Source of the DNA: a virus | Direction: 5' to 3' (one strand) | Virus record (IMG/VR): IMGVR_UViG_3300043470_001769 | Span: 1 to 39,641 of that record | DNA: 39,641 bases | Part shown: positions 1-39,641 of the stretch, one piece after another | Position numbering within the stretch: the stretch's first letter is position 1 | How the letters are laid out: each line of letters opens with the position of its first letter | Made by a program: the position numbers and the translations under genes | Notes under the pieces: model-generated | Told to the model about the DNA's origin: nothing | Database searches by the model: none | What the model saw: only the letters and a program-made list of their open reading frames with translations

Positions 1-2
1 CA

Positions 3-431
3 TACTTCTCCAGCAGTTATTCAGGTGCTGTGTTGAAGAACATGCTCAAAGCCACAGACACTTATGCTTTCTATCAAAGCAAGAGCATCAAGCAAAGCAT
101 TGCTGAAGGACAACTGGAAGAAACACGCGACCCCCAACGCCGAGCAGAACTTGAAGCCAAGATTGCACGTTACGAAAGTGACCCTGCAAAAGGCGAAGGC
201 AAACGCGAACTGTTGCAAAAGGCACAGGCCCACGAAGCAGCACGTGATGAGGCCACCCGGCACACACCATGGTTGACATTTGCGTCATTGTCATTTCAAT
301 TGGCCATTGTGCTGTTGAGTGCCAGCATTTTGAGTGTGAACAACACCATGTATCGAATCAGCGAAGTGGTTGCTGTGATTGGCACAGTGCTGTTGAGCCA
401 GGGCATCTGGCTGTGGATACCATTCGTCTAA
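3..431 (+). CDS. DUF4337-like membrane protein, 5'-truncated by the window edge
   Basis: The reading frame is already open at the first bases, so the true start lies upstream; a GTG at 30 is only an internal candidate. The visible part contains a conserved-looking stretch around TDTYAFYQSKSIKQ, which I recognise as the hallmark of DUF4337 proteins. A charged, probably coiled helix follows (roughly visible residues 35-85), then two hydrophobic segments near the C-terminus (about 95-115 and 120-140). Function of the family is unknown. In cellular proteins the N-terminal part usually carries another membrane segment, which would be outside this window. It precedes other membrane proteins in a probable late operon. 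Confidence 0.7.
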   Translation, partial: YFSSSYSGAVLKNMLKATDTYAFYQSKSIKQSIAEGQLEETRDPQRRAELEAKIARYESDPAKGEGKRELLQKAQAHEAARDEATRHTPWLTFASLSFQLAIVLLSASILSVNNTMYRISEVVAVIGTVLLSQGIWLWIPFV

Positions 432-458
432 CACCCACTAAAACTAAAGCACAGATCC

Positions 459-466
459 GTTAAATA
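459..466 (+). promoter_or_regulatory. Possible T4-type late promoter octamer (GTTAAATA)
   Basis: The octamer shares the TAAATA core of the T4 late-promoter consensus TATAAATA. It lies between the DUF4337-like gene and the next gene, with about 26 nt to the GTG start at 493. It is weaker evidence than the octamers that abut start codons elsewhere in this window. Confidence 0.35.
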
Positions 467-471
467 CTCAA

Positions 472-488
472 GCCCCCAGCGTAGGGGC
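472..488 (+). promoter_or_regulatory. Short hairpin covering the G-rich ribosome-binding site
   Basis: GCCCC at 472-476 can pair with GGGGC at 484-488 around a 7-nt loop. The right arm is the only Shine-Dalgarno-like stretch before the 493 gene, so folding would hide it. The stem is only 5 bp, so this is suggestive. Confidence 0.35.
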
Positions 489-492
489 ATGA

Positions 493-1323
493 GTGATAAC
501 AACAATGGATCCGCTAACACTATTTGCATTAGCCAACGGTGCAGTTCAGGCTGTGAAAAAAGGATGTCAACTGTACAAAGACATCAAATCAGCCACGGGC
601 GATGTAAAAGGCGTACTTAAAGATCTTGACAATCAGTTTCACAAAAAGTATGATGGCAAGCCTGTGCCTGATGGTGCAGTCAAACAACTCAACGAAGAAA
701 AAGCCCGGGTCAAAGAACTCAACAAACGCAGTGAAGAAAGCACCAATATCTACACAGAGATTGGTGATAGTCTAGGACAGTACTACGACAACTACTTCAA
801 ATGTCTAGCGGTACTGGAAGACGAAGAAAAACGATCAAAAACAGAAGTGTATTCTGGAGGCGACAGCTTGGCCAAACGTGCTCTCAAACGTGTGCTGATG
901 AAAAAACAACTGGAGCAGATGGGCACAGAACTGCGTGAACTCATGATCTACCAAAGCCCGCCTGAACTGGGTGCGTTGTATACTGAAGTAGAAAGCATGA
1001 CCAAGGAATTGGGCAAAGAGCAAAAAGTACTCATGGCTCAAGAATTGGCCAAGGCACGCCGCAAACGCCAACGCATGCAGAGATATCAGTTTGAAATTGC
1101 ATTGGGTGTTGCAGCTCTCATTGCCATAATTATCATGGCAGGATTCTTCATGTGGGTTGCACATGATGCACAACGGCGTTGGGGCAATCCCACCCAATTC
1201 AGAGACACCCTGGCAGCAGTGCAAAAACAAGAGTGGTTTGAACGCCAACGACGACTGCAGGAATATGAAGAGTTCTTGGAAGACAAGCAGCGTCGGGCAG
1301 AACAAAATGAATCCAGTAACTAA
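493..1323 (+). CDS. Single-span membrane protein with long coiled-coil regions
   Basis: This 276-residue protein has an N-terminal soluble part rich in Lys/Glu with helical, coiled-coil character (about residues 20-190). One strongly hydrophobic segment follows (about 200-222, LGVAALIAIIIMAGFFMWVA), then a basic and acidic C-terminal helix. I do not recognise a named family; similar proteins with one membrane span are common among aquatic T4-like phages. The GTG at 493 is chosen because GGGG at 484-487 is properly spaced for it; an ATG at 505 in the same frame is the alternative but lacks a spaced ribosome-binding site. It overlaps the next gene by 17 nt, implying coupled translation and perhaps a shared membrane role such as envelope remodelling or lysis. 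Confidence 0.75.
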   Translation: MITTMDPLTLFALANGAVQAVKKGCQLYKDIKSATGDVKGVLKDLDNQFHKKYDGKPVPDGAVKQLNEEKARVKELNKRSEESTNIYTEIGDSLGQYYDNYFKCLAVLEDEEKRSKTEVYSGGDSLAKRALKRVLMKKQLEQMGTELRELMIYQSPPELGALYTEVESMTKELGKEQKVLMAQELAKARRKRQRMQRYQFEIALGVAALIAIIIMAGFFMWVAHDAQRRWGNPTQFRDTLAAVQKQEWFERQRRLQEYEEFLEDKQRRAEQNESSN

Positions 1324-1642
1324 AACCCTGTTGTTGATCACGGGCACAATCTTGGCTGTGTTTGCCGTGCCTGCTGTGCTGATCATATTCCATGCATACT
1401 TGAATGTGTTTTTTGCCATTGTGCTGGTGCTGACTTGTTTTGTGTTGTTTGCCTATTACACATACCAAGAGTTCTTGCCAGAGTTTCAGCAGGCACAGTT
1501 GGAAGAAGAGCAAATCATAGCTCGCTTTGAAGGCAACCCTGACAAGATAAGATTTTATCGGGGGTTCAAGAAACACTTTGATGGAGATTTGAATCTAAAA
1601 CAACTAGAGCAATGGTTGATCGACCATCCTAGAAAACATTAA
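1307..1642 (+). CDS. Small membrane protein with two hydrophobic segments
   Basis: The start is taken as the ATG at 1307, inside the end of the preceding gene, giving 111 residues. Longer upstream extensions in this frame run antiparallel to nothing conserved and lie wholly within the neighbouring gene. The N-terminal half contains two adjacent hydrophobic spans (about residues 6-27 and 30-48). The C-terminal half is soluble and charged, with a basic and aromatic stretch (RFYRGFKKHF). No family is recognised. Position next to a coiled-coil membrane protein and shortly before a holin-like gene suggests a role at the host membrane, but that is inference. Its stop overlaps the stop of a small gene on the other strand. 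Confidence 0.65.
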   Translation: MNPVTKTLLLITGTILAVFAVPAVLIIFHAYLNVFFAIVLVLTCFVLFAYYTYQEFLPEFQQAQLEEEQIIARFEGNPDKIRFYRGFKKHFDGDLNLKQLEQWLIDHPRKH

Positions 1643-1782
1643 CGACGAACGTAAAACCACACAGCACTCAACACTATGGCACCAGCAACCAAGAATATAC
1701 TAAACACTGACAAAAGAAATCGCCAAGTACTTTTTACATTGGCAAGATATTCATATATTTGATCAGATGCAGACTTGGCCAT
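1639..1782 (-). CDS. Possible 47-residue membrane peptide on the opposite strand
   Basis: The minus strand from 1782 to 1639 encodes a 47-residue peptide beginning MAKSASDQIYEYLANVK. It then has one clean hydrophobic span of about 20 residues (FLLSVFSIFLVAGAIVLSAV) and ends in two arginines. This is the layout of a small inner-membrane peptide. It fills most of an otherwise empty 225-bp gap, converges with the upstream gene (stops overlap by 4 nt) and has only a weak ribosome-binding site. The sensible amphipathic-then-hydrophobic layout argues it is real, but it is short and the strand differs from its neighbours. The rest of the gap (1783-1867) holds the holin promoter region. Confidence 0.45.
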   Translation of the reverse strand: MAKSASDQIYEYLANVKSTWRFLLSVFSIFLVAGAIVLSAVWFYVRR

Positions 1783-1841
1783 GTTATTATTTAAATGCGG
1801 TGTGTCTAAATATTACACAGCAGTTATCTGAACCCAAAAAC

Positions 1842-1849
1842 CATAAATA
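1842..1849 (+). promoter_or_regulatory. T4-type late promoter octamer (CATAAATA) for the holin-like gene
   Basis: CATAAATA matches the T4 late consensus in seven of eight positions. Transcription would begin near 1855, just before the AAGGAG ribosome-binding site and the ATG at 1868. A second related octamer (CTAAATAT, 1806-1813) lies upstream and is flanked by short complementary TGTGT/ACACA sequences. Confidence 0.5.
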
Positions 1850-1867
1850 TTCATAAAGGAGCCTGAC

Positions 1868-2314
1868 ATGTCAGAAGAACAAAAACCAGAAAAGAAAGAC
1901 GAAGATTGGATGCAAAAGAAATGGCGCCCAGCCATGGGATGGATGTACATGGGTATCTGTACCCTGGATATGGCCATTTTCCCAGTGCTGTGGTCGGTGT
2001 TGCAGATGTTTCAAAACACCACAATCACTCAATGGAGTCCACTCACACTGCAAGGTGCTGGACTATTCCACATTGCCATGGGTGCAGTACTGGGCATTGC
2101 GGCATTTGGTCGCACACAAGAAAAACTGGCCGGAGCCGCTGTGAATCCCACAGCACCAGGCACACCATTGCCAACACCTGCGCCCAGCATGAGCTTTGGC
2201 TCTGCAGCAGCTGGCACAAAAATTGAACCCAGTTTCGCACCTGCTCCAGCAGCAGTTACCACAGGCTTTGGCGGTAAGAAAGCACCACCAGAACCTGACT
2301 ACCCTGAACTCTAA
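1868..2314 (+). CDS. Holin-like protein (gene-transfer-release 3TM holin type)
   Basis: This 148-residue protein has a charged N-terminus (about 1-20), a WxxKKWRPAMGWMYM entry motif and two or three hydrophobic segments (about 22-45, 52-75, possibly 76-88). A proline/alanine-rich soluble tail ends in PDYPEL. The WRPxxGW and LQGAGLFHIAMGAVLG stretches resemble the 3TM holin family found in gene transfer agents and many marine phages. The expected role is forming pores in the inner membrane to trigger lysis timing. It has a strong AAGGAG ribosome-binding site 7 nt before the ATG. No endolysin is visible in this window, so the lysis assignment rests on family resemblance. Confidence 0.65.
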   Translation: MSEEQKPEKKDEDWMQKKWRPAMGWMYMGICTLDMAIFPVLWSVLQMFQNTTITQWSPLTLQGAGLFHIAMGAVLGIAAFGRTQEKLAGAAVNPTAPGTPLPTPAPSMSFGSAAAGTKIEPSFAPAPAAVTTGFGGKKAPPEPDYPEL

Positions 2315-2325
2315 AAGGAACTACA

Positions 2326-2541
2326 ATGAAAACAATCGTATTAACAGTCGCACTGGCCTTGGGCTCGGTTGCCACTACTCCTGTGTTCGCCGCAGCCGAA
2401 ATCAAAGAAGTATGCAAGGACAAAAAAGACAAAGCCGGCAAAGTTGTTGTAGATAAGAAAACCAACAAACCAGTACAAGAATGTAAAAAAATCAAAGTTC
2501 ATAAAAAGCTCGAAGGCACCAAAGTACCTGAAAAGAAATAA
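2326..2541 (+). CDS. Small exported lysine-rich protein
   Basis: This 71-residue protein starts with a textbook signal peptide: MK, a hydrophobic core (about residues 4-15), and an AxA-like cleavage site near VFAAA (about 21-24). The mature part of about 47 residues is very rich in lysine, with two cysteines (VCKDKK and ECKKIK) that could form one disulfide in the periplasm. It follows the holin-like gene by 11 nt with an AAGGAA ribosome-binding site, so it is likely in the same transcript. A periplasmic role during lysis or envelope modification would fit, but no family is recognised and the function is unknown. Confidence 0.7.
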   Translation: MKTIVLTVALALGSVATTPVFAAAEIKEVCKDKKDKAGKVVVDKKTNKPVQECKKIKVHKKLEGTKVPEKK

Positions 2542-2570
2542 TTGACAACCACCCCTGGGTCCTGTATAAT
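2542..2570 (+). promoter_or_regulatory. Perfect sigma70-type promoter for dnaJ
   Basis: TTGACA at 2542-2547 and TATAAT at 2565-2570 are both exact consensus hexamers with an ideal 17-bp spacer. Initiation is expected near 2577, leaving a leader of about 18 nt before the ATG at 2595. It should be read by unmodified host RNA polymerase, i.e. early in infection. Confidence 0.85.
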
Positions 2571-2588
2571 TATTAACTATACAGGACC
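2558..2588 (+). repeat. 11-bp perfect inverted repeat over the dnaJ promoter and ribosome-binding site
   Basis: GGTCCTGTATA (2558-2568) is exactly complementary to TATACAGGACC (2578-2588), with a 9-nt spacer. The left arm contains most of the -10 box; the right arm contains the AGGA ribosome-binding site (2583-2586). It can act as a DNA operator. In a read-through RNA it could also form a hairpin hiding the ribosome-binding site, while an RNA started at the local promoter near 2577 would lack the left arm. Confidence 0.75.
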
Positions 2589-2594
2589 TTTCTC

Positions 2595-3383
2595 ATGACT
2601 GACTACTATGCTGCACTAGGTGTGCCAAAAACTGCCACTGCTGATGAAATCAAACTGGCTTTTCGTCGGCTGGCCGGTACGCATCATCCAGACCGAGGTG
2701 GCGATACCAAAAAATTTCAAGCCATTCAAGAAGCCTATGCCACGCTGGGCGATGAACAAAAACGTGCTGATTACGACAACCCCAGACCACAGTTTTCAGG
2801 ATTTCAAGGATTTCACGGTCAACCCGGCGGTGTCAACATCAATGAAATATTTGGCCAGATGTTTGGACATGGATTTGCACAGCAAGCTCGACGAAATCAT
2901 GTGCGTATGAGCCTGTGGATTTCGTTGTTGGACGTGGCCACAGGCGGCAAACGCACTGTGAGTCTGGGCACTCAGCAAGGAACCAGCACCGTGGAAATAG
3001 ATGTACCGCAAGGCATCATGGACGGTGACAATGTTCAATACGAAGGCATTGGTCCCGGCGGCGCTGATCTTGTTATCCAGTTTCGAGTACATCCAAACTC
3101 ACAGTGGCAACGCCAAGACCTCAATCTCATAACTGAACGAACCATTGGCTTATGGGACTTGATCCTGGGTGCTGATCTAGAAATGCAAACCATAACTGGT
3201 CGCACCCTGACTGCAAAAATTCCACCCAAGACACAACCAGGAACCAGTTTGCGACTCAAAGGTCAGGGCCTGACCAATCGCAATGGTCAAGTTGGTGATA
3301 TCTTTGTTCGTATACAAGTTCAAATTCCTGATGCAATTGCACCAGAAGTCATCGCTGCCATACAAAATAGTCAAAATAAATAA
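2595..3383 (+). CDS. dnaJ: DnaJ/CbpA-type J-domain co-chaperone
   Basis: A clear J-domain occupies about residues 1-65 ([12 protein letters not shown], then the catalytic HPD in THHPDRGG). It is followed by a Gly/Phe-rich linker (about 68-95) and the two beta-sandwich substrate-binding domains of the DnaJ C-terminal region (about 100-255). The cysteine-rich zinc-finger repeats of DnaJ itself are absent, so this is a class B or CbpA-like protein; 262 residues is compact. J-proteins stimulate the ATPase of host DnaK; no phage DnaK is seen here, so it probably recruits the host one. Strong host-type promoter, AGGA ribosome-binding site 8 nt before ATG, and adjacency to clpA suggest an early protein-quality-control or takeover module. 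Confidence 0.92.
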
Positions 3384-3389
3384 TCCAGG

Positions 3390-3418
3390 TTGCTCTCTTT
3401 AGTAGATGACTGTATAAT
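3390..3418 (+). promoter_or_regulatory. Sigma70-type promoter for the ClpA-like gene
   Basis: TTGCTC at 3390-3395 and an exact TATAAT at 3413-3418 are separated by 17 bp. Initiation near 3425 gives a short leader with AAGGA before the ATG at 3444. The -35 matches only TTG plus partial, so strength rests on the -10. Confidence 0.65.
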
Positions 3419-3443
3419 GTAAACATCACACGCAAGGACGTAA

Positions 3444-5693
3444 ATGAATAATCCAGAAATAGAACACATTGTTGAACAAGCAGTAAAGATTGCTCGAGAG
3501 AAAAAACATGAATATGTGTTGACCGAACACCTGTTGTTGGCTCTGATTCGTCATCCAACGTTTCGACGCACCTTGGACAAATACGGAGTAGAGATTACCA
3601 AGATGGATCAAGAAGTTGATGTTTATCTCAACGGACTCATGCACCTGGTGAAAGATCATGAAGATCTACAACCAAGAAAAACTCAAACCCTGGAACGACT
3701 GTTCAATCGGGCCAATGTGCAGGCCATGTTCACTGGACGTAGACAACTGTCTGTGGTAGACATATATCTTTCAATCATGGCTGAGACCAACAGCCATGCA
3801 CACTACTACTTGCTCAAATACGGTGTGAAGAAAACTGATTTTGCGGAATTCTGTCAGAAAAATTACTCCCAAAACGATGTGCGCATGAACGATGTGCAGG
3901 CCACAGAAATCCTCAATGAGTACTGTACCAACCTTACTGAGATGGCCAAGAATGATCAACTGGAACCACTAATTGGACGCCAAACAGAACTGCACGAAAT
4001 GATCACTGTGATGGCTCGACGATTCAAAGCCAACGTGCTCATGGTGGGTGATCCTGGTGTGGGCAAGACCTGCATTGTGGACGGTCTTGCACAGGAAATC
4101 ATTGCTGGACGTGTGCCCAAATTCATTCAAGATCACGAAGTGTGGGGACTGGAAATTGGCAGCTTGCTGGCAGGATCCAAGTATCGCGGGGAGTTTGAAG
4201 AAAAGTTCAAGGCCGTGATTGCTGCCTTGGAAACCAAAAAGAAATGCATCCTGTTCATAGACGAAGCGCACACCATGAAAGGTGCAGGATCCGGCTCAAA
4301 CAGCAGCTTGGATTTTGCCAACATGCTGAAACCCGCAATCACCAAAGGCAACTTGAAAGTGATTGCGTCGACCACCTGGGAAGAATACTACGAGTCATTT
4401 GAGAAAGATCGCGCACTCATGCGTAGATTCTACAGACTCAGCATTGACGAGCCTGATACTGATACCACAGAAAAAATTCTAATAGGATTGAGTCTTAGAC
4501 TGGAAAAATTCCACAATGTCGAAATTGACACCGAAGCCATTATGGCCTCTGTGGAACTGGCCAACCGCTACATTCATGACCGTAAGAATCCTGACAAAGC
4601 CATTGACTTGTTGGATGCGAGTTGTGCTCGTGAGCGTGTGAAAGATGAGGGCACTGTTGTGATCACAAAAGAAATGATTCAGGCACAAGTGAGTCGTGTG
4701 GCAGGTGTGCCTGTGGATCGCTTGCAGAATGAACGATCGGCAAAGATTGTGGATCTTGAAAGCAACATCAAGCAGAAATTGTATGGTCAAGATTCAGCAG
4801 TGGATGCAGTGCTGGAACGTGTGTACATCAACTTTGCCGGTATTGGCAACGCAAAACGTCCCATCTCAAGTTTCTTGTTCTTGGGCCCAACAGGCACAGG
4901 CAAAACTGAACTGGCCAAACTGTTGAGTGAACACCTGGAAATGAAACTGTTGCGATACGACATGAGTGAGTATCAAGAAAAGCACACAGTGAGTAGTTTG
5001 ATTGGTGCGCCCCCAGGATACGTGGGCTTTGAAGACGGCAACGTGGGCGGTGGTAAACTGATCTCCGACATCAGCAAGAATCCCTATGCCATCATATTGT
5101 TCGACGAGATTGAAAAAGCACATTCAGATGTGACCAACATCTTGTTGCAGATGCTGGATGAAGGACACATCACTTCAGCCAATGGCAAACGAGTGGATGT
5201 AAAAAACTGTATCATTATCATGACAAGTAACTTGGGCGCACAGGCCAATGACACCAACAACATTGGGTTTGGTAGCTTGGAGAAGTCAGGCGAAGAAGAT
5301 CGTGCAATGAAAGATTTCTTCCGCCCGGAACTGCGCAATCGTATTGATCGAATCTGCAAGTTCAACAAACTGGACACCTTGGCCATCAAGAAAATTGTGT
5401 TGAAGTTTGTGGACGAACTCAAGGCCAGTATGACACACAAAAACATTAAATTGTTGTTGAGTGAGCCGGTGATTGACCACTTGGCTGACAAGGGTTATGA
5501 CAGCAAAATGGGCGCACGTCCACTGAGTCGCAAGATTGATGAGCTGATCCGTGTGCCACTCAGCAAGCGGATGCTGTTTGATCGCTTGGAGAATTGCACA
5601 ATCACCGCTGTGATGCGGGACGATGCTGTGGAATTTGAAATTGAACAAGACGCTGTGCCTACAATAAATGCTGAAGGAATCATCATTGTATAA
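3444..5693 (+). CDS. clpA: ClpA-like double AAA+ unfoldase
   Basis: The 749-residue protein has an N-terminal Clp repeat domain (about 1-145, including VLTEHLLLALI). AAA module 1 has Walker A GDPGVGKT at 202-209 and Walker B ILFIDEAH. AAA module 2 has Walker A GPTGTGKT at 481-488 and Walker B IILFDEIEKAH, with a C-terminal small domain ending near residue 735. There is no long coiled-coil middle domain, so it is ClpA-type rather than ClpB-type. ClpA unfolds proteins and feeds them to ClpP; no phage ClpP is seen, so it would use host ClpP or act as a stand-alone remodeller. I did not verify an IGF/L-type ClpP-binding loop. Confidence 0.92.
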   Translation: MNNPEIEHIVEQAVKIAREKKHEYVLTEHLLLALIRHPTFRRTLDKYGVEITKMDQEVDVYLNGLMHLVKDHEDLQPRKTQTLERLFNRANVQAMFTGRRQLSVVDIYLSIMAETNSHAHYYLLKYGVKKTDFAEFCQKNYSQNDVRMNDVQATEILNEYCTNLTEMAKNDQLEPLIGRQTELHEMITVMARRFKANVLMVGDPGVGKTCIVDGLAQEIIAGRVPKFIQDHEVWGLEIGSLLAGSKYRGEFEEKFKAVIAALETKKKCILFIDEAHTMKGAGSGSNSSLDFANMLKPAITKGNLKVIASTTWEEYYESFEKDRALMRRFYRLSIDEPDTDTTEKILIGLSLRLEKFHNVEIDTEAIMASVELANRYIHDRKNPDKAIDLLDASCARERVKDEGTVVITKEMIQAQVSRVAGVPVDRLQNERSAKIVDLESNIKQKLYGQDSAVDAVLERVYINFAGIGNAKRPISSFLFLGPTGTGKTELAKLLSEHLEMKLLRYDMSEYQEKHTVSSLIGAPPGYVGFEDGNVGGGKLISDISKNPYAIILFDEIEKAHSDVTNILLQMLDEGHITSANGKRVDVKNCIIIMTSNLGAQANDTNNIGFGSLEKSGEEDRAMKDFFRPELRNRIDRICKFNKLDTLAIKKIVLKFVDELKASMTHKNIKLLLSEPVIDHLADKGYDSKMGARPLSRKIDELIRVPLSKRMLFDRLENCTITAVMRDDAVEFEIEQDAVPTINAEGIIIV

Positions 5694-6363
5694 AGTTGAA
5701 GTAGATCATCGTAGCAGTCTGTATTACAATCAGTACGAATGGTGCATAACCATCAACATTTCTGAGGCGCCTTGCTTGCGATACTTGGGGAGTGCTCAAT
5801 TTGAAAGTGCTATTCGTAATGCTAGGCACTGGGCTGAAAAAGATGTATGGACAGATAGGTCATGGAGTGTGACCAAAGAAACTGCCCTGCGTGAAACTCG
5901 TGACGTGCTGGTAACCGAAACTCACCCATTCAAAACAGTGGTCAGTTTCAACACAGTGTGCATATACACCAATCGACGCCGACTGGCTGATCGCCTGGTT
6001 CGACTGGGCAATGACGGTGTTCACATGCACCTGGTACGACAAGCGGTGCTGACCAAGCCTGCCAACGTGGTGCAACTGCAGGAATCAAAATATGCTTACA
6101 GAACTTATCTTAGGGAACGCAAGTACACCAAAGATCAACGAGACATGCTGGCCAATTTTTTACATTCTCGACGAGATACACTGCGTGTGAGTCCAGCATT
6201 AGATGAATGGGCCAACAGTACGTTTGTTGGTTACATACGAAATCTCAGTTATTCGCGATCCTACTATTTTGTGGATCACGATCACCCCAACGAAGGCACA
6301 ATGCTAAGTTTAGTGATGCCGGGCATTGTAAGAAAGACCATGCCCATTGAAACGACTAAATAA
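5686..6363 (+). CDS. Conserved-type phage protein of unknown function
   Basis: I place the start at TTG 5686 because AAGGA (5674-5678) is spaced 7 nt from it, overlapping the end of clpA by 8 nt. An in-frame ATG at 5668 gives six more residues but has no ribosome-binding site. The product of about 225 residues begins MYKVEVDHRSSLYY. It is a mixed alpha/beta protein with many basic and aromatic residues and no membrane span, signal peptide or recognisable catalytic motif. A region around RRLADRLVRLGNDGVHMHLVRQ is strongly basic, compatible with nucleic-acid or protein binding. I do not recognise the family; the expression coupling to clpA could mean a shared early role. Confidence 0.75.
   Translation: MYKVEVDHRSSLYYNQYEWCITINISEAPCLRYLGSAQFESAIRNARHWAEKDVWTDRSWSVTKETALRETRDVLVTETHPFKTVVSFNTVCIYTNRRRLADRLVRLGNDGVHMHLVRQAVLTKPANVVQLQESKYAYRTYLRERKYTKDQRDMLANFLHSRRDTLRVSPALDEWANSTFVGYIRNLSYSRSYYFVDHDHPNEGTMLSLVMPGIVRKTMPIETTK
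6355..6362 (+). promoter_or_regulatory. T4-type late promoter octamer (ACTAAATA)
   Basis: The octamer ends 7 nt before the ATG at 6370 and overlaps the stop codon of the upstream gene. There is no Shine-Dalgarno sequence before 6370. With T4-like geometry, transcription would start within a base or two of the ATG. Confidence 0.5.
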
Positions 6364-6369
6364 TACACT

Positions 6370-6534
6370 ATGGCTAAAATACACGAAGAAATAGTTGTGA
6401 TCAAACTCTCAAAATTGGTCCGAGATACCGATGCTGGTGACGAAATTGCCACCGCTGACATCGTTGCTGCCTTGCAAAGTGTGGCAGAAGAACTTGCTGG
6501 TGCAGGTGTTGTTGTAGAAGCGGACAAGGCTTAA
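6370..6534 (+). CDS. Small 54-residue phage protein
   Basis: A short open frame (MAKIHEEIVVIKLSKLVRDT...) of 54 residues fills the space exactly between its neighbours. Its stop codon TAA shares its final A with the ATG of the next gene at 6534. The composition is typical of a folded small protein: a beta strand (EEIVVIKLSKLV) then an acidic, alanine-rich helix (ADIVAALQSVAEELAGA). There is no membrane segment. The start is preceded by a late-promoter-like octamer rather than a ribosome-binding site. Function is unknown; coupling to the next two genes suggests a small virion or assembly protein. Confidence 0.7.
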   Translation: MAKIHEEIVVIKLSKLVRDTDAGDEIATADIVAALQSVAEELAGAGVVVEADKA

Positions 6535-6896
6535 TGACAACACGAACCATTCTTGCTACCACTGTTTATGGTGTGCCTTCCGGCAACTATGACGGCAGCA
6601 GTCAAGACTGGTCAAGTGATCCTGTCACAGCCGCCAACTACTATCGCGGGCGTGGTGGTGTGCAGACCATTATATTTTCAGTGACACAATTCGAAGGCGA
6701 CATGATATTGGAAGCCTGTTTGGACGATGATCCTGCTGAAGCCAACTGGTTTGACACATACATCTACGGTGACGGCAGTACCATTCCGCTAACTGACTAT
6801 CATCCTGCCACGGTCACCGGCAATTTTACCTGGATGCGAGTGCGTGTTGAAGCATTTTCGGGCGGCACAATCAATTCAGTCACTATTACCTACTAG
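6534..6896 (+). CDS. Small beta-rich protein, probably virion-associated
   Basis: This 120-residue protein is rich in Thr, Tyr, Gly and Asp with alternating hydrophobic residues, the signature of a beta-sandwich. The sequence runs from MTTRTILATTVYGVPSG to a short repetitive ending (GGTINSVTITY). There are no cysteines apart from one (EACLDDD), no signal peptide and no membrane segment. Such proteins commonly decorate phage heads, necks or tails and may bind sugars, but I cannot assign a specific structural role. It starts on the last base of the preceding gene's stop codon, so translation is coupled to it. Confidence 0.75.
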   Translation: MTTRTILATTVYGVPSGNYDGSSQDWSSDPVTAANYYRGRGGVQTIIFSVTQFEGDMILEACLDDDPAEANWFDTYIYGDGSTIPLTDYHPATVTGNFTWMRVRVEAFSGGTINSVTITY

Positions 6897-6904
6897 AGCA
6901 TCCT

Positions 6905-7339
6905 ATGGACAAAGTAAAAATTGCATTTGACATTGCGCCAACATCGGTTGCGTGTCCATTCCACATTGAAGTTTGGTTGGATCAATCAAAACTGTTGACA
7001 TTGGATCATGCCACTGATGTTGTGCATTTTGAACATGAATTTGACGATGATGACGGCGAACACCAGCTGAGAGTGACATTGCAAGGCAAATTGCCCGAGC
7101 ATACCAAAATTGACGAGCAAGGCAATATCATCAGCGATGCCACATTGCAAATATCCAATGTTACTATTGATGAATTAGACATTAACAAGTTGTTCTTAGA
7201 AAAATGCGTGTACACACACGATTTCAACGGCACACAACCTGAAATTGAGGACACATTTCATGGCATTGCAGGGTGCAACGGCACAATCAGTTTTGAATTC
7301 TCTACACCCGTTTACCTGTGGTTGTTGGAAAACATGTGA
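6905..7339 (+). CDS. Beta-sandwich protein of unknown function, possibly carbohydrate-binding
   Basis: The 144-residue product has alternating hydrophobic and acidic strands (VKIAFDIAPTS, PFHIEVWLDQSKLL, EHQLRVTLQGKLPEHT, ISNVTIDELDINKLF). A conserved-looking C-terminal segment reads CNGTISFEFSTPVYLWLLENM. The pattern resembles small carbohydrate-binding or jelly-roll-like domains found in phage structural proteins. That is a fold-level impression only. It is strongly acidic (EFDDDDGEH), which could mean metal binding. It lies 8 nt after its upstream neighbour in the same direction and before a nucleotidylyltransferase gene. Confidence 0.7.
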   Translation: MDKVKIAFDIAPTSVACPFHIEVWLDQSKLLTLDHATDVVHFEHEFDDDDGEHQLRVTLQGKLPEHTKIDEQGNIISDATLQISNVTIDELDINKLFLEKCVYTHDFNGTQPEIEDTFHGIAGCNGTISFEFSTPVYLWLLENM

Positions 7340-7341
7340 TT

Positions 7342-7349
7342 GCTAAATA
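7342..7349 (+). promoter_or_regulatory. T4-type late promoter octamer (GCTAAATA)
   Basis: The octamer is followed by CAGTTT and then ATG at 7356 (gap 6 nt), with no ribosome-binding site. The same arrangement, almost letter for letter (TAAATACAGCTTATG), recurs before 9107. Confidence 0.6.
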
Positions 7350-7355
7350 CAGTTT

Positions 7356-8090
7356 ATGACAACTGTAGTAATCATGCCCGGCGGGTTTCATCCTTTTCAT
7401 GCAGGGCATGCAGCTTTGTATCAGTCAGCTCGGCGCACATTTCCTGACGCAGATGTATATGTGGCTGCTACCAATGACACATCAACAAGACCTTTTCCAT
7501 TTCAAATAAAAGAAAAACTGGCTCAATTGGCCGGAGTTGACCCAGGTCGATTCATGCAGGTCAAAAGCCCTTTTCAAGCCGCAGAAATCACAGCACCTTA
7601 CGATCCTGCCCGTGATCAATTGATATTTGTAAGATCAGAAAAAGACGCAAACAAACCACCACAGGCCGGTGGCGTCAAAAAGAACGGCGACCCGTCATAT
7701 CTGCAGCCGTTGTTGGGTGCAAAAAAACTAGAACCATTTGCAAAGCATGCTTACATGGCCTATTTGCCCACAGTGGAGTTTGGCCCTGGCATGACTTCAG
7801 CCACAGAAATACGTGCTGCTTGGCCCAAACTAAACGAAAAACGCCGGACTGCCTTGGTCATGAGTTTGTATCCAAAAACACAAACCAATCCTCAATTGGC
7901 CGCAACAGTGGTCAAAATGTTGAACACTGCCATTGGTACAGAAGTTGCAGAAAATCAAGGTTGGGCTGCTACCTATGAGTCAGACGGACTCACTGCTGGC
8001 ACCGGAGTAACAGGTGGCATGCATGCCTCATATCAAGATCGATACAATCAACCCACCACAGAAGACTATGTGGAAGAATACCGGTCGTAA
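7356..8090 (+). CDS. Cytidylyltransferase-like nucleotidyltransferase
   Basis: The N-terminus carries the nucleotidylyltransferase superfamily HxGH signature in GGFHPFHAGH (about residues 9-18). It also has a later ATEIRA motif (about 149-154), the counterpart of the ISSTxxR motif, so an intact active site is likely. These enzymes transfer NMP from an NTP to phosphosubstrates such as phosphocholine, NMN or phosphopantetheine; the substrate here cannot be told. The last 45 residues are Gly/Thr/Tyr-rich and follow EVAENQGW (about 199-206). This contains a VAE tripeptide like the putative cleavage junctions in 12605-17371, hinting that this enzyme may also be packaged in the head. It is preceded by a late-type promoter. 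Confidence 0.8.
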   Translation: MTTVVIMPGGFHPFHAGHAALYQSARRTFPDADVYVAATNDTSTRPFPFQIKEKLAQLAGVDPGRFMQVKSPFQAAEITAPYDPARDQLIFVRSEKDANKPPQAGGVKKNGDPSYLQPLLGAKKLEPFAKHAYMAYLPTVEFGPGMTSATEIRAAWPKLNEKRRTALVMSLYPKTQTNPQLAATVVKMLNTAIGTEVAENQGWAATYESDGLTAGTGVTGGMHASYQDRYNQPTTEDYVEEYRS

Positions 8091-8114
8091 AAAATAACAC
8101 CTGCTGTTATAATC

Positions 8115-8122
8115 TTTAAATA
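8115..8122 (+). promoter_or_regulatory. Promoter region: TTTAAATA octamer beside a TATAAT
   Basis: TATAAT (8108-8113) lacks a recognisable -35. It is immediately followed by the octamer TTTAAATA. Unlike the octamers that touch start codons, here a leader of roughly 25 nt with ACGGAG precedes the ATG at 8150. Confidence 0.4.
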
Positions 8123-8149
8123 CTAACATAATTTTTTAACGGAGAACCC

Positions 8150-9091
8150 ATGTCAGATACCGCAATTGATCAGCCTCAAGCTGATGCCACACCCGTCACT
8201 GCACCACCCAGTGATCCAGCAACTACCAATCAACAAAATGTGCAAGTCAACATCGACTATTTGCGTACCACTAGAGTACACATTTGCATGCCCTGCTACG
8301 GTGGACAACTGACAGAAGCTTGTTTTATGAGCTTTGTTAAATGGGCCAACCTGTGCCGTCAACTGAACATTGACTGGACAGTGGAAACCATGACCAACGA
8401 GAGCTTGATCAGTCGAGCACGTAACACCCTGACTTCCAAGTTTTTGTACACCAAAGAATCAACACACTTGATGTTTATTGATGCTGACATTGGCTGGGAA
8501 CCCTGGCACTTGTTGGTATTACTGGATGCACAAAAAGATGTCATCGGCGGATTATACCCCATGAAGAGCCTGCCAGTGAAATGGTGTGTGAATGGCATTC
8601 CTGGACAGGCAGAAGATCCCACTTCCAATCTTATTGAAGTCACAAAAACTGGCACAGGTTTCTTGTTGATCAAACGTGATGTGTTTGAAAAGCTCAATGC
8701 ACATCCTGCTACCAAGCCCTTCAACAACGACATTGGTTTGCCTGCAGAACTGAATCCTTTCATGAAAACCTACTTTGACACTGCTGTGCGTGAAAACCGC
8801 TACTACTCAGAAGACTGGACTTTCTGTGAAAACTGGCGTGACATTGGTGGGCAAGTGTTCATTGACAAACGAATCATGTTGAAACACGTGGGCACCTATG
8901 TGTTTGACTACAACACCCACGAGCAACTGTACAAAGATCTCAAAGTGATGTTTGAACCACAAACCGCCATCACAGGTGAAGTCAATGTGGTGAACAAACC
9001 AGCTGAAGCACATGATCTAGCACAGGCACCGGCTCCAGCAGTGGAACCAGAAGTGTTTGCGTCAAGCGAAGAATCAGCTATCGCTCAGTAA
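8150..9091 (+). CDS. GT-A type glycosyltransferase
   Basis: After a Thr/Pro/Gln-rich leader of about 40 residues comes a GT-A-like domain. VHICMPCYGG forms the first strand, ESLISRARN the nucleotide-binding helix region, and THLMFIDADIGWEP the DxD-type metal and sugar-nucleotide site (about residues 108-119). GGLYPMK and a distal EDWTFCENWRDIGG acceptor-loop motif (about 223-236) follow. This is a family 2-like inverting transferase layout at 313 residues. A C-terminal Ala/Pro/Glu tail of about 40 residues is disordered. It may add sugars to virion proteins, modified DNA bases or host glycans; context with virion genes favours virion or surface glycosylation, but this is inference. Confidence 0.8.
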   Translation: MSDTAIDQPQADATPVTAPPSDPATTNQQNVQVNIDYLRTTRVHICMPCYGGQLTEACFMSFVKWANLCRQLNIDWTVETMTNESLISRARNTLTSKFLYTKESTHLMFIDADIGWEPWHLLVLLDAQKDVIGGLYPMKSLPVKWCVNGIPGQAEDPTSNLIEVTKTGTGFLLIKRDVFEKLNAHPATKPFNNDIGLPAELNPFMKTYFDTAVRENRYYSEDWTFCENWRDIGGQVFIDKRIMLKHVGTYVFDYNTHEQLYKDLKVMFEPQTAITGEVNVVNKPAEAHDLAQAPAPAVEPEVFASSEESAIAQ

Positions 9092-9092
9092 C

Positions 9093-9100
9093 GGTAAATA
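9093..9100 (+). promoter_or_regulatory. T4-type late promoter octamer (GGTAAATA)
   Basis: The octamer is followed by CAGCTT and ATG at 9107 (gap 6 nt). No Shine-Dalgarno sequence is present, and the spacing is identical to the 7342 site. Confidence 0.55.
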
Positions 9101-9106
9101 CAGCTT

Positions 9107-12100
9107 ATGAACATTCATGAGCTGGCTACTTACAATCTTGATGATGCTGTAAAGTTTCATCAACGACTCAATCCTGTACTTTGGGCAAGAGACGAACATC
9201 TCTTGCCTGAAGTGCGCAACAAGTTGTTAAAAATAGCAGCAGACTTCCAAGAATTCCTGGGAGTAGAGGATCTCAAAGTAAAAGACATCACTGTGTCTGG
9301 ATCCAATGCTGCCTATTCTTACACCAAACAATCTGACATAGATCTACACCTGGTGGTTGAAATGCCTGACGATCCGGTGTATCAAGAGCTGTTTGCTGCC
9401 AAAAAATATCAATACAACACCGAACATGACATCACCATAGGTGGTGCCGACGTTGAACTGTATGTGCAGCCTGAAGATCAGCCACATCACAGTCAAGGCA
9501 TCTATTCGATCAAAAACTCAGACTGGGTCAAGGTACCACAGCGCAAACGCAGTCAGATAGATGACACCTGTGTGTTGGCCAAGGTAGATGATCTCACAAA
9601 CAGAATTCAATCTGCAGTGGCCAGTGAGAACAAAGAATCCATGGACACGCTGTGGAACAAGATCAAAATCATGCGTCAGTCTGGCCTGGAAAATCACGGC
9701 GAGTTTGGCTGTGAAAATGTTGCATTCAAACTGTTGCGCAACAATGGCAGCATTGGTGCATTGAAATCGGCCATCACAGCAGCACAAGACCGCGAACTCA
9801 GTTTGCCACCCAAGAAACGTGTGCGTTACGGATTTTCAGAAGATGTCACTTCTACACCTGACGGAGTCAGTGCCAGCACCAACATGTTCTTGAATGAAAC
9901 ACCCATTGACGGTGTTGTACAGGCCTTTATCAAAGATGCAGTGCAACAACTGAACATTGAACACATGCCCGAAGTGGTGTTGCACAATGATGCCAGTTGG
10001 AGCAAACAAAACAACAGCTTTGGTCAATACAATCCTGGCACACGAACTTTGCATGTGAGCCTGGCCAATCGACATCTACTAGACATATTGCGAACAGTGG
10101 CACATGAACTCACTCACTGTCGTCAAAACGAATTGAGTGAATTGCCAGATGATGCTGGAGAAACTGGCAGTCCTTGGGAAAACGAAGCCAATGCACAAGC
10201 AGGCATACTCATGCGTGACTTTGCAGATGCTAATCCTGAGTATTTTACAGAGTCATACACTCAAGCAAAAAGTTTGCAGTCATCCATGAAGACCTTTCGT
10301 GCTCTGGTACGTATCAAAGATCGATACGGTAGCCCGGCCATTGAAGCACAGGTAGTGGCCAGAAATCATGACATGGCCAGACAACTGTTGAGAGCTCAGT
10401 ACGGTCCTGACAGTGTGGTTAGCACAGTGACTGAGCTTAAAGAAAATGCTTCGGGCTATATTCCCAAGAACAAACGAGAAGCAGCCATGCCACAGTATGC
10501 CATGGCTCTTTCAGTGGATATCAAGCCAGGTCAAGTGGGCAAGGAAGCCAACAAACTGGGATTGAAAACTGGGCGCAATGGCGAACCAGGACTGTTGATG
10601 CCCGAGGCCCAAAACTTGTTGCGTGAGTTTGCTGAGTTCACTGAAGAACAAGACAACTTGTTTGAAATCACAATGAGTCCCTCTAGCCTGCGGAAACTCA
10701 GCGCACAAACTGGTGCCTTGGCTGGCATGGAATTTGAAATGATTGTGCCCAACATCGAAGGCAGCGACGATGGCGATCAAGAACCCGATTATGAATATGA
10801 CCAACGCTGTCGCAGCATTGAAGATGCTTTTGACTTCTTCTATGACGGTGATTGGAATGGTCGTAGAGATGTAGAACGCATGCGTGATAGAATGCAGAAT
10901 GATTATCAGGAATGGCTGGATGACAAACTGTATCGAGACTGGGAACGCAACGGCGAAGAATACCTAGAAGAATGGGTGCCCAACAACGTGGACGAATCAG
11001 AATGGAATCCCGAAGGCCTGGAAGGCGATGAACGCCAAGAAGCCTTGGAAGAATTCATTGCCAACTTGCATAGCGACCCCGGCGGCAATGATGCTTTTGA
11101 TGAGTACCGAGAAGAAAATTTTGAAAGTTATGACGAAAGCGACTGGCTGAGTGACGAAGATCTAGACCTCATGAGTGCCATTGAAAACAACTACAGCATG
11201 AGTTGGCCACATTGGACCAGTGTAGGCAGTGGCGAAGGCAGCATTGAAGAAGTTGCTGATAATTTTTCAGACGCTATTGACCGCCCAGTGCAGGCCAGCA
11301 GCAGTTATCACAGCGGGTCAGTTCAACGACCCAGCGTCAAGAATCCGCACTACATTGTGGAACCTGATTCTAGTTTGGATCCTGATAACAGTGATGACCG
11401 AGGTTTAGAGTTTGTGAGTCCTCCTTTGCCTATTGAAGAACTGCTGAGTGATTTGAACAAGGTCAAAGCCTGGGCTGATCGTACTGGCTGCTATACTAAT
11501 AATTCTACTGGCCTGCACATCAATGTAAGTGTGCCTGGCTGGACCGGTGGCACTGATCAATTGGACTATGTGAAACTGGCCTTGTTGCTGGGCGATGAGT
11601 TTGTGCTGGATTCATTTGGTCGTGCTGGCAACACCTACGCCAAGTCGGCTATGGGCAAAATACGTGACGCAGTGAGAAAAAGTCCTGATCGAGCACAAGA
11701 ACTCATGGACCGAATGAAGTCTGGTATGGATCAACTGGCCAGCAAGGTTGTACACAGTCGTAGTACAGACAAGTACACATCAATCAATGTGAAAGATGGC
11801 TACATTGAATTCCGTAGCCCAGGTGGCGATTGGTTGAATGACAACTTTGCGGAGATTGACAACACCCTGCGCAGATTTACTGTGGCCCTTAGTGCAGCCG
11901 TGGATCCCGAGGCGTATCGCCAAGAGTACTTGAAGAAACTGTACAAACTATTGGACGTATCCAGTGAAAAAGATCCCTTATCATACTTTGCAAAATTTGC
12001 TGCTGGCGAGTTGCCCAAGGCAGCACTAAAGAGTTTTGTGCGTCAAGCACAGTTGGAACGTGATGTCAAACGTGGCAAAGAACAACCAGCACCGGTGCCA

Positions 12101-12598
12101 TCTGCTCAAGAACCACAAGGTGTTGATACCCGTGTGAACTACGAACTCTACAGTAGAGCATCAGGTGCGGTGATTGACACATTCCCGGCTCGCAACGACG
12201 ATGAAGCAATAACTAGATTGAGTGACTACATAAACTTTGGTGCTGGACAAAGCAATCCTGACAATTTTGATGTTCGCCGTGCTGGTCGTGCTCCTATTGC
12301 AGGTTCTACACTAGACCTACAACGTCAGCGAGCAGCCTCTAGTGCAGCCGCTGCTCAAATTCCCACCATTGACATTGACGTTGAACCAGCGCCAGTACCA
12401 CAGCCAGCAGGCATGGGACAATGGAATGGACAATGGAAAGTGTTGGTTGGCGGCCAAGAAGTGTATCGCTTTGGTGGCGTTGGCAACAGCCAAGCAGATG
12501 CCAACAGAATAGCCGCAGCATGGTTACGAAGCAGTGGTCGGGGTGTATCAGGTGAAGGCTTTGAAGTATATCCTGTGATGGATGAAAGCCTACGTTAA
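9107..12598 (+). CDS. Giant fusion: nucleotidyltransferase, zinc metallopeptidase and amidoligase-like domains
   Basis: Of 1163 residues, about 1-230 form a Pol-beta-like nucleotidyltransferase (GSNAAYSYTKQSDIDLHL, acidic pair D77/D79). About 265-370 form a zincin peptidase with HELTH at 333-337 and a likely third ligand in WENEAN (E358 or E360). About 535-930 match the putative amidoligase (glutamine-synthetase-like ATP-grasp cousin) pattern: GMEFEM at 540-545, GLEFVSPPLP from 766, STGLHINVS at 800-808, EFRSPGGDW from 901. A very acidic insertion lies at about 550-720 and a small C-terminal domain at 1040-1163. No membrane segment. It precedes the small basic packaged-type protein and is under a late octamer, so I infer a virion-internal multi-enzyme protein, perhaps cleaved into parts. 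Confidence 0.85.
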   Translation: MNIHELATYNLDDAVKFHQRLNPVLWARDEHLLPEVRNKLLKIAADFQEFLGVEDLKVKDITVSGSNAAYSYTKQSDIDLHLVVEMPDDPVYQELFAAKKYQYNTEHDITIGGADVELYVQPEDQPHHSQGIYSIKNSDWVKVPQRKRSQIDDTCVLAKVDDLTNRIQSAVASENKESMDTLWNKIKIMRQSGLENHGEFGCENVAFKLLRNNGSIGALKSAITAAQDRELSLPPKKRVRYGFSEDVTSTPDGVSASTNMFLNETPIDGVVQAFIKDAVQQLNIEHMPEVVLHNDASWSKQNNSFGQYNPGTRTLHVSLANRHLLDILRTVAHELTHCRQNELSELPDDAGETGSPWENEANAQAGILMRDFADANPEYFTESYTQAKSLQSSMKTFRALVRIKDRYGSPAIEAQVVARNHDMARQLLRAQYGPDSVVSTVTELKENASGYIPKNKREAAMPQYAMALSVDIKPGQVGKEANKLGLKTGRNGEPGLLMPEAQNLLREFAEFTEEQDNLFEITMSPSSLRKLSAQTGALAGMEFEMIVPNIEGSDDGDQEPDYEYDQRCRSIEDAFDFFYDGDWNGRRDVERMRDRMQNDYQEWLDDKLYRDWERNGEEYLEEWVPNNVDESEWNPEGLEGDERQEALEEFIANLHSDPGGNDAFDEYREENFESYDESDWLSDEDLDLMSAIENNYSMSWPHWTSVGSGEGSIEEVADNFSDAIDRPVQASSSYHSGSVQRPSVKNPHYIVEPDSSLDPDNSDDRGLEFVSPPLPIEELLSDLNKVKAWADRTGCYTNNSTGLHINVSVPGWTGGTDQLDYVKLALLLGDEFVLDSFGRAGNTYAKSAMGKIRDAVRKSPDRAQELMDRMKSGMDQLASKVVHSRSTDKYTSINVKDGYIEFRSPGGDWLNDNFAEIDNTLRRFTVALSAAVDPEAYRQEYLKKLYKLLDVSSEKDPLSYFAKFAAGELPKAALKSFVRQAQLERDVKRGKEQPAPVPSAQEPQGVDTRVNYELYSRASGAVIDTFPARNDDEAITRLSDYINFGAGQSNPDNFDVRRAGRAPIAGSTLDLQRQRAASSAAAAQIPTIDIDVEPAPVPQPAGMGQWNGQWKVLVGGQEVYRFGGVGNSQADANRIAAAWLRSSGRGVSGEGFEVYPVMDESLR

Positions 12599-12604
12599 TA
12601 CCGG

Positions 12605-12814
12605 ATGCCACAGCCCAGTCAAGGTGTGGCGGAAAACTTTGCTGATGGTAAAAATCCTGGACGCAAAGGCCTCAGCAAGCAAGTGGGCGTCAACACCAAA
12701 GCCAGTGTGAGCAGTCTGCGCAAGACAGCAAAGAATTCATCAGGTGAAAAGCAACGCATGGCACACTGGCTGGCCAACATGAAAGCCGGTAGAGCAAAGG
12801 CCAAACGCAAATGA
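12605..12814 (+). CDS. Small very basic protein, probably head-internal and DNA-associated
   Basis: The 69 residues are dominated by Lys, Arg, Ser and Ala (ASVSSLRKTAKNSSGEKQRMAHWLANMKAGRAKAKRK). That is typical of a DNA-binding packaged protein. The N-terminal ten residues contain SQGVAEN, whose GVAE element is the same at nucleotide level as the junctions in the 13814 gene. Cleavage after VAE would release a mature protein beginning NFADGKNPGRKG. It lies between two cassette genes, 6 nt after one and overlapping the next by 4 nt. The family recurs in aquatic T4-like phages to my knowledge, but without a proven function. Confidence 0.75.
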   Translation: MPQPSQGVAENFADGKNPGRKGLSKQVGVNTKASVSSLRKTAKNSSGEKQRMAHWLANMKAGRAKAKRK

Positions 12815-13473
12815 GTTTTTTAGTAGCAAATTTACCACCCATACACTGTTTTGTTCGTAGAGAATTTTTATATGATTTTGAACAAGGTCACGACGAATAT
12901 GAGCCCTGTATATGGGTGTCAATCAAAAGTCTACGCAGTCAAGCATTTCGTATAGAAGCCTACTTGCCACGATATGGCGCACTGTATGACAAACTACCAC
13001 TGCATGCTTATGTCAGCAGAAATACTGATCTAGAGCCTGACAAATTTCTAGCCTTGGATACACTACAGATCTGGGACTGTTTCAGCTATGATATTGCTGT
13101 GATACAAAAAGCATTCCTACGCAATCTCAGCTGTGAGTTCTATGCCAAGGATCGTCAGCTACACAAGGGCAACTACTTGTTCACAGTGGACAATGCCGCA
13201 CCAGACATGAACATCATAGACACCACCTATTCAGAATGGCCAGAAGATCACAAGAGCTTTAACTTTATTGAACTGGACAACGGACAGTATGCCGCACAGC
13301 CCAACAATCGCTGCTTGTTTTTTGATGCTGCCAGCAATCCCAAAGAGATGCTGTTCCCAGATTTCAAAGTCTGCACCAAAAAATACATGGTGGAAACCAA
13401 TCCCAAATGGCGACTGGGTGATTCGGACACTGTGATGTATGATCTAGATAATGCAATAAATAAACAATCATGA
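12811..13473 (+). CDS. Conserved-type phage protein of unknown function
   Basis: This 220-residue protein is mixed alpha/beta with many aromatic residues (FVRREFLYDFEQGHDEYEPCIWVSIK at the start in overlapping parts, then LQIWDCFSYDIAVIQ). A C-terminal section, CLFFDAASNPKEMLFPDF, precedes a lysine-rich stretch. It has several cysteines but no zinc-finger spacing, no membrane span and no catalytic motif I recognise. Proteins of this appearance are frequent in T4-like cyanophage and related genomes. The ATG overlaps the stop of the preceding basic-protein gene by 4 nt (ATGA), so the two are translationally coupled. No capsid-targeting-like leader is seen, unlike its neighbours, so it may be a scaffold or assembly partner. 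Confidence 0.75.
   Translation: MSFLVANLPPIHCFVRREFLYDFEQGHDEYEPCIWVSIKSLRSQAFRIEAYLPRYGALYDKLPLHAYVSRNTDLEPDKFLALDTLQIWDCFSYDIAVIQKAFLRNLSCEFYAKDRQLHKGNYLFTVDNAAPDMNIIDTTYSEWPEDHKSFNFIELDNGQYAAQPNNRCLFFDAASNPKEMLFPDFKVCTKKYMVETNPKWRLGDSDTVMYDLDNAINKQS
13455..13462 (+). promoter_or_regulatory. T4-type late promoter octamer (AATAAATA)
   Basis: The octamer matches seven of eight positions of TATAAATA and ends 7 nt before the ATG at 13470. It lies within the 3' end of the upstream gene. No good ribosome-binding site precedes 13470. Confidence 0.5.
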
Positions 13474-13817
13474 CGTACAAAGAAATTCTTGAAGCCTGCT
13501 GGGACGGTTATCGCCGCAAACCCGGTACTACGGAGTATTCCAAAGGCAGCTGTGAAAAGATCAGCGAGCAGGATATAGAAGAAAATCTTCGAGACTGGTT
13601 CAAACAAAAATGGGTTCGTTTTGGTCCCGACGGAAAAATCCGTGGAGACTGTGCTAGAGGCAGTAGTAAAGAAGGCAAGCCCAAGTGTTTGCCTCAGGCC
13701 AAGGCACATGCACTGGGCCGAAAAGGTCGTGCGTCAGCAGCCGCAAGAAAACGCAGACAAGATCCCAACCCCAACCGTACAGGAAAGGCCATCAACGTGG
13801 CCACTAAAAAGAAATGA
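13470..13817 (+). CDS. DUF5872-like basic protein with capsid-targeting-like leader
   Basis: The 115-residue product carries the DUF5872-type segment KWVRFGPDGKIRGDCARGSS..GKPKCLPQAKA (about residues 48-80). A strongly basic tail follows (RKGRASAAARKRRQDPNPNR). It looks like a small nucleic-acid-binding protein with conserved cysteines. The first nine residues, MTYKEILEA, closely resemble T4 internal-protein leaders that end in (I/L)-x-E before an alanine, so cleavage after Glu8 is plausible. It overlaps both neighbours by 4 nt, forming one tightly coupled cassette. I infer a head-packaged protein; the DUF's molecular function is unknown to me. Confidence 0.8.
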   Translation: MTYKEILEACWDGYRRKPGTTEYSKGSCEKISEQDIEENLRDWFKQKWVRFGPDGKIRGDCARGSSKEGKPKCLPQAKAHALGRKGRASAAARKRRQDPNPNRTGKAINVATKKK

Positions 13818-16800
13818 TCATAGATGAACTATTTGAAGCCCCACAACTGTGCCCTGAATGCGGTGGCATCAGTTTCAGCGATTTAATCTTGGCTGAAAAA
13901 AAAGACGCCTGCTACCACAAGGTCAAAGCGTCAGCCAAGGTATGGCCGTCAGCGTATGCATCAGGACGCTTGGTACAGTGCCGCAAAAAAGGTGCTGCCA
14001 ACTATGGCAACAAGTCGGAAGGTGTGGCGGAAGGCCCTGAGTCTAAAAAATTCAAAGTAACATATGAATTACAAAACGGTGATGTCAAAGAAAAGATAAT
14101 GATTGGCAAAGATGCCAACGCTGTTGCAAAGTATTTTGAATTTAAGTATCGTCACAAACCAATCAGTGTTGTAGAGCAAGGTGTGGCGGAAGGCCAAGAA
14201 AATTTCAATGGTATAGATATCTCTATGGAGATACAAAAAGATGATGAGTATGTGGATGATGAAGATTATGATAATCAAGTAATATATGTCACTGCTAGTA
14301 GCAAAGGTAAAGAACTGGGTCATGTGTTGTTTGCCTTTGACGGTGAATATTTAATGCCACAAGATTTAGAAGTAGAAGAACGCTATCGAGGGCAAGGTAT
14401 CGCTCAAACCATGTACGACTATGTAAAGAGTAAGGGATATAAAATTCGCCGTAGCGGTCAACAAACTGATGCTGGTACTGGATTTTGGGACAAACACAAA
14501 CCAGGAAAAAATGTCTGGGAGCAAGGTGTGGCGGAAGGCTTGTGGGACCAACACACTTCTATCCCTGAGTTAGAGCAAGCCATCAAGAACTTAATCATGG
14601 GATACAAGGGCGGGGTGAACTTAACTGACAAAGGTCGTGCTCAACTGTTACTGAGTATTAACAAGGGCAAGCGTATCTTGGCCAAGAAAAAACAACAGCA
14701 AGACATGGCAGAAGGTCGTATGGTCAAAGGGCCAGGCGGTGTGCCACTGGACCGTCAGGGTCGTCCTATCGTTGCCAAAGCAAAACCACTAGGAATGCGC
14801 AAGTGGCTTGTGATTCATGACGGATCGCATGGCGAAGGTGGCAAAGACATTATTGAAGCACCCAACGCTGAAACAGCCTGGGAATTGGCCAACGAGTATG
14901 ATTTATACATCATCGATATCAAGCCCTACCGAGGACCAGCCGGACCCACGCTGGTGGACGAAAGTGTCTTGGATGAAGCAGTTGGCATGATGATCAAAGG
15001 TGCCGCGATCAGTGGACCCGATGATCAAGACATTGCAGATCGAATTGCTGCCCGAACAGGTGGGCGTGTGCAAGGTGGGTCTCGTGGCCACCATATCCTA
15101 ATAATCTATCCAACCACACAAGATCGTGCCATTGCTGCTAAAAAGATTAGAAAAATGTTCCCTGGCATTGAACTATACAAGTCCGGGGGCAACAGGAACG
15201 CAATCGACGAAGGCATGAAGGCCGACGAACTTTCACAATACTGTGAAGAACTTGTGGCTGAAAAAGGTTGGGATCAAGCATACAAACATGCCAGATTCAT
15301 GGCACAGGGCAGCACAGATCCTTCTTGGGGCAGTGTGCTAAAATATCTCAAATCCATGAAAGATGGTGTGGCGGAAGAAGAATCTGAAGCAGCATCACAG
15401 CGCAAGCAATACCCAAATTATTATCAACATAGAGACTCAGGTACAGTTTTTAGAACTCAAAATGCTGACGGTCAAAGAATGGATATAACTCCCGATGACG
15501 AAGAATGGGATGACTATTACAAACAACAGTTTAAAGATATGCCTACCCCCAATGATGGCGGTTTTTGGAATGATGACAATACAGCAGCCTACGTAGAAGG
15601 CTCAGCAGAACAAGGCGTGGCGGAAGTCAGCCTGGGCGACTATCGTAAAAAGGCACAAGTGAGTCAAGCCGGTGCCAAGATAAACCGATTCTTTGACCGT
15701 GACAATCCTGAAAAAGTTGCCCGAGCCGATCAGACCATTGCCAAAAGAGAACGAGGCCTGGCACGTGCAGATGCTAGAAGCCGACCCTACACCGCACCAC
15801 CTGTGGACAAAGAAAAACAGCGGCAGCAGCTGACAGACAAATATCCCAACATTGACCAACTGGTATCCGATGCTGAAAAGAATCGTGATCCATACTATGA
15901 CCGTGCCGAAGGCAATGCATACTACGCAGGTCGTGAGGCTGAACAAAACTATGTGAGACTCAAACAAATACAACGCATAATTCAAGGACTCAATGAAGAG
16001 ACCAGACAGGCCACAGTGAATACTCCAGCTGGCAATTTCACAGCAAACATCACAAAAGACAAAAGCACAAACACTGTGTCGGGTACGATGCCGGTGGGCG
16101 GAGCAACTTTGAGTGCCAAAAAAGACCTGACACCAGGCGGAGCTCAGTCAGTCACTGTAGACACCGACGTTGCCCCAAATTTGAATTTATCAGCCACACG
16201 AAAGTCTGCTGATTATAACAAAGGACAATTGGCCGGAACCAAGTCGGTGTCAGCCAAGTACACTGATACCACAGGTGCATTGGGCGAGCCTGGACAACAG
16301 CACACTGCAACTAGAACTGCGGGTGTTGGGTTTGGTGGTGCATCAGGCTCTAGAGTAGGAAAAAATTACGTGACTCAAATTGACAAAACTTTAGCTGATT
16401 ACATGAAAGAAGCCAAAGGTATTAATAGTATAAGAAATCCCAATGATCTACAACCATTGGAAGGCGGTGGTGGCATGGGTGGTGGCGGTGGCTACACAGG
16501 TGGTCCCTCACCATTTAAAGGTTGGTTTGGTGGTGCAAAACCTGGATCACGTGAAGCATCCGTTGCTCAAAACAATCCCAACACCATGACGGTGAGACAA
16601 GGTCCAAACCCTGACTATCGTCCCCAGACCACAGGTGATAAACCCAAAGTAAATGTCAAACCCGGCGAGACCATGGATCAGGCTGTACAACGAACAAAAA
16701 CTCAACAAGAATTTGGCAAATTCCTACAAGGGCAAAGTGGTCAAACATTTGGTGCTGGTGGTGGACGTGGTGGTCAAGGTGGGCCAACAGCCGCACAAGC

Positions 16801-17371
16801 AAATACCATGTCCAATGCGCCAGTCAGTGTGAAAAACAAACCATCTGCTATAAATTCCATGGCCAGAGACTTGACCAATCCACCCAAGTCAACCAACACT
16901 ACCACTACCACTACAAACAATTCGCCCAGACAAAACGACCGTGTTGATCCACTTGACATGCCGCGAGATCCATACATGCCGCGAGATCCATTGGATATGA
17001 TACGTCCGGGCTATGACGGTCAGCTGGGCTCAAACCCAGGACCAAACACAGCAGACAAGAAGTCGTCGTGGCTTGGCAAAACAGCCAAAGGATTGGGATA
17101 TGCAGCAGGTGCTTATGGTGCTGCTGACTTGGGTTCACGTGCCCTGGACTACTATGATCAAACAAAAGACCAAAGCCAAGACGAAGTCATTATACCAGAT
17201 ATCAAAGAAACCAAAAAACGTGAGCAGCCCGAAGTGGAGTACGATGATGACTACGATGCTATGGTTGCCAGAGTTAAACGACTAGCCGGACTGGGTCCTA
17301 TGAAGACTGTTTACGATCCCAAGAAGCGACAATATCGCAACATGCCCACAGCAGTGCAGCCTAAAAAATGA
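13814..17371 (+). CDS. Giant modular protein with repeated GVAEG junctions; candidate capsid-cargo polyprotein
   Basis: The leader MIIDELFEAP has an LFE ending like a T4 capsid-targeting sequence. Junction tripeptides end at about E73, E126, E241 (all GVAEG), E300 (MAEG), E521 (GVAEEE) and E604 (GVAEV). Pieces: 1-73 a basic Cys-containing domain (ACYHKVKASAKVWPSAYASG); 74-126 a small alpha/beta domain; 127-241 GNAT acetyltransferase-like (EVEERYRGQGIAQTMYDYV); 242-300 helical; 301-521 mixed, with further LDE and IDE sites near 390 and 465; 522-604 acidic, Tyr/Trp-rich; 605-1185 a long Gly/Asn/Thr-rich disordered arm ending in a basic VKRLAGLGPMKTVYDPKKR-type motif. Known: T4-like prohead proteases cut after (L/I)-x-E. 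Inferred: this is a polyprotein of injected cargo. Confidence 0.85.
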   Translation: MIIDELFEAPQLCPECGGISFSDLILAEKKDACYHKVKASAKVWPSAYASGRLVQCRKKGAANYGNKSEGVAEGPESKKFKVTYELQNGDVKEKIMIGKDANAVAKYFEFKYRHKPISVVEQGVAEGQENFNGIDISMEIQKDDEYVDDEDYDNQVIYVTASSKGKELGHVLFAFDGEYLMPQDLEVEERYRGQGIAQTMYDYVKSKGYKIRRSGQQTDAGTGFWDKHKPGKNVWEQGVAEGLWDQHTSIPELEQAIKNLIMGYKGGVNLTDKGRAQLLLSINKGKRILAKKKQQQDMAEGRMVKGPGGVPLDRQGRPIVAKAKPLGMRKWLVIHDGSHGEGGKDIIEAPNAETAWELANEYDLYIIDIKPYRGPAGPTLVDESVLDEAVGMMIKGAAISGPDDQDIADRIAARTGGRVQGGSRGHHILIIYPTTQDRAIAAKKIRKMFPGIELYKSGGNRNAIDEGMKADELSQYCEELVAEKGWDQAYKHARFMAQGSTDPSWGSVLKYLKSMKDGVAEEESEAASQRKQYPNYYQHRDSGTVFRTQNADGQRMDITPDDEEWDDYYKQQFKDMPTPNDGGFWNDDNTAAYVEGSAEQGVAEVSLGDYRKKAQVSQAGAKINRFFDRDNPEKVARADQTIAKRERGLARADARSRPYTAPPVDKEKQRQQLTDKYPNIDQLVSDAEKNRDPYYDRAEGNAYYAGREAEQNYVRLKQIQRIIQGLNEETRQATVNTPAGNFTANITKDKSTNTVSGTMPVGGATLSAKKDLTPGGAQSVTVDTDVAPNLNLSATRKSADYNKGQLAGTKSVSAKYTDTTGALGEPGQQHTATRTAGVGFGGASGSRVGKNYVTQIDKTLADYMKEAKGINSIRNPNDLQPLEGGGGMGGGGGYTGGPSPFKGWFGGAKPGSREASVAQNNPNTMTVRQGPNPDYRPQTTGDKPKVNVKPGETMDQAVQRTKTQQEFGKFLQGQSGQTFGAGGGRGGQGGPTAAQANTMSNAPVSVKNKPSAINSMARDLTNPPKSTNTTTTTTNNSPRQNDRVDPLDMPRDPYMPRDPLDMIRPGYDGQLGSNPGPNTADKKSSWLGKTAKGLGYAAGAYGAADLGSRALDYYDQTKDQSQDEVIIPDIKETKKREQPEVEYDDDYDAMVARVKRLAGLGPMKTVYDPKKRQYRNMPTAVQPKK
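16957..16991 (+). repeat. Tandem repeat of two 17-bp units
   Basis: CATGCCGCGAGATCCAT occurs at 16957-16973 and again at 16975-16991, an 18-nt period in frame. It encodes two MPRDP units in the disordered arm of the modular protein, a likely recent slippage duplication. Confidence 0.8.
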
Positions 17372-17877
17372 GAGCACAAGAGTTTGTCACCGAAGCCTTT
17401 AACCAGCCATACAAAATGAAGTGGGAAAAAAGTGACTACGGTGATGTTGATGCATTGGTCACACTGCCTGATGGCACCTATCTCACTATCATGTTTGAAC
17501 ATGTGACTCCTTATGAAGTCAACATTTCGTTCTGGAGAAACAACAGTCTTGACGTTACTGGCGAAGGTGACGCTCAACGAATATTTGCTACTGTGTTGGC
17601 TGCTATTCAAAAGTTTCTCACAATGGAGCAACCAGCAAACATATCATTTTCAGCCAGCAAAGAGATAGATATGGACGCAGATGACAGCGGTGCAAAATTT
17701 AACCCAGAAAGCCGGGCCAAGTTGTACAACCGCATGGTCAATCGCTATGCCGCTGCCTGGGGATACACCCCACACAGTTTTGATCATGGCGATGAAGTTA
17801 AATATGAGTTATCACGAATAAAACAAGATGTAGCAGAAGAACAACTGGACGAACTCAGTCACGAATACGAAACATGA
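17368..17877 (+). CDS. Unknown protein with capsid-targeting-like leader MRAQEFVTEA
   Basis: The 169-residue product starts MRAQEFVTEA, strikingly like the T4 internal-protein leader pattern (basic start, EF, then hydrophobic-x-Glu before Ala). A cut after residue 9 is therefore likely. The body is alpha/beta, with strands in the first 60 residues (DVDALVTLPDGTYLTIMF, YEVNISFWRN) and a helical second half including PESRAKLYNRMVNRYAAAWGY. A DVAEEQ near residues 153-158 is a diverged version of the junction element. No catalytic motif is recognised. It overlaps both neighbours by 4 nt in the cassette. I infer a head-internal protein possibly injected with DNA. Confidence 0.78.
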   Translation: MRAQEFVTEAFNQPYKMKWEKSDYGDVDALVTLPDGTYLTIMFEHVTPYEVNISFWRNNSLDVTGEGDAQRIFATVLAAIQKFLTMEQPANISFSASKEIDMDADDSGAKFNPESRAKLYNRMVNRYAAAWGYTPHSFDHGDEVKYELSRIKQDVAEEQLDELSHEYET

Positions 17878-18332
17878 GAGCACGTGAATTCATCAGAGAT
17901 GATTGGAAGGATGTAGCAGACATAGCATCAACTGCGGCTATGTTTGTTCCTGGATTGGCTCCAATTGCTAAAGCATACAACGTGGGAAAAAGTTTATATC
18001 AAGTTGGCAAGACGGCAGTAGATTATAAAAAAGCAAGCGATGAGTTAAATGCAATGGAACCCGAGTTTGCTGCACAACGAGAGCGACAGACTGCACAAAA
18101 CAGTAAATTTTATTCATTAGATGATGTTGATAGACCAGTAGTTCAGTCTATTCATGGTGATCCCAACATTGAAAAAATAGACGAACTTAACTTCCTAGGA
18201 AGTGAATGCACCAAAGACTGTTCAGGACACCGAGCTGGATATGCCTGGTCAAAACGCAAGGGTCTACAACAAGCCAATTCATGGTCACCCAGTTTCAACA
18301 AAGGCGCTGGCCTAGCGGTAGCAGGAAAATAA
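17874..18332 (+). CDS. Unknown small protein of the internal-protein cassette
   Basis: This 152-residue protein begins MRAREFIRDDW, matching the first six residues of the preceding gene's leader except one, but with Asp instead of Glu at the predicted cut position. It may be uncut or cut elsewhere. A weakly hydrophobic helix follows (STAAMFVPGLAPIAKAYNVGKSL, described in parts). The C-terminus has a Cys-containing motif: FLGSECTKDCSGHRAGYAWSKRKG. That motif, with CxxxC and SGHRAGY, reads like a conserved short domain seen in aquatic phage proteins, with unknown function. It shares an ATGA overlap with the preceding gene and ends the cassette before the sugar genes. Confidence 0.75.
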   Translation: MRAREFIRDDWKDVADIASTAAMFVPGLAPIAKAYNVGKSLYQVGKTAVDYKKASDELNAMEPEFAAQRERQTAQNSKFYSLDDVDRPVVQSIHGDPNIEKIDELNFLGSECTKDCSGHRAGYAWSKRKGLQQANSWSPSFNKGAGLAVAGK

Positions 18333-18348
18333 CAACGCCACCATCAAC

Positions 18349-18356
18349 TGCAAATA
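18349..18356 (+). promoter_or_regulatory. Weak late-promoter-like octamer (TGCAAATA)
   Basis: The core is CAAATA rather than TAAATA and ends 9 nt before the ATG at 18366. No ribosome-binding site is present there. It is the poorest match in the set and is listed because the position fits. Confidence 0.3.
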
Positions 18357-18365
18357 CATAAGTGC

Positions 18366-19208
18366 ATGATTGATATTGTCACTGTTGTTTTCGAACAAGA
18401 AATTCCCATATTACAAGCACAAGCGCAAAGCATTGCACTAAACTGCCAACGCATTGGCATCCGCAATATCTATGTGGTGTTGAATGACACCGAAACTATT
18501 GCTGCACAGATTGACCCTGCCTGGTGGGGTCCGTTGTCCAGCAATGTGCTGATAATTCCACGCAGTGCATTCTCCACGCCATTTGTAGCAGATGGTTGGG
18601 TCAGTCAACAAGTGTTAAAACTGCTCACAGCATCAATGAGCTACAACACTTACTCAATGATCTTGGATGCTAAAACTTTGTTTGTGCGTGAACTGGATCC
18701 TGCCACAGTGGTGGACGAAACAGGTCGAATCCTCACAGGTAGATGTCCCATATATCCTGTGTTCGAGCCCAGCAAAAAAATAGTAGAACAGTTGTTTGAA
18801 ATTGAACTCACCGAGCAACTGGGTCCTGGTGGTGTGCCATTCATTGTACACAACGACACCGTGAGAATGATGATTGCTGAAATTACCTTGCGCACACGCA
18901 CACCATTCCCCACATGGTTCCAACAACAAGGCATGGTCACTGAATTCATATTGTATTCAGGATTTGTAAAATTCTTGTGCGGCAATTTGGAAGTTATGTA
19001 CGACAGACAAAACAAACTTGGCGGTATAGTAAATGTCAGCCATGATGAAACTGTGCATTGGCTGACTAAAATAAATCAAATGAACAATCGAAACACTCTG
19101 ACTGTGAGTGTGCATAGAGGCGCCTGGACCCGACTAACTGCACAACAACGTCAAGAATATCGAGATTTGTTGCTACAACGTGGCATAGAGGCAGCACGAG
19201 ATCTATGA
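18366..19208 (+). CDS. DUF6492-type putative glycosyltransferase
   Basis: The 280 residues begin with IDIVTVVFEQEIPILQAQAQSI, the first strand and helix of a GT-A-like fold. They then show DGWVSQQVLKLLTASM and YSMILDAKTLFVREL, the arrangement (conserved Gln-Gln-Lys helix followed by an acidic strand) that I associate with DUF6492 proteins. The usual DxD/DSD site is here LDAKT, with one acidic residue, so catalytic competence is uncertain. A late VNVSHDETVHWLTK segment may supply further active-site residues. It overlaps the PIG-L gene by 4 nt, so it opens a three-gene forward sugar operon. The likely role is surface or base glycosylation. Confidence 0.65.
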   Translation: MIDIVTVVFEQEIPILQAQAQSIALNCQRIGIRNIYVVLNDTETIAAQIDPAWWGPLSSNVLIIPRSAFSTPFVADGWVSQQVLKLLTASMSYNTYSMILDAKTLFVRELDPATVVDETGRILTGRCPIYPVFEPSKKIVEQLFEIELTEQLGPGGVPFIVHNDTVRMMIAEITLRTRTPFPTWFQQQGMVTEFILYSGFVKFLCGNLEVMYDRQNKLGGIVNVSHDETVHWLTKINQMNNRNTLTVSVHRGAWTRLTAQQRQEYRDLLLQRGIEAARDL

Positions 19209-19717
19209 AGGCGTTGTGTCTTGTTGCTCATCCTGATGACTGTGTGATATTTGCCTACAGTTATATCCACAATCATCCTGAGCATGACTGGACCATTGGT
19301 TACTTGACCTATACTGCGACAGATCCGCGTGGTGCAGAAATGGCAGCGTTCTGGCAACGTCGCGGCATTGGCACAGTGTTCCTGGGGTTTGAAGACCACT
19401 GGCATGACAATGAACAGAAACAATTCACTCGTTGGACAGAAGAACGTGCAGAACGAGCCTGTTGGGCATTGGCCAAAGATTTTGACCTGGTGCTAACACA
19501 TGATGAATCTGGCGACTATGGACATATACATCATGTGTTGGTATACCACTCTGTGCAATGGCACCCACGCCTGGTGACATTTGCTCGCCCCGGAGAAGGT
19601 ACAACATACACTGTGCCCGACAATGCATACAGCCTGGATGAATTGCCTCGTCATGCCAACATCATTGCTGGCTTTCATGTCATGCAACATCAAAACAGTT
19701 ACAAGGAAATACAATGA
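19205..19717 (+). CDS. PIG-L/LmbE-type N-deacetylase
   Basis: The N-terminus LCLVAHPDD (about residues 4-12) is the PIG-L family zinc and catalytic motif. HDESGDYGHIHHVLVYHSV (about 98-116) supplies the distal histidines, so the metal site appears intact. At 170 residues it is shorter than typical family members (about 230). PIG-L enzymes remove acetyl groups from N-acetyl-sugars such as GlcNAc derivatives. Situated between a glycosyltransferase-like gene and an SGNH-type gene with 4-nt overlaps at both ends, it probably edits an acetylated sugar used by this phage. Confidence 0.82.
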   Translation: MKALCLVAHPDDCVIFAYSYIHNHPEHDWTIGYLTYTATDPRGAEMAAFWQRRGIGTVFLGFEDHWHDNEQKQFTRWTEERAERACWALAKDFDLVLTHDESGDYGHIHHVLVYHSVQWHPRLVTFARPGEGTTYTVPDNAYSLDELPRHANIIAGFHVMQHQNSYKEIQ

Positions 19718-20520
19718 AATTAATGATAGCAGGTTGCAGTTTTTCAGCTGTCAGCAAGTCATTGCCTGGCACCGCCTGGAGTGAAGTGTTGGCCAAGCGA
19801 CTAGGCTGGGAGTTGATCAATCTAGCACGTCAGGGCTGTAGCAATGGTGGCATACGCATACAGATAGATGAGATACGTAGACAGCGTCCAGACTTTGCTG
19901 TGCTCACTCCCACATTCTGGGACCGAATGGAAATACCTGCCAACAGTGTACCCTACGATTGGAATCAAAAACCCAGTTCAGGAGAGAATCCTCCACTGGA
20001 ACAGCATTTGCAAAATCGTGCCCTGGGCAATGGCTACCGTAGAGAAGATGGCATACGCAATGTCAACTACGGCACAGAACCGTCGAACATGATTTGCGAA
20101 ACTATCTTTACCTTGGCTGAAAACTTTGATCATCCCTACAGACAGGGACGCATCACTAAACAAGCACAAACAGGTGTGCGCCATTGGATTGATTCAATCT
20201 ACGACAATGCTTGGAAAAAACAGTGTGACGAGTGGATCATGCGGGATGGCATCACAATGATGTATTTAGATGGTATCAAATTCATTGTGTGTCCCAACCT
20301 GTTGTGGCCATTTGATCCTGCAAATTCTTCACAGTGGCGTGAGGCATTTCCTAGCATTGTGCCTGATCATTACATCAACTTGGATCCTGCACGATCGCCG
20401 CAGGCCATATGCGGCAACAATCCGTTTTCAGGAGAAGATCCTGGTTATCATTCAAGTCCAGCAGGACAAGAAATAATCGCCGAACACTTTTATCAAACTT
20501 GGTTGGATCACTTCAAGTGA
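19714..20520 (+). CDS. SGNH/GDSL-type hydrolase-like protein
   Basis: The 268-residue protein shows the SGNH block order. GCSFS (residues 6-10) carries the candidate serine nucleophile, NLARQGCSNGGIRIQI (about 34-49) the oxyanion Gly/Asn block, FAVLTPTFWDR (about 62-72) the third block, and GYHSSPAGQEIIAEHF near the C-terminus the His block. Such proteins act as esterases or O-acetyl hydrolases or transferases on sugars. Paired with a PIG-L deacetylase, sugar O-acetyl editing is a reasonable inference. Its 3' end overlaps the 3' end of the converging gene by 13 nt. Confidence 0.75.
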   Translation: MKLMIAGCSFSAVSKSLPGTAWSEVLAKRLGWELINLARQGCSNGGIRIQIDEIRRQRPDFAVLTPTFWDRMEIPANSVPYDWNQKPSSGENPPLEQHLQNRALGNGYRREDGIRNVNYGTEPSNMICETIFTLAENFDHPYRQGRITKQAQTGVRHWIDSIYDNAWKKQCDEWIMRDGITMMYLDGIKFIVCPNLLWPFDPANSSQWREAFPSIVPDHYINLDPARSPQAICGNNPFSGEDPGYHSSPAGQEIIAEHFYQTWLDHFK

Positions 20521-21569
20521 TCTACGACAAACTGCTGTAGTTCTTGTGTTTTTTCTTGTTCAAATTCATACAGCCTATTGTGATTGTGATCCAATTTAGG
20601 TCGTAGTTTTTGCAACAGTGCAGGCAAGTCTTGACTGCATAGATACTGCATTTGTTCAAACGCCCGACTCCAACGAACTACATCATCCGGCTCGGCATCA
20701 TAACTTTCGTCTATGACATCGCTAAAGGTTTCAAATCCCCAGTCCCGGTATTGTTGCAAAAATCCTTGTATGGCAAACACCACAAACAATCTACGAGCTT
20801 GAAAACACTTGGCAGTTTTTTCAGCAGAAAGAAACACACGATCCTTTCCTAGTGTTTCACACACCACACTGAACCAAGTGCGATTGTATATTTCCCAGGG
20901 CACCAAACCGCTGACAGAATTGTCCATGTCTTTTTTAACTTCCCATGCAGAGTCCAAGTTTGGACTCACATAAGGATATTGTAATGCAGTATTATCAAAC
21001 AGCCTGGCCACACGTTCAGGAGTTGAATCGATCCAATGCCCCACAAACAAGTCTCTGTAGGTCACAATTCCCTGTTCCAGCAAGCCTAATTTTTGCATGC
21101 TCAACATTGCAAAATCTCTATGCTCACGACGAGCACCTAGCAGGCATTCAAATGCAAAAGGACGTTGTGCAGGGAAATCTTCTCTTGGTTGATTCCAACG
21201 TAGGAAGTTGAAACTCCAGGCTGGTCTGTAGATCACTCTTGGGTGGGGCGGTTCGTCCAGCCACACACCTGCTGTGTGCAACAGCCAGTTTTCTATGCCT
21301 GTGGTTTCAATCCATTCCACAAGTTCTTTTTTGCTGTGCCACTCAATGTCAGTGAACAACACAAGATCAAATTCATGCAGCGGCAACTTCATGAAGTCTG
21401 GGTTGTATTCGTGTTTGTTGGGCAGACTGTAGAACACTGGCAAGACTGCTATGCTATGCGGCTGTGCCAAGGCTGTGGCCAAGTCTACTATTTGATCATA
21501 GCCAAAGCCCCATTCTGTGGCTTGATAGCCTGGAGAGAATACTTTAAGAGAGGCGTGCAAGAGTTTCAC
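20508..21569 (-). CDS. Putative glycosyltransferase (fucosyltransferase-like C-terminal motif)
   Basis: The GTG start at 21569 gives 353 residues and overlaps the upstream minus-strand gene by 26 nt. The C-terminal half holds WFSVVCETLGKDRVFLSAEKTAKCF followed by GFLQQYRDWGFETFSDVIDESYD (described in parts). That is the E-T-x(n)-EK and GF-x-TF-x(n)-DESYD pattern of phage and GT10-like transferases that bind nucleotide sugars. The N-terminal half (LVLFTDIEWHSKKEL) would bind the acceptor. It is the last gene of a three-gene reverse operon with a radical SAM enzyme and another transferase. Product and acceptor are unknown. Confidence 0.7.
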   Translation of the reverse strand: MKLLHASLKVFSPGYQATEWGFGYDQIVDLATALAQPHSIAVLPVFYSLPNKHEYNPDFMKLPLHEFDLVLFTDIEWHSKKELVEWIETTGIENWLLHTAGVWLDEPPHPRVIYRPAWSFNFLRWNQPREDFPAQRPFAFECLLGARREHRDFAMLSMQKLGLLEQGIVTYRDLFVGHWIDSTPERVARLFDNTALQYPYVSPNLDSAWEVKKDMDNSVSGLVPWEIYNRTWFSVVCETLGKDRVFLSAEKTAKCFQARRLFVVFAIQGFLQQYRDWGFETFSDVIDESYDAEPDDVVRWSRAFEQMQYLCSQDLPALLQKLRPKLDHNHNRLYEFEQEKTQELQQFVVDHLK

Positions 21570-22428
21570 GTATCTTGTCCATGTAGTAGTTGAAGTTCAC
21601 AACTTCTTTCTTTTCCCAGTCCATTTGCAAACTGCGACTCAAGTCAGGCACAGCATCACACACAGCAGTGTGATAGTTGGGATCAAAGTCACCAATCTTT
21701 TCCATGTCGTCATAATGATATCTGCGTTGGAACTCCTGGGTAATGGGTCTTCGGCTCATGGTCCAATTGCCAATGAATTCATATTCTGAAAACCAGCGTA
21801 TGAGTTCACCATTGCCCCAGGGTGGCACAGTGGGTTCAGGCGGGCATGAGTCAATCATGGCATCCAGCCATTTCTTCTGATGTTTTTCTTCCAGGAACTT
21901 TACTAAATCGTTAAAGTCTTGTTTGAGTACAGGCACGTTTTCACTGATAAAGCAGTGTGGCGTGAGTCGGTCAAAGCCCAGTCCATTCTTGATACTTTCA
22001 TAATAACCCCAACTGTGGCGTTCATTCTCCAGCACTTGGAAATTCAACACGCCGTCCTTGATAGGTTTATAGGGTCGGATCAGCAAACAATCACAGTCGT
22101 GCATGATCATCAAGTCATAGTTGAGATAATCAAGAAACGCAAACTTGATGGCCTGCTGACGCAGCCAGTATGTTCTGTAGTCACCGTCAAACACCCAATT
22201 GTTGACTTCAGGATAGATTCTGTAGATCTCTGAATCAGGAGCATAGTCTAACTTGGCGGTATCAATGCCGTACTTTTCAAACACAGGCCACAGTTCTTCC
22301 TGCGGCACAGGGCTGGCAATACAAGTGCGGTCTATGCCAATGAGATTGTTGGCAAATTCAGGTTGCAGGCTCATGATGGCATGCGGCACACGATATCGTG
22401 CTAGGTATAAAATTCTTGCTGAGGTCAT
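21544..22428 (-). CDS. GT-A-like glycosyltransferase (DUF6492-like)
   Basis: I chose ATG at 22428 (MTSARILYLARYR) because AAGGAAAAT stands directly before it and it then follows the radical SAM stop by 7 nt. A longer version starting at 22521 would overlap that gene by 86 nt. The 294 residues contain WLRQQAIKFAFLDYLNYDLMIMHDCDCLL, where the conserved Gln-Gln-Lys helix precedes a DCDC acidic site (about residues 108-111), and SEYEFIGNW further on. This is the same architecture as the 18366 product but with the metal site intact. It belongs to the reverse-strand sugar operon. Confidence 0.72.
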   Translation of the reverse strand: MTSARILYLARYRVPHAIMSLQPEFANNLIGIDRTCIASPVPQEELWPVFEKYGIDTAKLDYAPDSEIYRIYPEVNNWVFDGDYRTYWLRQQAIKFAFLDYLNYDLMIMHDCDCLLIRPYKPIKDGVLNFQVLENERHSWGYYESIKNGLGFDRLTPHCFISENVPVLKQDFNDLVKFLEEKHQKKWLDAMIDSCPPEPTVPPWGNGELIRWFSEYEFIGNWTMSRRPITQEFQRRYHYDDMEKIGDFDPNYHTAVCDAVPDLSRSLQMDWEKKEVVNFNYYMDKIRETLARLS

Positions 22429-22435
22429 ATTTTCC

Positions 22436-23425
22436 TTAGGTGATTGAGCAACTGTTGACACATTGATACAGTCTGCCATCTGCAATACTGCTTTGAGCCC
22501 AGGTTTGTTCCACACGTTCAAACCAGTTTAGACAATGCGCCAAATCATATTTAAGTGCGTTGTTTTCCTCGACCAATTCTTTTGTTTGACTGTTGCCAGC
22601 GTGAGTCATGGTTTTGGGGTAGAATCCCAGGTAACAACAGGGATATACTGAACCATCTGCGGCTATGTATATTTCTTGTTTGATCTTGTGCTGACAACGT
22701 AATTTTAACTCTGGCGTATCCTTGTGACTTTGCACAGTGCGCGGATCAAACCATGTGATGTGACTTTGTAATAAATCTTTGATGTGCGGCACATGATTGC
22801 TGGAGTCTGTGCCAATCCTATGGCTGTATTCTCCTGACCTAGTGAACACTGGTCCAGAGTCTCGGCCATCGTAGATGTTTTCAAATTCCACAAATCCCAG
22901 ATCTTGGGCCAGTTGTCGGCATTCGGCTTCTTGATGTCGGTTGTGATCAAACGGTACAAAACGCCACTTGGCCCGTCCGCCCGCAGCGATAAAAGCCTGT
23001 GCATTGGCTATGACTTTGTTCCAGTCTGTGTCCTGTCTATACAGAGCATGAGTATCTGCCAGACCGTCCAGCGCAAACCCCACAGTGACTCGGGGCAACG
23101 CCAGGCGCCGCCACCAATCTTGGTTGCGCAAACTGCCGTTGGTGTTGATGTTTACTGTGATATCGTGTTCCGCAAGATATTCAACTATTTCCACAGCATC
23201 TCGAGCACTTGCAAAGTCTCCCAGGTTGCCGTTGAAGTTGGCATGTGTTAGCTGTGATATCACAGGTGCCAAAATGTGCCGAAACTGTGCGAGATTCAGT
23301 TCCACATCAGGATAACCCGAATTGTAATCCAAGCCGCGATAGTTGCGCATACACATGGGACAACGGGCATTGCACCGGGTAGTGAGTTCCACATGCACCT
23401 GGCGTATTTGGTCTAACTTTAGCAT
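22436..23425 (-). CDS. Radical SAM/SPASM enzyme
   Basis: [18 protein letters not shown] (about residues 10-27) contains the canonical CxxxCxxC that binds a 4Fe-4S cluster and S-adenosylmethionine. A TIM-barrel-like core follows, including [11 protein letters not shown] and INTNGSLR. The C-terminal SPASM-like region has cysteines in [28 protein letters not shown] and YQCVNSC, fit for auxiliary clusters. At 329 residues it is the usual length. SPASM enzymes modify peptides or sugars by radical chemistry; next to two glycosyltransferases it may make an unusual sugar or modify a protein. A perfect TATAAATA sits 4 nt before its ATG. It is not QueE, which has a different cysteine spacing. Confidence 0.88.
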
Positions 23426-23429
23426 GGGA

Positions 23430-23437
23430 TATTTATA
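23430..23437 (-). promoter_or_regulatory. Exact T4 late promoter octamer TATAAATA (minus strand)
   Basis: On the minus strand the full consensus TATAAATA is followed by TCCC and the ATG of the radical SAM gene at 23425 (gap 4 nt), with no ribosome-binding site. This is the best-matching instance of the start-codon-abutting class. Confidence 0.75.
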
Positions 23438-23449
23438 TACACAGTTTTG

Positions 23450-23457
23450 ACTAAATA
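23450..23457 (+). promoter_or_regulatory. T4-type late promoter octamer (ACTAAATA), divergent partner
   Basis: The octamer is 5 nt before the ATG at 23463. Together with the minus-strand TATAAATA at 23430-23437 it forms a compact divergent late-promoter pair within a 37-bp gap. Confidence 0.6.
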
Positions 23458-23462
23458 TATCT

Positions 23463-23765
23463 ATGCAAACTCAATACGTGCGAGTAGTATGTGATATAAG
23501 TGGCAGGTGTTCCCAACCTGCACGATATCGCGTGTATGTCAATGAAGAATTGTTCAGTGAGCGCACCTGGATCTGGAAAGACATTTATCTTGAAGAGTCT
23601 TTGCAAATACAAGCACCGTTTGGCGCTTACTTGTTGCGGTTTGAAAATGTAGATCCCGACTGTGGTAATTTCAAAATGCGCAATGTGCGAGTACAAGAAG
23701 GTCCTGGCAAGATCAAAACTTTTGATGACAAAATATACATAGAAGTACATGATGAGATGGCGTGA
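23463..23765 (+). CDS. Small beta-rich phage protein
   Basis: The 100-residue protein ([34 protein letters not shown]...) is made of alternating strands with a central W-x-W (TWIWKD) and ends in [16 protein letters not shown]. It looks like a small beta-sandwich, the same general type as the 6905 product, which shares the pattern of an internal wording like RVYVN..LF and a C-terminal strand. There are three cysteines and no membrane segment. Its last codons overlap the next gene by 14 nt. It may be a decoration, chaperone or sugar-binding protein; I cannot assign a function. Confidence 0.7.
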
Positions 23766-23970
23766 AATTGTAGAATCAGCAAGTGCAGGCGCTACTGCAT
23801 CTGGTGGCATTGCTGCTATAAGCCAGCCCATGGGCATGATATCAAGATCTGGCGGTTCCTTGCTGACAGGTAAATATACAACTGAATCAGATCCTACGCC
23901 TAACACGCCCCGGGAATACAAAAGGAACAAACATGCTCGCGGACAGTTTAAAAACTCTATTAGCAACTGA
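23752..23970 (+). CDS. Small Gly/Ala-rich protein with capsid-targeting-like leader
   Basis: Two adjacent ATGs (23749, 23752) are possible. The second gives [13 protein letters not shown], whose I-V-E before Ser fits the (L/I)-x-E leader pattern. The remainder (about 60 residues) is low-complexity and conserved-looking: SAGATASGGIAAISQPMGMISRSGG, described in parts, then a basic end (REYKRNKHARGQFKN). Proteins of this AGATxxGGIAxxxxPMG type recur in T4-like aquatic phages without known function. The gene overlaps the previous gene by 14 nt and the Dps gene by 38 nt, so it is tightly coupled to both. Head-internal location is inferred. Confidence 0.72.
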   Translation: MRWREIVESASAGATASGGIAAISQPMGMISRSGGSLLTGKYTTESDPTPNTPREYKRNKHARGQFKNSISN

Positions 23971-24376
23971 ATATGCTTTTGTGATCAAAGCACAGTTGTT
24001 TCACTGGAATGTGGAAGGGCCTGACTTTGCACAACTGCATGAGTTCTTTGGCAACATCTACGAAGAAGTATACGAAAATTCCATTGATCAAACAGCAGAG
24101 TTTATCCGCATCTTAGATGATTACACTCCTGGCAGTTTTGAAAGATTTGGTGAACTGTCAGAAATCTCTGGCCAAACAAAAATTCCCCGAGCCAGACTCA
24201 TGATTGAAGAATTATATGCCAACAACCAACAGTTGATTGATCTGCTGAACCAAACATTCGCTGTGGCCGAACAAGAAAACCAGCAAGGCATCATGGACTT
24301 TTTGGCAGCACGTATTGACGCACACGGCAAGCACGGCTGGATGCTGAGAAGTTTCTTGAAAGACCAACGAGCATGA
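23933..24376 (+). CDS. dps: Dps/ferritin-like DNA-protection protein
   Basis: The 147 residues form the Dps pattern. QLFHWNVEGPDFAQLHEFFGNIYEEVYENSIDQTAEFIR (about residues 21-60, described in parts) supplies the ferroxidase His of HWNVEG, the later acidic residues and the D-x(3)-E of the second helix. A four-helix bundle continues to KHGWMLRSFLKD. Dps proteins bind ferrous iron, detoxify peroxide and coat DNA in dodecamers. A phage copy is unusual. The small basic N-terminal tail that many Dps proteins use for DNA contact is missing. It overlaps genes on both sides within the internal-protein cassette, so packaging with DNA or protection of replicating DNA are both possible. Confidence 0.88.
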   Translation: MLADSLKTLLATEYAFVIKAQLFHWNVEGPDFAQLHEFFGNIYEEVYENSIDQTAEFIRILDDYTPGSFERFGELSEISGQTKIPRARLMIEELYANNQQLIDLLNQTFAVAEQENQQGIMDFLAARIDAHGKHGWMLRSFLKDQRA

Positions 24377-26244
24377 GCAACGACATCCGTGATATAATAA
24401 GACGACTGGACATGGTGGAGGGTCGACTGAGCCCTGCGCAACAAAAAGTTCCACAATTGCCTGCGCTGTTCAAACCACGGCACATTCGTGCTCTGGGCTC
24501 AAAAACAGATCCTGCGCATCCCATGGATGGCTACATGGTTGGCGATAGCATAGAGCCTCGTCGCACTGCACTGGAAGAAGCCATGGCGGAGATTGAAGAA
24601 GACATGCTGAGCAAGGTCAAACGCGACCTAACAACATATTTGGATCGTCTGGAAAAGAAAGTTGCAGTGAGTCGCGACTTGAAAGACAAGGCCAAAGATG
24701 CTGTAGAACGCGGTCGGGTTGAAGAGTTTGCACCAGTGGGCGGTGACGATCGTGAGCCCAATGAAGAAGAAATCCTACGTCAATTGGCTGCACAATGGTG
24801 GAATGGCACAGAACAACAAATGGCCAAGGCACAACGCACACTGGCAGCAATGGGCTGGGAAATTGGTCCCGATGAGTCCGGCGATGACGATGCTGGTGTG
24901 TACGTGTACCGTATAGGGGACGAGGATGGTCGTGATACTATACCGTTTGCTCACAGTGATTTAGATATATTAGATGAAATTGATTCCTCTGGCAATACAC
25001 CAACTCAAGCACAAGCCAATAAGTTAGATGCAGCCGGTAATCAAATTTCACAAGCTAAACAAGACATAGAAGCAGGCAATAATTTTAAAGGTGCCTTTAA
25101 TGCAGCCAGAGGTGTCAATCAGGCATTGGATGCTGGCGGAGCCACACTTGGAGATAAAGCCAGTTTGGCCTGGACAGGCGCAAAGGCAGTTGGTAGCGCA
25201 GCCTTGGCCAAGCTGACTGGTCAAAATCCACAGGCGGCGGCGGCGGACAGCGTGGCAAAAAGTATCGTTGGTCCTCTTTCGGGGGTGGATACTAAACAGG
25301 CCGCTGCCACTGCACAACAATATAGAGGACCAAATGCAAAAGATATCACTAAGGATCCTCAATTTGCAAAATTACCATTAGCAAAACAACAACAAGTTAC
25401 CCAGGCTCAACAACAAATTCGTGACATGGGTGATGATGATTTTGCCAATGTGCAGAATTTTAATGCAAAACAAACAACGGCAAATCTTGCAGCAGCCATG
25501 AAAGAAGAACAAGGCAACGACTTCAACACCTACACCACAAATGCTCAAGGACAACGCCTTCAACAGTCTCCAAATCTCATGGGTGTACAACAAACAAAAA
25601 ATTTAGACACTGGTGACACAACCACTGATTACAATCAAGGTCCCATGTCCGCATCTCAAACAAAAAATGCTGCCGGCGCTACCACAGCAAAAGCACAGTC
25701 GGTGGATCTTGGGGTGGCCAAGTTTGGAACAAAACAACAACAACCAAACTATGCTGCTGGCCAGCTGGCATCACCCACAGTGGCCAAGGTCAGTGTGCCA
25801 GCCGGCAACGCCACAGTAACACAAAAATCATATGCAGGTCCTATGTTGGGCGGTGCAAGTGGACCCGGTGTTGGCAACAATGTCATAACCAAGGCTGCTC
25901 GAGTTGTACCAAATGCAAATCCTGCCAAAAGCGCAGTGGATCCAGCAGCCGCAGCTGACGCCACAGCCACAGCCAATCAACTCAGCCAGGCAGCAGCACC
26001 TGCACTGAACAAACAACCAGGCTTACAAGAAAGATCGCGCCCAGTGGAAACATTCGAAATGGCTGATGGCTCATGCTTGGAATGCTATGGCGATGATGAA
26101 CAAGGCTATGAACTGCGCCGGCAAGGCAACAGCCTGCCCAGTCGTTTCAAAACACGCAAGCATGCCAAAATGGCTGTGGACCTGTTCCGTGCTAGACGAA
26201 AACAAAATCAAGACCTCAGTCAAGATTACATAGAAGAAAAGTAA
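24373..26244 (+). CDS. Large modular internal-type protein, Gln/Ala-rich
   Basis: The 623 residues start MSNDIRDIIRRLDMVEG, with an M-V-E before Gly as a possible cut. A conserved-looking block follows (VPQLPALFKPRHI, DPAHPMDGYMVGD, about residues 27-58), then a helical coiled-coil zone (about 65-115). An acidic domain comes next (about 128-195, QLAAQWWNGTEQQMAKAQRTLAAMGW), then a long Gln/Ala/Asn/Thr-rich disordered arm (about 200-550). A compact C-terminal domain (ETFEMADGSCLECYGDDEQGYELRRQGN) ends in a basic helix. The disordered arm shares phrasing with the 13814 product (NYxxGQLA, GGASGxxVGxN), so the two are probably paralogous in part. I infer a head-internal or scaffold protein. Confidence 0.78.
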   Translation: MSNDIRDIIRRLDMVEGRLSPAQQKVPQLPALFKPRHIRALGSKTDPAHPMDGYMVGDSIEPRRTALEEAMAEIEEDMLSKVKRDLTTYLDRLEKKVAVSRDLKDKAKDAVERGRVEEFAPVGGDDREPNEEEILRQLAAQWWNGTEQQMAKAQRTLAAMGWEIGPDESGDDDAGVYVYRIGDEDGRDTIPFAHSDLDILDEIDSSGNTPTQAQANKLDAAGNQISQAKQDIEAGNNFKGAFNAARGVNQALDAGGATLGDKASLAWTGAKAVGSAALAKLTGQNPQAAAADSVAKSIVGPLSGVDTKQAAATAQQYRGPNAKDITKDPQFAKLPLAKQQQVTQAQQQIRDMGDDDFANVQNFNAKQTTANLAAAMKEEQGNDFNTYTTNAQGQRLQQSPNLMGVQQTKNLDTGDTTTDYNQGPMSASQTKNAAGATTAKAQSVDLGVAKFGTKQQQPNYAAGQLASPTVAKVSVPAGNATVTQKSYAGPMLGGASGPGVGNNVITKAARVVPNANPAKSAVDPAAAADATATANQLSQAAAPALNKQPGLQERSRPVETFEMADGSCLECYGDDEQGYELRRQGNSLPSRFKTRKHAKMAVDLFRARRKQNQDLSQDYIEEK

Positions 26245-26331
26245 TTAACCGATCACACCTACCTTAGGACCGTGTGGCCCGGCTGCTGGGCAGGCAAAGC
26301 GATTCGCTACCGTGATGCTTGAAGTGAGCAA
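26245..26331 (-). CDS. Possible tiny open frame or gene remnant opposite the dsbA promoter region
   Basis: On the minus strand an open frame of about 40 codons ends at 26245; the only usable start is TTG at 26331, giving 28 residues (MLTSSITVANRFACPAAGPH...). Its composition (CPAAGPHGPKVGVIG) is protein-like and would be odd for random sequence. It has no good ribosome-binding site. It may be a short peptide, a fossil of a lost gene's 3' end, or chance. The 140-bp gap 26245-26384 otherwise holds the dsbA promoter. Confidence 0.22.
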   Translation of the reverse strand: MLTSSITVANRFACPAAGPHGPKVGVIG

Positions 26332-26338
26332 ATTTTTC

Positions 26339-26366
26339 TTGACAACGCCAAAATCTGTGTTATACT
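26339..26366 (+). promoter_or_regulatory. Sigma70-type promoter for dsbA
   Basis: Exact TTGACA at 26339-26344, 16-bp spacer, TATACT at 26361-26366. The leader includes TAGGAG before the ATG at 26385. Early expression by host polymerase is expected. Confidence 0.8.
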
Positions 26367-26384
26367 AGTGTTTTAGGAGTACTC

Positions 26385-26645
26385 ATGGATAACAAATCAT
26401 TCAACGGCGAACAAAAGATCAAACTCACCCAAATCATCAATGAAGGCATGCAGGTCATGCACGAGATTGATACCCTGCAAGGCGGCTTGACCGACACCAT
26501 CAAGGCCATTGCAGAAGAATTAGAAATCAAACCGGCTGTGTTGAAAAAAGCCATTAGAGTGGCACACAAGGCCGAGTTTGGCAAGACCAAACAAGATCAA
26601 GAACTGTTGGAAACAATTCTTGAAACTGTGGGCAAGACATTATAA
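26385..26645 (+). CDS. dsbA: DsbA-like double-stranded DNA-binding protein
   Basis: The 86 residues are entirely helical with the layout of the T4 DsbA family. An N-terminal basic helix (FNGEQKIKLTQIINEGMQV) is followed by DTLQGGLTDTIKAIAEELEIKPAVLKKAIRVAHKAEF and an acidic C-terminal helix. In T4, DsbA binds late-promoter DNA and modulates late transcription. Sequence identity to T4 is too low to judge by eye, but length, the E(L/I)xxKxxxLxxAIRVAHK core and the replication-gene context fit. It is transcribed from its own strong host-type promoter, immediately upstream of a late octamer and the DNA polymerase gene. Confidence 0.65.
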   Translation: MDNKSFNGEQKIKLTQIINEGMQVMHEIDTLQGGLTDTIKAIAEELEIKPAVLKKAIRVAHKAEFGKTKQDQELLETILETVGKTL

Positions 26646-26648
26646 ATA
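26641..26648 (+). promoter_or_regulatory. Exact T4 late promoter octamer TATAAATA
   Basis: The sequence overlaps the stop codon of dsbA and lies 73 nt before the DNA polymerase ATG, within a 76-bp gap whose remainder shows only CGGAGA as the polymerase ribosome-binding site. The overlap with a stop codon means it may be coincidental. Confidence 0.4.
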
Positions 26649-26721
26649 TTGCTTTCAACAGCAACGAGTCGTTCACGTTAAGAACATGTAACAAGGCTAA
26701 ACCGGCCACAAACGGAGACCA

Positions 26722-29382
26722 ATGAGTTATATTGACGCACTATTTGATCGTGAGCACGATCGCATTCACGTGGTAGAACGCCGCGAAGGCAAAAGGCAGT
26801 ATCGAGAGTATCCTGCCAATTATGTTTTTTACTACGACGACCCCAGAGGCAAGTTTCAAAGCATCTACGGCACGCCTGTGTCAAGATTTAGCACACGCAA
26901 CAACAAAGAGTTCCGCAAGGAAGTCCGAGCACAAAGCGGCCGCCAAATCTACGAATCGGATATCAATCCCATATTCCGATGCTTTGAAGAAAACTACAAA
27001 GACCAAGACGCCCCTACGCTACACACAGCCTTTTTTGACATTGAAGTTGGGTTTGATGCGGTGCGTGGATTCTCTCCGGTAACAGATCCTTTCAATGCCA
27101 TCACTGCCATATCGGTATATCTGAATTGGTTGGAGCAACTGGTCACTCTTGTGGTGGCACCACGCCACATGAGTGCAGAGACTGCTCGTGAGATCTGTGC
27201 GGAATTCGAAAACACTGTGTTGTGTGAATCTGAAACAGAAATGTTGAAGATGTTCCTGGATCTCATTGATGATGCAGACATCTTGAGTGGATGGAACTCG
27301 GAAGGCTATGACATACCTTACACAGTGAATCGTATCACTCGAGTGCTCAGCAAAGACGATACCCGACGTTTTTGTTTATGGGGGCAGTTTCCCAAGAAAC
27401 GTGTATTCGAACGCTTTGGTGCTGAAAACGAAACTTATGACTTGGTAGGTCGTGTGCATATGGACTATATGCAACTGTATCGCAAGTACACTTATGAAGA
27501 GCGACACAGTTACAGTCTGGATGCCATTGCTGAATACGAGCTGGGTGAACGCAAGACACAGTTTGAAGGCACCTTGGATCAGTTGTACAACCAACACTTT
27601 AAGACCTTTATTGAGTACAACCGGCAAGATACCTTGTTGTTGGACAAACTAGACAAAAAACTGCGCTTCTTGGAACTGGCCAGCGAACTGGCACATGCCA
27701 ACACTGTGCTGTTGGCCACCACGATGGGTGCTGTGGCTGTGACCGAACAGGCCATCATAAACGAAGCACATGAACGTGGCATGGTTGTGCCCAATCGACA
27801 ACAGCGACTCACAGACGAGGACACACAGGCTGCAGGTGCTTATGTGGCGTATCCCAAGAAAGGACTACATGAGTGGATTGGGTCAGTTGACATCAACAGT
27901 CTATATCCGTCAGCAATTCGTGCGTTGAACATGGGTCCAGAAACCATCATAGGCCAACTGCGTCCAGTGATGACTGACCGATACATCAAGGACAAAATGG
28001 CTAAGGGTGATTCATTTGCGGCTGCATGGGAAGGTGTGTTTGCTTCGTTAGAATACACAGCAGTGATGGAACAACAACGTGGTACAGAGATCACCATTGA
28101 CTGGCAGTCAGGTGAAGAGACTGTACACTCAGGCGCTGAAATTTGGTACATGTTGTTTGACTCAAATCAACCTTGGATCCTATCAGCCAATGGCACCATA
28201 TTCACCTACGAAAAGAAAGGCGTGATCCCAGGCTTGCTGGAACGCTGGTATGCAGAACGTAAAGAAATGCAGGCCAAAAAGAAAGAAGCCAAGGATGCCA
28301 AAGAGATTGCTTTCTGGGACAAGCGTCAGTTGGTTAAGAAGATTAACTTGAACAGCTTGTACGGTGCTATTTTGAATCCAGGTTGCAGGTTTTTTGACAA
28401 GCGTATTGGACAAAGCACAACACTCACAGGACGTAGCATTGCCAAGCACATGGACGCATACTTGAATGAGTGCATAACAGGTGAATATGACCATGTGGGC
28501 CGAGCAGTTATCTACGGTGATACAGACTCCTGCTACTTTTCAGCATGGCCAGTGCTCAAACAAGAAGTTGCCGAAGGTCGCATGGCCTGGTCAAAGGAAA
28601 TCTGTATTCAGTTATACGATTCAATTGCTGACCAAATCAATGACTCATTTCCAGCATTCATGGAACGTGCATTCCATTGCCCCAGAGACATGGGCGAGTT
28701 GATCAAGGCCGGACGTGAAACAGTGGCAGACCGTGGCTTGTTCATCACTAAGAAACGCTATGCTGTCAACGCCATTGACATTGAAAACAAACGACTAGAT
28801 GTCAACGGTGCCATTGGCAAGACCAAGGCCACTGGCCTTGATCTAAAACGTAGTGACACTCCCAAAGTTATTCAAGACTTCTTGTTGGAAATTCTAAATA
28901 AAGTGCTGTCTGGTGCGCAACGTGATGAAATCATTGAACGTGTGCGTGAATTCAAGTATGAATTCAAAGAGCGCCCAGGCTGGGAAAAAGGCTCGCCCAA
29001 GCGTGTGAACAACTTGACCAAGTACGGCAAGGAAGAAGAACGCCTGGGCAAAGCCAACATGCCCGGACATGTACGTGCGGCGCTAAACTGGAACAACTTG
29101 CGGCGAATGAACTCAGACAACTACAGTATGCAGGTGGTCGACGGCATGAAGACCATTGTGTGCAAACTCAAACCCAATGCTCTTGGATGGACCAGCATTG
29201 GCTATCCCACAGATGAAATGCACTTGCCACAGTGGTTCAAGGAATTGCCTTTTGACAACACAGAAATGGAAGCCACTGTGGTGGATCAAAAGATTGACAA
29301 CTTGTTGGGTGTGTTGGACTGGGATTTGGCCGCTGCCACCAACACAGAAAACACATTTACTGCACTATTCTCATTCGAATGA
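26722..29382 (+). CDS. gp43: Family B replicative DNA polymerase (gp43-like)
   Basis: At 886 residues it is close to T4 gp43 in length. The proofreading exonuclease is intact: FFDIEVGFD (D106, E108; Exo I), WNSEGYDIPY (Exo II) and YNRQDTLLLDKL (Exo III). The polymerase has motif A DINSLYPSA (D390), motif B KKINLNSLYGAIL and motif C YGDTDS (D600, D602), followed by KKRYAVN. It would copy the phage genome with the gp45-type clamp encoded just downstream. It has a CGGAGA ribosome-binding site and overlaps the next gene by 4 nt. No intein or split is seen. Confidence 0.97.
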   Translation: MSYIDALFDREHDRIHVVERREGKRQYREYPANYVFYYDDPRGKFQSIYGTPVSRFSTRNNKEFRKEVRAQSGRQIYESDINPIFRCFEENYKDQDAPTLHTAFFDIEVGFDAVRGFSPVTDPFNAITAISVYLNWLEQLVTLVVAPRHMSAETAREICAEFENTVLCESETEMLKMFLDLIDDADILSGWNSEGYDIPYTVNRITRVLSKDDTRRFCLWGQFPKKRVFERFGAENETYDLVGRVHMDYMQLYRKYTYEERHSYSLDAIAEYELGERKTQFEGTLDQLYNQHFKTFIEYNRQDTLLLDKLDKKLRFLELASELAHANTVLLATTMGAVAVTEQAIINEAHERGMVVPNRQQRLTDEDTQAAGAYVAYPKKGLHEWIGSVDINSLYPSAIRALNMGPETIIGQLRPVMTDRYIKDKMAKGDSFAAAWEGVFASLEYTAVMEQQRGTEITIDWQSGEETVHSGAEIWYMLFDSNQPWILSANGTIFTYEKKGVIPGLLERWYAERKEMQAKKKEAKDAKEIAFWDKRQLVKKINLNSLYGAILNPGCRFFDKRIGQSTTLTGRSIAKHMDAYLNECITGEYDHVGRAVIYGDTDSCYFSAWPVLKQEVAEGRMAWSKEICIQLYDSIADQINDSFPAFMERAFHCPRDMGELIKAGRETVADRGLFITKKRYAVNAIDIENKRLDVNGAIGKTKATGLDLKRSDTPKVIQDFLLEILNKVLSGAQRDEIIERVREFKYEFKERPGWEKGSPKRVNNLTKYGKEEERLGKANMPGHVRAALNWNNLRRMNSDNYSMQVVDGMKTIVCKLKPNALGWTSIGYPTDEMHLPQWFKELPFDNTEMEATVVDQKIDNLLGVLDWDLAAATNTENTFTALFSFE

Positions 29383-30320
29383 AACTCAGCGATTTAATAT
29401 CTTATTTGAATCTTTTGGAACAGCCGGATTATACCCCCGAGTATGGTCAGGCTGTTAGACAACTACAGTCATTGAGTATGTCTGTTGCACGAGCTCATGT
29501 GCAACTTGATTCATTCACGTCTGATATGGAATTCAATGTCAGTGCTGTGATCAATGCCTTTGACAATGTGCAAGCCACACTGGATGCACTCAAGGCACGG
29601 CTGCGTGAACTCATAGCACAAAAAGAACCCAAACAATACAAGGCCAGCACAGTGTTGTATGAGCAAGGCATGTTGAATGAATCTCCAGAATACATTTTTG
29701 AACGTAAGCTGGGTATCGATGATCAAAGCAACATCTTGCTTCGTAGCAGGCTGCGCAACTACAGTGACTGGAGATTGCCTGGCATGATCATACGCCCAGG
29801 CCCAGAAACGTTCATTGAAGATTTGGTACCGTTGGATCCACTGTATCTAGTGGATCAGCACCAAGCACTGTTGGATCCGGCCATTTCGGCATTTACTTTG
29901 GAATATCAAAGACGTCTACGTCCATATGTGATTGATGATCGAAGAGACGGCATGCCATTGTGGCAGTTGCCTAGTGAACAGTTTGGGATGATTTTTGCTT
30001 ATAATTATTTTAACTATCGGCCCATTGAAGTTATAAAACGTTATCTTGCTGATGTGTATTCCAAACTGCGGCCTGGCGGCGTGTTTATATTCACATTCAA
30101 TGACTGTGATCGGGGACACGGAGCCGCACTCAGCGAAAAATTCTTCATGTGCTACACTCCGGGTCATGCTGTTGCTGCCGCGGCAGAACGTGAAGGCTAC
30201 GAGATCATGAATCTACATCATGGACATGGTGATTTGTCTTGGTTTGAATTGAAAAAACCTGGATCCATCCAAAGCATTCGCGGCGGGCAGAGCCTGGCCA
30301 AAATAGTTGCGCCACAGTAA
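29379..30320 (+). CDS. SAM-dependent methyltransferase-like protein
   Basis: The first 110 residues are helical and probably coiled coil (SVARAHVQLDSF, NAFDNVQATLDALKARLRELIAQKE). The second half has a class I methyltransferase arrangement. LYLVDQHQALL resembles the acidic loop after strand 2, EQFGMIFAYNYFNYRP the motif IV strand, and LRPGGVFIFTFNDCDRG the typical strand 5 hairpin. A clear glycine-rich SAM-binding motif I is not visible, so activity is uncertain. It overlaps the polymerase gene by 4 nt and is followed by the clamp, so it belongs to the replication operon. The target could be DNA, protein or a sugar. Confidence 0.65.
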   Translation: MKLSDLISYLNLLEQPDYTPEYGQAVRQLQSLSMSVARAHVQLDSFTSDMEFNVSAVINAFDNVQATLDALKARLRELIAQKEPKQYKASTVLYEQGMLNESPEYIFERKLGIDDQSNILLRSRLRNYSDWRLPGMIIRPGPETFIEDLVPLDPLYLVDQHQALLDPAISAFTLEYQRRLRPYVIDDRRDGMPLWQLPSEQFGMIFAYNYFNYRPIEVIKRYLADVYSKLRPGGVFIFTFNDCDRGHGAALSEKFFMCYTPGHAVAAAAEREGYEIMNLHHGHGDLSWFELKKPGSIQSIRGGQSLAKIVAPQ

Positions 30321-30335
30321 AAAAATCTATATAAT
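30307..30335 (+). promoter_or_regulatory. Sigma70-type promoter for the sliding clamp
   Basis: TTGCGC at 30307-30312, 17-bp spacer, exact TATAAT at 30330-30335. The -35 lies inside the end of the preceding gene. A leader with AAGGAG precedes the ATG at 30357. Confidence 0.7.
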
Positions 30336-30356
30336 ACACAAATTAAGGAGTAATAA

Positions 30357-31079
30357 ATGAAAGACTATCTCAAAGACTTGGTAGAACACACACATGATCT
30401 GGGCTGTATTGACCTGATCAAAATCACAGGAGATGCCAAAACCACAAGCATAGTGGGCGTGGCAGAAAACTTGTCTGTGGTGCTGGAAGGTACTTTCCAC
30501 AAGCCCATTGCAGAATTTGCACACACTTTTGGCATGCCTAATTTGAGCAAGATCAAAATCTTGTTGAACTTGCCCGAATACAAAGAGAATGCAAAACTGT
30601 CCATTGCCACCAAAAGTGATGGCACACCCGAAGGCATTAATTTTGAAAATGCAGATGGCGATTTTCGCAACAACTACAGATTCATGGCTGAACAAATTGT
30701 GCAAGAAAAACTCAAAACACCCAAATTTGCCGGCGTGACATGGCACATTGAGTTTGACCCCACTGTGGCTGGTATTATCAAACTACGTTCACAGGCACAG
30801 GCCAATTCTGATGAACCCAACTTTCAAGCTCGCACTGAAAACGGCGATCTAAAGTTTTTCTTTGGCGACCACAGCACTCATTCTGGTAATTTTGTTTTTC
30901 ATGCTGGTGTTACAGGACAACTCAAACGCACTTGGTCATGGCCAGTGAAGGAAGTCATGAGCATCCTAGCCCTGAGTGGTGACAAAACCATGCGCATCAG
31001 CGATGATGGTGCTGCCAAGATCACTGTGGATAGTGGCGTGGCTGTTTACAACTATATTTTACCAGCACAGAGCAAATAA
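30357..31079 (+). CDS. gp45: DNA polymerase sliding clamp (gp45-like)
   Basis: The 240 residues fit the T4 gp45 family in length (228) and in the C-terminal signature: MSILALSGDKTMRISDDGAAKITVDSGVAVYNYILP, described in parts. Alternating strands and helices earlier match two clamp repeats. The clamp trimer encircles DNA, makes the polymerase processive and, in T4, also activates late transcription by contacting the late sigma and its co-activator. The presence of this protein together with TATAAATA-type promoters is consistent with that coupling. It has its own host-type promoter and a strong AAGGAG site. The clamp-loader genes (44/62) are not in the window. Confidence 0.85.
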   Translation: MKDYLKDLVEHTHDLGCIDLIKITGDAKTTSIVGVAENLSVVLEGTFHKPIAEFAHTFGMPNLSKIKILLNLPEYKENAKLSIATKSDGTPEGINFENADGDFRNNYRFMAEQIVQEKLKTPKFAGVTWHIEFDPTVAGIIKLRSQAQANSDEPNFQARTENGDLKFFFGDHSTHSGNFVFHAGVTGQLKRTWSWPVKEVMSILALSGDKTMRISDDGAAKITVDSGVAVYNYILPAQSK

Positions 31080-31261
31080 TGACAGAAACACACACACGCA
31101 CCGTTGCAAGAACAATAAGTTATAGAATCATTGCCATGCTGATCACTGCCTTATGGACAGGCCTGGGCAATGCAGTGATTATTCACATTGTGTTGGCTAT
31201 TGTTCATTATGTTATGGAACGTGTGTGGCTTAAAATAAATTGGGGTCGAATTGAAAGATAA
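31079..31261 (+). CDS. DUF2061 small membrane protein
   Basis: The 60-residue product has the DUF2061 layout. A short polar start contains RTVARTISYRIIAMLITALWTG, the conserved (R/K)-x-x-x-K/R-T-x-x(Y/W)R core entering the first membrane span. A second span follows (NAVIIHIVLAIVHYVM), ending in ERVWLKINWGR. These proteins are two-span inner-membrane proteins of unknown function that occur in bacteria and in many aquatic phages. It starts on the last base of the clamp stop codon and overlaps the next gene by 11 nt, so it is in the same operon as the clamp and the transglycosylase. Confidence 0.88.
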   Translation: MTETHTRTVARTISYRIIAMLITALWTGLGNAVIIHIVLAIVHYVMERVWLKINWGRIER

Positions 31262-32915
31262 CTTAACAGCCAAGCAAAATGATTATGCTGTGTTTTTACC
31301 AGCTATATCAGGTTTCTATGCCACGTTTGTGGGCAAACAACGCAACGAGCCATATGTGGATCCTGCAAGGTTTCCACAAGGGTTGACTGACATGGAACAG
31401 ATGAACTGGCTCAACAGTCAGAAGGCGCTGTTCCCATATCGTTGGAGTTTGTATTCAGCAGGACATGCCAATTTGGATTTGACCAAGCAGGACTGGTCAG
31501 AAGACATGGTTCGCAATCGTGAATCTGGCACATTTATACTTGGCGACTCTGGTGGATTCCAGATTGCCAAGGGTTTGTGGGAGGGCGAGTGGCGAGACCC
31601 AACCAGTCAAGCAGTGCAAGATAAAATGACTGCATTGGTTGCTCAAGGCCCAACTGAAGTGGTCAATGCCAAAGGTAAAAAAATTAAAAAAGACCCTGCT
31701 GCCGACTATCAGAAGTTGCTGGATGCTGCCCAGAAAAAACGTGACACAGTGTTGCGTTGGCTAGACAGCATTGCAGACTATGGAATGATTCTTGATATTC
31801 CTACCTGGGTCATACACGATCAAAAATCCAGCAAGGCCTGTGGTGTTACCACACTGGATGAAGCAGTTGCAGCCACCAAATACAACAACTTGTATTTTAT
31901 GGCACACCGTCGAGGTGTCAAAGAAGGTGGCGCCCGATTCTTGAATGTGTTGCAAGGCGATGGTCACGACAGTGCCGAAGCATGGTATCAGGAAATGAAA
32001 GAGTTTTGCGATCCTGCTGTGTATCCTGCCACACACTTTGACGGCTGGGCCATGGGCGGACAGAACATGTGCGACGTTCAACTGATACTGACTCGACTGG
32101 TTGCACTTCGTTATGACAATCTGTTACAGCAGGGTGTACATGACTGGATGCACTTTTTGGGTACATCAAAGTTGGAATGGGCTGTGCTACTCACCGTGAT
32201 TCAAAGGGCAGTTAGAAAATACGTTAACCCGTCTTTTACTATCTCCTTTGATTGTGCCAGCCCATTCCTCGCCACTGCCAATGGTCAGGTGTACTTTGAA
32301 AATGTGTTTGAACATGATTCAAAGTGGTCGTATCGTATGGCTCCGGTGTTGGATGACAAAAAATATTCCACAGACACTCGCAAATGGAGTGTGGGATTGT
32401 TGGCTGATTTGCCAAAAACAAGCAATATTAAAAACTGGCAGGACAGTCCTATCAGCGATATGCTTACAATGAAAGATGTCTGCATCTATGGTCCAGGCGA
32501 TGTCAACAAAAATGGTAAAGAAGGCAAGACATCCTGGGACAGTTTCAGTTATGCTTTGCTCATGGGGCATAACGTGTGGATGCATTTGACTGCTGTGCAA
32601 GAAGCCAATCGTCGTTTTGATGCAGGAGAACATCCTGCCATGATGCAACGCAACGGCGGCGACTACGAGTATTTTGAAAACATTATAGAAGAAATTTTTT
32701 CAGCGCCAGACAAGGCCAGCGCCATGGCTGTGATTGAACGAACTGGTTACACAGGTAAGACTGGTTATTGGAATCAAATTGTTGGCACACGTGGCAACAA
32801 AGGCAAGAACACTACCAATTCTAAACCCCAATTCAATGCATTGTTTTCATATGAACAAATGGAACAAGAAGATTTTGATTCTAGTAAACTTGACAAGTTG
32901 GGGACCACAACATGA
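31251..32915 (+). CDS. dpdA: TGT-family transglycosylase, DpdA-like (7-deazaguanine insertion into DNA)
   Basis: The start is TTG 31251, supported by GGGG a few bases upstream; no earlier ATG exists in frame. The 554 residues show tRNA-guanine transglycosylase hallmarks. ILGDSGGFQ (G98-Q104) gives the general-base Asp99, DGWAMGGQNM (264-273) corresponds to the GGLAVGE-type substrate loop, and SFDCASP (332-338) to the FDCVxPTR site with nucleophile Asp334. The CxCxxC zinc motif of tRNA-acting enzymes is not seen. Phage DpdA members exchange guanine in DNA for preQ0-type bases and so evade restriction. FolE and a QueD-like protein downstream support a DNA role rather than tRNA, though this is inferred. 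Confidence 0.8.
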   Translation: MKDNLTAKQNDYAVFLPAISGFYATFVGKQRNEPYVDPARFPQGLTDMEQMNWLNSQKALFPYRWSLYSAGHANLDLTKQDWSEDMVRNRESGTFILGDSGGFQIAKGLWEGEWRDPTSQAVQDKMTALVAQGPTEVVNAKGKKIKKDPAADYQKLLDAAQKKRDTVLRWLDSIADYGMILDIPTWVIHDQKSSKACGVTTLDEAVAATKYNNLYFMAHRRGVKEGGARFLNVLQGDGHDSAEAWYQEMKEFCDPAVYPATHFDGWAMGGQNMCDVQLILTRLVALRYDNLLQQGVHDWMHFLGTSKLEWAVLLTVIQRAVRKYVNPSFTISFDCASPFLATANGQVYFENVFEHDSKWSYRMAPVLDDKKYSTDTRKWSVGLLADLPKTSNIKNWQDSPISDMLTMKDVCIYGPGDVNKNGKEGKTSWDSFSYALLMGHNVWMHLTAVQEANRRFDAGEHPAMMQRNGGDYEYFENIIEEIFSAPDKASAMAVIERTGYTGKTGYWNQIVGTRGNKGKNTTNSKPQFNALFSYEQMEQEDFDSSKLDKLGTTT

Positions 32916-33409
32916 ATAGAGCAGGACATGCAGGCGTTGATTTCTTTACGGGCACAGAAGTAGAACGCACTCCGGCATTTGGTAAGAAGACATTGTTTGT
33001 GGTAGGGTTACAGTCCATCGATAACATTGCTGCCAAAATGCTTGAATGTGAACACATATTCTTTGGCGCCAATCACAGTTTTGATCCCAAGACCCCGGAA
33101 GAATGGCGCAAATGGGAAAGCATGATCACGTACTTTTTGCTACGTGGTTATCTTTGCACTTTGGACATTCCTATCAGTGCTGTAGAAGAGTTCAATGATG
33201 GTTCATTGTGTGATTATCGCAACTTCATTCCGCAGATTCGAGTAAGTGTGCCGTATACAAAACTGTGGAATTATAATACAATGTTAAAAATAGATGACAA
33301 GGACTTTGACGCTACCAATCCCGGCGTCTGGTGCCACAGTCTACACAGCCTGATGAGCCGTGAGACATTTACTTCATGGGATGATTACAAAGGTGATAGT
33401 AAATTATGA
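32912..33409 (+). CDS. Unknown protein coupled to the DpdA-like gene
   Basis: The 165 residues contain a hydrophobic strand (KTLFVVGLQSID), then CEHIFFGANHSFDPKTPEEWRKW, a helix and strand (ITYFLLRGYLCTLDIP), and a C-terminal VWCHSLHSLMSRETF. This alpha/beta outline could be an enzyme or a binding protein. I do not recognise a named family. It overlaps the transglycosylase stop by 4 nt, so its product is made in step with it. That is the best hint that it acts in the same DNA-modification process, for example as a partner or base-tailoring factor. Confidence 0.75.
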   Translation: MNRAGHAGVDFFTGTEVERTPAFGKKTLFVVGLQSIDNIAAKMLECEHIFFGANHSFDPKTPEEWRKWESMITYFLLRGYLCTLDIPISAVEEFNDGSLCDYRNFIPQIRVSVPYTKLWNYNTMLKIDDKDFDATNPGVWCHSLHSLMSRETFTSWDDYKGDSKL

Positions 33410-33714
33410 AATGGCTAGACAACTGGATATTGAAACGTGCCAAGTATCTTAGAAACCGCGATGATACACAAGTGTCAGTAGATCGTGCAGAGCGTGGTCT
33501 CAGTATAGGGATGAAGGAATCTGCAAGTATTGGCAGCAGTCGGCATAGAATGAACTTTACTGTGTATCGTGCCAATGGTGGTGTACTGGTGGAGATCAAC
33601 AGATACGATGAACGCAAGGATCATCATCACTGTGAACTGCACATTGTGCATCCAGATGAAAATCTTGGTGATGCCTTGGGCAAGATTGTAACATTTGAAA
33701 GTTTGAAATCTTAA
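33406..33714 (+). CDS. Small conserved-type phage protein
   Basis: The 102 residues begin with a basic amphipathic helix (MKWLDNWILKRAKYLRNRD) and continue with strands (RMNFTVYRANGGVLVEINRYDERKDHHHCELHIV, described in parts) ending in a helix (NLGDALGKIVTFESLKS). The second part resembles the 39302 product in pattern (short strand, NGG or NGF, VEI/VEV, acidic-basic run, then a helix). The two may belong to one family of small phage proteins. No function known. It overlaps its upstream gene by 4 nt (ATGA). Confidence 0.7.
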   Translation: MKWLDNWILKRAKYLRNRDDTQVSVDRAERGLSIGMKESASIGSSRHRMNFTVYRANGGVLVEINRYDERKDHHHCELHIVHPDENLGDALGKIVTFESLKS

Positions 33715-33715
33715 A

Positions 33716-34267
33716 ATGGCAAAAATCAAACAAGTCAAACATTTGGTAGGACAGGCAGTACCGCCAAAGACCAATGGCGCAGCTGGGCGAGCGATAGAAG
33801 AAATAATGGAGGCACAAGGTTGGCCCATGGATCGTCATGGTCAAGGAATTGACGTTCCTGCATATGGATTTGAAGTAAAAAGTAGAGATTTAGATTCAAC
33901 ATCAGCTCAAAGCATAGGCAAGATGTTACCCGAAGATATAAAAGTCACGCCATTTCCCAAATCTCCTATCTACGACAAAATACAACAACAGCTTAGAGTA
34001 AAAACCCAGGACCAAGTTATTGTCAGTGCCGACATGTATGATTTCAGCAATCCTTATATACAACAAAAGATCGAAGAATCATACGAGGCAGGCAGAGCAA
34101 AAATCATTGCAGGTGATGACAGCAATTACATAGCTGGTGGACCATTTGGATACTTTGAACGCACCAACCCCAAGACATCTAGATCATATGATTTTAGACT
34201 GACCGACGCCGCCATGCAAAAATTAGAAAACATGGCAACATCAACCTTTAAGGACTTATTCAAATGA
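33716..34267 (+). CDS. PD-(D/E)XK nuclease-like protein
   Basis: The 183-residue protein has AGRAIEEIMEAQGW followed by GQGIDVPAYGFEVKSRD (about residues 42-58). This is the E-x(n)-D-x(n)-E-x-K arrangement of PD-(D/E)XK endonucleases (candidate Glu in AIEEI, Asp in GID, Glu and Lys in EVKS). Later segments (DQVIVSADMYDFSNPY, SRSYDFRLTDAAMQKL) are compatible with the rest of the fold. It could be a site-specific or structure-specific nuclease, or a repair-type enzyme that discriminates modified DNA. It lies one nucleotide after its neighbour and overlaps the QueD-like gene by 4 nt, inside the modification cluster. Assignment is by motif only. Confidence 0.6.
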   Translation: MAKIKQVKHLVGQAVPPKTNGAAGRAIEEIMEAQGWPMDRHGQGIDVPAYGFEVKSRDLDSTSAQSIGKMLPEDIKVTPFPKSPIYDKIQQQLRVKTQDQVIVSADMYDFSNPYIQQKIEESYEAGRAKIIAGDDSNYIAGGPFGYFERTNPKTSRSYDFRLTDAAMQKLENMATSTFKDLFK

Positions 34268-34707
34268 ATCAAGCAGAACGTGAAGTGGTAGACCGAGTGA
34301 TGCAACATGCACAGAAAAAAATATGGGTTACATTTCAAAAGGAAGGCATGCACAGATATCCTGCGGCTGCCACAGATCCCGCACTGGCCACAGGTGATGA
34401 ATATGATGTTTCGTTTCTTGCCAATCCTCATCGTCACATCTTTCATTTCCGGGTGTGGATTGATGTTGTACACAATGATCGCGACATTGAATTCATCCAA
34501 TTCAAACGCTGGCTCGAAAATCTCTACCGCAGTGGAACTCTCCAACTAGACTACAAAAGTTGTGAGATGATGGCAGACGACCTATATATACAAATAGCAA
34601 GTCGCTATCCCAGTCGAGCGGTGTGGATCGAAGTCTCCGAAGACGGAGAAAACGGCGCACTGATCAAATACGAAATCACTAGACCCCTCAACAATATTGT
34701 CATCTAA
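34264..34707 (+). CDS. queD: QueD/PTPS-like (6-carboxytetrahydropterin synthase-type) protein
   Basis: The 147 residues align by pattern with the tunnelling-fold PTPS/QueD family. MHRYPAA gives zinc ligand His30, NPHRHIFHFRV gives His56 and His58 (the HGH-type pair), and IEFIQFKRWL corresponds to the MDFgdLK strand-helix. KSCEMMADDLYIQI is the region before the final strand VWIEVSEDGEN, carrying the substrate-binding Glu. The catalytic cysteine normally just before the HxH pair is missing (SFLANPHRH), so chemistry may differ. QueD acts after FolE towards preQ0. The gene overlaps the nuclease-like gene by 4 nt. Confidence 0.6.
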   Translation: MNQAEREVVDRVMQHAQKKIWVTFQKEGMHRYPAAATDPALATGDEYDVSFLANPHRHIFHFRVWIDVVHNDRDIEFIQFKRWLENLYRSGTLQLDYKSCEMMADDLYIQIASRYPSRAVWIEVSEDGENGALIKYEITRPLNNIVI

Positions 34708-34717
34708 GGAGAACAAC

Positions 34718-34942
34718 ATGGCAAGACCCACATTCAAACCCAACCCCAAGGTACGTGAGATCCAAGACGATCTTGAAGTGTATCTGGAATTTTGCCAGGA
34801 CTATGGATACCGCTACAACGAAGCGGATCTGTACAACTTCAAAACCTATGCCTGGCAACAGTTCAGCAAGTGGCATGCTGGCAAGTATGCCAAAAACATG
34901 TGGGATGAGGACACTCGTCGCTTTGCAGGACATCGCGCATGA
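34718..34942 (+). CDS. Small phage protein of unknown function
   Basis: The ATG at 34718 is chosen because TAAGGAG (34705-34711) sits 6 nt before it; an upstream ATG at 34697 in frame would place that site inside the gene. The 74-residue product (MARPTFKPNPKVREIQDDLEVYLEFCQDYGYRY...) is helical, with many aromatic and acidic residues and a final basic segment. It has no recognised motif. Similar short proteins are widespread in T4-like aquatic phages. It overlaps the next, glycosyltransferase, gene by 4 nt. Confidence 0.72.
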   Translation: MARPTFKPNPKVREIQDDLEVYLEFCQDYGYRYNEADLYNFKTYAWQQFSKWHAGKYAKNMWDEDTRRFAGHRA

Positions 34943-36141
34943 GAAAACTATACTACATGGGCCTTGAAAGTTATGAGGCCCGTTACACACTGCAACTGAC
35001 TGAGTGGAATCGACGTGTGTTTGAACGTCGAGGTCTTGATGTGGTTTATGTGCCGGGCTTGACCCTAGACAACAGTCAAAAGATTGTTGTGGGACAAGTG
35101 CTGGATGCACACGGACGCAGTTACTTTGGCATGAGCCAGATGATGAACTTAGTCAGACTCATGCAACAAGGTGAAGTAACAGCAGAAGATGTGATCTATT
35201 TTGAAGACATGTTTCAGCCAGGCATTGAGAGTTTGCCATACATCATGGACCAGGTTCCTGCAGAACAGCGTCCTCGCATTTATGTGCGCTGTCTAGCACA
35301 AGCCATTGACCCCGATGACTTTGTGCATGTGTGGGGCATGGCCGGATGGATGAGCACATATGAAAAGATGGTCAATCACTTTGTCACAGGCGTGCTGGCC
35401 ACAAACGAAGAAATGGTTGCACACATGCGCATTGCAGGTTGGACTGCTCCAATCTACAACATCTCGGGCTTGGCATTTGGCAAAGAAGAGGTACTGGAAC
35501 GCATTGGTGGTAGCGACAATATTCGACCATTTGCAGATCGTCCGCGCCGCGTGGGGTTTGCCGCACGTTTTGATCAAGAAAAGCAGCCTGGCTTCTTCAT
35601 GGACTTGATTGAAATGTATGGTGAACTTACTAGTGAGCCCTGCGAGTTTGCCATTTACTCAGGTGGGCCATTGCGTAGCAACAATCCAGAGTATGTGACA
35701 CGTGCCAGAGCTATGGAAGCAGCCGGCAAGTTGAAAATCTACGACAACATCACCAAGAATGAATACTATGATCATCTCAACAACACTAGAGTTTTGTTCA
35801 ACTGTGCTTTGCAAGATTGGGTCAGCAATACGGTCAGTGAGGCTGACACTATTGGCTGCAATGTGTTATATCCGGCATACCGGTCATTCCCCGAAACCTT
35901 TGCCAACGATCCCAACAGACTGTACATTCCGTGGAGCATTGATGATGCATATCACAAGATGCAAAATCTCCTGCAAGAACCTCATCACAACATGGGTCTC
36001 ATATCTGACTGGAACAATGGCACTGTTGACCGTGTGGTTGATATACTGCTTGGTCATGGTGAGCATTGGAATAGGGCGAGCAATAGATACCGTGACCATG
36101 TGGCTGAAGCCAAATATCACGTAGTAAAGATTGCCATGTGA
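34939..36141 (+). CDS. GT-B fold glycosyltransferase
   Basis: The 400-residue protein has two Rossmann-like halves. The C-terminal half begins at about residue 195 with RRVGFAARFDQEKQPGFFMDLIE, the typical entry of a GT-B nucleotide-sugar domain. It continues through EFAIYSGGP, LKIYDNITKNEYYDHLNNTRVLFNCA (described in parts) and VSNTVSEADTIGCNVLYPAYRSFPE, where the Glu of SEAD occupies the E-x7-E-like nucleotide-binding position. No membrane segment. It overlaps both neighbours by 4 nt and starts a four-gene sugar block with an SGNH protein, GalE and a DegT-like protein. It could modify DNA bases or virion glycans. Confidence 0.78.
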   Translation: MRKLYYMGLESYEARYTLQLTEWNRRVFERRGLDVVYVPGLTLDNSQKIVVGQVLDAHGRSYFGMSQMMNLVRLMQQGEVTAEDVIYFEDMFQPGIESLPYIMDQVPAEQRPRIYVRCLAQAIDPDDFVHVWGMAGWMSTYEKMVNHFVTGVLATNEEMVAHMRIAGWTAPIYNISGLAFGKEEVLERIGGSDNIRPFADRPRRVGFAARFDQEKQPGFFMDLIEMYGELTSEPCEFAIYSGGPLRSNNPEYVTRARAMEAAGKLKIYDNITKNEYYDHLNNTRVLFNCALQDWVSNTVSEADTIGCNVLYPAYRSFPETFANDPNRLYIPWSIDDAYHKMQNLLQEPHHNMGLISDWNNGTVDRVVDILLGHGEHWNRASNRYRDHVAEAKYHVVKIAM

Positions 36142-36911
36142 AAACACAGTCAAGACTATTGGTTACCTTTGGTTGTAGTTGGACCTTTGGAGTAGGGGTT
36201 CAATATCAACCAGGTATGTCAAAAAAACAGTATGAAGCAATTGTACATCGAGAAGACAGTACTGCACTGACTTTTAGGCGGCGTCTTGCAGCCGATTATC
36301 AATGTGCAGAGCACAACCATGCTGTGATGGGTTCCAGCAATCAACAGCAGTTTCGGCATGCCAAGGAGTTTTTTTCTCTAGATCAAGTTGAAAAACTAAA
36401 AAAACAATGGTCCACCGTCACAGTGCTTTGGGGAATAACCAGCACTGCTAGAACTGAATATTTTGATATTGCAAGGAATCATTTTGAAGAAATATACTCT
36501 GGAGACTCGACCCCCCAGGCCAAGTCTTGGATAGCCAACTACAATCACGAACATGAAGTACAGCAGTTGTCTATGGCAATAAAATATTGGGATGAATATT
36601 TTCATGGCCACGGCATACAGAATTTTTGGTTTGATACTTTTAATCATCACGATTATCAAGTTGACACATTGAAAAATTTCATCTACAATAGCAAACAACC
36701 AAGAGATTTGCTGTCACAAATGTTGATACAACAAGGTCATGTTGTGCCTGATTCAAAGTATCATTTGAGTACATGGTCTTTGGACACTGCTAGATTGGAT
36801 GCTCTGGTAGACTTACAACTGGTCAATCCAATCAGCTTTCATCCAACTCGATTAGGTCATGAAGTGTTGTACAAAATGTTAAAAAACGAAATTGGAGAAT
36901 ATTTAAAATGA
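36138..36911 (+). CDS. SGNH-hydrolase-like protein
   Basis: GTG at 36138 (overlap of 4 nt with the previous gene) gives 257 residues. Visible SGNH elements are FGCSWTFGVG with Ser13 as nucleophile (residues 10-19), HNHAVMGSSNQQQF (about 56-69) as the Gly/Asn block, VTVLWGITSTAR (about 94-105) and FHPTRLGHEVL near the C-terminus with the catalytic His block. It has the same block order as the 19714 product, so the phage has two copies with little overall similarity. Probable sugar or lipid O-acetyl esterase or transferase. The surrounding DNA appears AT-richer than its neighbours. Confidence 0.72.
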   Translation: MKTQSRLLVTFGCSWTFGVGVQYQPGMSKKQYEAIVHREDSTALTFRRRLAADYQCAEHNHAVMGSSNQQQFRHAKEFFSLDQVEKLKKQWSTVTVLWGITSTARTEYFDIARNHFEEIYSGDSTPQAKSWIANYNHEHEVQQLSMAIKYWDEYFHGHGIQNFWFDTFNHHDYQVDTLKNFIYNSKQPRDLLSQMLIQQGHVVPDSKYHLSTWSLDTARLDALVDLQLVNPISFHPTRLGHEVLYKMLKNEIGEYLK

Positions 36912-37867
36912 AAACAGTTATAGTAACCGGAGCAGCCGGATACATTGGCGGTCAAACTGCCTTGATGTTGGCCGATGCTGGACATCGTGTGGTGGGCATT
37001 GACAAAGCCAAGTGCCCCAAACAATTAAAATCAATCTTTCATGAATACATTGAACGAGATTTTTCTGACAAAGATGCCTTGGTTAAACTGTTGATACACG
37101 AGCCTAGTGCTATTGTTCACTGTGCCGCCACCAGCTTGGTTGGGCCAAGCATCCGGCATCCAGGTCGTTACTTTGAAAACAATGTGGTTAACACACTCAC
37201 ACTGTTGGATCAAGTACGCAGAAGCATGCCCAAGACCAGAGTTATTTTCAGTAGCAGTGCCGCAGTGTATGGCGAGCCTATTATGACTCCATGCCATGAA
37301 GTGGATCCTTGTGAACCCATATCACCTTACGGTGACAGCAAACTCATGGTAGAAAAAATTCTATCAGCATATCACACAGCCTACAATTTGGATTATGTGG
37401 CATTTCGTTATTTCAATGCCTGTGGGGCTGATAGTCAAACCAGACACGGACAAACTGAAGATGCCACACACATCTTTGCTCGTGTGTTGGGTGCCATTAG
37501 AGATGATGCAGAATTTACATTAAACGGTGTAGACTTTGCCACACCAGATGGCACTTGTGTGCGTGACTATGTGCATGTGGAAGACATTGCTCGAGCACAT
37601 GTCATGGCTCTAGATGAGAAGATTCCATCAGGTGTATACAATCTAGGCTCCAACAACGGAACCAGCAATAGAGAAATCATTGCCGCGGCCGAACGCATAA
37701 CTGGAAAGAAATTGAAAGTTGTGATGGGTGCGGCTAGACCAGGAGATCCTGCGGTGCTCACAGCAAGTGCTGCCAAATTTGGCCGTGTTGGTGAGGGTTG
37801 GAGACAATTTGAATTGGACCACATGATCCAACACGCCTGGAACTGGTATGTTCGAAAAGATACTTGA
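36908..37867 (+). CDS. galE: UDP-glucose 4-epimerase-like (extended SDR)
   Basis: The NAD-binding GAAGYIGG motif is at residues 8-15 (following VIVT). IVHCAATSLVGPS, IFSSSAAVYGEP and the catalytic YxxxK in YGDSKLMVEKIL (about 139-150) follow, as does FRYFNACGA. The C-terminal substrate domain (DGTCVRDYVHVEDIARAHV) is complete, and 319 residues is near the normal GalE length. It would interconvert UDP-sugars such as UDP-Glc and UDP-Gal or their N-acetyl forms, giving a donor for the phage glycosyltransferases. It overlaps the SGNH gene by 4 nt and the next gene by 20 nt, so it is firmly within the operon. Confidence 0.93.
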   Translation: MKTVIVTGAAGYIGGQTALMLADAGHRVVGIDKAKCPKQLKSIFHEYIERDFSDKDALVKLLIHEPSAIVHCAATSLVGPSIRHPGRYFENNVVNTLTLLDQVRRSMPKTRVIFSSSAAVYGEPIMTPCHEVDPCEPISPYGDSKLMVEKILSAYHTAYNLDYVAFRYFNACGADSQTRHGQTEDATHIFARVLGAIRDDAEFTLNGVDFATPDGTCVRDYVHVEDIARAHVMALDEKIPSGVYNLGSNNGTSNREIIAAAERITGKKLKVVMGAARPGDPAVLTASAAKFGRVGEGWRQFELDHMIQHAWNWYVRKDT

Positions 37868-38438
37868 GTTTGAAACAGCCCTGGCCCAGTTCACTGGTGC
37901 ATCACGTGCTGTGATGACTGACTGTTGTACCCATGCTATTGAATTGTGTTTACGATATGATCAAGTCCAAACATGTAAGTTTACACCATATACCTATGTT
38001 AGTGTGCCAATGACCATGCACAAACTGGGCATCAAATATCAATACTTAGATCATGAATGGCAACGTTGGGTGGGAGAGTACCCGTTTGTTGAAACACGCA
38101 TTTGGGATAGTGCAAGACGCCTAGAAGCCAATATGTATCGAGCCGGGCAGATGCAGTGTGTGAGTTTTGGACACGACAAACCTTTGCCTATCGGTCGTGG
38201 TGGTGCCATATTGTTGGATAATGAAACTGCCTACCAAGCCCTGTTGCGCATGAGATATGACGGTCGTGATCTAACTGTAAGCCCTTGGGTCAAACAACAA
38301 GAATTTCAAGTAGGCTATCATTATCGTCCCACAATCGAAGAAGCCCAACGTGGCATGGAACTGTTGAGTCAATATCAAAGTCAACCACCACGTGAGGTTG
38401 TTTATCCAGATTGCAGACAAATTTCCATAGTCAGTTGA
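37848..38438 (+). CDS. Shortened DegT/DnrJ-type PLP-dependent protein
   Basis: The start at 37848 lies 20 nt inside galE. The 196 residues show aminotransferase pieces in order: FTGASRAVMTDCCTHAIELCL (phosphate/pyridoxal-binding region), FTPYTYVSVPMTMHKLG, WDSARRLEA in place of the usual EDxAxx, and QCVSFGHDKPLPIGRGGAI, with the candidate PLP-binding Lys in DKPL. Family members are about 370-400 residues; the C-terminal small domain is almost entirely missing, and the frame simply ends after a short tail. It may be a minimal functional enzyme, a non-catalytic sugar-binding relic or a degraded copy. A sugar amination role would fit next to galE. Confidence 0.72.
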   Translation: MFEKILEFETALAQFTGASRAVMTDCCTHAIELCLRYDQVQTCKFTPYTYVSVPMTMHKLGIKYQYLDHEWQRWVGEYPFVETRIWDSARRLEANMYRAGQMQCVSFGHDKPLPIGRGGAILLDNETAYQALLRMRYDGRDLTVSPWVKQQEFQVGYHYRPTIEEAQRGMELLSQYQSQPPREVVYPDCRQISIVS

Positions 38439-38463
38439 CTCGTAAATCTAAATAGTGTACAAT
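38435..38463 (+). promoter_or_regulatory. Sigma70-type promoter for folE
   Basis: TTGACT (38435-38440), 17-bp spacer, TACAAT (38458-38463). The -35 overlaps the stop codon of the previous gene. The spacer contains CTAAATAG (38448-38455), reminiscent of a late octamer, so both early and late control are conceivable. CTGGAG precedes the ATG at 38481. Confidence 0.7.
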
Positions 38464-38480
38464 CACACACTGGAGTAACA

Positions 38481-39176
38481 ATGCAAGAAAAGAATTTATC
38501 ACAAGTGCTTAGAGAACAAATGACAGCTCGCGGGCGCCGCTTTTGGGCTGGAGACAACATCAGCGATTACATGAGTGATGCCATCAAAGAAAAACTCATT
38601 GACGAAGCCACTGTGGCGTTTGAGGGTGTGTTGGATGCATTGCTGATTGATAGAGAAAACGATCCCAATTCAAAAGGCACAGCTCGACGCTTGGCCAAGA
38701 TGTACTACAACGAAATAATGGCAGGAAGATATGAACCAGCACCCGATTGCACAGCGTTTCCAAATGATTCAGCAGACCGTTACGAGGGCATGCTCGTGGT
38801 TCGCAGTGAACTTCGCAGTATGTGTAGTCATCATCACCAACCCGTTGCTGGGGTTGCTTATATTGGCATTATTGCGGCAGAGAAACTGATCGGACTTAGT
38901 AAGTACACCCGCATTGCACAGTGGTGTGCCCGTCGAGGTACCCTACAGGAAGAACTGTGCATAGACATTGCCAACGAGATCATGGCCGCAACCGCATCCA
39001 AGGATGTGGGTGTTTACATTCAAGCAGTGCATGGCTGCTGTGAGAATCGTGGCATCATGGCACACTCAAGTCTCACACAGACCACTGTGTTGCGAGGCGC
39101 TTTCAAAACAGACGACAGTGTGAAAAAAGAGTTCATGGACAATATCAAATTACAACAGGAGTTTGCACCAAGATGA
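38481..39176 (+). CDS. folE: GTP cyclohydrolase I
   Basis: The 231 residues include the family core. The zinc and active-site pattern is MCSHHHQP (C115, H117-H119), GLSKYTRIAQWCARRGTLQEEL is the conserved mid-section, and VHGCCENRGI (H184, C186/C187) supplies the distal zinc Cys and catalytic His. FolE converts GTP to dihydroneopterin triphosphate, first step both of folate and of 7-deazaguanine (preQ0) synthesis. With a DpdA-like gene and a QueD-like gene in the same cluster, the latter use is most likely here. QueC and QueE are not in the window and might lie downstream or be supplied by the host. Its stop overlaps the next small gene. Confidence 0.93.
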   Translation: MQEKNLSQVLREQMTARGRRFWAGDNISDYMSDAIKEKLIDEATVAFEGVLDALLIDRENDPNSKGTARRLAKMYYNEIMAGRYEPAPDCTAFPNDSADRYEGMLVVRSELRSMCSHHHQPVAGVAYIGIIAAEKLIGLSKYTRIAQWCARRGTLQEELCIDIANEIMAATASKDVGVYIQAVHGCCENRGIMAHSSLTQTTVLRGAFKTDDSVKKEFMDNIKLQQEFAPR

Positions 39177-39289
39177 CCATAATCACAAACATCACAGGCG
39201 AGATTCGACTGCCCTGGGAACCAGGGTTGTTGGAATGGTTGCACGAAAACTATCCTGCAAGTCAGTATAGAGTGGTAGAATTAACTTAA
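39173..39289 (+). CDS. Small 38-residue protein
   Basis: The ATG at 39173 overlaps the folE stop as ATGA, a strong sign of coupled translation. The short product (MTIITNITGEIRLPWEPGLLEWLHENYPASQYRVVELT) has a strand, a helix and a strand. It has no membrane segment, and no known motif is seen. It ends 12 nt before the next ATG and neatly fills the gap, with the downstream ribosome-binding site AAGGAG immediately after its stop. Function unknown; possibly a small regulator or partner of FolE. Confidence 0.6.
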   Translation: MTIITNITGEIRLPWEPGLLEWLHENYPASQYRVVELT

Positions 39290-39301
39290 AGGAGAAAGAG
39301 C

Positions 39302-39496
39302 ATGGCAAAGAAATTAATTAAATTGGACAAAGTAAACGAATCAATCACAATCAATCGTTACGATAATGGCTTCATGGTCGAAGTGGGCGGACGAGACAAA
39401 GAAAACGATTGGAAAAGTGCCAAGATTCTTTGTAACACAGAAGCAGAAATGCTTGACGTGGTCAAAGAATGGAACTCAATGGAAATTGACTCTTAA
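39302..39496 (+). CDS. Small phage protein related in pattern to the 33406 product
   Basis: The 64 residues (MAKKLIKLDKVNESITINRYDNGFMVEVGGRDKENDWKSAKILC...) form strand-turn-strand followed by a helix ending in VVKEWNSMEIDS. The ITINRYDNGFMVEVGG section resembles FTVYRANGGVLVEINRYDER of the 33406 product, suggesting one small-protein family used twice. AAGGAGAAAG stands 3-10 nt before the ATG. No enzymatic motif. Function unknown. Confidence 0.75.
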   Translation: MAKKLIKLDKVNESITINRYDNGFMVEVGGRDKENDWKSAKILCNTEAEMLDVVKEWNSMEIDS

Positions 39497-39505
39497 GGAA
39501 CTGCT

Positions 39506-39641
39506 ATGGCTGTCTGGGAACTATCAACCGAATACAAAAAGAACGCTATTGAAGTACAACTGTGGTACAAGGATGGCGTTACTATCAAAAAGATCGAAGG
39601 CTATCGCTGGGGTACTTTTTACTGTGAAAGCGACGAGCGAC
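39506..39641 (+). CDS. Small phage protein, cut by the window end
   Basis: The first 45 codons are present (MAVWELSTEYKKNAIEVQLWYKDGVTIKK...). TTAAGGAA, which overlaps the previous stop codon, serves as ribosome-binding site. The visible part has a basic helix (STEYKKNAIEVQLWYKDG) then IEGYRWGTFYCESDER. I recall similar short proteins in T4-like aquatic phages beginning W-E-L/I-S and containing WY-DG and RWG; the function is unknown. The 3' end is outside the window, so length cannot be judged. Confidence 0.65.
   Translation, partial: MAVWELSTEYKKNAIEVQLWYKDGVTIKKIEGYRWGTFYCESDER

Follow-up and report, generated by a model that had tools for sequence, protein, structure and literature searches.

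The internal proteins IPI-III and the Alt protein of phage T4 have little in common except a short N-terminal leader, which is cut by gp21 after L/I-X-E, and they are ejected (PMC9026906, PMC3012670). The first ten residues direct the proteins into the head (PMC9026906), and the N-terminus of IPII and IPIII reads MKTYQEFIAE/A. For another group, the polyvalent proteins, packaging, injection and processing into pieces have been proposed (Iyer et al. 2017, PMC5512222). Here, we compare with these systems a gene from a 39.6-kb virus record of a T4-like phage (its DNA polymerase matches PHROG 262); the whole stretch, 39,641 nucleotides, is called the window below. We consider it fairly probable that the product is a late, head-packaged multi-enzyme polyprotein, which would be cut by the prohead protease, enter the new host along with the DNA and act there.

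The gene encodes a nucleotidyltransferase (NT), a metallopeptidase (ZN) and an amidoligase (AL), together with smaller modules, Table 1. The initial annotation had read three intact chemistries in a single late gene. The reading frame is as it claimed, and every motif it quoted was found in the order given, starting at residues 65 (GSNAAYSYTKQSDIDLHL), 333 (HELTH), 540 (GMEFE), 766 (GLEFVSPPLP), 800 (STGLHINVS) and 901 (EFRSPGGDW). The motifs are not due to chance, since the AL scores above the cut-off of Pfam Amidoligase_2 (PF12224; 33.3 bits, cut-off 22, E 6e-8) and the NT half matches phrog_36119 (6e-46). The three chemistries are also borne out by fold matches and by the catalytic residues, which are retained in all aligned relatives (NT 31/31, ZN 31/31, AL 53/53; the alignment holds 53 relatives, 31 of them with NT and ZN). 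Compared with the nearest relative, L001, dN/dS is 0.08-0.25 in each domain, i.e. the domains are under purifying selection. With NT, ZN and AL on one polypeptide, the protein combines domains of at least two disparate predicted activities, as polyvalent proteins do. By sequence, no solved relative of NT, ZN or AL was found at E below 0.05; two AlphaFold2 models were made for the focal protein.

Table 1. Features of the focal gene and its surroundings. Positions are those of the window.
Feature	Position	Strand	Residues	Description
TAAATA	9095..9100	+		degenerate T4-type late promoter element, 12 nt 5' of the start codon
Focal gene	9107..12598	+		fused NT, ZN, small module, AL and C-terminal modules 1 and 2, in this order; 1,163 aa, 130 kDa
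NT	9134..9805	+	10-233	Pol-beta nucleotidyltransferase; GS and SDID motifs 65-79, E117; phrog_36119
MFLNE	9884..9898	+	260-264	possible leftover prohead-protease-type site, NT/ZN junction
ZN	9905..10246	+	267-380	zincin metallopeptidase, gluzincin-like; HELTH 333-337, E358
Small module	10289..10432	+	395-442	in the window and L001 fusions
L518-F-E520	10658..10666	+	518-520	candidate prohead-protease site, ZN/AL junction, directly before the amidoligase
AL	10673..11929	+	523-941	amidoligase, glutamine-synthetase (GS) fold; PF12224; GS match; invariant motifs
Acidic insert	10769..11341	+	555-745	within AL; 55 D/E vs 15 K/R; mostly helical
C-terminal module 1	12137..12250	+	1011-1048	beta-beta-alpha-beta
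C-terminal module 2	12419..12580	+	1105-1158	same kind as module 1
Next gene	12605..12814	+		cassette neighbour; 69 aa, basic, QGVAE/N near the N-terminus
Cassette gene	13470..13817	+		leader MTYKEILE/A (L024 relative: MRYKEILE/A)
Cassette gene	13814..17371	+		modular polyprotein; 1,185 aa, leader MIIDELFE/A, five GVAE between modules, GNAT-like part

The NT carries the Pol-beta signature hG[GS]...DxD with a third carboxylate. Its residues G65, S66, S76, D77, D79 and E117 are invariant in the 31 aligned relatives; the third carboxylate is E117, while D115 is variable. The score against Pfam NTP_transf_2 is just under the cut-off of that family. The model shows a Pol-beta fold plus a long C-terminal helical bundle, and its nearest folds are minimal NTs and the aminoglycoside adenylyltransferases AAD(9) and AadA (E 7e-4 for AAD(9); Z about 6-7). 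The ZN is modelled with a pLDDT of about 94 as a zincin with HExxH and a downstream Glu ligand, as in gluzincins, and H333, E334, H337 and E358 are invariant. The model resembles the zincins Wss1, SPRTN, minigluzincin and IrrE with Z-scores from 8.9 to 7.4, the highest for Wss1 (8.9), and with 7.5-7.7 for IrrE and jannalysin.

The model of the AL superposes on glutamine synthetases (Z 11.5, rmsd 3.9, 192 aligned), and the ExE, H and R motifs of the GS-fold ligases are present. Twelve residues are invariant in the 53 relatives (E542, E544, E752, D754, E768, H804, N806, K889, N894, E901, R903 and D908); in the full model the stretch 810-900 has low confidence. The very acidic insertion noticed earlier within the ligase is real and is kept in 53/53 relatives, where it is 189-240 residues long and net acidic. 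It is predicted to be a folded, mostly helical part of the AL rather than a loose linker (pLDDT mostly 82-95). A weak match of the insert to AcrIIC5 (E 0.05) was dropped, as it most likely reflects the acidic composition. From the families we deduce that the three domains would perform nucleotidyl transfer, peptide-bond cleavage and amide-bond formation, respectively. Outside the window and L001 fusions the 395-442 module is found as separate small genes of the same cassette, with N-termini such as MRAHEFLLKE and MRAKEFLRE. The C-terminal beta-beta-alpha-beta module, present twice in the focal protein, has 1-5 copies in the relatives.

Relatives of the entire protein number at least 126 in IMG/VR, and those of the NT and of the ZN at least 580 in each case. 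After dereplication, the architectures are NT-ZN-AL (69), NT-ZN (30), AL (28), NT (12), ZN (5) and ZN-AL (3), where some members are cut by contig ends. The domain order in the fusions is invariably NT-ZN-AL. All three parts exist as stand-alone genes in related phages, and in non-fused relatives (L058, L068) the three genes may sit within about 15 kb on one strand. Both NT and ZN are present in 10 of 11 long records, usually in a single copy each. A single fusion event was rejected, as the AL tree requires about four changes between fused and separate, one of which depends on a row cut by its contig end (L039). Given these several state changes and the unequal dS values of NT and AL against L001 (0.38 and 1.28), fusion or fission has probably happened more than once, or modules have been exchanged. 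A cellular origin was also rejected: AL relatives occur in only two short MAG contigs among 84,980 species genomes, and these two contigs are probably misbinned phage.

The gene had been placed under a late promoter. A conserved element does precede it, but in the window this is the degenerate TAAATA and not a perfect TATAAATA, which is absent before the focal gene. TAAATA lies within 40 nt upstream in 51 of 56 relatives, compared with 1.6% of random 40-mers and 265 of 1,191 of all genes. In most relatives it is located 10-16 nt before the start codon, as expected for a T4-type late promoter.

Directly downstream, the gene adjoins an internal-protein cassette, as the initial annotation had proposed. 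The leader type in this phage group is MRAxEFIxE, which resembles the T4 capsid-targeting sequence MKTYQEFIAE. When 34 unrelated downstream genes are aligned, they share the N-terminal consensus MRAxEFxxE and hardly anything beyond it, and the Pfam families among the leader-bearing downstream genes include GNAT, NUDIX, LysM and lysozyme, among others. The leader is found at 140 of 345 N-terminal M[RK] but only at 11 of 840 internal M[RK]. When the pattern is relaxed a little, the leader reaches its highest density in the first 2.5 kb downstream of the focal gene (71/180), while far upstream it is found in 1/104. In the cassette, GVAE occurs 82 times and VAEG 68 times, compared with 1-16 for other letter orders. 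Cleavage of the focal protein at GVAE sites was rejected, as it contains no GVAE; among its relatives GVAE is confined to C-terminal extensions of some.

In the T4 internal proteins, the leader that gp21 removes is 10-19 residues long and ends in L/I-X-E. The separate ZN and AL relatives carry a leader of this kind, but the focal protein does not. The stand-alone ZN proteins start with MRFNQILSE/S, MRYTDIILE/S or MKSTEFLIE/S (the last in L178), and the stand-alone AL proteins with MKYKEIFE/Q, MRALDFILE/N or MKYREILE/Q. The focal N-terminus, MNIHELATYNLDD, has no L/I-X-E and thus no cleavable capsid-targeting leader, and the other fused relatives likewise. In T4, an Asp in place of the Glu at position 10 of the leader blocks cutting but not targeting (PMC9026906), and by this analogy the focal MNIxELD may, speculatively, be an uncut targeting signal. 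Since the fused N-terminus is without the cleavable leader of the stand-alone relatives, we infer the packaging of the fused form from its relatives and neighbours.

The missing leader would also suit a late modifier that stays in the cytoplasm unpackaged, where the ligase and the NT would modify cell-wall precursors, or host or phage proteins, in the producing cell, for instance as a defence against superinfection or as a last step in making virion proteins. Amidoligases are found as single genes in many phages, and glycosyltransferase-like and cytidylyltransferase-like genes lie directly upstream of the focal gene, both of which agree with such a role. However, the capsid-targeting-like leaders of the separate ZN and AL relatives and the richness of the downstream cassette in leader-bearing proteins speak against it, as does the presence of an NT relative in virions, and we regard it as unlikely.

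This NT relative is ORF156 of Synechococcus phage S-CREM2 (36% identity over 226 residues), which was detected in purified virions by mass spectrometry with 6 unique peptides and 15.2% coverage; ORF154 and ORF155, its neighbours in the cassette, were detected as well (PMC10665884 Table 3). The authors left it as a hypothetical protein and cautioned that abundant cell proteins may co-purify with virions (PMC10665884). ORF156 starts with MKKLISE and ORF154 with MKNFSSFLTE/A. A T4-like leader is found in 6 of 13 non-structural virion proteins of S-CREM2 and in 1 of 134 undetected ORFs (p 9e-7); the pattern was fixed after two positives had been seen, and without these two the numbers are 4 of 11 and 1 of 134 (p 9e-5). 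In S-CRM01, a cassette gene annotated as a kinase starts with MISFDQFLSE/K, and a putative protein kinase of this phage is cited as virion-borne by the S-CREM2 authors (PMC10665884). The proposal that the focal protein is packaged is thus supported by its relatives, with the NT relative detected in virions and leaders on the stand-alone ZN and AL, and for the fused form itself packaging is probable.

If the focal protein enters the head, the S77 (gp21-type) protease could process it. Of 21 records of relatives, 11 contain this protease, and these are the 11 that contain gp23. Where the propeptide of the major capsid protein is expected to end, the relatives have LKE/NASAG or IME/SASAG. L518-x-E520 is the sole conserved [LI]xE in the family alignment (L/I in 52/53, E in 53/53, the middle residue variable). 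According to the model, it lies in a low-confidence linker (pLDDT below 50) preceding the first AL helix, consistent with the gp21 preference for L/I-X-E in exposed linkers. A cut at 520 is predicted to give pieces of 58 and 72 kDa. At the matching junction the distant ligase of phage Atu_ph07 reads KLTE/LKM (MRWQDISSKKLTE/LKM). Two points speak against this cut: its P1' residue is I or V, while other sites have A, G, S or N in this position, and E520 may instead be kept for the fold. The MFLxE site is moderately conserved, with L/V/I in 57/68 at position 262 and E in 52/68 at position 264.

In the reading that we prefer, a packaged polyprotein, the focal protein of this large T4-like phage would be made late and incorporated in the core of the prohead. 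There, the S77 (gp21-type) protease would cleave it at L518-F-E520 at a minimum. The two products, of about 58 kDa (NT plus peptidase) and about 72 kDa (amidoligase), would be ejected together with the DNA and then act in the newly infected host. There, the NT would transfer a nucleotide, probably AMP, onto a host protein or small molecule, the AL would use ATP to join a carboxylate to an amine through an amide bond, and the ZN would cleave a host protein or take part in processing. A more specific version, which we hold to be quite doubtful, is that the prohead protease splits the packaged polyprotein into enzymes that act separately and that, within minutes of the start of infection, the injected amidoligase covalently modifies host proteins with an amino acid or a peptide, beside nucleotidylation by the NT.

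A role in head or core assembly that outweighs the enzymes, with the peptidase as an extra maturation protease, is improbable. In its favour, a part in phage maturation has been proposed for zincins (PMC7824862), and the AL relative of Atu_ph07 (AUZ94978.1, gp196 if gene numbers run with accessions) adjoins the portal gene; CDS 170-215 of this phage form a cluster rich in virion proteins (PMC6102473). Against such a structural or scaffolding function, none of the three active sites has been lost, relatives can do without some of the modules (they may have AL, NT or ZN alone, or NT-ZN without AL), and a gp21-type protease is already present. The Pup ligase is assigned to the same superfamily of GS-type carboxylate-amine ligases as the AL, whose fold and intact motifs agree with the suggested analogy to peptide or protein tagging, in which the AL would add an amino acid or peptide to carboxylates and the ZN remove or process the tag, but no tag-like small protein or partner gene is evident in the neighbourhood and AL and ZN are frequently encoded without each other; this analogy is not supported and is very improbable. 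It is more probable that the peptidase has host targets, or cuts the polyprotein, than that it partners a tagging ligase.

The packaged polyprotein would link two ideas that have been kept apart, the leader-bearing internal proteins of T4 and the multi-enzyme polyvalent proteins. The leader is found on dozens of unrelated proteins in large freshwater T4-like phages, densest around the focal gene, and it could therefore serve as a sequence criterion by which injected proteins are catalogued in uncultured phages. If this is true, the arsenal of leader-tagged proteins far exceeds that of T4. To our knowledge no head-packaged amidoligase has been described earlier, and a packaged amidoligase effector would add a new chemistry to those known to be delivered by phage heads.

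Among the described systems, the phage Amidoligase_2 proteins (PF12224) share the motif set and the GS-like fold with the focal AL, which differs in its large conserved acidic helical insert and in having NT and ZN fused or alongside. Phage proteins annotated as amidoligase in the structure library are mostly shorter and have no function given. The cluster C cyanophages S-CREM2 and S-CRM01, with their virion-associated NT, cytidylyltransferase and kinase, have an NT homologue and cassette genes with T4-like leaders, detected in virions, but as separate genes, and no amidoligase match was found in their records. Polyvalent proteins likewise join several unrelated enzyme domains in one protein, including a zincin metallopeptidase and a Pol-beta NTase (PMC5512222). 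Compared by description, their NTases are of a minimal type and come chiefly from mobile elements of firmicutes, together with ArdC-N, whereas the focal NT has a long helical C-terminal part; the focal protein also has an AL, while the word amidoligase is absent from the main text of PMC5512222. A further difference is that the prohead protease is the likelier agent of processing here, and T4-type leaders are found on the separate genes. Compared with IPI-III and Alt, the fused protein is far larger, multi-enzyme and without a cleavable leader, and its candidate cut is internal, while the cassette leaders closely match the MKTYQEFIAE of T4. We favour, by analogy, a protein akin to both the polyvalent proteins and T4 Alt, i.e. 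a putative packaged effector processed in the prohead.

Dozens of unrelated genes downstream of the focal nucleotidyltransferase-peptidase-amidoligase gene in the relatives (loci L001-L080) share a leader, MRAxEFIxE, that resembles the T4 capsid-targeting sequence. They include GNAT, NUDIX, kinase-like, HIGH nucleotidyltransferase, LysM and DUF proteins, and together seem to make up an arsenal that is packaged in the virion. The leader-bearing genes close to the cassette include eleven copies of a small protein (see the table below) whose start is similar to the end of the gp23 propeptide (LKENASAGST), and which is possibly a core or head protein.

The modular polyprotein of the window has a GNAT-like part between two of its GVAE motifs. 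In the genes of the relatives GVAE occurs 82 times, versus 1-16 times for most other orders of these letters, and from this pattern QGVAE/[GANSD] looks like a second site of the prohead-protease type in these phages.

Features in the window and in related phages.
Feature	Location	Strand	Description
Cytidylyltransferase-like gene	window 7356-8090		upstream of the focal gene
Modular polyprotein	window 13814-17371		1,185 aa; leader MIIDELFE/A and five GVAE motifs
Three minus-strand genes	window 20508-23425	-	within a plus-strand region
Radical SAM protein	window 22436-23425	-	first of the three, followed by two ORFs
Small protein	L027 (a relative):23598-23813 and similar loci		70-72 aa; start MRMKEIMENASVGGTS
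gp12-gp15	L272 (cyanophage S-CREM2):7704-13331	-	virion-detected protein group

At the focal gene (window 9095-9106) and in the relatives, a late-promoter-like TAAATA lies 10-16 nt from the ATG, and no clear Shine-Dalgarno sequence was seen there. Because TAAATA is so near the ATG, the transcript would be nearly leaderless. The acidic insert matches the profile of the anti-CRISPR AcrIIC5 weakly (E 0.05; window 10853-11110, focal residues 583-668), probably due to composition. The two ORFs after the radical SAM gene (325 and 353 aa) have no PHROG match.

The cytidylyltransferase-like gene of the window starts with MTTVVIMPGG, without a leader; its counterparts in S-CREM2 and S-CRM01 bear a leader and adjoin the nucleotidyltransferase gene, and the S-CREM2 counterpart is present in virions. 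The S-CREM2 gp12-gp15 group consists of proteins annotated as a Cas9-like nuclease and an APH-like kinase, and of two small proteins; T4-like leaders are carried by at least two members of this group.

Follow-up and report, generated by a model that had tools for sequence, protein, structure and literature searches.

Leaders resembling T4 capsid-targeting sequences, and matching sites between chained modules, in candidate head cargo of freshwater T4-related phages

Results

In a group of large freshwater phages related to T4, a wide variety of small proteins seem to bear a short, cuttable start peptide, and some seem to be strung into long chains with the same cutting site in between, apparently for packing into the head and separation there. 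Our starting point was a 39,641-nt (39.6-kb) viral fragment, IMGVR_UViG_3300043470_001769, referred to here as the window. At the level of sequence comparison, we establish the leaders, the linkers, the equivalence of the junctions that they form, the rule for the site and the shuffling of the modules behind it. The likely explanation, in which we have good though not full confidence, is that these proteins are head-internal cargo of a T4-related phage, carrying leaders of the capsid-targeting (CTS) type, made of shuffled modules and including polyproteins cut by the gp21 protease.

Leaders in the window

Short N-terminal leaders ending in hydrophobic-x-Glu (hxE) before a small residue are real, and the N-termini quoted in the earlier note are all present in the sequence at the starts given there. 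Under a fixed rule (Glu at P1 in residues 8 to 12, hydrophobic P3, small P1'), a leader was found in 5 of the 45 window genes, with 12605 counted, against a mean of 1.25 (P = 0.008) when residues 1 to 40 were shuffled. Between 12.6 and 24.4 kb, an interval picked post hoc, the count was 5 of 16 genes against 0.46 expected. The T4-type leader occurs on four window genes and in dozens of relatives, where P3 is also V or M, and it is present on modules with no other homology (unrelated modules M1 to M5). Leader matches are also in excess in a 367-kb relative (23 against 10.2 ± 3.0). The leaders and leader-like starts are as follows, with a slash at the predicted cut.

13470..13493, + strand: leader MTYKEILE/A of the 13470 product (DUF5872-like CWxGY module)
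13814..13837, + strand: leader MIIDELFE/A of the 13814 product
17368..17394, + strand: leader MRAQEFVTE/A of the 17368 product
17874..17900, + strand: degenerate leader MRAREFIRD/ with Asp at P1 (start MRAREFIRDD)
23752..23775, + strand: leader MRWREIVE/ of a 72-aa protein (start 23749/23752)
24373..24420, + strand: possible long leader MSNDIRDIIRRLDMVE/G of the 24373 product

In relatives the CWxGY module is preceded by MRYKEILE/, MRITDVITE/, MRASEIITE/ or MRAIEISE/. The 23752 leader site is kept as [hx]E/[STND] at 39 related loci, and the leader is followed by a SASAGATASGG box that resembles the predicted N-terminus of mature gp23. The start at 17874, proposed earlier as a possible mutated leader, has an ortholog in L310 that begins with MRAREFVTE/A; in T4, an Asp at CTS position 10 stops processing and leaves targeting unaffected (PMC9026906). 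The 24373 start, proposed as a leader variant, may be a longer leader: relatives retain E/G (RLAILE/G, RLALIE/G, RLATVE/G), with Thr at P3 in some. Two other starts were rejected as leaders, that at 29379 (MKLSDLISYLNLLE), whose Glu is lost in relatives, and that at 9107 (MNIHELAT), which has no Glu.

The T4 leaders cited in the earlier note are correct in NC_000866, where ipII and ipIII begin with MKTYQEFIAE/A and alt with MELITELFDE/D; gp24 begins with MAKINELLRE/S. As in T4 IPI-IPIII and Alt, a leader of 8-10 residues has hydrophobic-x-Glu at its end and a small residue next to it (MRAQEFVAE/ compared with MKTYQEFIAE/), one leader serves otherwise non-homologous proteins, and a gp21-type protease is encoded, here in relatives. 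The differences are that leader genes are far more numerous here, that leader-bearing modules also lie inside long polyproteins, and that the QGVAEG linkers are conserved in nucleotide sequence.

The head protease in relatives

No gp21 protease was found in the 39.6-kb window, and no head gene was recognised among the window genes scanned. The isolate phage collection holds no near-identical relative of the window phage. We compared 43 contigs of relatives for their gp21 and gp23 content. A gp21 of the S77 family (PF03420) is present in 16 of the 43, the same 16 that carry a full-length gp23, and three of these also hold orthologs of 13470, 17368 or 23752. The residues corresponding to T4 H85 and S140 are invariant in 15 aligned gp21 sequences. 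T4 gp21 cleaves after L/I-x-E (PMC9026906), and gp23 of the relatives has LxE/[STN] at the T4 gp23 cleavage position when aligned with T4. The earlier note had made a gp21-type protease a precondition, such that its absence from the complete genome would refute the idea; in relatives this objection does not arise, since those bearing head genes carry the S77 protease, and the window itself is silent on the matter. The leader and linker genes lie outside the 20-67-68-21-22-23 cluster and far from it on the same contig; on contig G017, for example, gp21 lies at 62 kb and the leader genes map to 187-189 and 254-262 kb.

The gp23 of a relative of the window phage is 67-72% identical to that of Rak2-like jumbo phages (CBB, GAP32, 121Q) and Sinorhizobium phage Phosso, and an S77 protease is annotated in CBB, which by its gp23 is a cultured relative. 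Among the CBB virion proteins detected by mass spectrometry that we inspected (N-termini from three stretches of the genome, for proteins that are given as structural in a list or by annotation), there was no obvious enrichment in leaders. This would suit a different assignment, in which the leaders and the hxE junctions would direct proteins to, or dock them on, another structure (tail, baseplate or a host protein), with another protease or none involved. Likewise, several of the longest polyproteins begin without a recognised leader, and 61 of 99 linker-bearing proteins among the matches listed (retrieved by a pattern scan, so that their abundance is at least that counted) start outside the strict leader rule. 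Still, the site rule coincides with that of gp21 and with the site at which gp23 of these phages is predicted to be processed, and the SAGATSAG box that follows the site is common to leader proteins and gp23. We therefore hold targeting to another structure to be very improbable and keep to head-internal cargo.

Modular build of the 13814 product

The 13814 product consists of modules joined by linkers, mostly QGVAE/G, of which there are six internal copies. That the site also joins modules of polyproteins had been missed in the earlier note.

13814..17371, + strand: ORF, modular 1185-aa product
13838..14014, + strand: module 1 (CPECGG ... KKDACYHKVKASAKVWPSAYASGRLVQCRKKGA)
14015..14035, + strand: linker 1, SEGVAE/G (repeat family D1)
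14036..14173, + strand: module 2, small alpha/beta domain (AlphaFold2 model m5be40be15e61)
14174..14194, + strand: linker 2, EQGVAE/G (D1)
14195..14518, + strand: module 3, GNAT-like acetyltransferase (weak Pfam and Foldseek matches)
14519..14539, + strand: linker 3, EQGVAE/G, same DNA as linker 2 (D1)
14696..14716, + strand: linker 4, QQDMAE/G
15359..15379, + strand: linker 5, KDGVAE/E (D2)
15608..15628, + strand: linker 6, EQGVAE/V (D1)

In relatives, module 1 stands alone, at the N-terminus or inside a chain, and several distinct domains per chain are found in the relatives as in the 13814 product. In the AlphaFold2 prediction, linkers 2 and 3 lie at low-confidence segments between folded modules (114-123, which adjoins linker 2, and 229-245 for linker 3). 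The end of the 13814 leader aligns exactly with the ends of internal QGVAE/ linkers in L014, L037, L066, L114, L117 and L008, the leader in one case and the linker in the others preceding the same module.

The same module behind a leader or a linker

Two further linkers belong to this comparison.

12617..12637, + strand: linker SQGVAE/N at the N-terminal end of the 12605 product (MPQPSQGVAE/N), before the ENFADGK module (D1)
17824..17841, + strand: linker QDVAE/E at the C-terminus of the 17368 product

At the border of the 17368 (AFDQPY) module, P1 is Glu and P3 is V, I, L or M in 42 of 42 distinct contexts, whereas P2 and P4-P8 are free; E9 of the 17368 leader is invariant in alignment A1. 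As for the C-terminal linker of this product, in L231 the sequence GVAEEQLDELS runs straight into a downstream module. The 12605 module junction has Glu at P1 in 62/62 cases and a hydrophobic P3 in 55/62. Elsewhere this module is C-terminal, behind unrelated modules. The 12605 start, listed earlier as a possible leader variant, is a module preceded by the internal linker and not by a leader. The 13470 and 13814 module junctions follow the same trend less cleanly (47/77; 38/49 within 2 residues). Judged from these alignments, it is the leader end that is conserved across unrelated contexts.

Break points of homology, located blind to the motif, gave a similar picture: hxE[small] lies at 36% of 2208 of them against 18 ± 0.7% at random, the motif being so short that 18% of random windows contain one. 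Non-VAE hxE sites are likewise enriched, and versions of the site with Q, D or K show no excess at the same 2208 points. The window statistics on their own are modest and could be laid to short N-terminal hxE strings chosen post hoc. Chance of this kind is contradicted by the junction tests, in which the Glu is invariant over dozens of unrelated contexts and several unrelated modules, and it also fits poorly with the enrichments over the whole set (leaders, break points, the 367-kb relative); we give it next to no weight.

The linker at the DNA level

The linker is also conserved in its codons. In 183 copies outside the search pattern, Ala is encoded by GCG in 91% against 6% usage in the same ORFs, and GTG is used in 87% against 19%. 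Furthermore, homology ends near the linker in both proteins at 207 endpoints against 15 expected, the endpoints not being independent of one another. A protease site alone leaves this DNA conservation unexplained. The QGVAEG linker might then be mainly a tract for recombination, flexible and never cut, and the leaders an unrelated N-terminal motif. Against this stand the single reading frame of the linker (GVAE in 394/396 of its 12-mers), the retention of hydrophobic-x-Glu at most 17368 and 12605 module junctions, where neither GVAE nor the DNA element is present, the fact that leaders and linkers before the same module have just the hydrophobic-x-Glu rule in common, and the excess of non-VAE hxE at break points. 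We thus consider recombination without cutting unlikely, if less so than the two alternatives above; recombination at the linkers may well occur in addition to cleavage. The idea of a mobile or cellular DNA element was dropped, as a genome scan returned eight scattered matches, mostly in cellular chromosomes. The isolate phage collection, scanned for the DNA linker, gave chance-level matches only.

Discussion

The scenario that we propose runs as follows. A short capsid-targeting leader would bring each cargo protein to the prohead core, where the S77 prohead protease of the gp21 type would cut after the Glu of [V/I/L/M]-x-E before a small residue. In polyprotein cargo, independent modules are joined by the same site, mostly QGVAE/G, so that targeting the chain once could bring in several modules, to be parted by the protease prior to their delivery with the DNA. 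Modules are swapped among phages at the junctions, the same module following a leader in some and a linker in others. Packaging, cleavage, injection and a host-directed function are what we infer. The notion that a gp21-type protease cuts T4-type leaders agreed with each comparative test available, and is so far supported in part, because cleavage and packaging are deduced and the window holds no head genes, because 12605 starts with a linker and 24373 has a possible leader, and because the site has this second use between modules. We lean slightly towards a broader proposal, namely that freshwater T4-related jumbo phages possess a cassette system for protein delivery, in which the linker, conserved in nucleotide sequence, is both swap point for cargo modules and head-protease site, and a chain loaded by one leader is split inside the head into several injected effectors.

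Several known systems resemble parts of this scenario. The T4 core proteins gp22, gp67 and gp68 are cut at multiple places by gp21 and likewise have several hxE sites per chain; there, however, the sites degrade the scaffold, whereas here they would part folded, exchangeable modules. The polyvalent proteins that phages and plasmids encode (Iyer et al. 2017; PMC5512222), which have been compared to RNA-virus polyproteins, also have many domains per chain and are probably delivered into the host. They contain embedded peptidase domains, whereas the sites here fit the head protease, and a Pfam scan found no peptidase domain in eight polyproteins, nor was one found in the 13814 product. In the giant phages SPN3US and phiKZ, numerous head proteins are cleaved after Glu by the prohead protease, and in some of them a single propeptide is cut more than once (PMC10052503, PMC9026906); the extra cuts discard propeptides there, whereas here the pieces would be separate products.

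Few phage proteins are known to travel in the head and to be injected for counter-defence; the internal proteins of T4 belong to these, with Ip1-Ip3 each blocking a type IV restriction enzyme of its own (PMC12373910). From sequence data only, our rule for the site picks out a great number of candidate injected proteins, most of them unannotated, in lake phages that are abundant, and it pinpoints where each predicted mature module begins. If gp21 does cut the linkers, a DNA phage would be using its head-maturation protease for a polyprotein strategy, and leader plus linker would form a natural packaging tag for multiple cargoes.

As for the function of the cargo, the sole hint of an activity comes from the GNAT-like module 3 of the 13814 product, with a Pfam match below the cut-off (E=0.004) and best Foldseek matches to GNAT proteins (all E >= 0.001). 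This module has GVAE at either end, and L117 shows the same arrangement. A GNAT fold for the 17368 module was not adopted, the match being weak (E 7e-4, TM 0.38). The C-terminal LAGL, found in gp22 and the 13814 product, was rejected as a second head tag (3/93 polyproteins against 16/883); a related C-terminal sequence, RIKKLSGL, ends only a few polyproteins.

Leaders and linkers end at the same junction

The earlier note had likened short N-terminal peptides ending in hydrophobic-x-Glu, encoded by neighbouring window genes, to the capsid-targeting sequences (CTS) of T4. All of these strings are present in the sequence as quoted, and the T4 leaders named for comparison were found in NC_000866 (ipII and ipIII, MKTYQEFIAE/A; alt, MELITELFDE/D; the slash marks the predicted cut), where gp24 has MAKINELLRE/S. 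A fixed leader rule selected 5 of 45 window genes, against 1.25 after shuffling (P=0.008); taken by themselves, these window statistics are suggestive of T4-like leaders. In a 367-kb relative, leader-type ORFs numbered 23 of 372 (10.2±3.0 shuffled). Among relatives of the 23752 product (window genes are named by start coordinate), the leader text differs and the hydrophobic-x-E/(S, T, N or D) end is kept. In the T4 CTS, residues 4 and 7 are needed for targeting and residues 8 and 10 for processing, and Asp at position 10 blocks processing, not targeting (PMC9026906). The 17874 start, MRAREFIRDD, fits this finding; the ortholog at L310, a locus in a related phage, starts MRAREFVTE/A.

Six internal linkers, mostly (E/K)QGVAE/G and with nearly identical DNA (GAGCAAGGTGTGGCGGAAGGC), lie at residues 70, 123, 238, 297, 518 and 601 of the 1185-aa product encoded at 13814-17371. 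They had been overlooked in the earlier note. The 12605 product begins with the same linker. In an AlphaFold2 model of 13814 residues 1-309, in which module 1 is of poor quality, the low-confidence segments 114-123 and 229-245 coincide with linkers 2 and 3, and the modules that these linkers separate are predicted to be folded, including a GNAT-like one. The linker pattern occurs in at least 120 loci of viral contigs, with up to eight linkers per ORF and unrelated modules between them among the matches listed. Across 84,980 prokaryote genomes, the exact linker matched eight times, at scattered places; linker matches among isolate phages stayed at the level expected by chance. One exact match lies on L144, a 4767-base scaffold of a Lake Pavin Alphaproteobacteria MAG, perhaps a phage scaffold binned with the bacterium.

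We followed the window modules into related phages to compare their junctions. The 13814 N-terminal module, which starts at residue 9 after MIIDELFE/, directly follows the Glu of an internal linker in six loci (L014, L037, L066, L114, L117 and L008). The 17368 module is preceded in some phages by leaders such as MRAQEFVAE/, MKIKEIISE/ and MRANEFVIE/, and inside long chains elsewhere by KTNKVAE/, DVRVWE/, DTWIMKE/, SIVKE/ or KQGVAE/. Its 42 distinct contexts all have Glu at P1 (42/42) and V, I, L or M at P3 (42/42), P2 and P4-P8 being unconstrained. Junctions of the 12605 module (ENFADGK) have Glu in 62/62 and a hydrophobic P3 in 55/62; those of the 13470 and 13814 modules are less clean (47/77, and 38/49 within two residues). 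Among the 99 linker-bearing proteins whose start can be seen, only 38 fit the strict leader rule (11±3 shuffled). Judged from these sequences, the leader end and the linker end are the same junction.

At window 17368-18332, the 17368 product ends QDVAEEQLDELS and the 17874 product ends with a FLGSECTKDCSGHRAGY module; the 17368 end and this module adjoin within a single chain in L231 and other loci. The 17874 ORF looks inserted here.

A general protein rule and a spreading DNA version

We then compared the ORFs of about 370 loci all-versus-all and gathered homology start points without use of any motif. Hydrophobic-x-Glu-small lies near 36% of 2208 unique start points, against 18±0.7% at random positions; non-VAE sites are likewise enriched, and motifs with Gln, Asp or Lys in place of Glu are no commoner at these start points than at random. 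In 207 cases, with 15 expected, an alignment ends near a linker in each of the two proteins compared, the pairs not being independent.

In 183 linker copies outside the search pattern, GGT (95%), GTG (87%), GCG (91%) and GAA (87%) are used, versus 44, 19, 6 and 80% in the rest of the same ORFs. Because these codons stand far above same-ORF usage, the linker is conserved at the DNA level, which points to recent spread or to recombination at the linker. The 12-mer is in the GVAE frame in 394 of 396 copies. Most 17368-type and 12605-type junctions have hydrophobic-x-Glu and lack the DNA element. We read the protein rule as general, and the QGVAEG DNA as one successful, spreading version of it.

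Ties to the phage head

No S77 protease (gp21 in T4) was found in the window, a fragment of 39,641 bases that makes up a single IMG/VR record, and no head gene was recognised among the window genes scanned. Of 43 contigs with leaders, linkers or modules, 16 encode full-length gp23, the major capsid protein, and exactly those 16 encode the protease; both are present in 7 of the 8 contigs above 280 kb. Gene order in seven contigs examined is that of T4 (portal, 67/68-like, 21, 22, 23), and T4 H85 and S140 are invariant across 15 aligned gp21 proteins. T4 gp21 cuts after L/I-x-E (PMC9026906). The gp23 of these phages is short, with LxE/(S, T or N) aligned to the T4 cut FLTE/A. Among cultured phages, the closest by gp23 is Sinorhizobium phage Phosso (72%), followed by the CBB/GAP32/121Q group (about 67%). 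One large related contig, G020 (342,865 bases; L251, L315, L373), has cargo modules and gave no gp21 or gp23 match, possibly because it is incomplete or its head has diverged.

Many leader proteins that share nothing else, and some of the polyproteins, have a SASAGATSAGSIATV-like box right after the site; in gp23 of these phages (L136-L142, L410-L418), such a box is predicted to begin the mature protein. Outside gp23, hydrophobic-x-Glu lies just upstream of the box in 21 of 29 cases, against a 5% background. The 23752 product has the box, of SASAGATASGG type (window 23776-23815).

Polyproteins of L038, L053, L055 and L077 have RIKKLSGL-like C-terminal ends resembling the gp22 C-terminus RRLAGL; across polyproteins, such ends show no overall enrichment.

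From the match to T4, we infer that leader and linker proteins would be cleaved, packaged and delivered. The T4 Ip proteins are injected anti-restriction proteins, and their leader is the sole part they share and the means of finding them (PMC12373910). The CBB proteins listed as structural have no obvious leaders in those inspected, and the trait may therefore be limited to an uncultured phage group. Polyvalent proteins, which are multi-domain and self-cleaving (PMC5512222), are a different solution. Our literature search found QGVAEG in no paper and no description of cargo polyproteins cut by a head protease; we therefore class this putative cargo as a previously undescribed variation on the T4 internal-protein system.

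Other window genes

Five consecutive gene pairs at 12605-17877 each overlap by four bases (ATGA), which suggests translational coupling of cargo genes. Around them lie the following features.

Further features of the window
9107-12598: 1163-aa product with no leader; amidoligase domain (PF12224) over the cut-off
20508-23425, minus strand: three genes breaking up the cargo block
23933-24376: Ferritin/Dps-like protein (PF00210), directly downstream of the 23752 leader gene

The 9107-12598 product also has a weak nucleotidyltransferase match, below the cut-off. In one of the three minus-strand genes, a radical-SAM-type CxxxCxxC motif was spotted by eye.

Follow-up and report, generated by a model that had tools for sequence, protein, structure and literature searches.

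A candidate head-cargo polyprotein of a T4-like phage with modules exchanged at aliphatic-x-Glu seams

Why should a single phage gene contain a string of apparently unrelated small segments with nearly the same tripeptide at each junction? The question is raised by a viral contig of 39.6 kb (the whole stretch of DNA analysed, here called the window), in which an uninterrupted ORF with an ATG start encodes a protein of 1185 residues, P0001. An earlier note had counted six (V/M)AE junctions in it and proposed that at least six proteins are delivered into the head from this one gene. The ORF and the junctions were confirmed, after exactly the residues that had been given (73, 126, 241, 300, 521, and 604); three junctions read GVAEG, the others DMAEG, GVAEE, and GVAEV. 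[LV]AE also occurs at two more places (LAE at 26–28 and LVAE, last residue 483). In shuffles of the same composition, (V/M)AE is expected 0.47 times (maximum 4 in 5,000) and GVAE 0.03 times (maximum 2); P0001 contains seven and five, respectively, which rules out chance occurrence of the motifs. We consider it likely that P0001 is a cargo polyprotein that a T4-like jumbo myophage directs to its head and cuts at [LIV]xE, and that its pieces are exchanged at the cut sites. The features of the locus are (a slash follows the Glu, or the residue in its place, of a seam or predicted site):

12605..12814, plus strand: ORF of 69 residues with a QGVAE/NFADGKNPGRKG module
13470..13817, plus strand: neighbouring ORF, MTYKEILE/ACWDGYR..., with phrog_727 module and targeting-sequence-like start
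13814..17371, plus strand: candidate modular head-cargo polyprotein ORF (P0001), 1185 residues
13814..13837, plus strand: predicted capsid-targeting sequence MIIDELFE, site LFE8 before Ala; L-x-E near the N-terminus, kept in syntenic relatives
13838..14032, plus strand: module 1, Cys / KVWPSAYASG domain, phrog_727/38880, with cyanophage homologues
14024..14032, plus strand: seam VAE73/G, end of DNA similarity to relatives
14033..14191, plus strand: module 2, beta-beta-alpha-beta unit by structure prediction, ends QGVAE126
14192..14536, plus strand: module 3, GNAT acetyltransferase (Pfam, fold comparison, relatives, dN/dS), ends NVWE236-QGVAE241
14537..14713, plus strand: module 4, helical by structure prediction, ends MAE300
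14714..15376, plus strand: module 5, composite, pieces found apart in other contigs, ends GVAE521
15377..15625, plus strand: module 6, acidic by composition (net −12), ends QGVAE604
15626..17368, plus strand: module 7, long C-terminal Gly/Asn-rich part with conserved tail RNMPTAVQPKK
17368..17877, plus strand: neighbouring ORF, MRAQEFVTE/AF...QDVAE/EQLDE, with targeting-sequence-like start
17874..18332, plus strand: neighbouring ORF, MRAREFIRD/D, with targeting-sequence-like start, Asp replacing Glu

The gene appears to come from a giant, T4-like bacteriophage of a lake. Comparison of DNA polymerases gives 97% identity between the window and a 146-kb relative (G004), and 86% between the window and a 364-kb one (G008). 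A gp21-type protease (PF03420) is encoded on 10 of 20 relative contigs and gp23 (PF07068) on 11, G008 having both (its gp21 homologue has 212 residues, C1:262533–263171); on these grounds, the window is assigned to a T4-like jumbo myophage, of whose genome it would be one fragment. The pair of gp21 and gp23 that goes with T4-type internal proteins is present in close relatives and not in the window fragment, where the family searches used recognized neither a protease nor a capsid gene. The window contains no tRNA or Rfam RNA. Its two copies of the T4 late promoter motif (TATAAATA) are both located elsewhere than upstream of this gene cluster, which counts against the cargo reading. In gp23 of this clade, LxE (HLAE/N, YLKE/N, NLLE/N, also LSE) is found just ahead of the conserved capsid start, which we take to be the same place as the maturation site of T4 gp23; LxE specificity is therefore expected to apply in the clade.

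In T4, gp21 cleaves after L/I-x-E, and a targeting sequence of 10 residues suffices for packaging (PMC9026906). P0001 begins with such a signature (MIIDELFE/A, about 10 residues ending in L/I-x-E), which suggests that it is addressed to the virus head. On contigs retrieved by the junction pattern, [LI]xE in N-terminal position was present in 49 of 84 ORFs with junctions (58%) vs 151 of 873 other ORFs (17%). The notion of a head-directed protein thus draws its support from comparison, namely from the targeting-sequence signature at the N-terminus and from T4-like relatives with gp21 and gp23. In relative L144, the tail of the 69-residue ORF closes a fused protein of 1389 residues.

The architecture is not peculiar to P0001: a large family of phages from the environment has it, and so do cyanomyoviruses, there without GVAE. 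At least 120 viral contigs match the junction pattern CARGGNGTGGCGGAAGG, with chains of up to about 1570 residues, and 182 proteins yielded 618 segments in 451 clusters (83 recurrent families and 368 singletons). The neighbours of recurrent segments mostly change from one occurrence to the next, and comparison bore out that the segments are mutually unrelated. At the syntenic locus of relatives, the first module is kept, the tail (...NMPTAVQPKK) is kept in most, and the middle differs; the protein is between 399 and 1185 residues long (458 in G004, again with a different middle). In 11 of 12 relatives examined, DNA similarity ends at 14032–14035, the Glu codon of VAE73. Across 80 relatives, 45% of the right ends of DNA alignments fell on [LIVM]xE codons (−3 to +4 nt), vs 4.6% for random positions and 2.7% for the control sites [LIVM]x[DKQN]; the first seam contributes most of this (16% when it is excluded), and because BLAST pairs are often related, the percentages are descriptive rather than independent tests. 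Other DNA breakpoints are LAE28, LNE728, and, in the gene that follows (17368..17877), the codons for FVTE and VAE. At LAE28/KKDACY, which ends at 13897 and is the likely inner seam of module 1, 10 DNA alignment starts cluster. At the protein level, [LIV]xE stood at the module starts of both partners in 18.3% of pairs vs 1.5% at random, and in 10.8% vs 0.8% when x = A was excluded; part of these counts may reflect local similarity of the seam as such, an effect bounded by the D/K controls, in which [LIV]xD/K showed no excess. Relatives gain, lose, and swap modules exactly at (V/M)AE sites, the behaviour that the earlier note had asked of orthologues.

VAE is one form of a junction signal that reads more generally [LIV]xE, so that P0001 probably consists of more than seven pieces. 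The seams LAE28, IDE466, and LNE728 had been overlooked: IDE466/GMK aligns with VAE/GMK and LDE/GMK in other chains, and LNE728/E (at 15997) is an inner seam of module 7. Module 5, which contains IDE466, comprises at least three sub-modules (about 300–385, 327–376, and 467–521), pieces of which are located separately on other contigs, preceded by VAE or LDE. The earlier interpretation is thus supported in part: comparison favours head targeting, unrelated modules, and exchange at (V/M)AE, but the signal is not restricted to VAE.

As judged from alignments, the Glu of the targeting sequence and that of the seams are interchangeable. In a solo GNAT gene (L263), MRASEFIIE/DAFKGIDI corresponds to QGVAE/GQENFNGIDI of P0001, with the targeting Glu in the position of the seam Glu; the same equivalence holds for MRAKEFIIE/DAFNG of another GNAT gene, interrupted by the contig end (L276). 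Where N-terminal modules are shared with internal ones, [LIV]xE is present at both edges in 47 of 177 proteins and on the internal side in 60 of 177, vs 11% in controls. At the first seam, 35 of the 36 sequences with Glu at P1 have L/I/V/M at P3, and P2 is variable. Conservation of P3 and P1 with a free P2 looks like the pattern of a protease site rather than that of a DNA repeat only, and suggests that P0001 may be cleaved at its [LIV]xE sites. Within segments, [LIV]xE is not depleted (1.34-fold of expectation vs 1.21-fold in other proteins), which means that the motif by itself is not enough to direct cutting, and accessibility must matter.

The linker is also conserved as DNA. GGYGTGGCGGAAG is near-identical across the five GVAE copies, and a sixth copy is located at 12617–12637 in the 69-residue ORF. 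Among loci retrieved by protein similarity, the linker Ala codon is GCG in 68 of 98 cases (69%) vs 8% in the background, and GTG for Val and GGT for Gly are likewise enriched. The linker is fixed at silent positions, which the earlier note overlooked; this points to a role at the DNA level, for which cleavage would not be required. The linker DNA may be a homology seam for exchange or may have spread recently, and its use as a recombination seam is probable. The 21-mer was not found in the prokaryote genome collection, nor the linker peptide in the literature searched.

Fixed silent sites and sharp DNA breakpoints are also what would be seen if P0001 were an uncut multidomain virion protein of the polyvalent type, its domains cooperating in one chain and the GVAEG linker being nothing but a recombinogenic DNA repeat; polyvalent proteins are indeed injected as multidomain chains (PMC5512222). 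Seams lacking the linker DNA nevertheless keep [LIV]xE (LDE, IDE, VDE, and LNE; the excess without x = A given above), P3 and P1 are conserved with P2 free, and the targeting Glu is exchangeable with the seam Glu, all of which makes an uncut chain unlikely.

The nature of the pieces bears on whether they could serve as cargo. An AlphaFold model of residues 74–300 (24-row alignment) shows three units in succession (beta-beta-alpha-beta, GNAT, and helical), with VAE126 part of a loop and pLDDT < 50 in the stretch around VAE241; in the part covered, both junctions examined are thus predicted to lie outside domains, as a cargo chain had been expected to show. The "small alpha/beta" and "helical" labels given earlier to segments 2 and 4 agree with the predictions for residues 74–126 and 242–300, and "acidic" fits residues 522–604 with their net charge of −12. 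The "basic Cys domain" of segment 1 does contain Cys (four) but is about neutral as a whole (net +1); an AlphaFold model of module 1 had a mean pLDDT of 61, too low for a conclusion on its fold. The "GNAT-like" segment 3 is supported by PF00583 (E 0.004, under the Pfam family cut-off) and by Foldseek, whose best matches in the PDB were nearly all GNATs (best E 7e-4; TM-scores were low because the query spans three units). The GNAT module was seen in 28 contigs with varied flanks, sometimes N-terminal right behind a targeting sequence, and was not found in isolate phages. Its median dN/dS across differing contexts was 0.04, which indicates strong purifying selection. Among viral contigs, no relatives of segments 2 and 4 were found; the matches obtained with segment 4 cover just the start of segment 5.

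A dN/dS of this magnitude in unrelated contexts, together with the predicted GNAT fold, is difficult to reconcile with a core- or scaffold-like protein that is degraded to clear the head, as are T4 gp22 and gp67, and whose pieces are functionless after release. T4 gp22 and gp67 do finish as small fragments (PMC9026906), and SPN3US propeptides are cleaved many times (PMC10052503); wholesale module swapping is, however, unlike a conserved scaffold, and this explanation is quite improbable. The lack of a Pfam name for most modules and the long, Gly/Asn-rich C-terminus might raise the suspicion that P0001 belongs to the tail or baseplate, or that it is a chance-rich ORF of low complexity in which VAE occurs by coincidence. 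Such a reading is strongly disfavoured by the motif excess, the recurrence of the pattern across contigs, the coincidence of module boundaries with motifs, and the targeting-like N-termini.

Cyanophage relatives of the multi-module type, one of them found in virions, had escaped the earlier note. Module 1 is present in 363 cyanophage-type records, some of which annotate the protein as "structural protein"; the homologues are multi-module proteins located between gp16 and gp17, with [LIV]xE, not GVAE, at several equivalent edges (IEIEE/GKKDACY, YELDE/KCWKGY). Cultured cyanomyoviruses with a phrog_727 chain include S-B43 and SynMITS9220M01; VDE/ACWK and LDE/KCWK are examples of such edges. Membership in phrog_727 applies to module 1 only, the KVWPSAYASG module being homologous over its own length and the other modules unshared. 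ORF137 of S-CREM2, which occupies the same position between gp16 and gp17, was detected in virions with 4 unique peptides (4.1% coverage; PMC10665884). It has two modules in common with the cyanophage multi-module proteins and one module family with the P0001 family, differs in its other modules, and lacks GVAE; it is the sole, and weak, experimental link to the virion that was found.

In the cargo polyprotein reading, MIIDELFE would act as the capsid-targeting sequence that brings the chain into the prohead core, where a gp21-type prohead protease would cleave exposed [LIV]xE sites (VAE, MAE, LAE, IDE, and LNE) in inter-domain loops. At least seven, probably about ten, small proteins would be freed, the GNAT acetyltransferase among them; they would stay with the DNA and probably be ejected into the host. 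The codons of the cut sites would double as recombination seams at which phages acquire, drop, and trade modules, assisted by the near-constant linker DNA (GGTGTGGCGGAAG). On balance, although by a narrow preference, we favour a cassette system for virion-delivered effectors, in which the constant linker is both recombination seam and prohead-protease site, so that an inserted module would at once be in frame, packaged, and released, and would join a rapidly exchangeable pool of injected proteins. If so, uncultured T4-like jumbo phages include an entire class in which one gene supplies many injected proteins per virion, and module limits can be read straight from the sequence. The catalogue of 451 clusters (83 recurrent) from 182 proteins would then list proteins that probably serve early host takeover or counter-defence and hardly any of which belong to known families; it would show how such proteins are exchanged and suggest a way to load several cargos per T4-type head.

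Among known systems, phiKZ and SPN3US, also giant phages, have ejection proteins cut by gp175/gp245, and their head proteins are cleaved after x-x-Glu; their known cuts mainly remove N-terminal propeptides, and no cargo polyprotein is reported (PMC10052503). Polyvalent proteins (Iyer et al. 2017, PMC5512222) combine 2–15 unrelated domains per virion-delivered chain, and P0001 likewise has several. They are proposed to rely on peptidase domains of their own, or on none, whereas no peptidase domain was found in P0001, whose sites suit the prohead protease, and whose modules, unlike theirs, are mostly small and without known function. When P0001 and 18 related chains were scanned with Pfam, the matches were GNAT, NT5C, DUF5872, and a few more weak ones, and none was a domain of the polyvalent class (ART, MPTase, ParB, methylase-helicase, or BECR). 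The phrog_727 / T4-GC_110-type cyanomyovirus proteins (gp16–gp17) have homologous modules with [LIV]xE at several shared edges, but fewer modules, no GVAE linker, and no targeting-like start in those read. Closest are the internal proteins of T4 (IPI, IPII, IPIII, and Alt), which likewise have a short N-terminal targeting sequence ending in aliphatic-x-Glu and are the small cargo, varied between phages, of a T4-like phage with gp21 and gp23. T4 has L/I at P3, so V and M at this position are an extension. T4 encodes one cargo per gene, from which propeptides are removed; in P0001, a single gene strings together at least seven modules, and the sites repeated between them double as exchange seams and carry a constant linker DNA.

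Two consecutive ORFs lie upstream of the proposed head-cargo polyprotein gene:

9107–12814 (both ORFs), a 1163-aa ORF with amidoligase (PF12224) and nucleotidyltransferase-like regions (the latter matching PF01909 below the cut-off), then a 69-aa QGVAEN ORF.

Because its relative at L144, a locus from a related viral contig, is a single 1389-aa protein with the C-terminal module in common, the window copy looks, from sequence comparison, as if it has been divided by a stop. The stand-alone ORF 13470–13817 (+) is a relative of another small module, NLRKWFKEKWVRFGPDGKIRGDCARG...KCLPQ..KAHSLGKKGRASAAARKRREDPNPERRGKAKNVATKKK, which recurs in L047, L074, L189 and other such loci and, in L042 and L270, matches DUF5872 weakly.

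Elsewhere, the window encodes an ATP-dependent protease belonging to phrog_4871 (749 aa; 3444–5693) and, in an otherwise plus-strand region, a block of minus-strand ORFs (20508–23425), one of which contains the radical-SAM-like motif CNARCPMC. A cytidylyltransferase-like protein (7356–8090) matched phrog_395 weakly; cytidylyltransferases have been reported in cyanophage virions (PMC3037559, PMC10665884). In ORF 17874–18332 (+), Asp replaces the expected Glu of the targeting-like N-terminus (MRAREFIRD|D), which resembles the T4 capsid-targeting sequence; in T4, Asp at position 10 blocks processing while still permitting targeting (PMC9026906).
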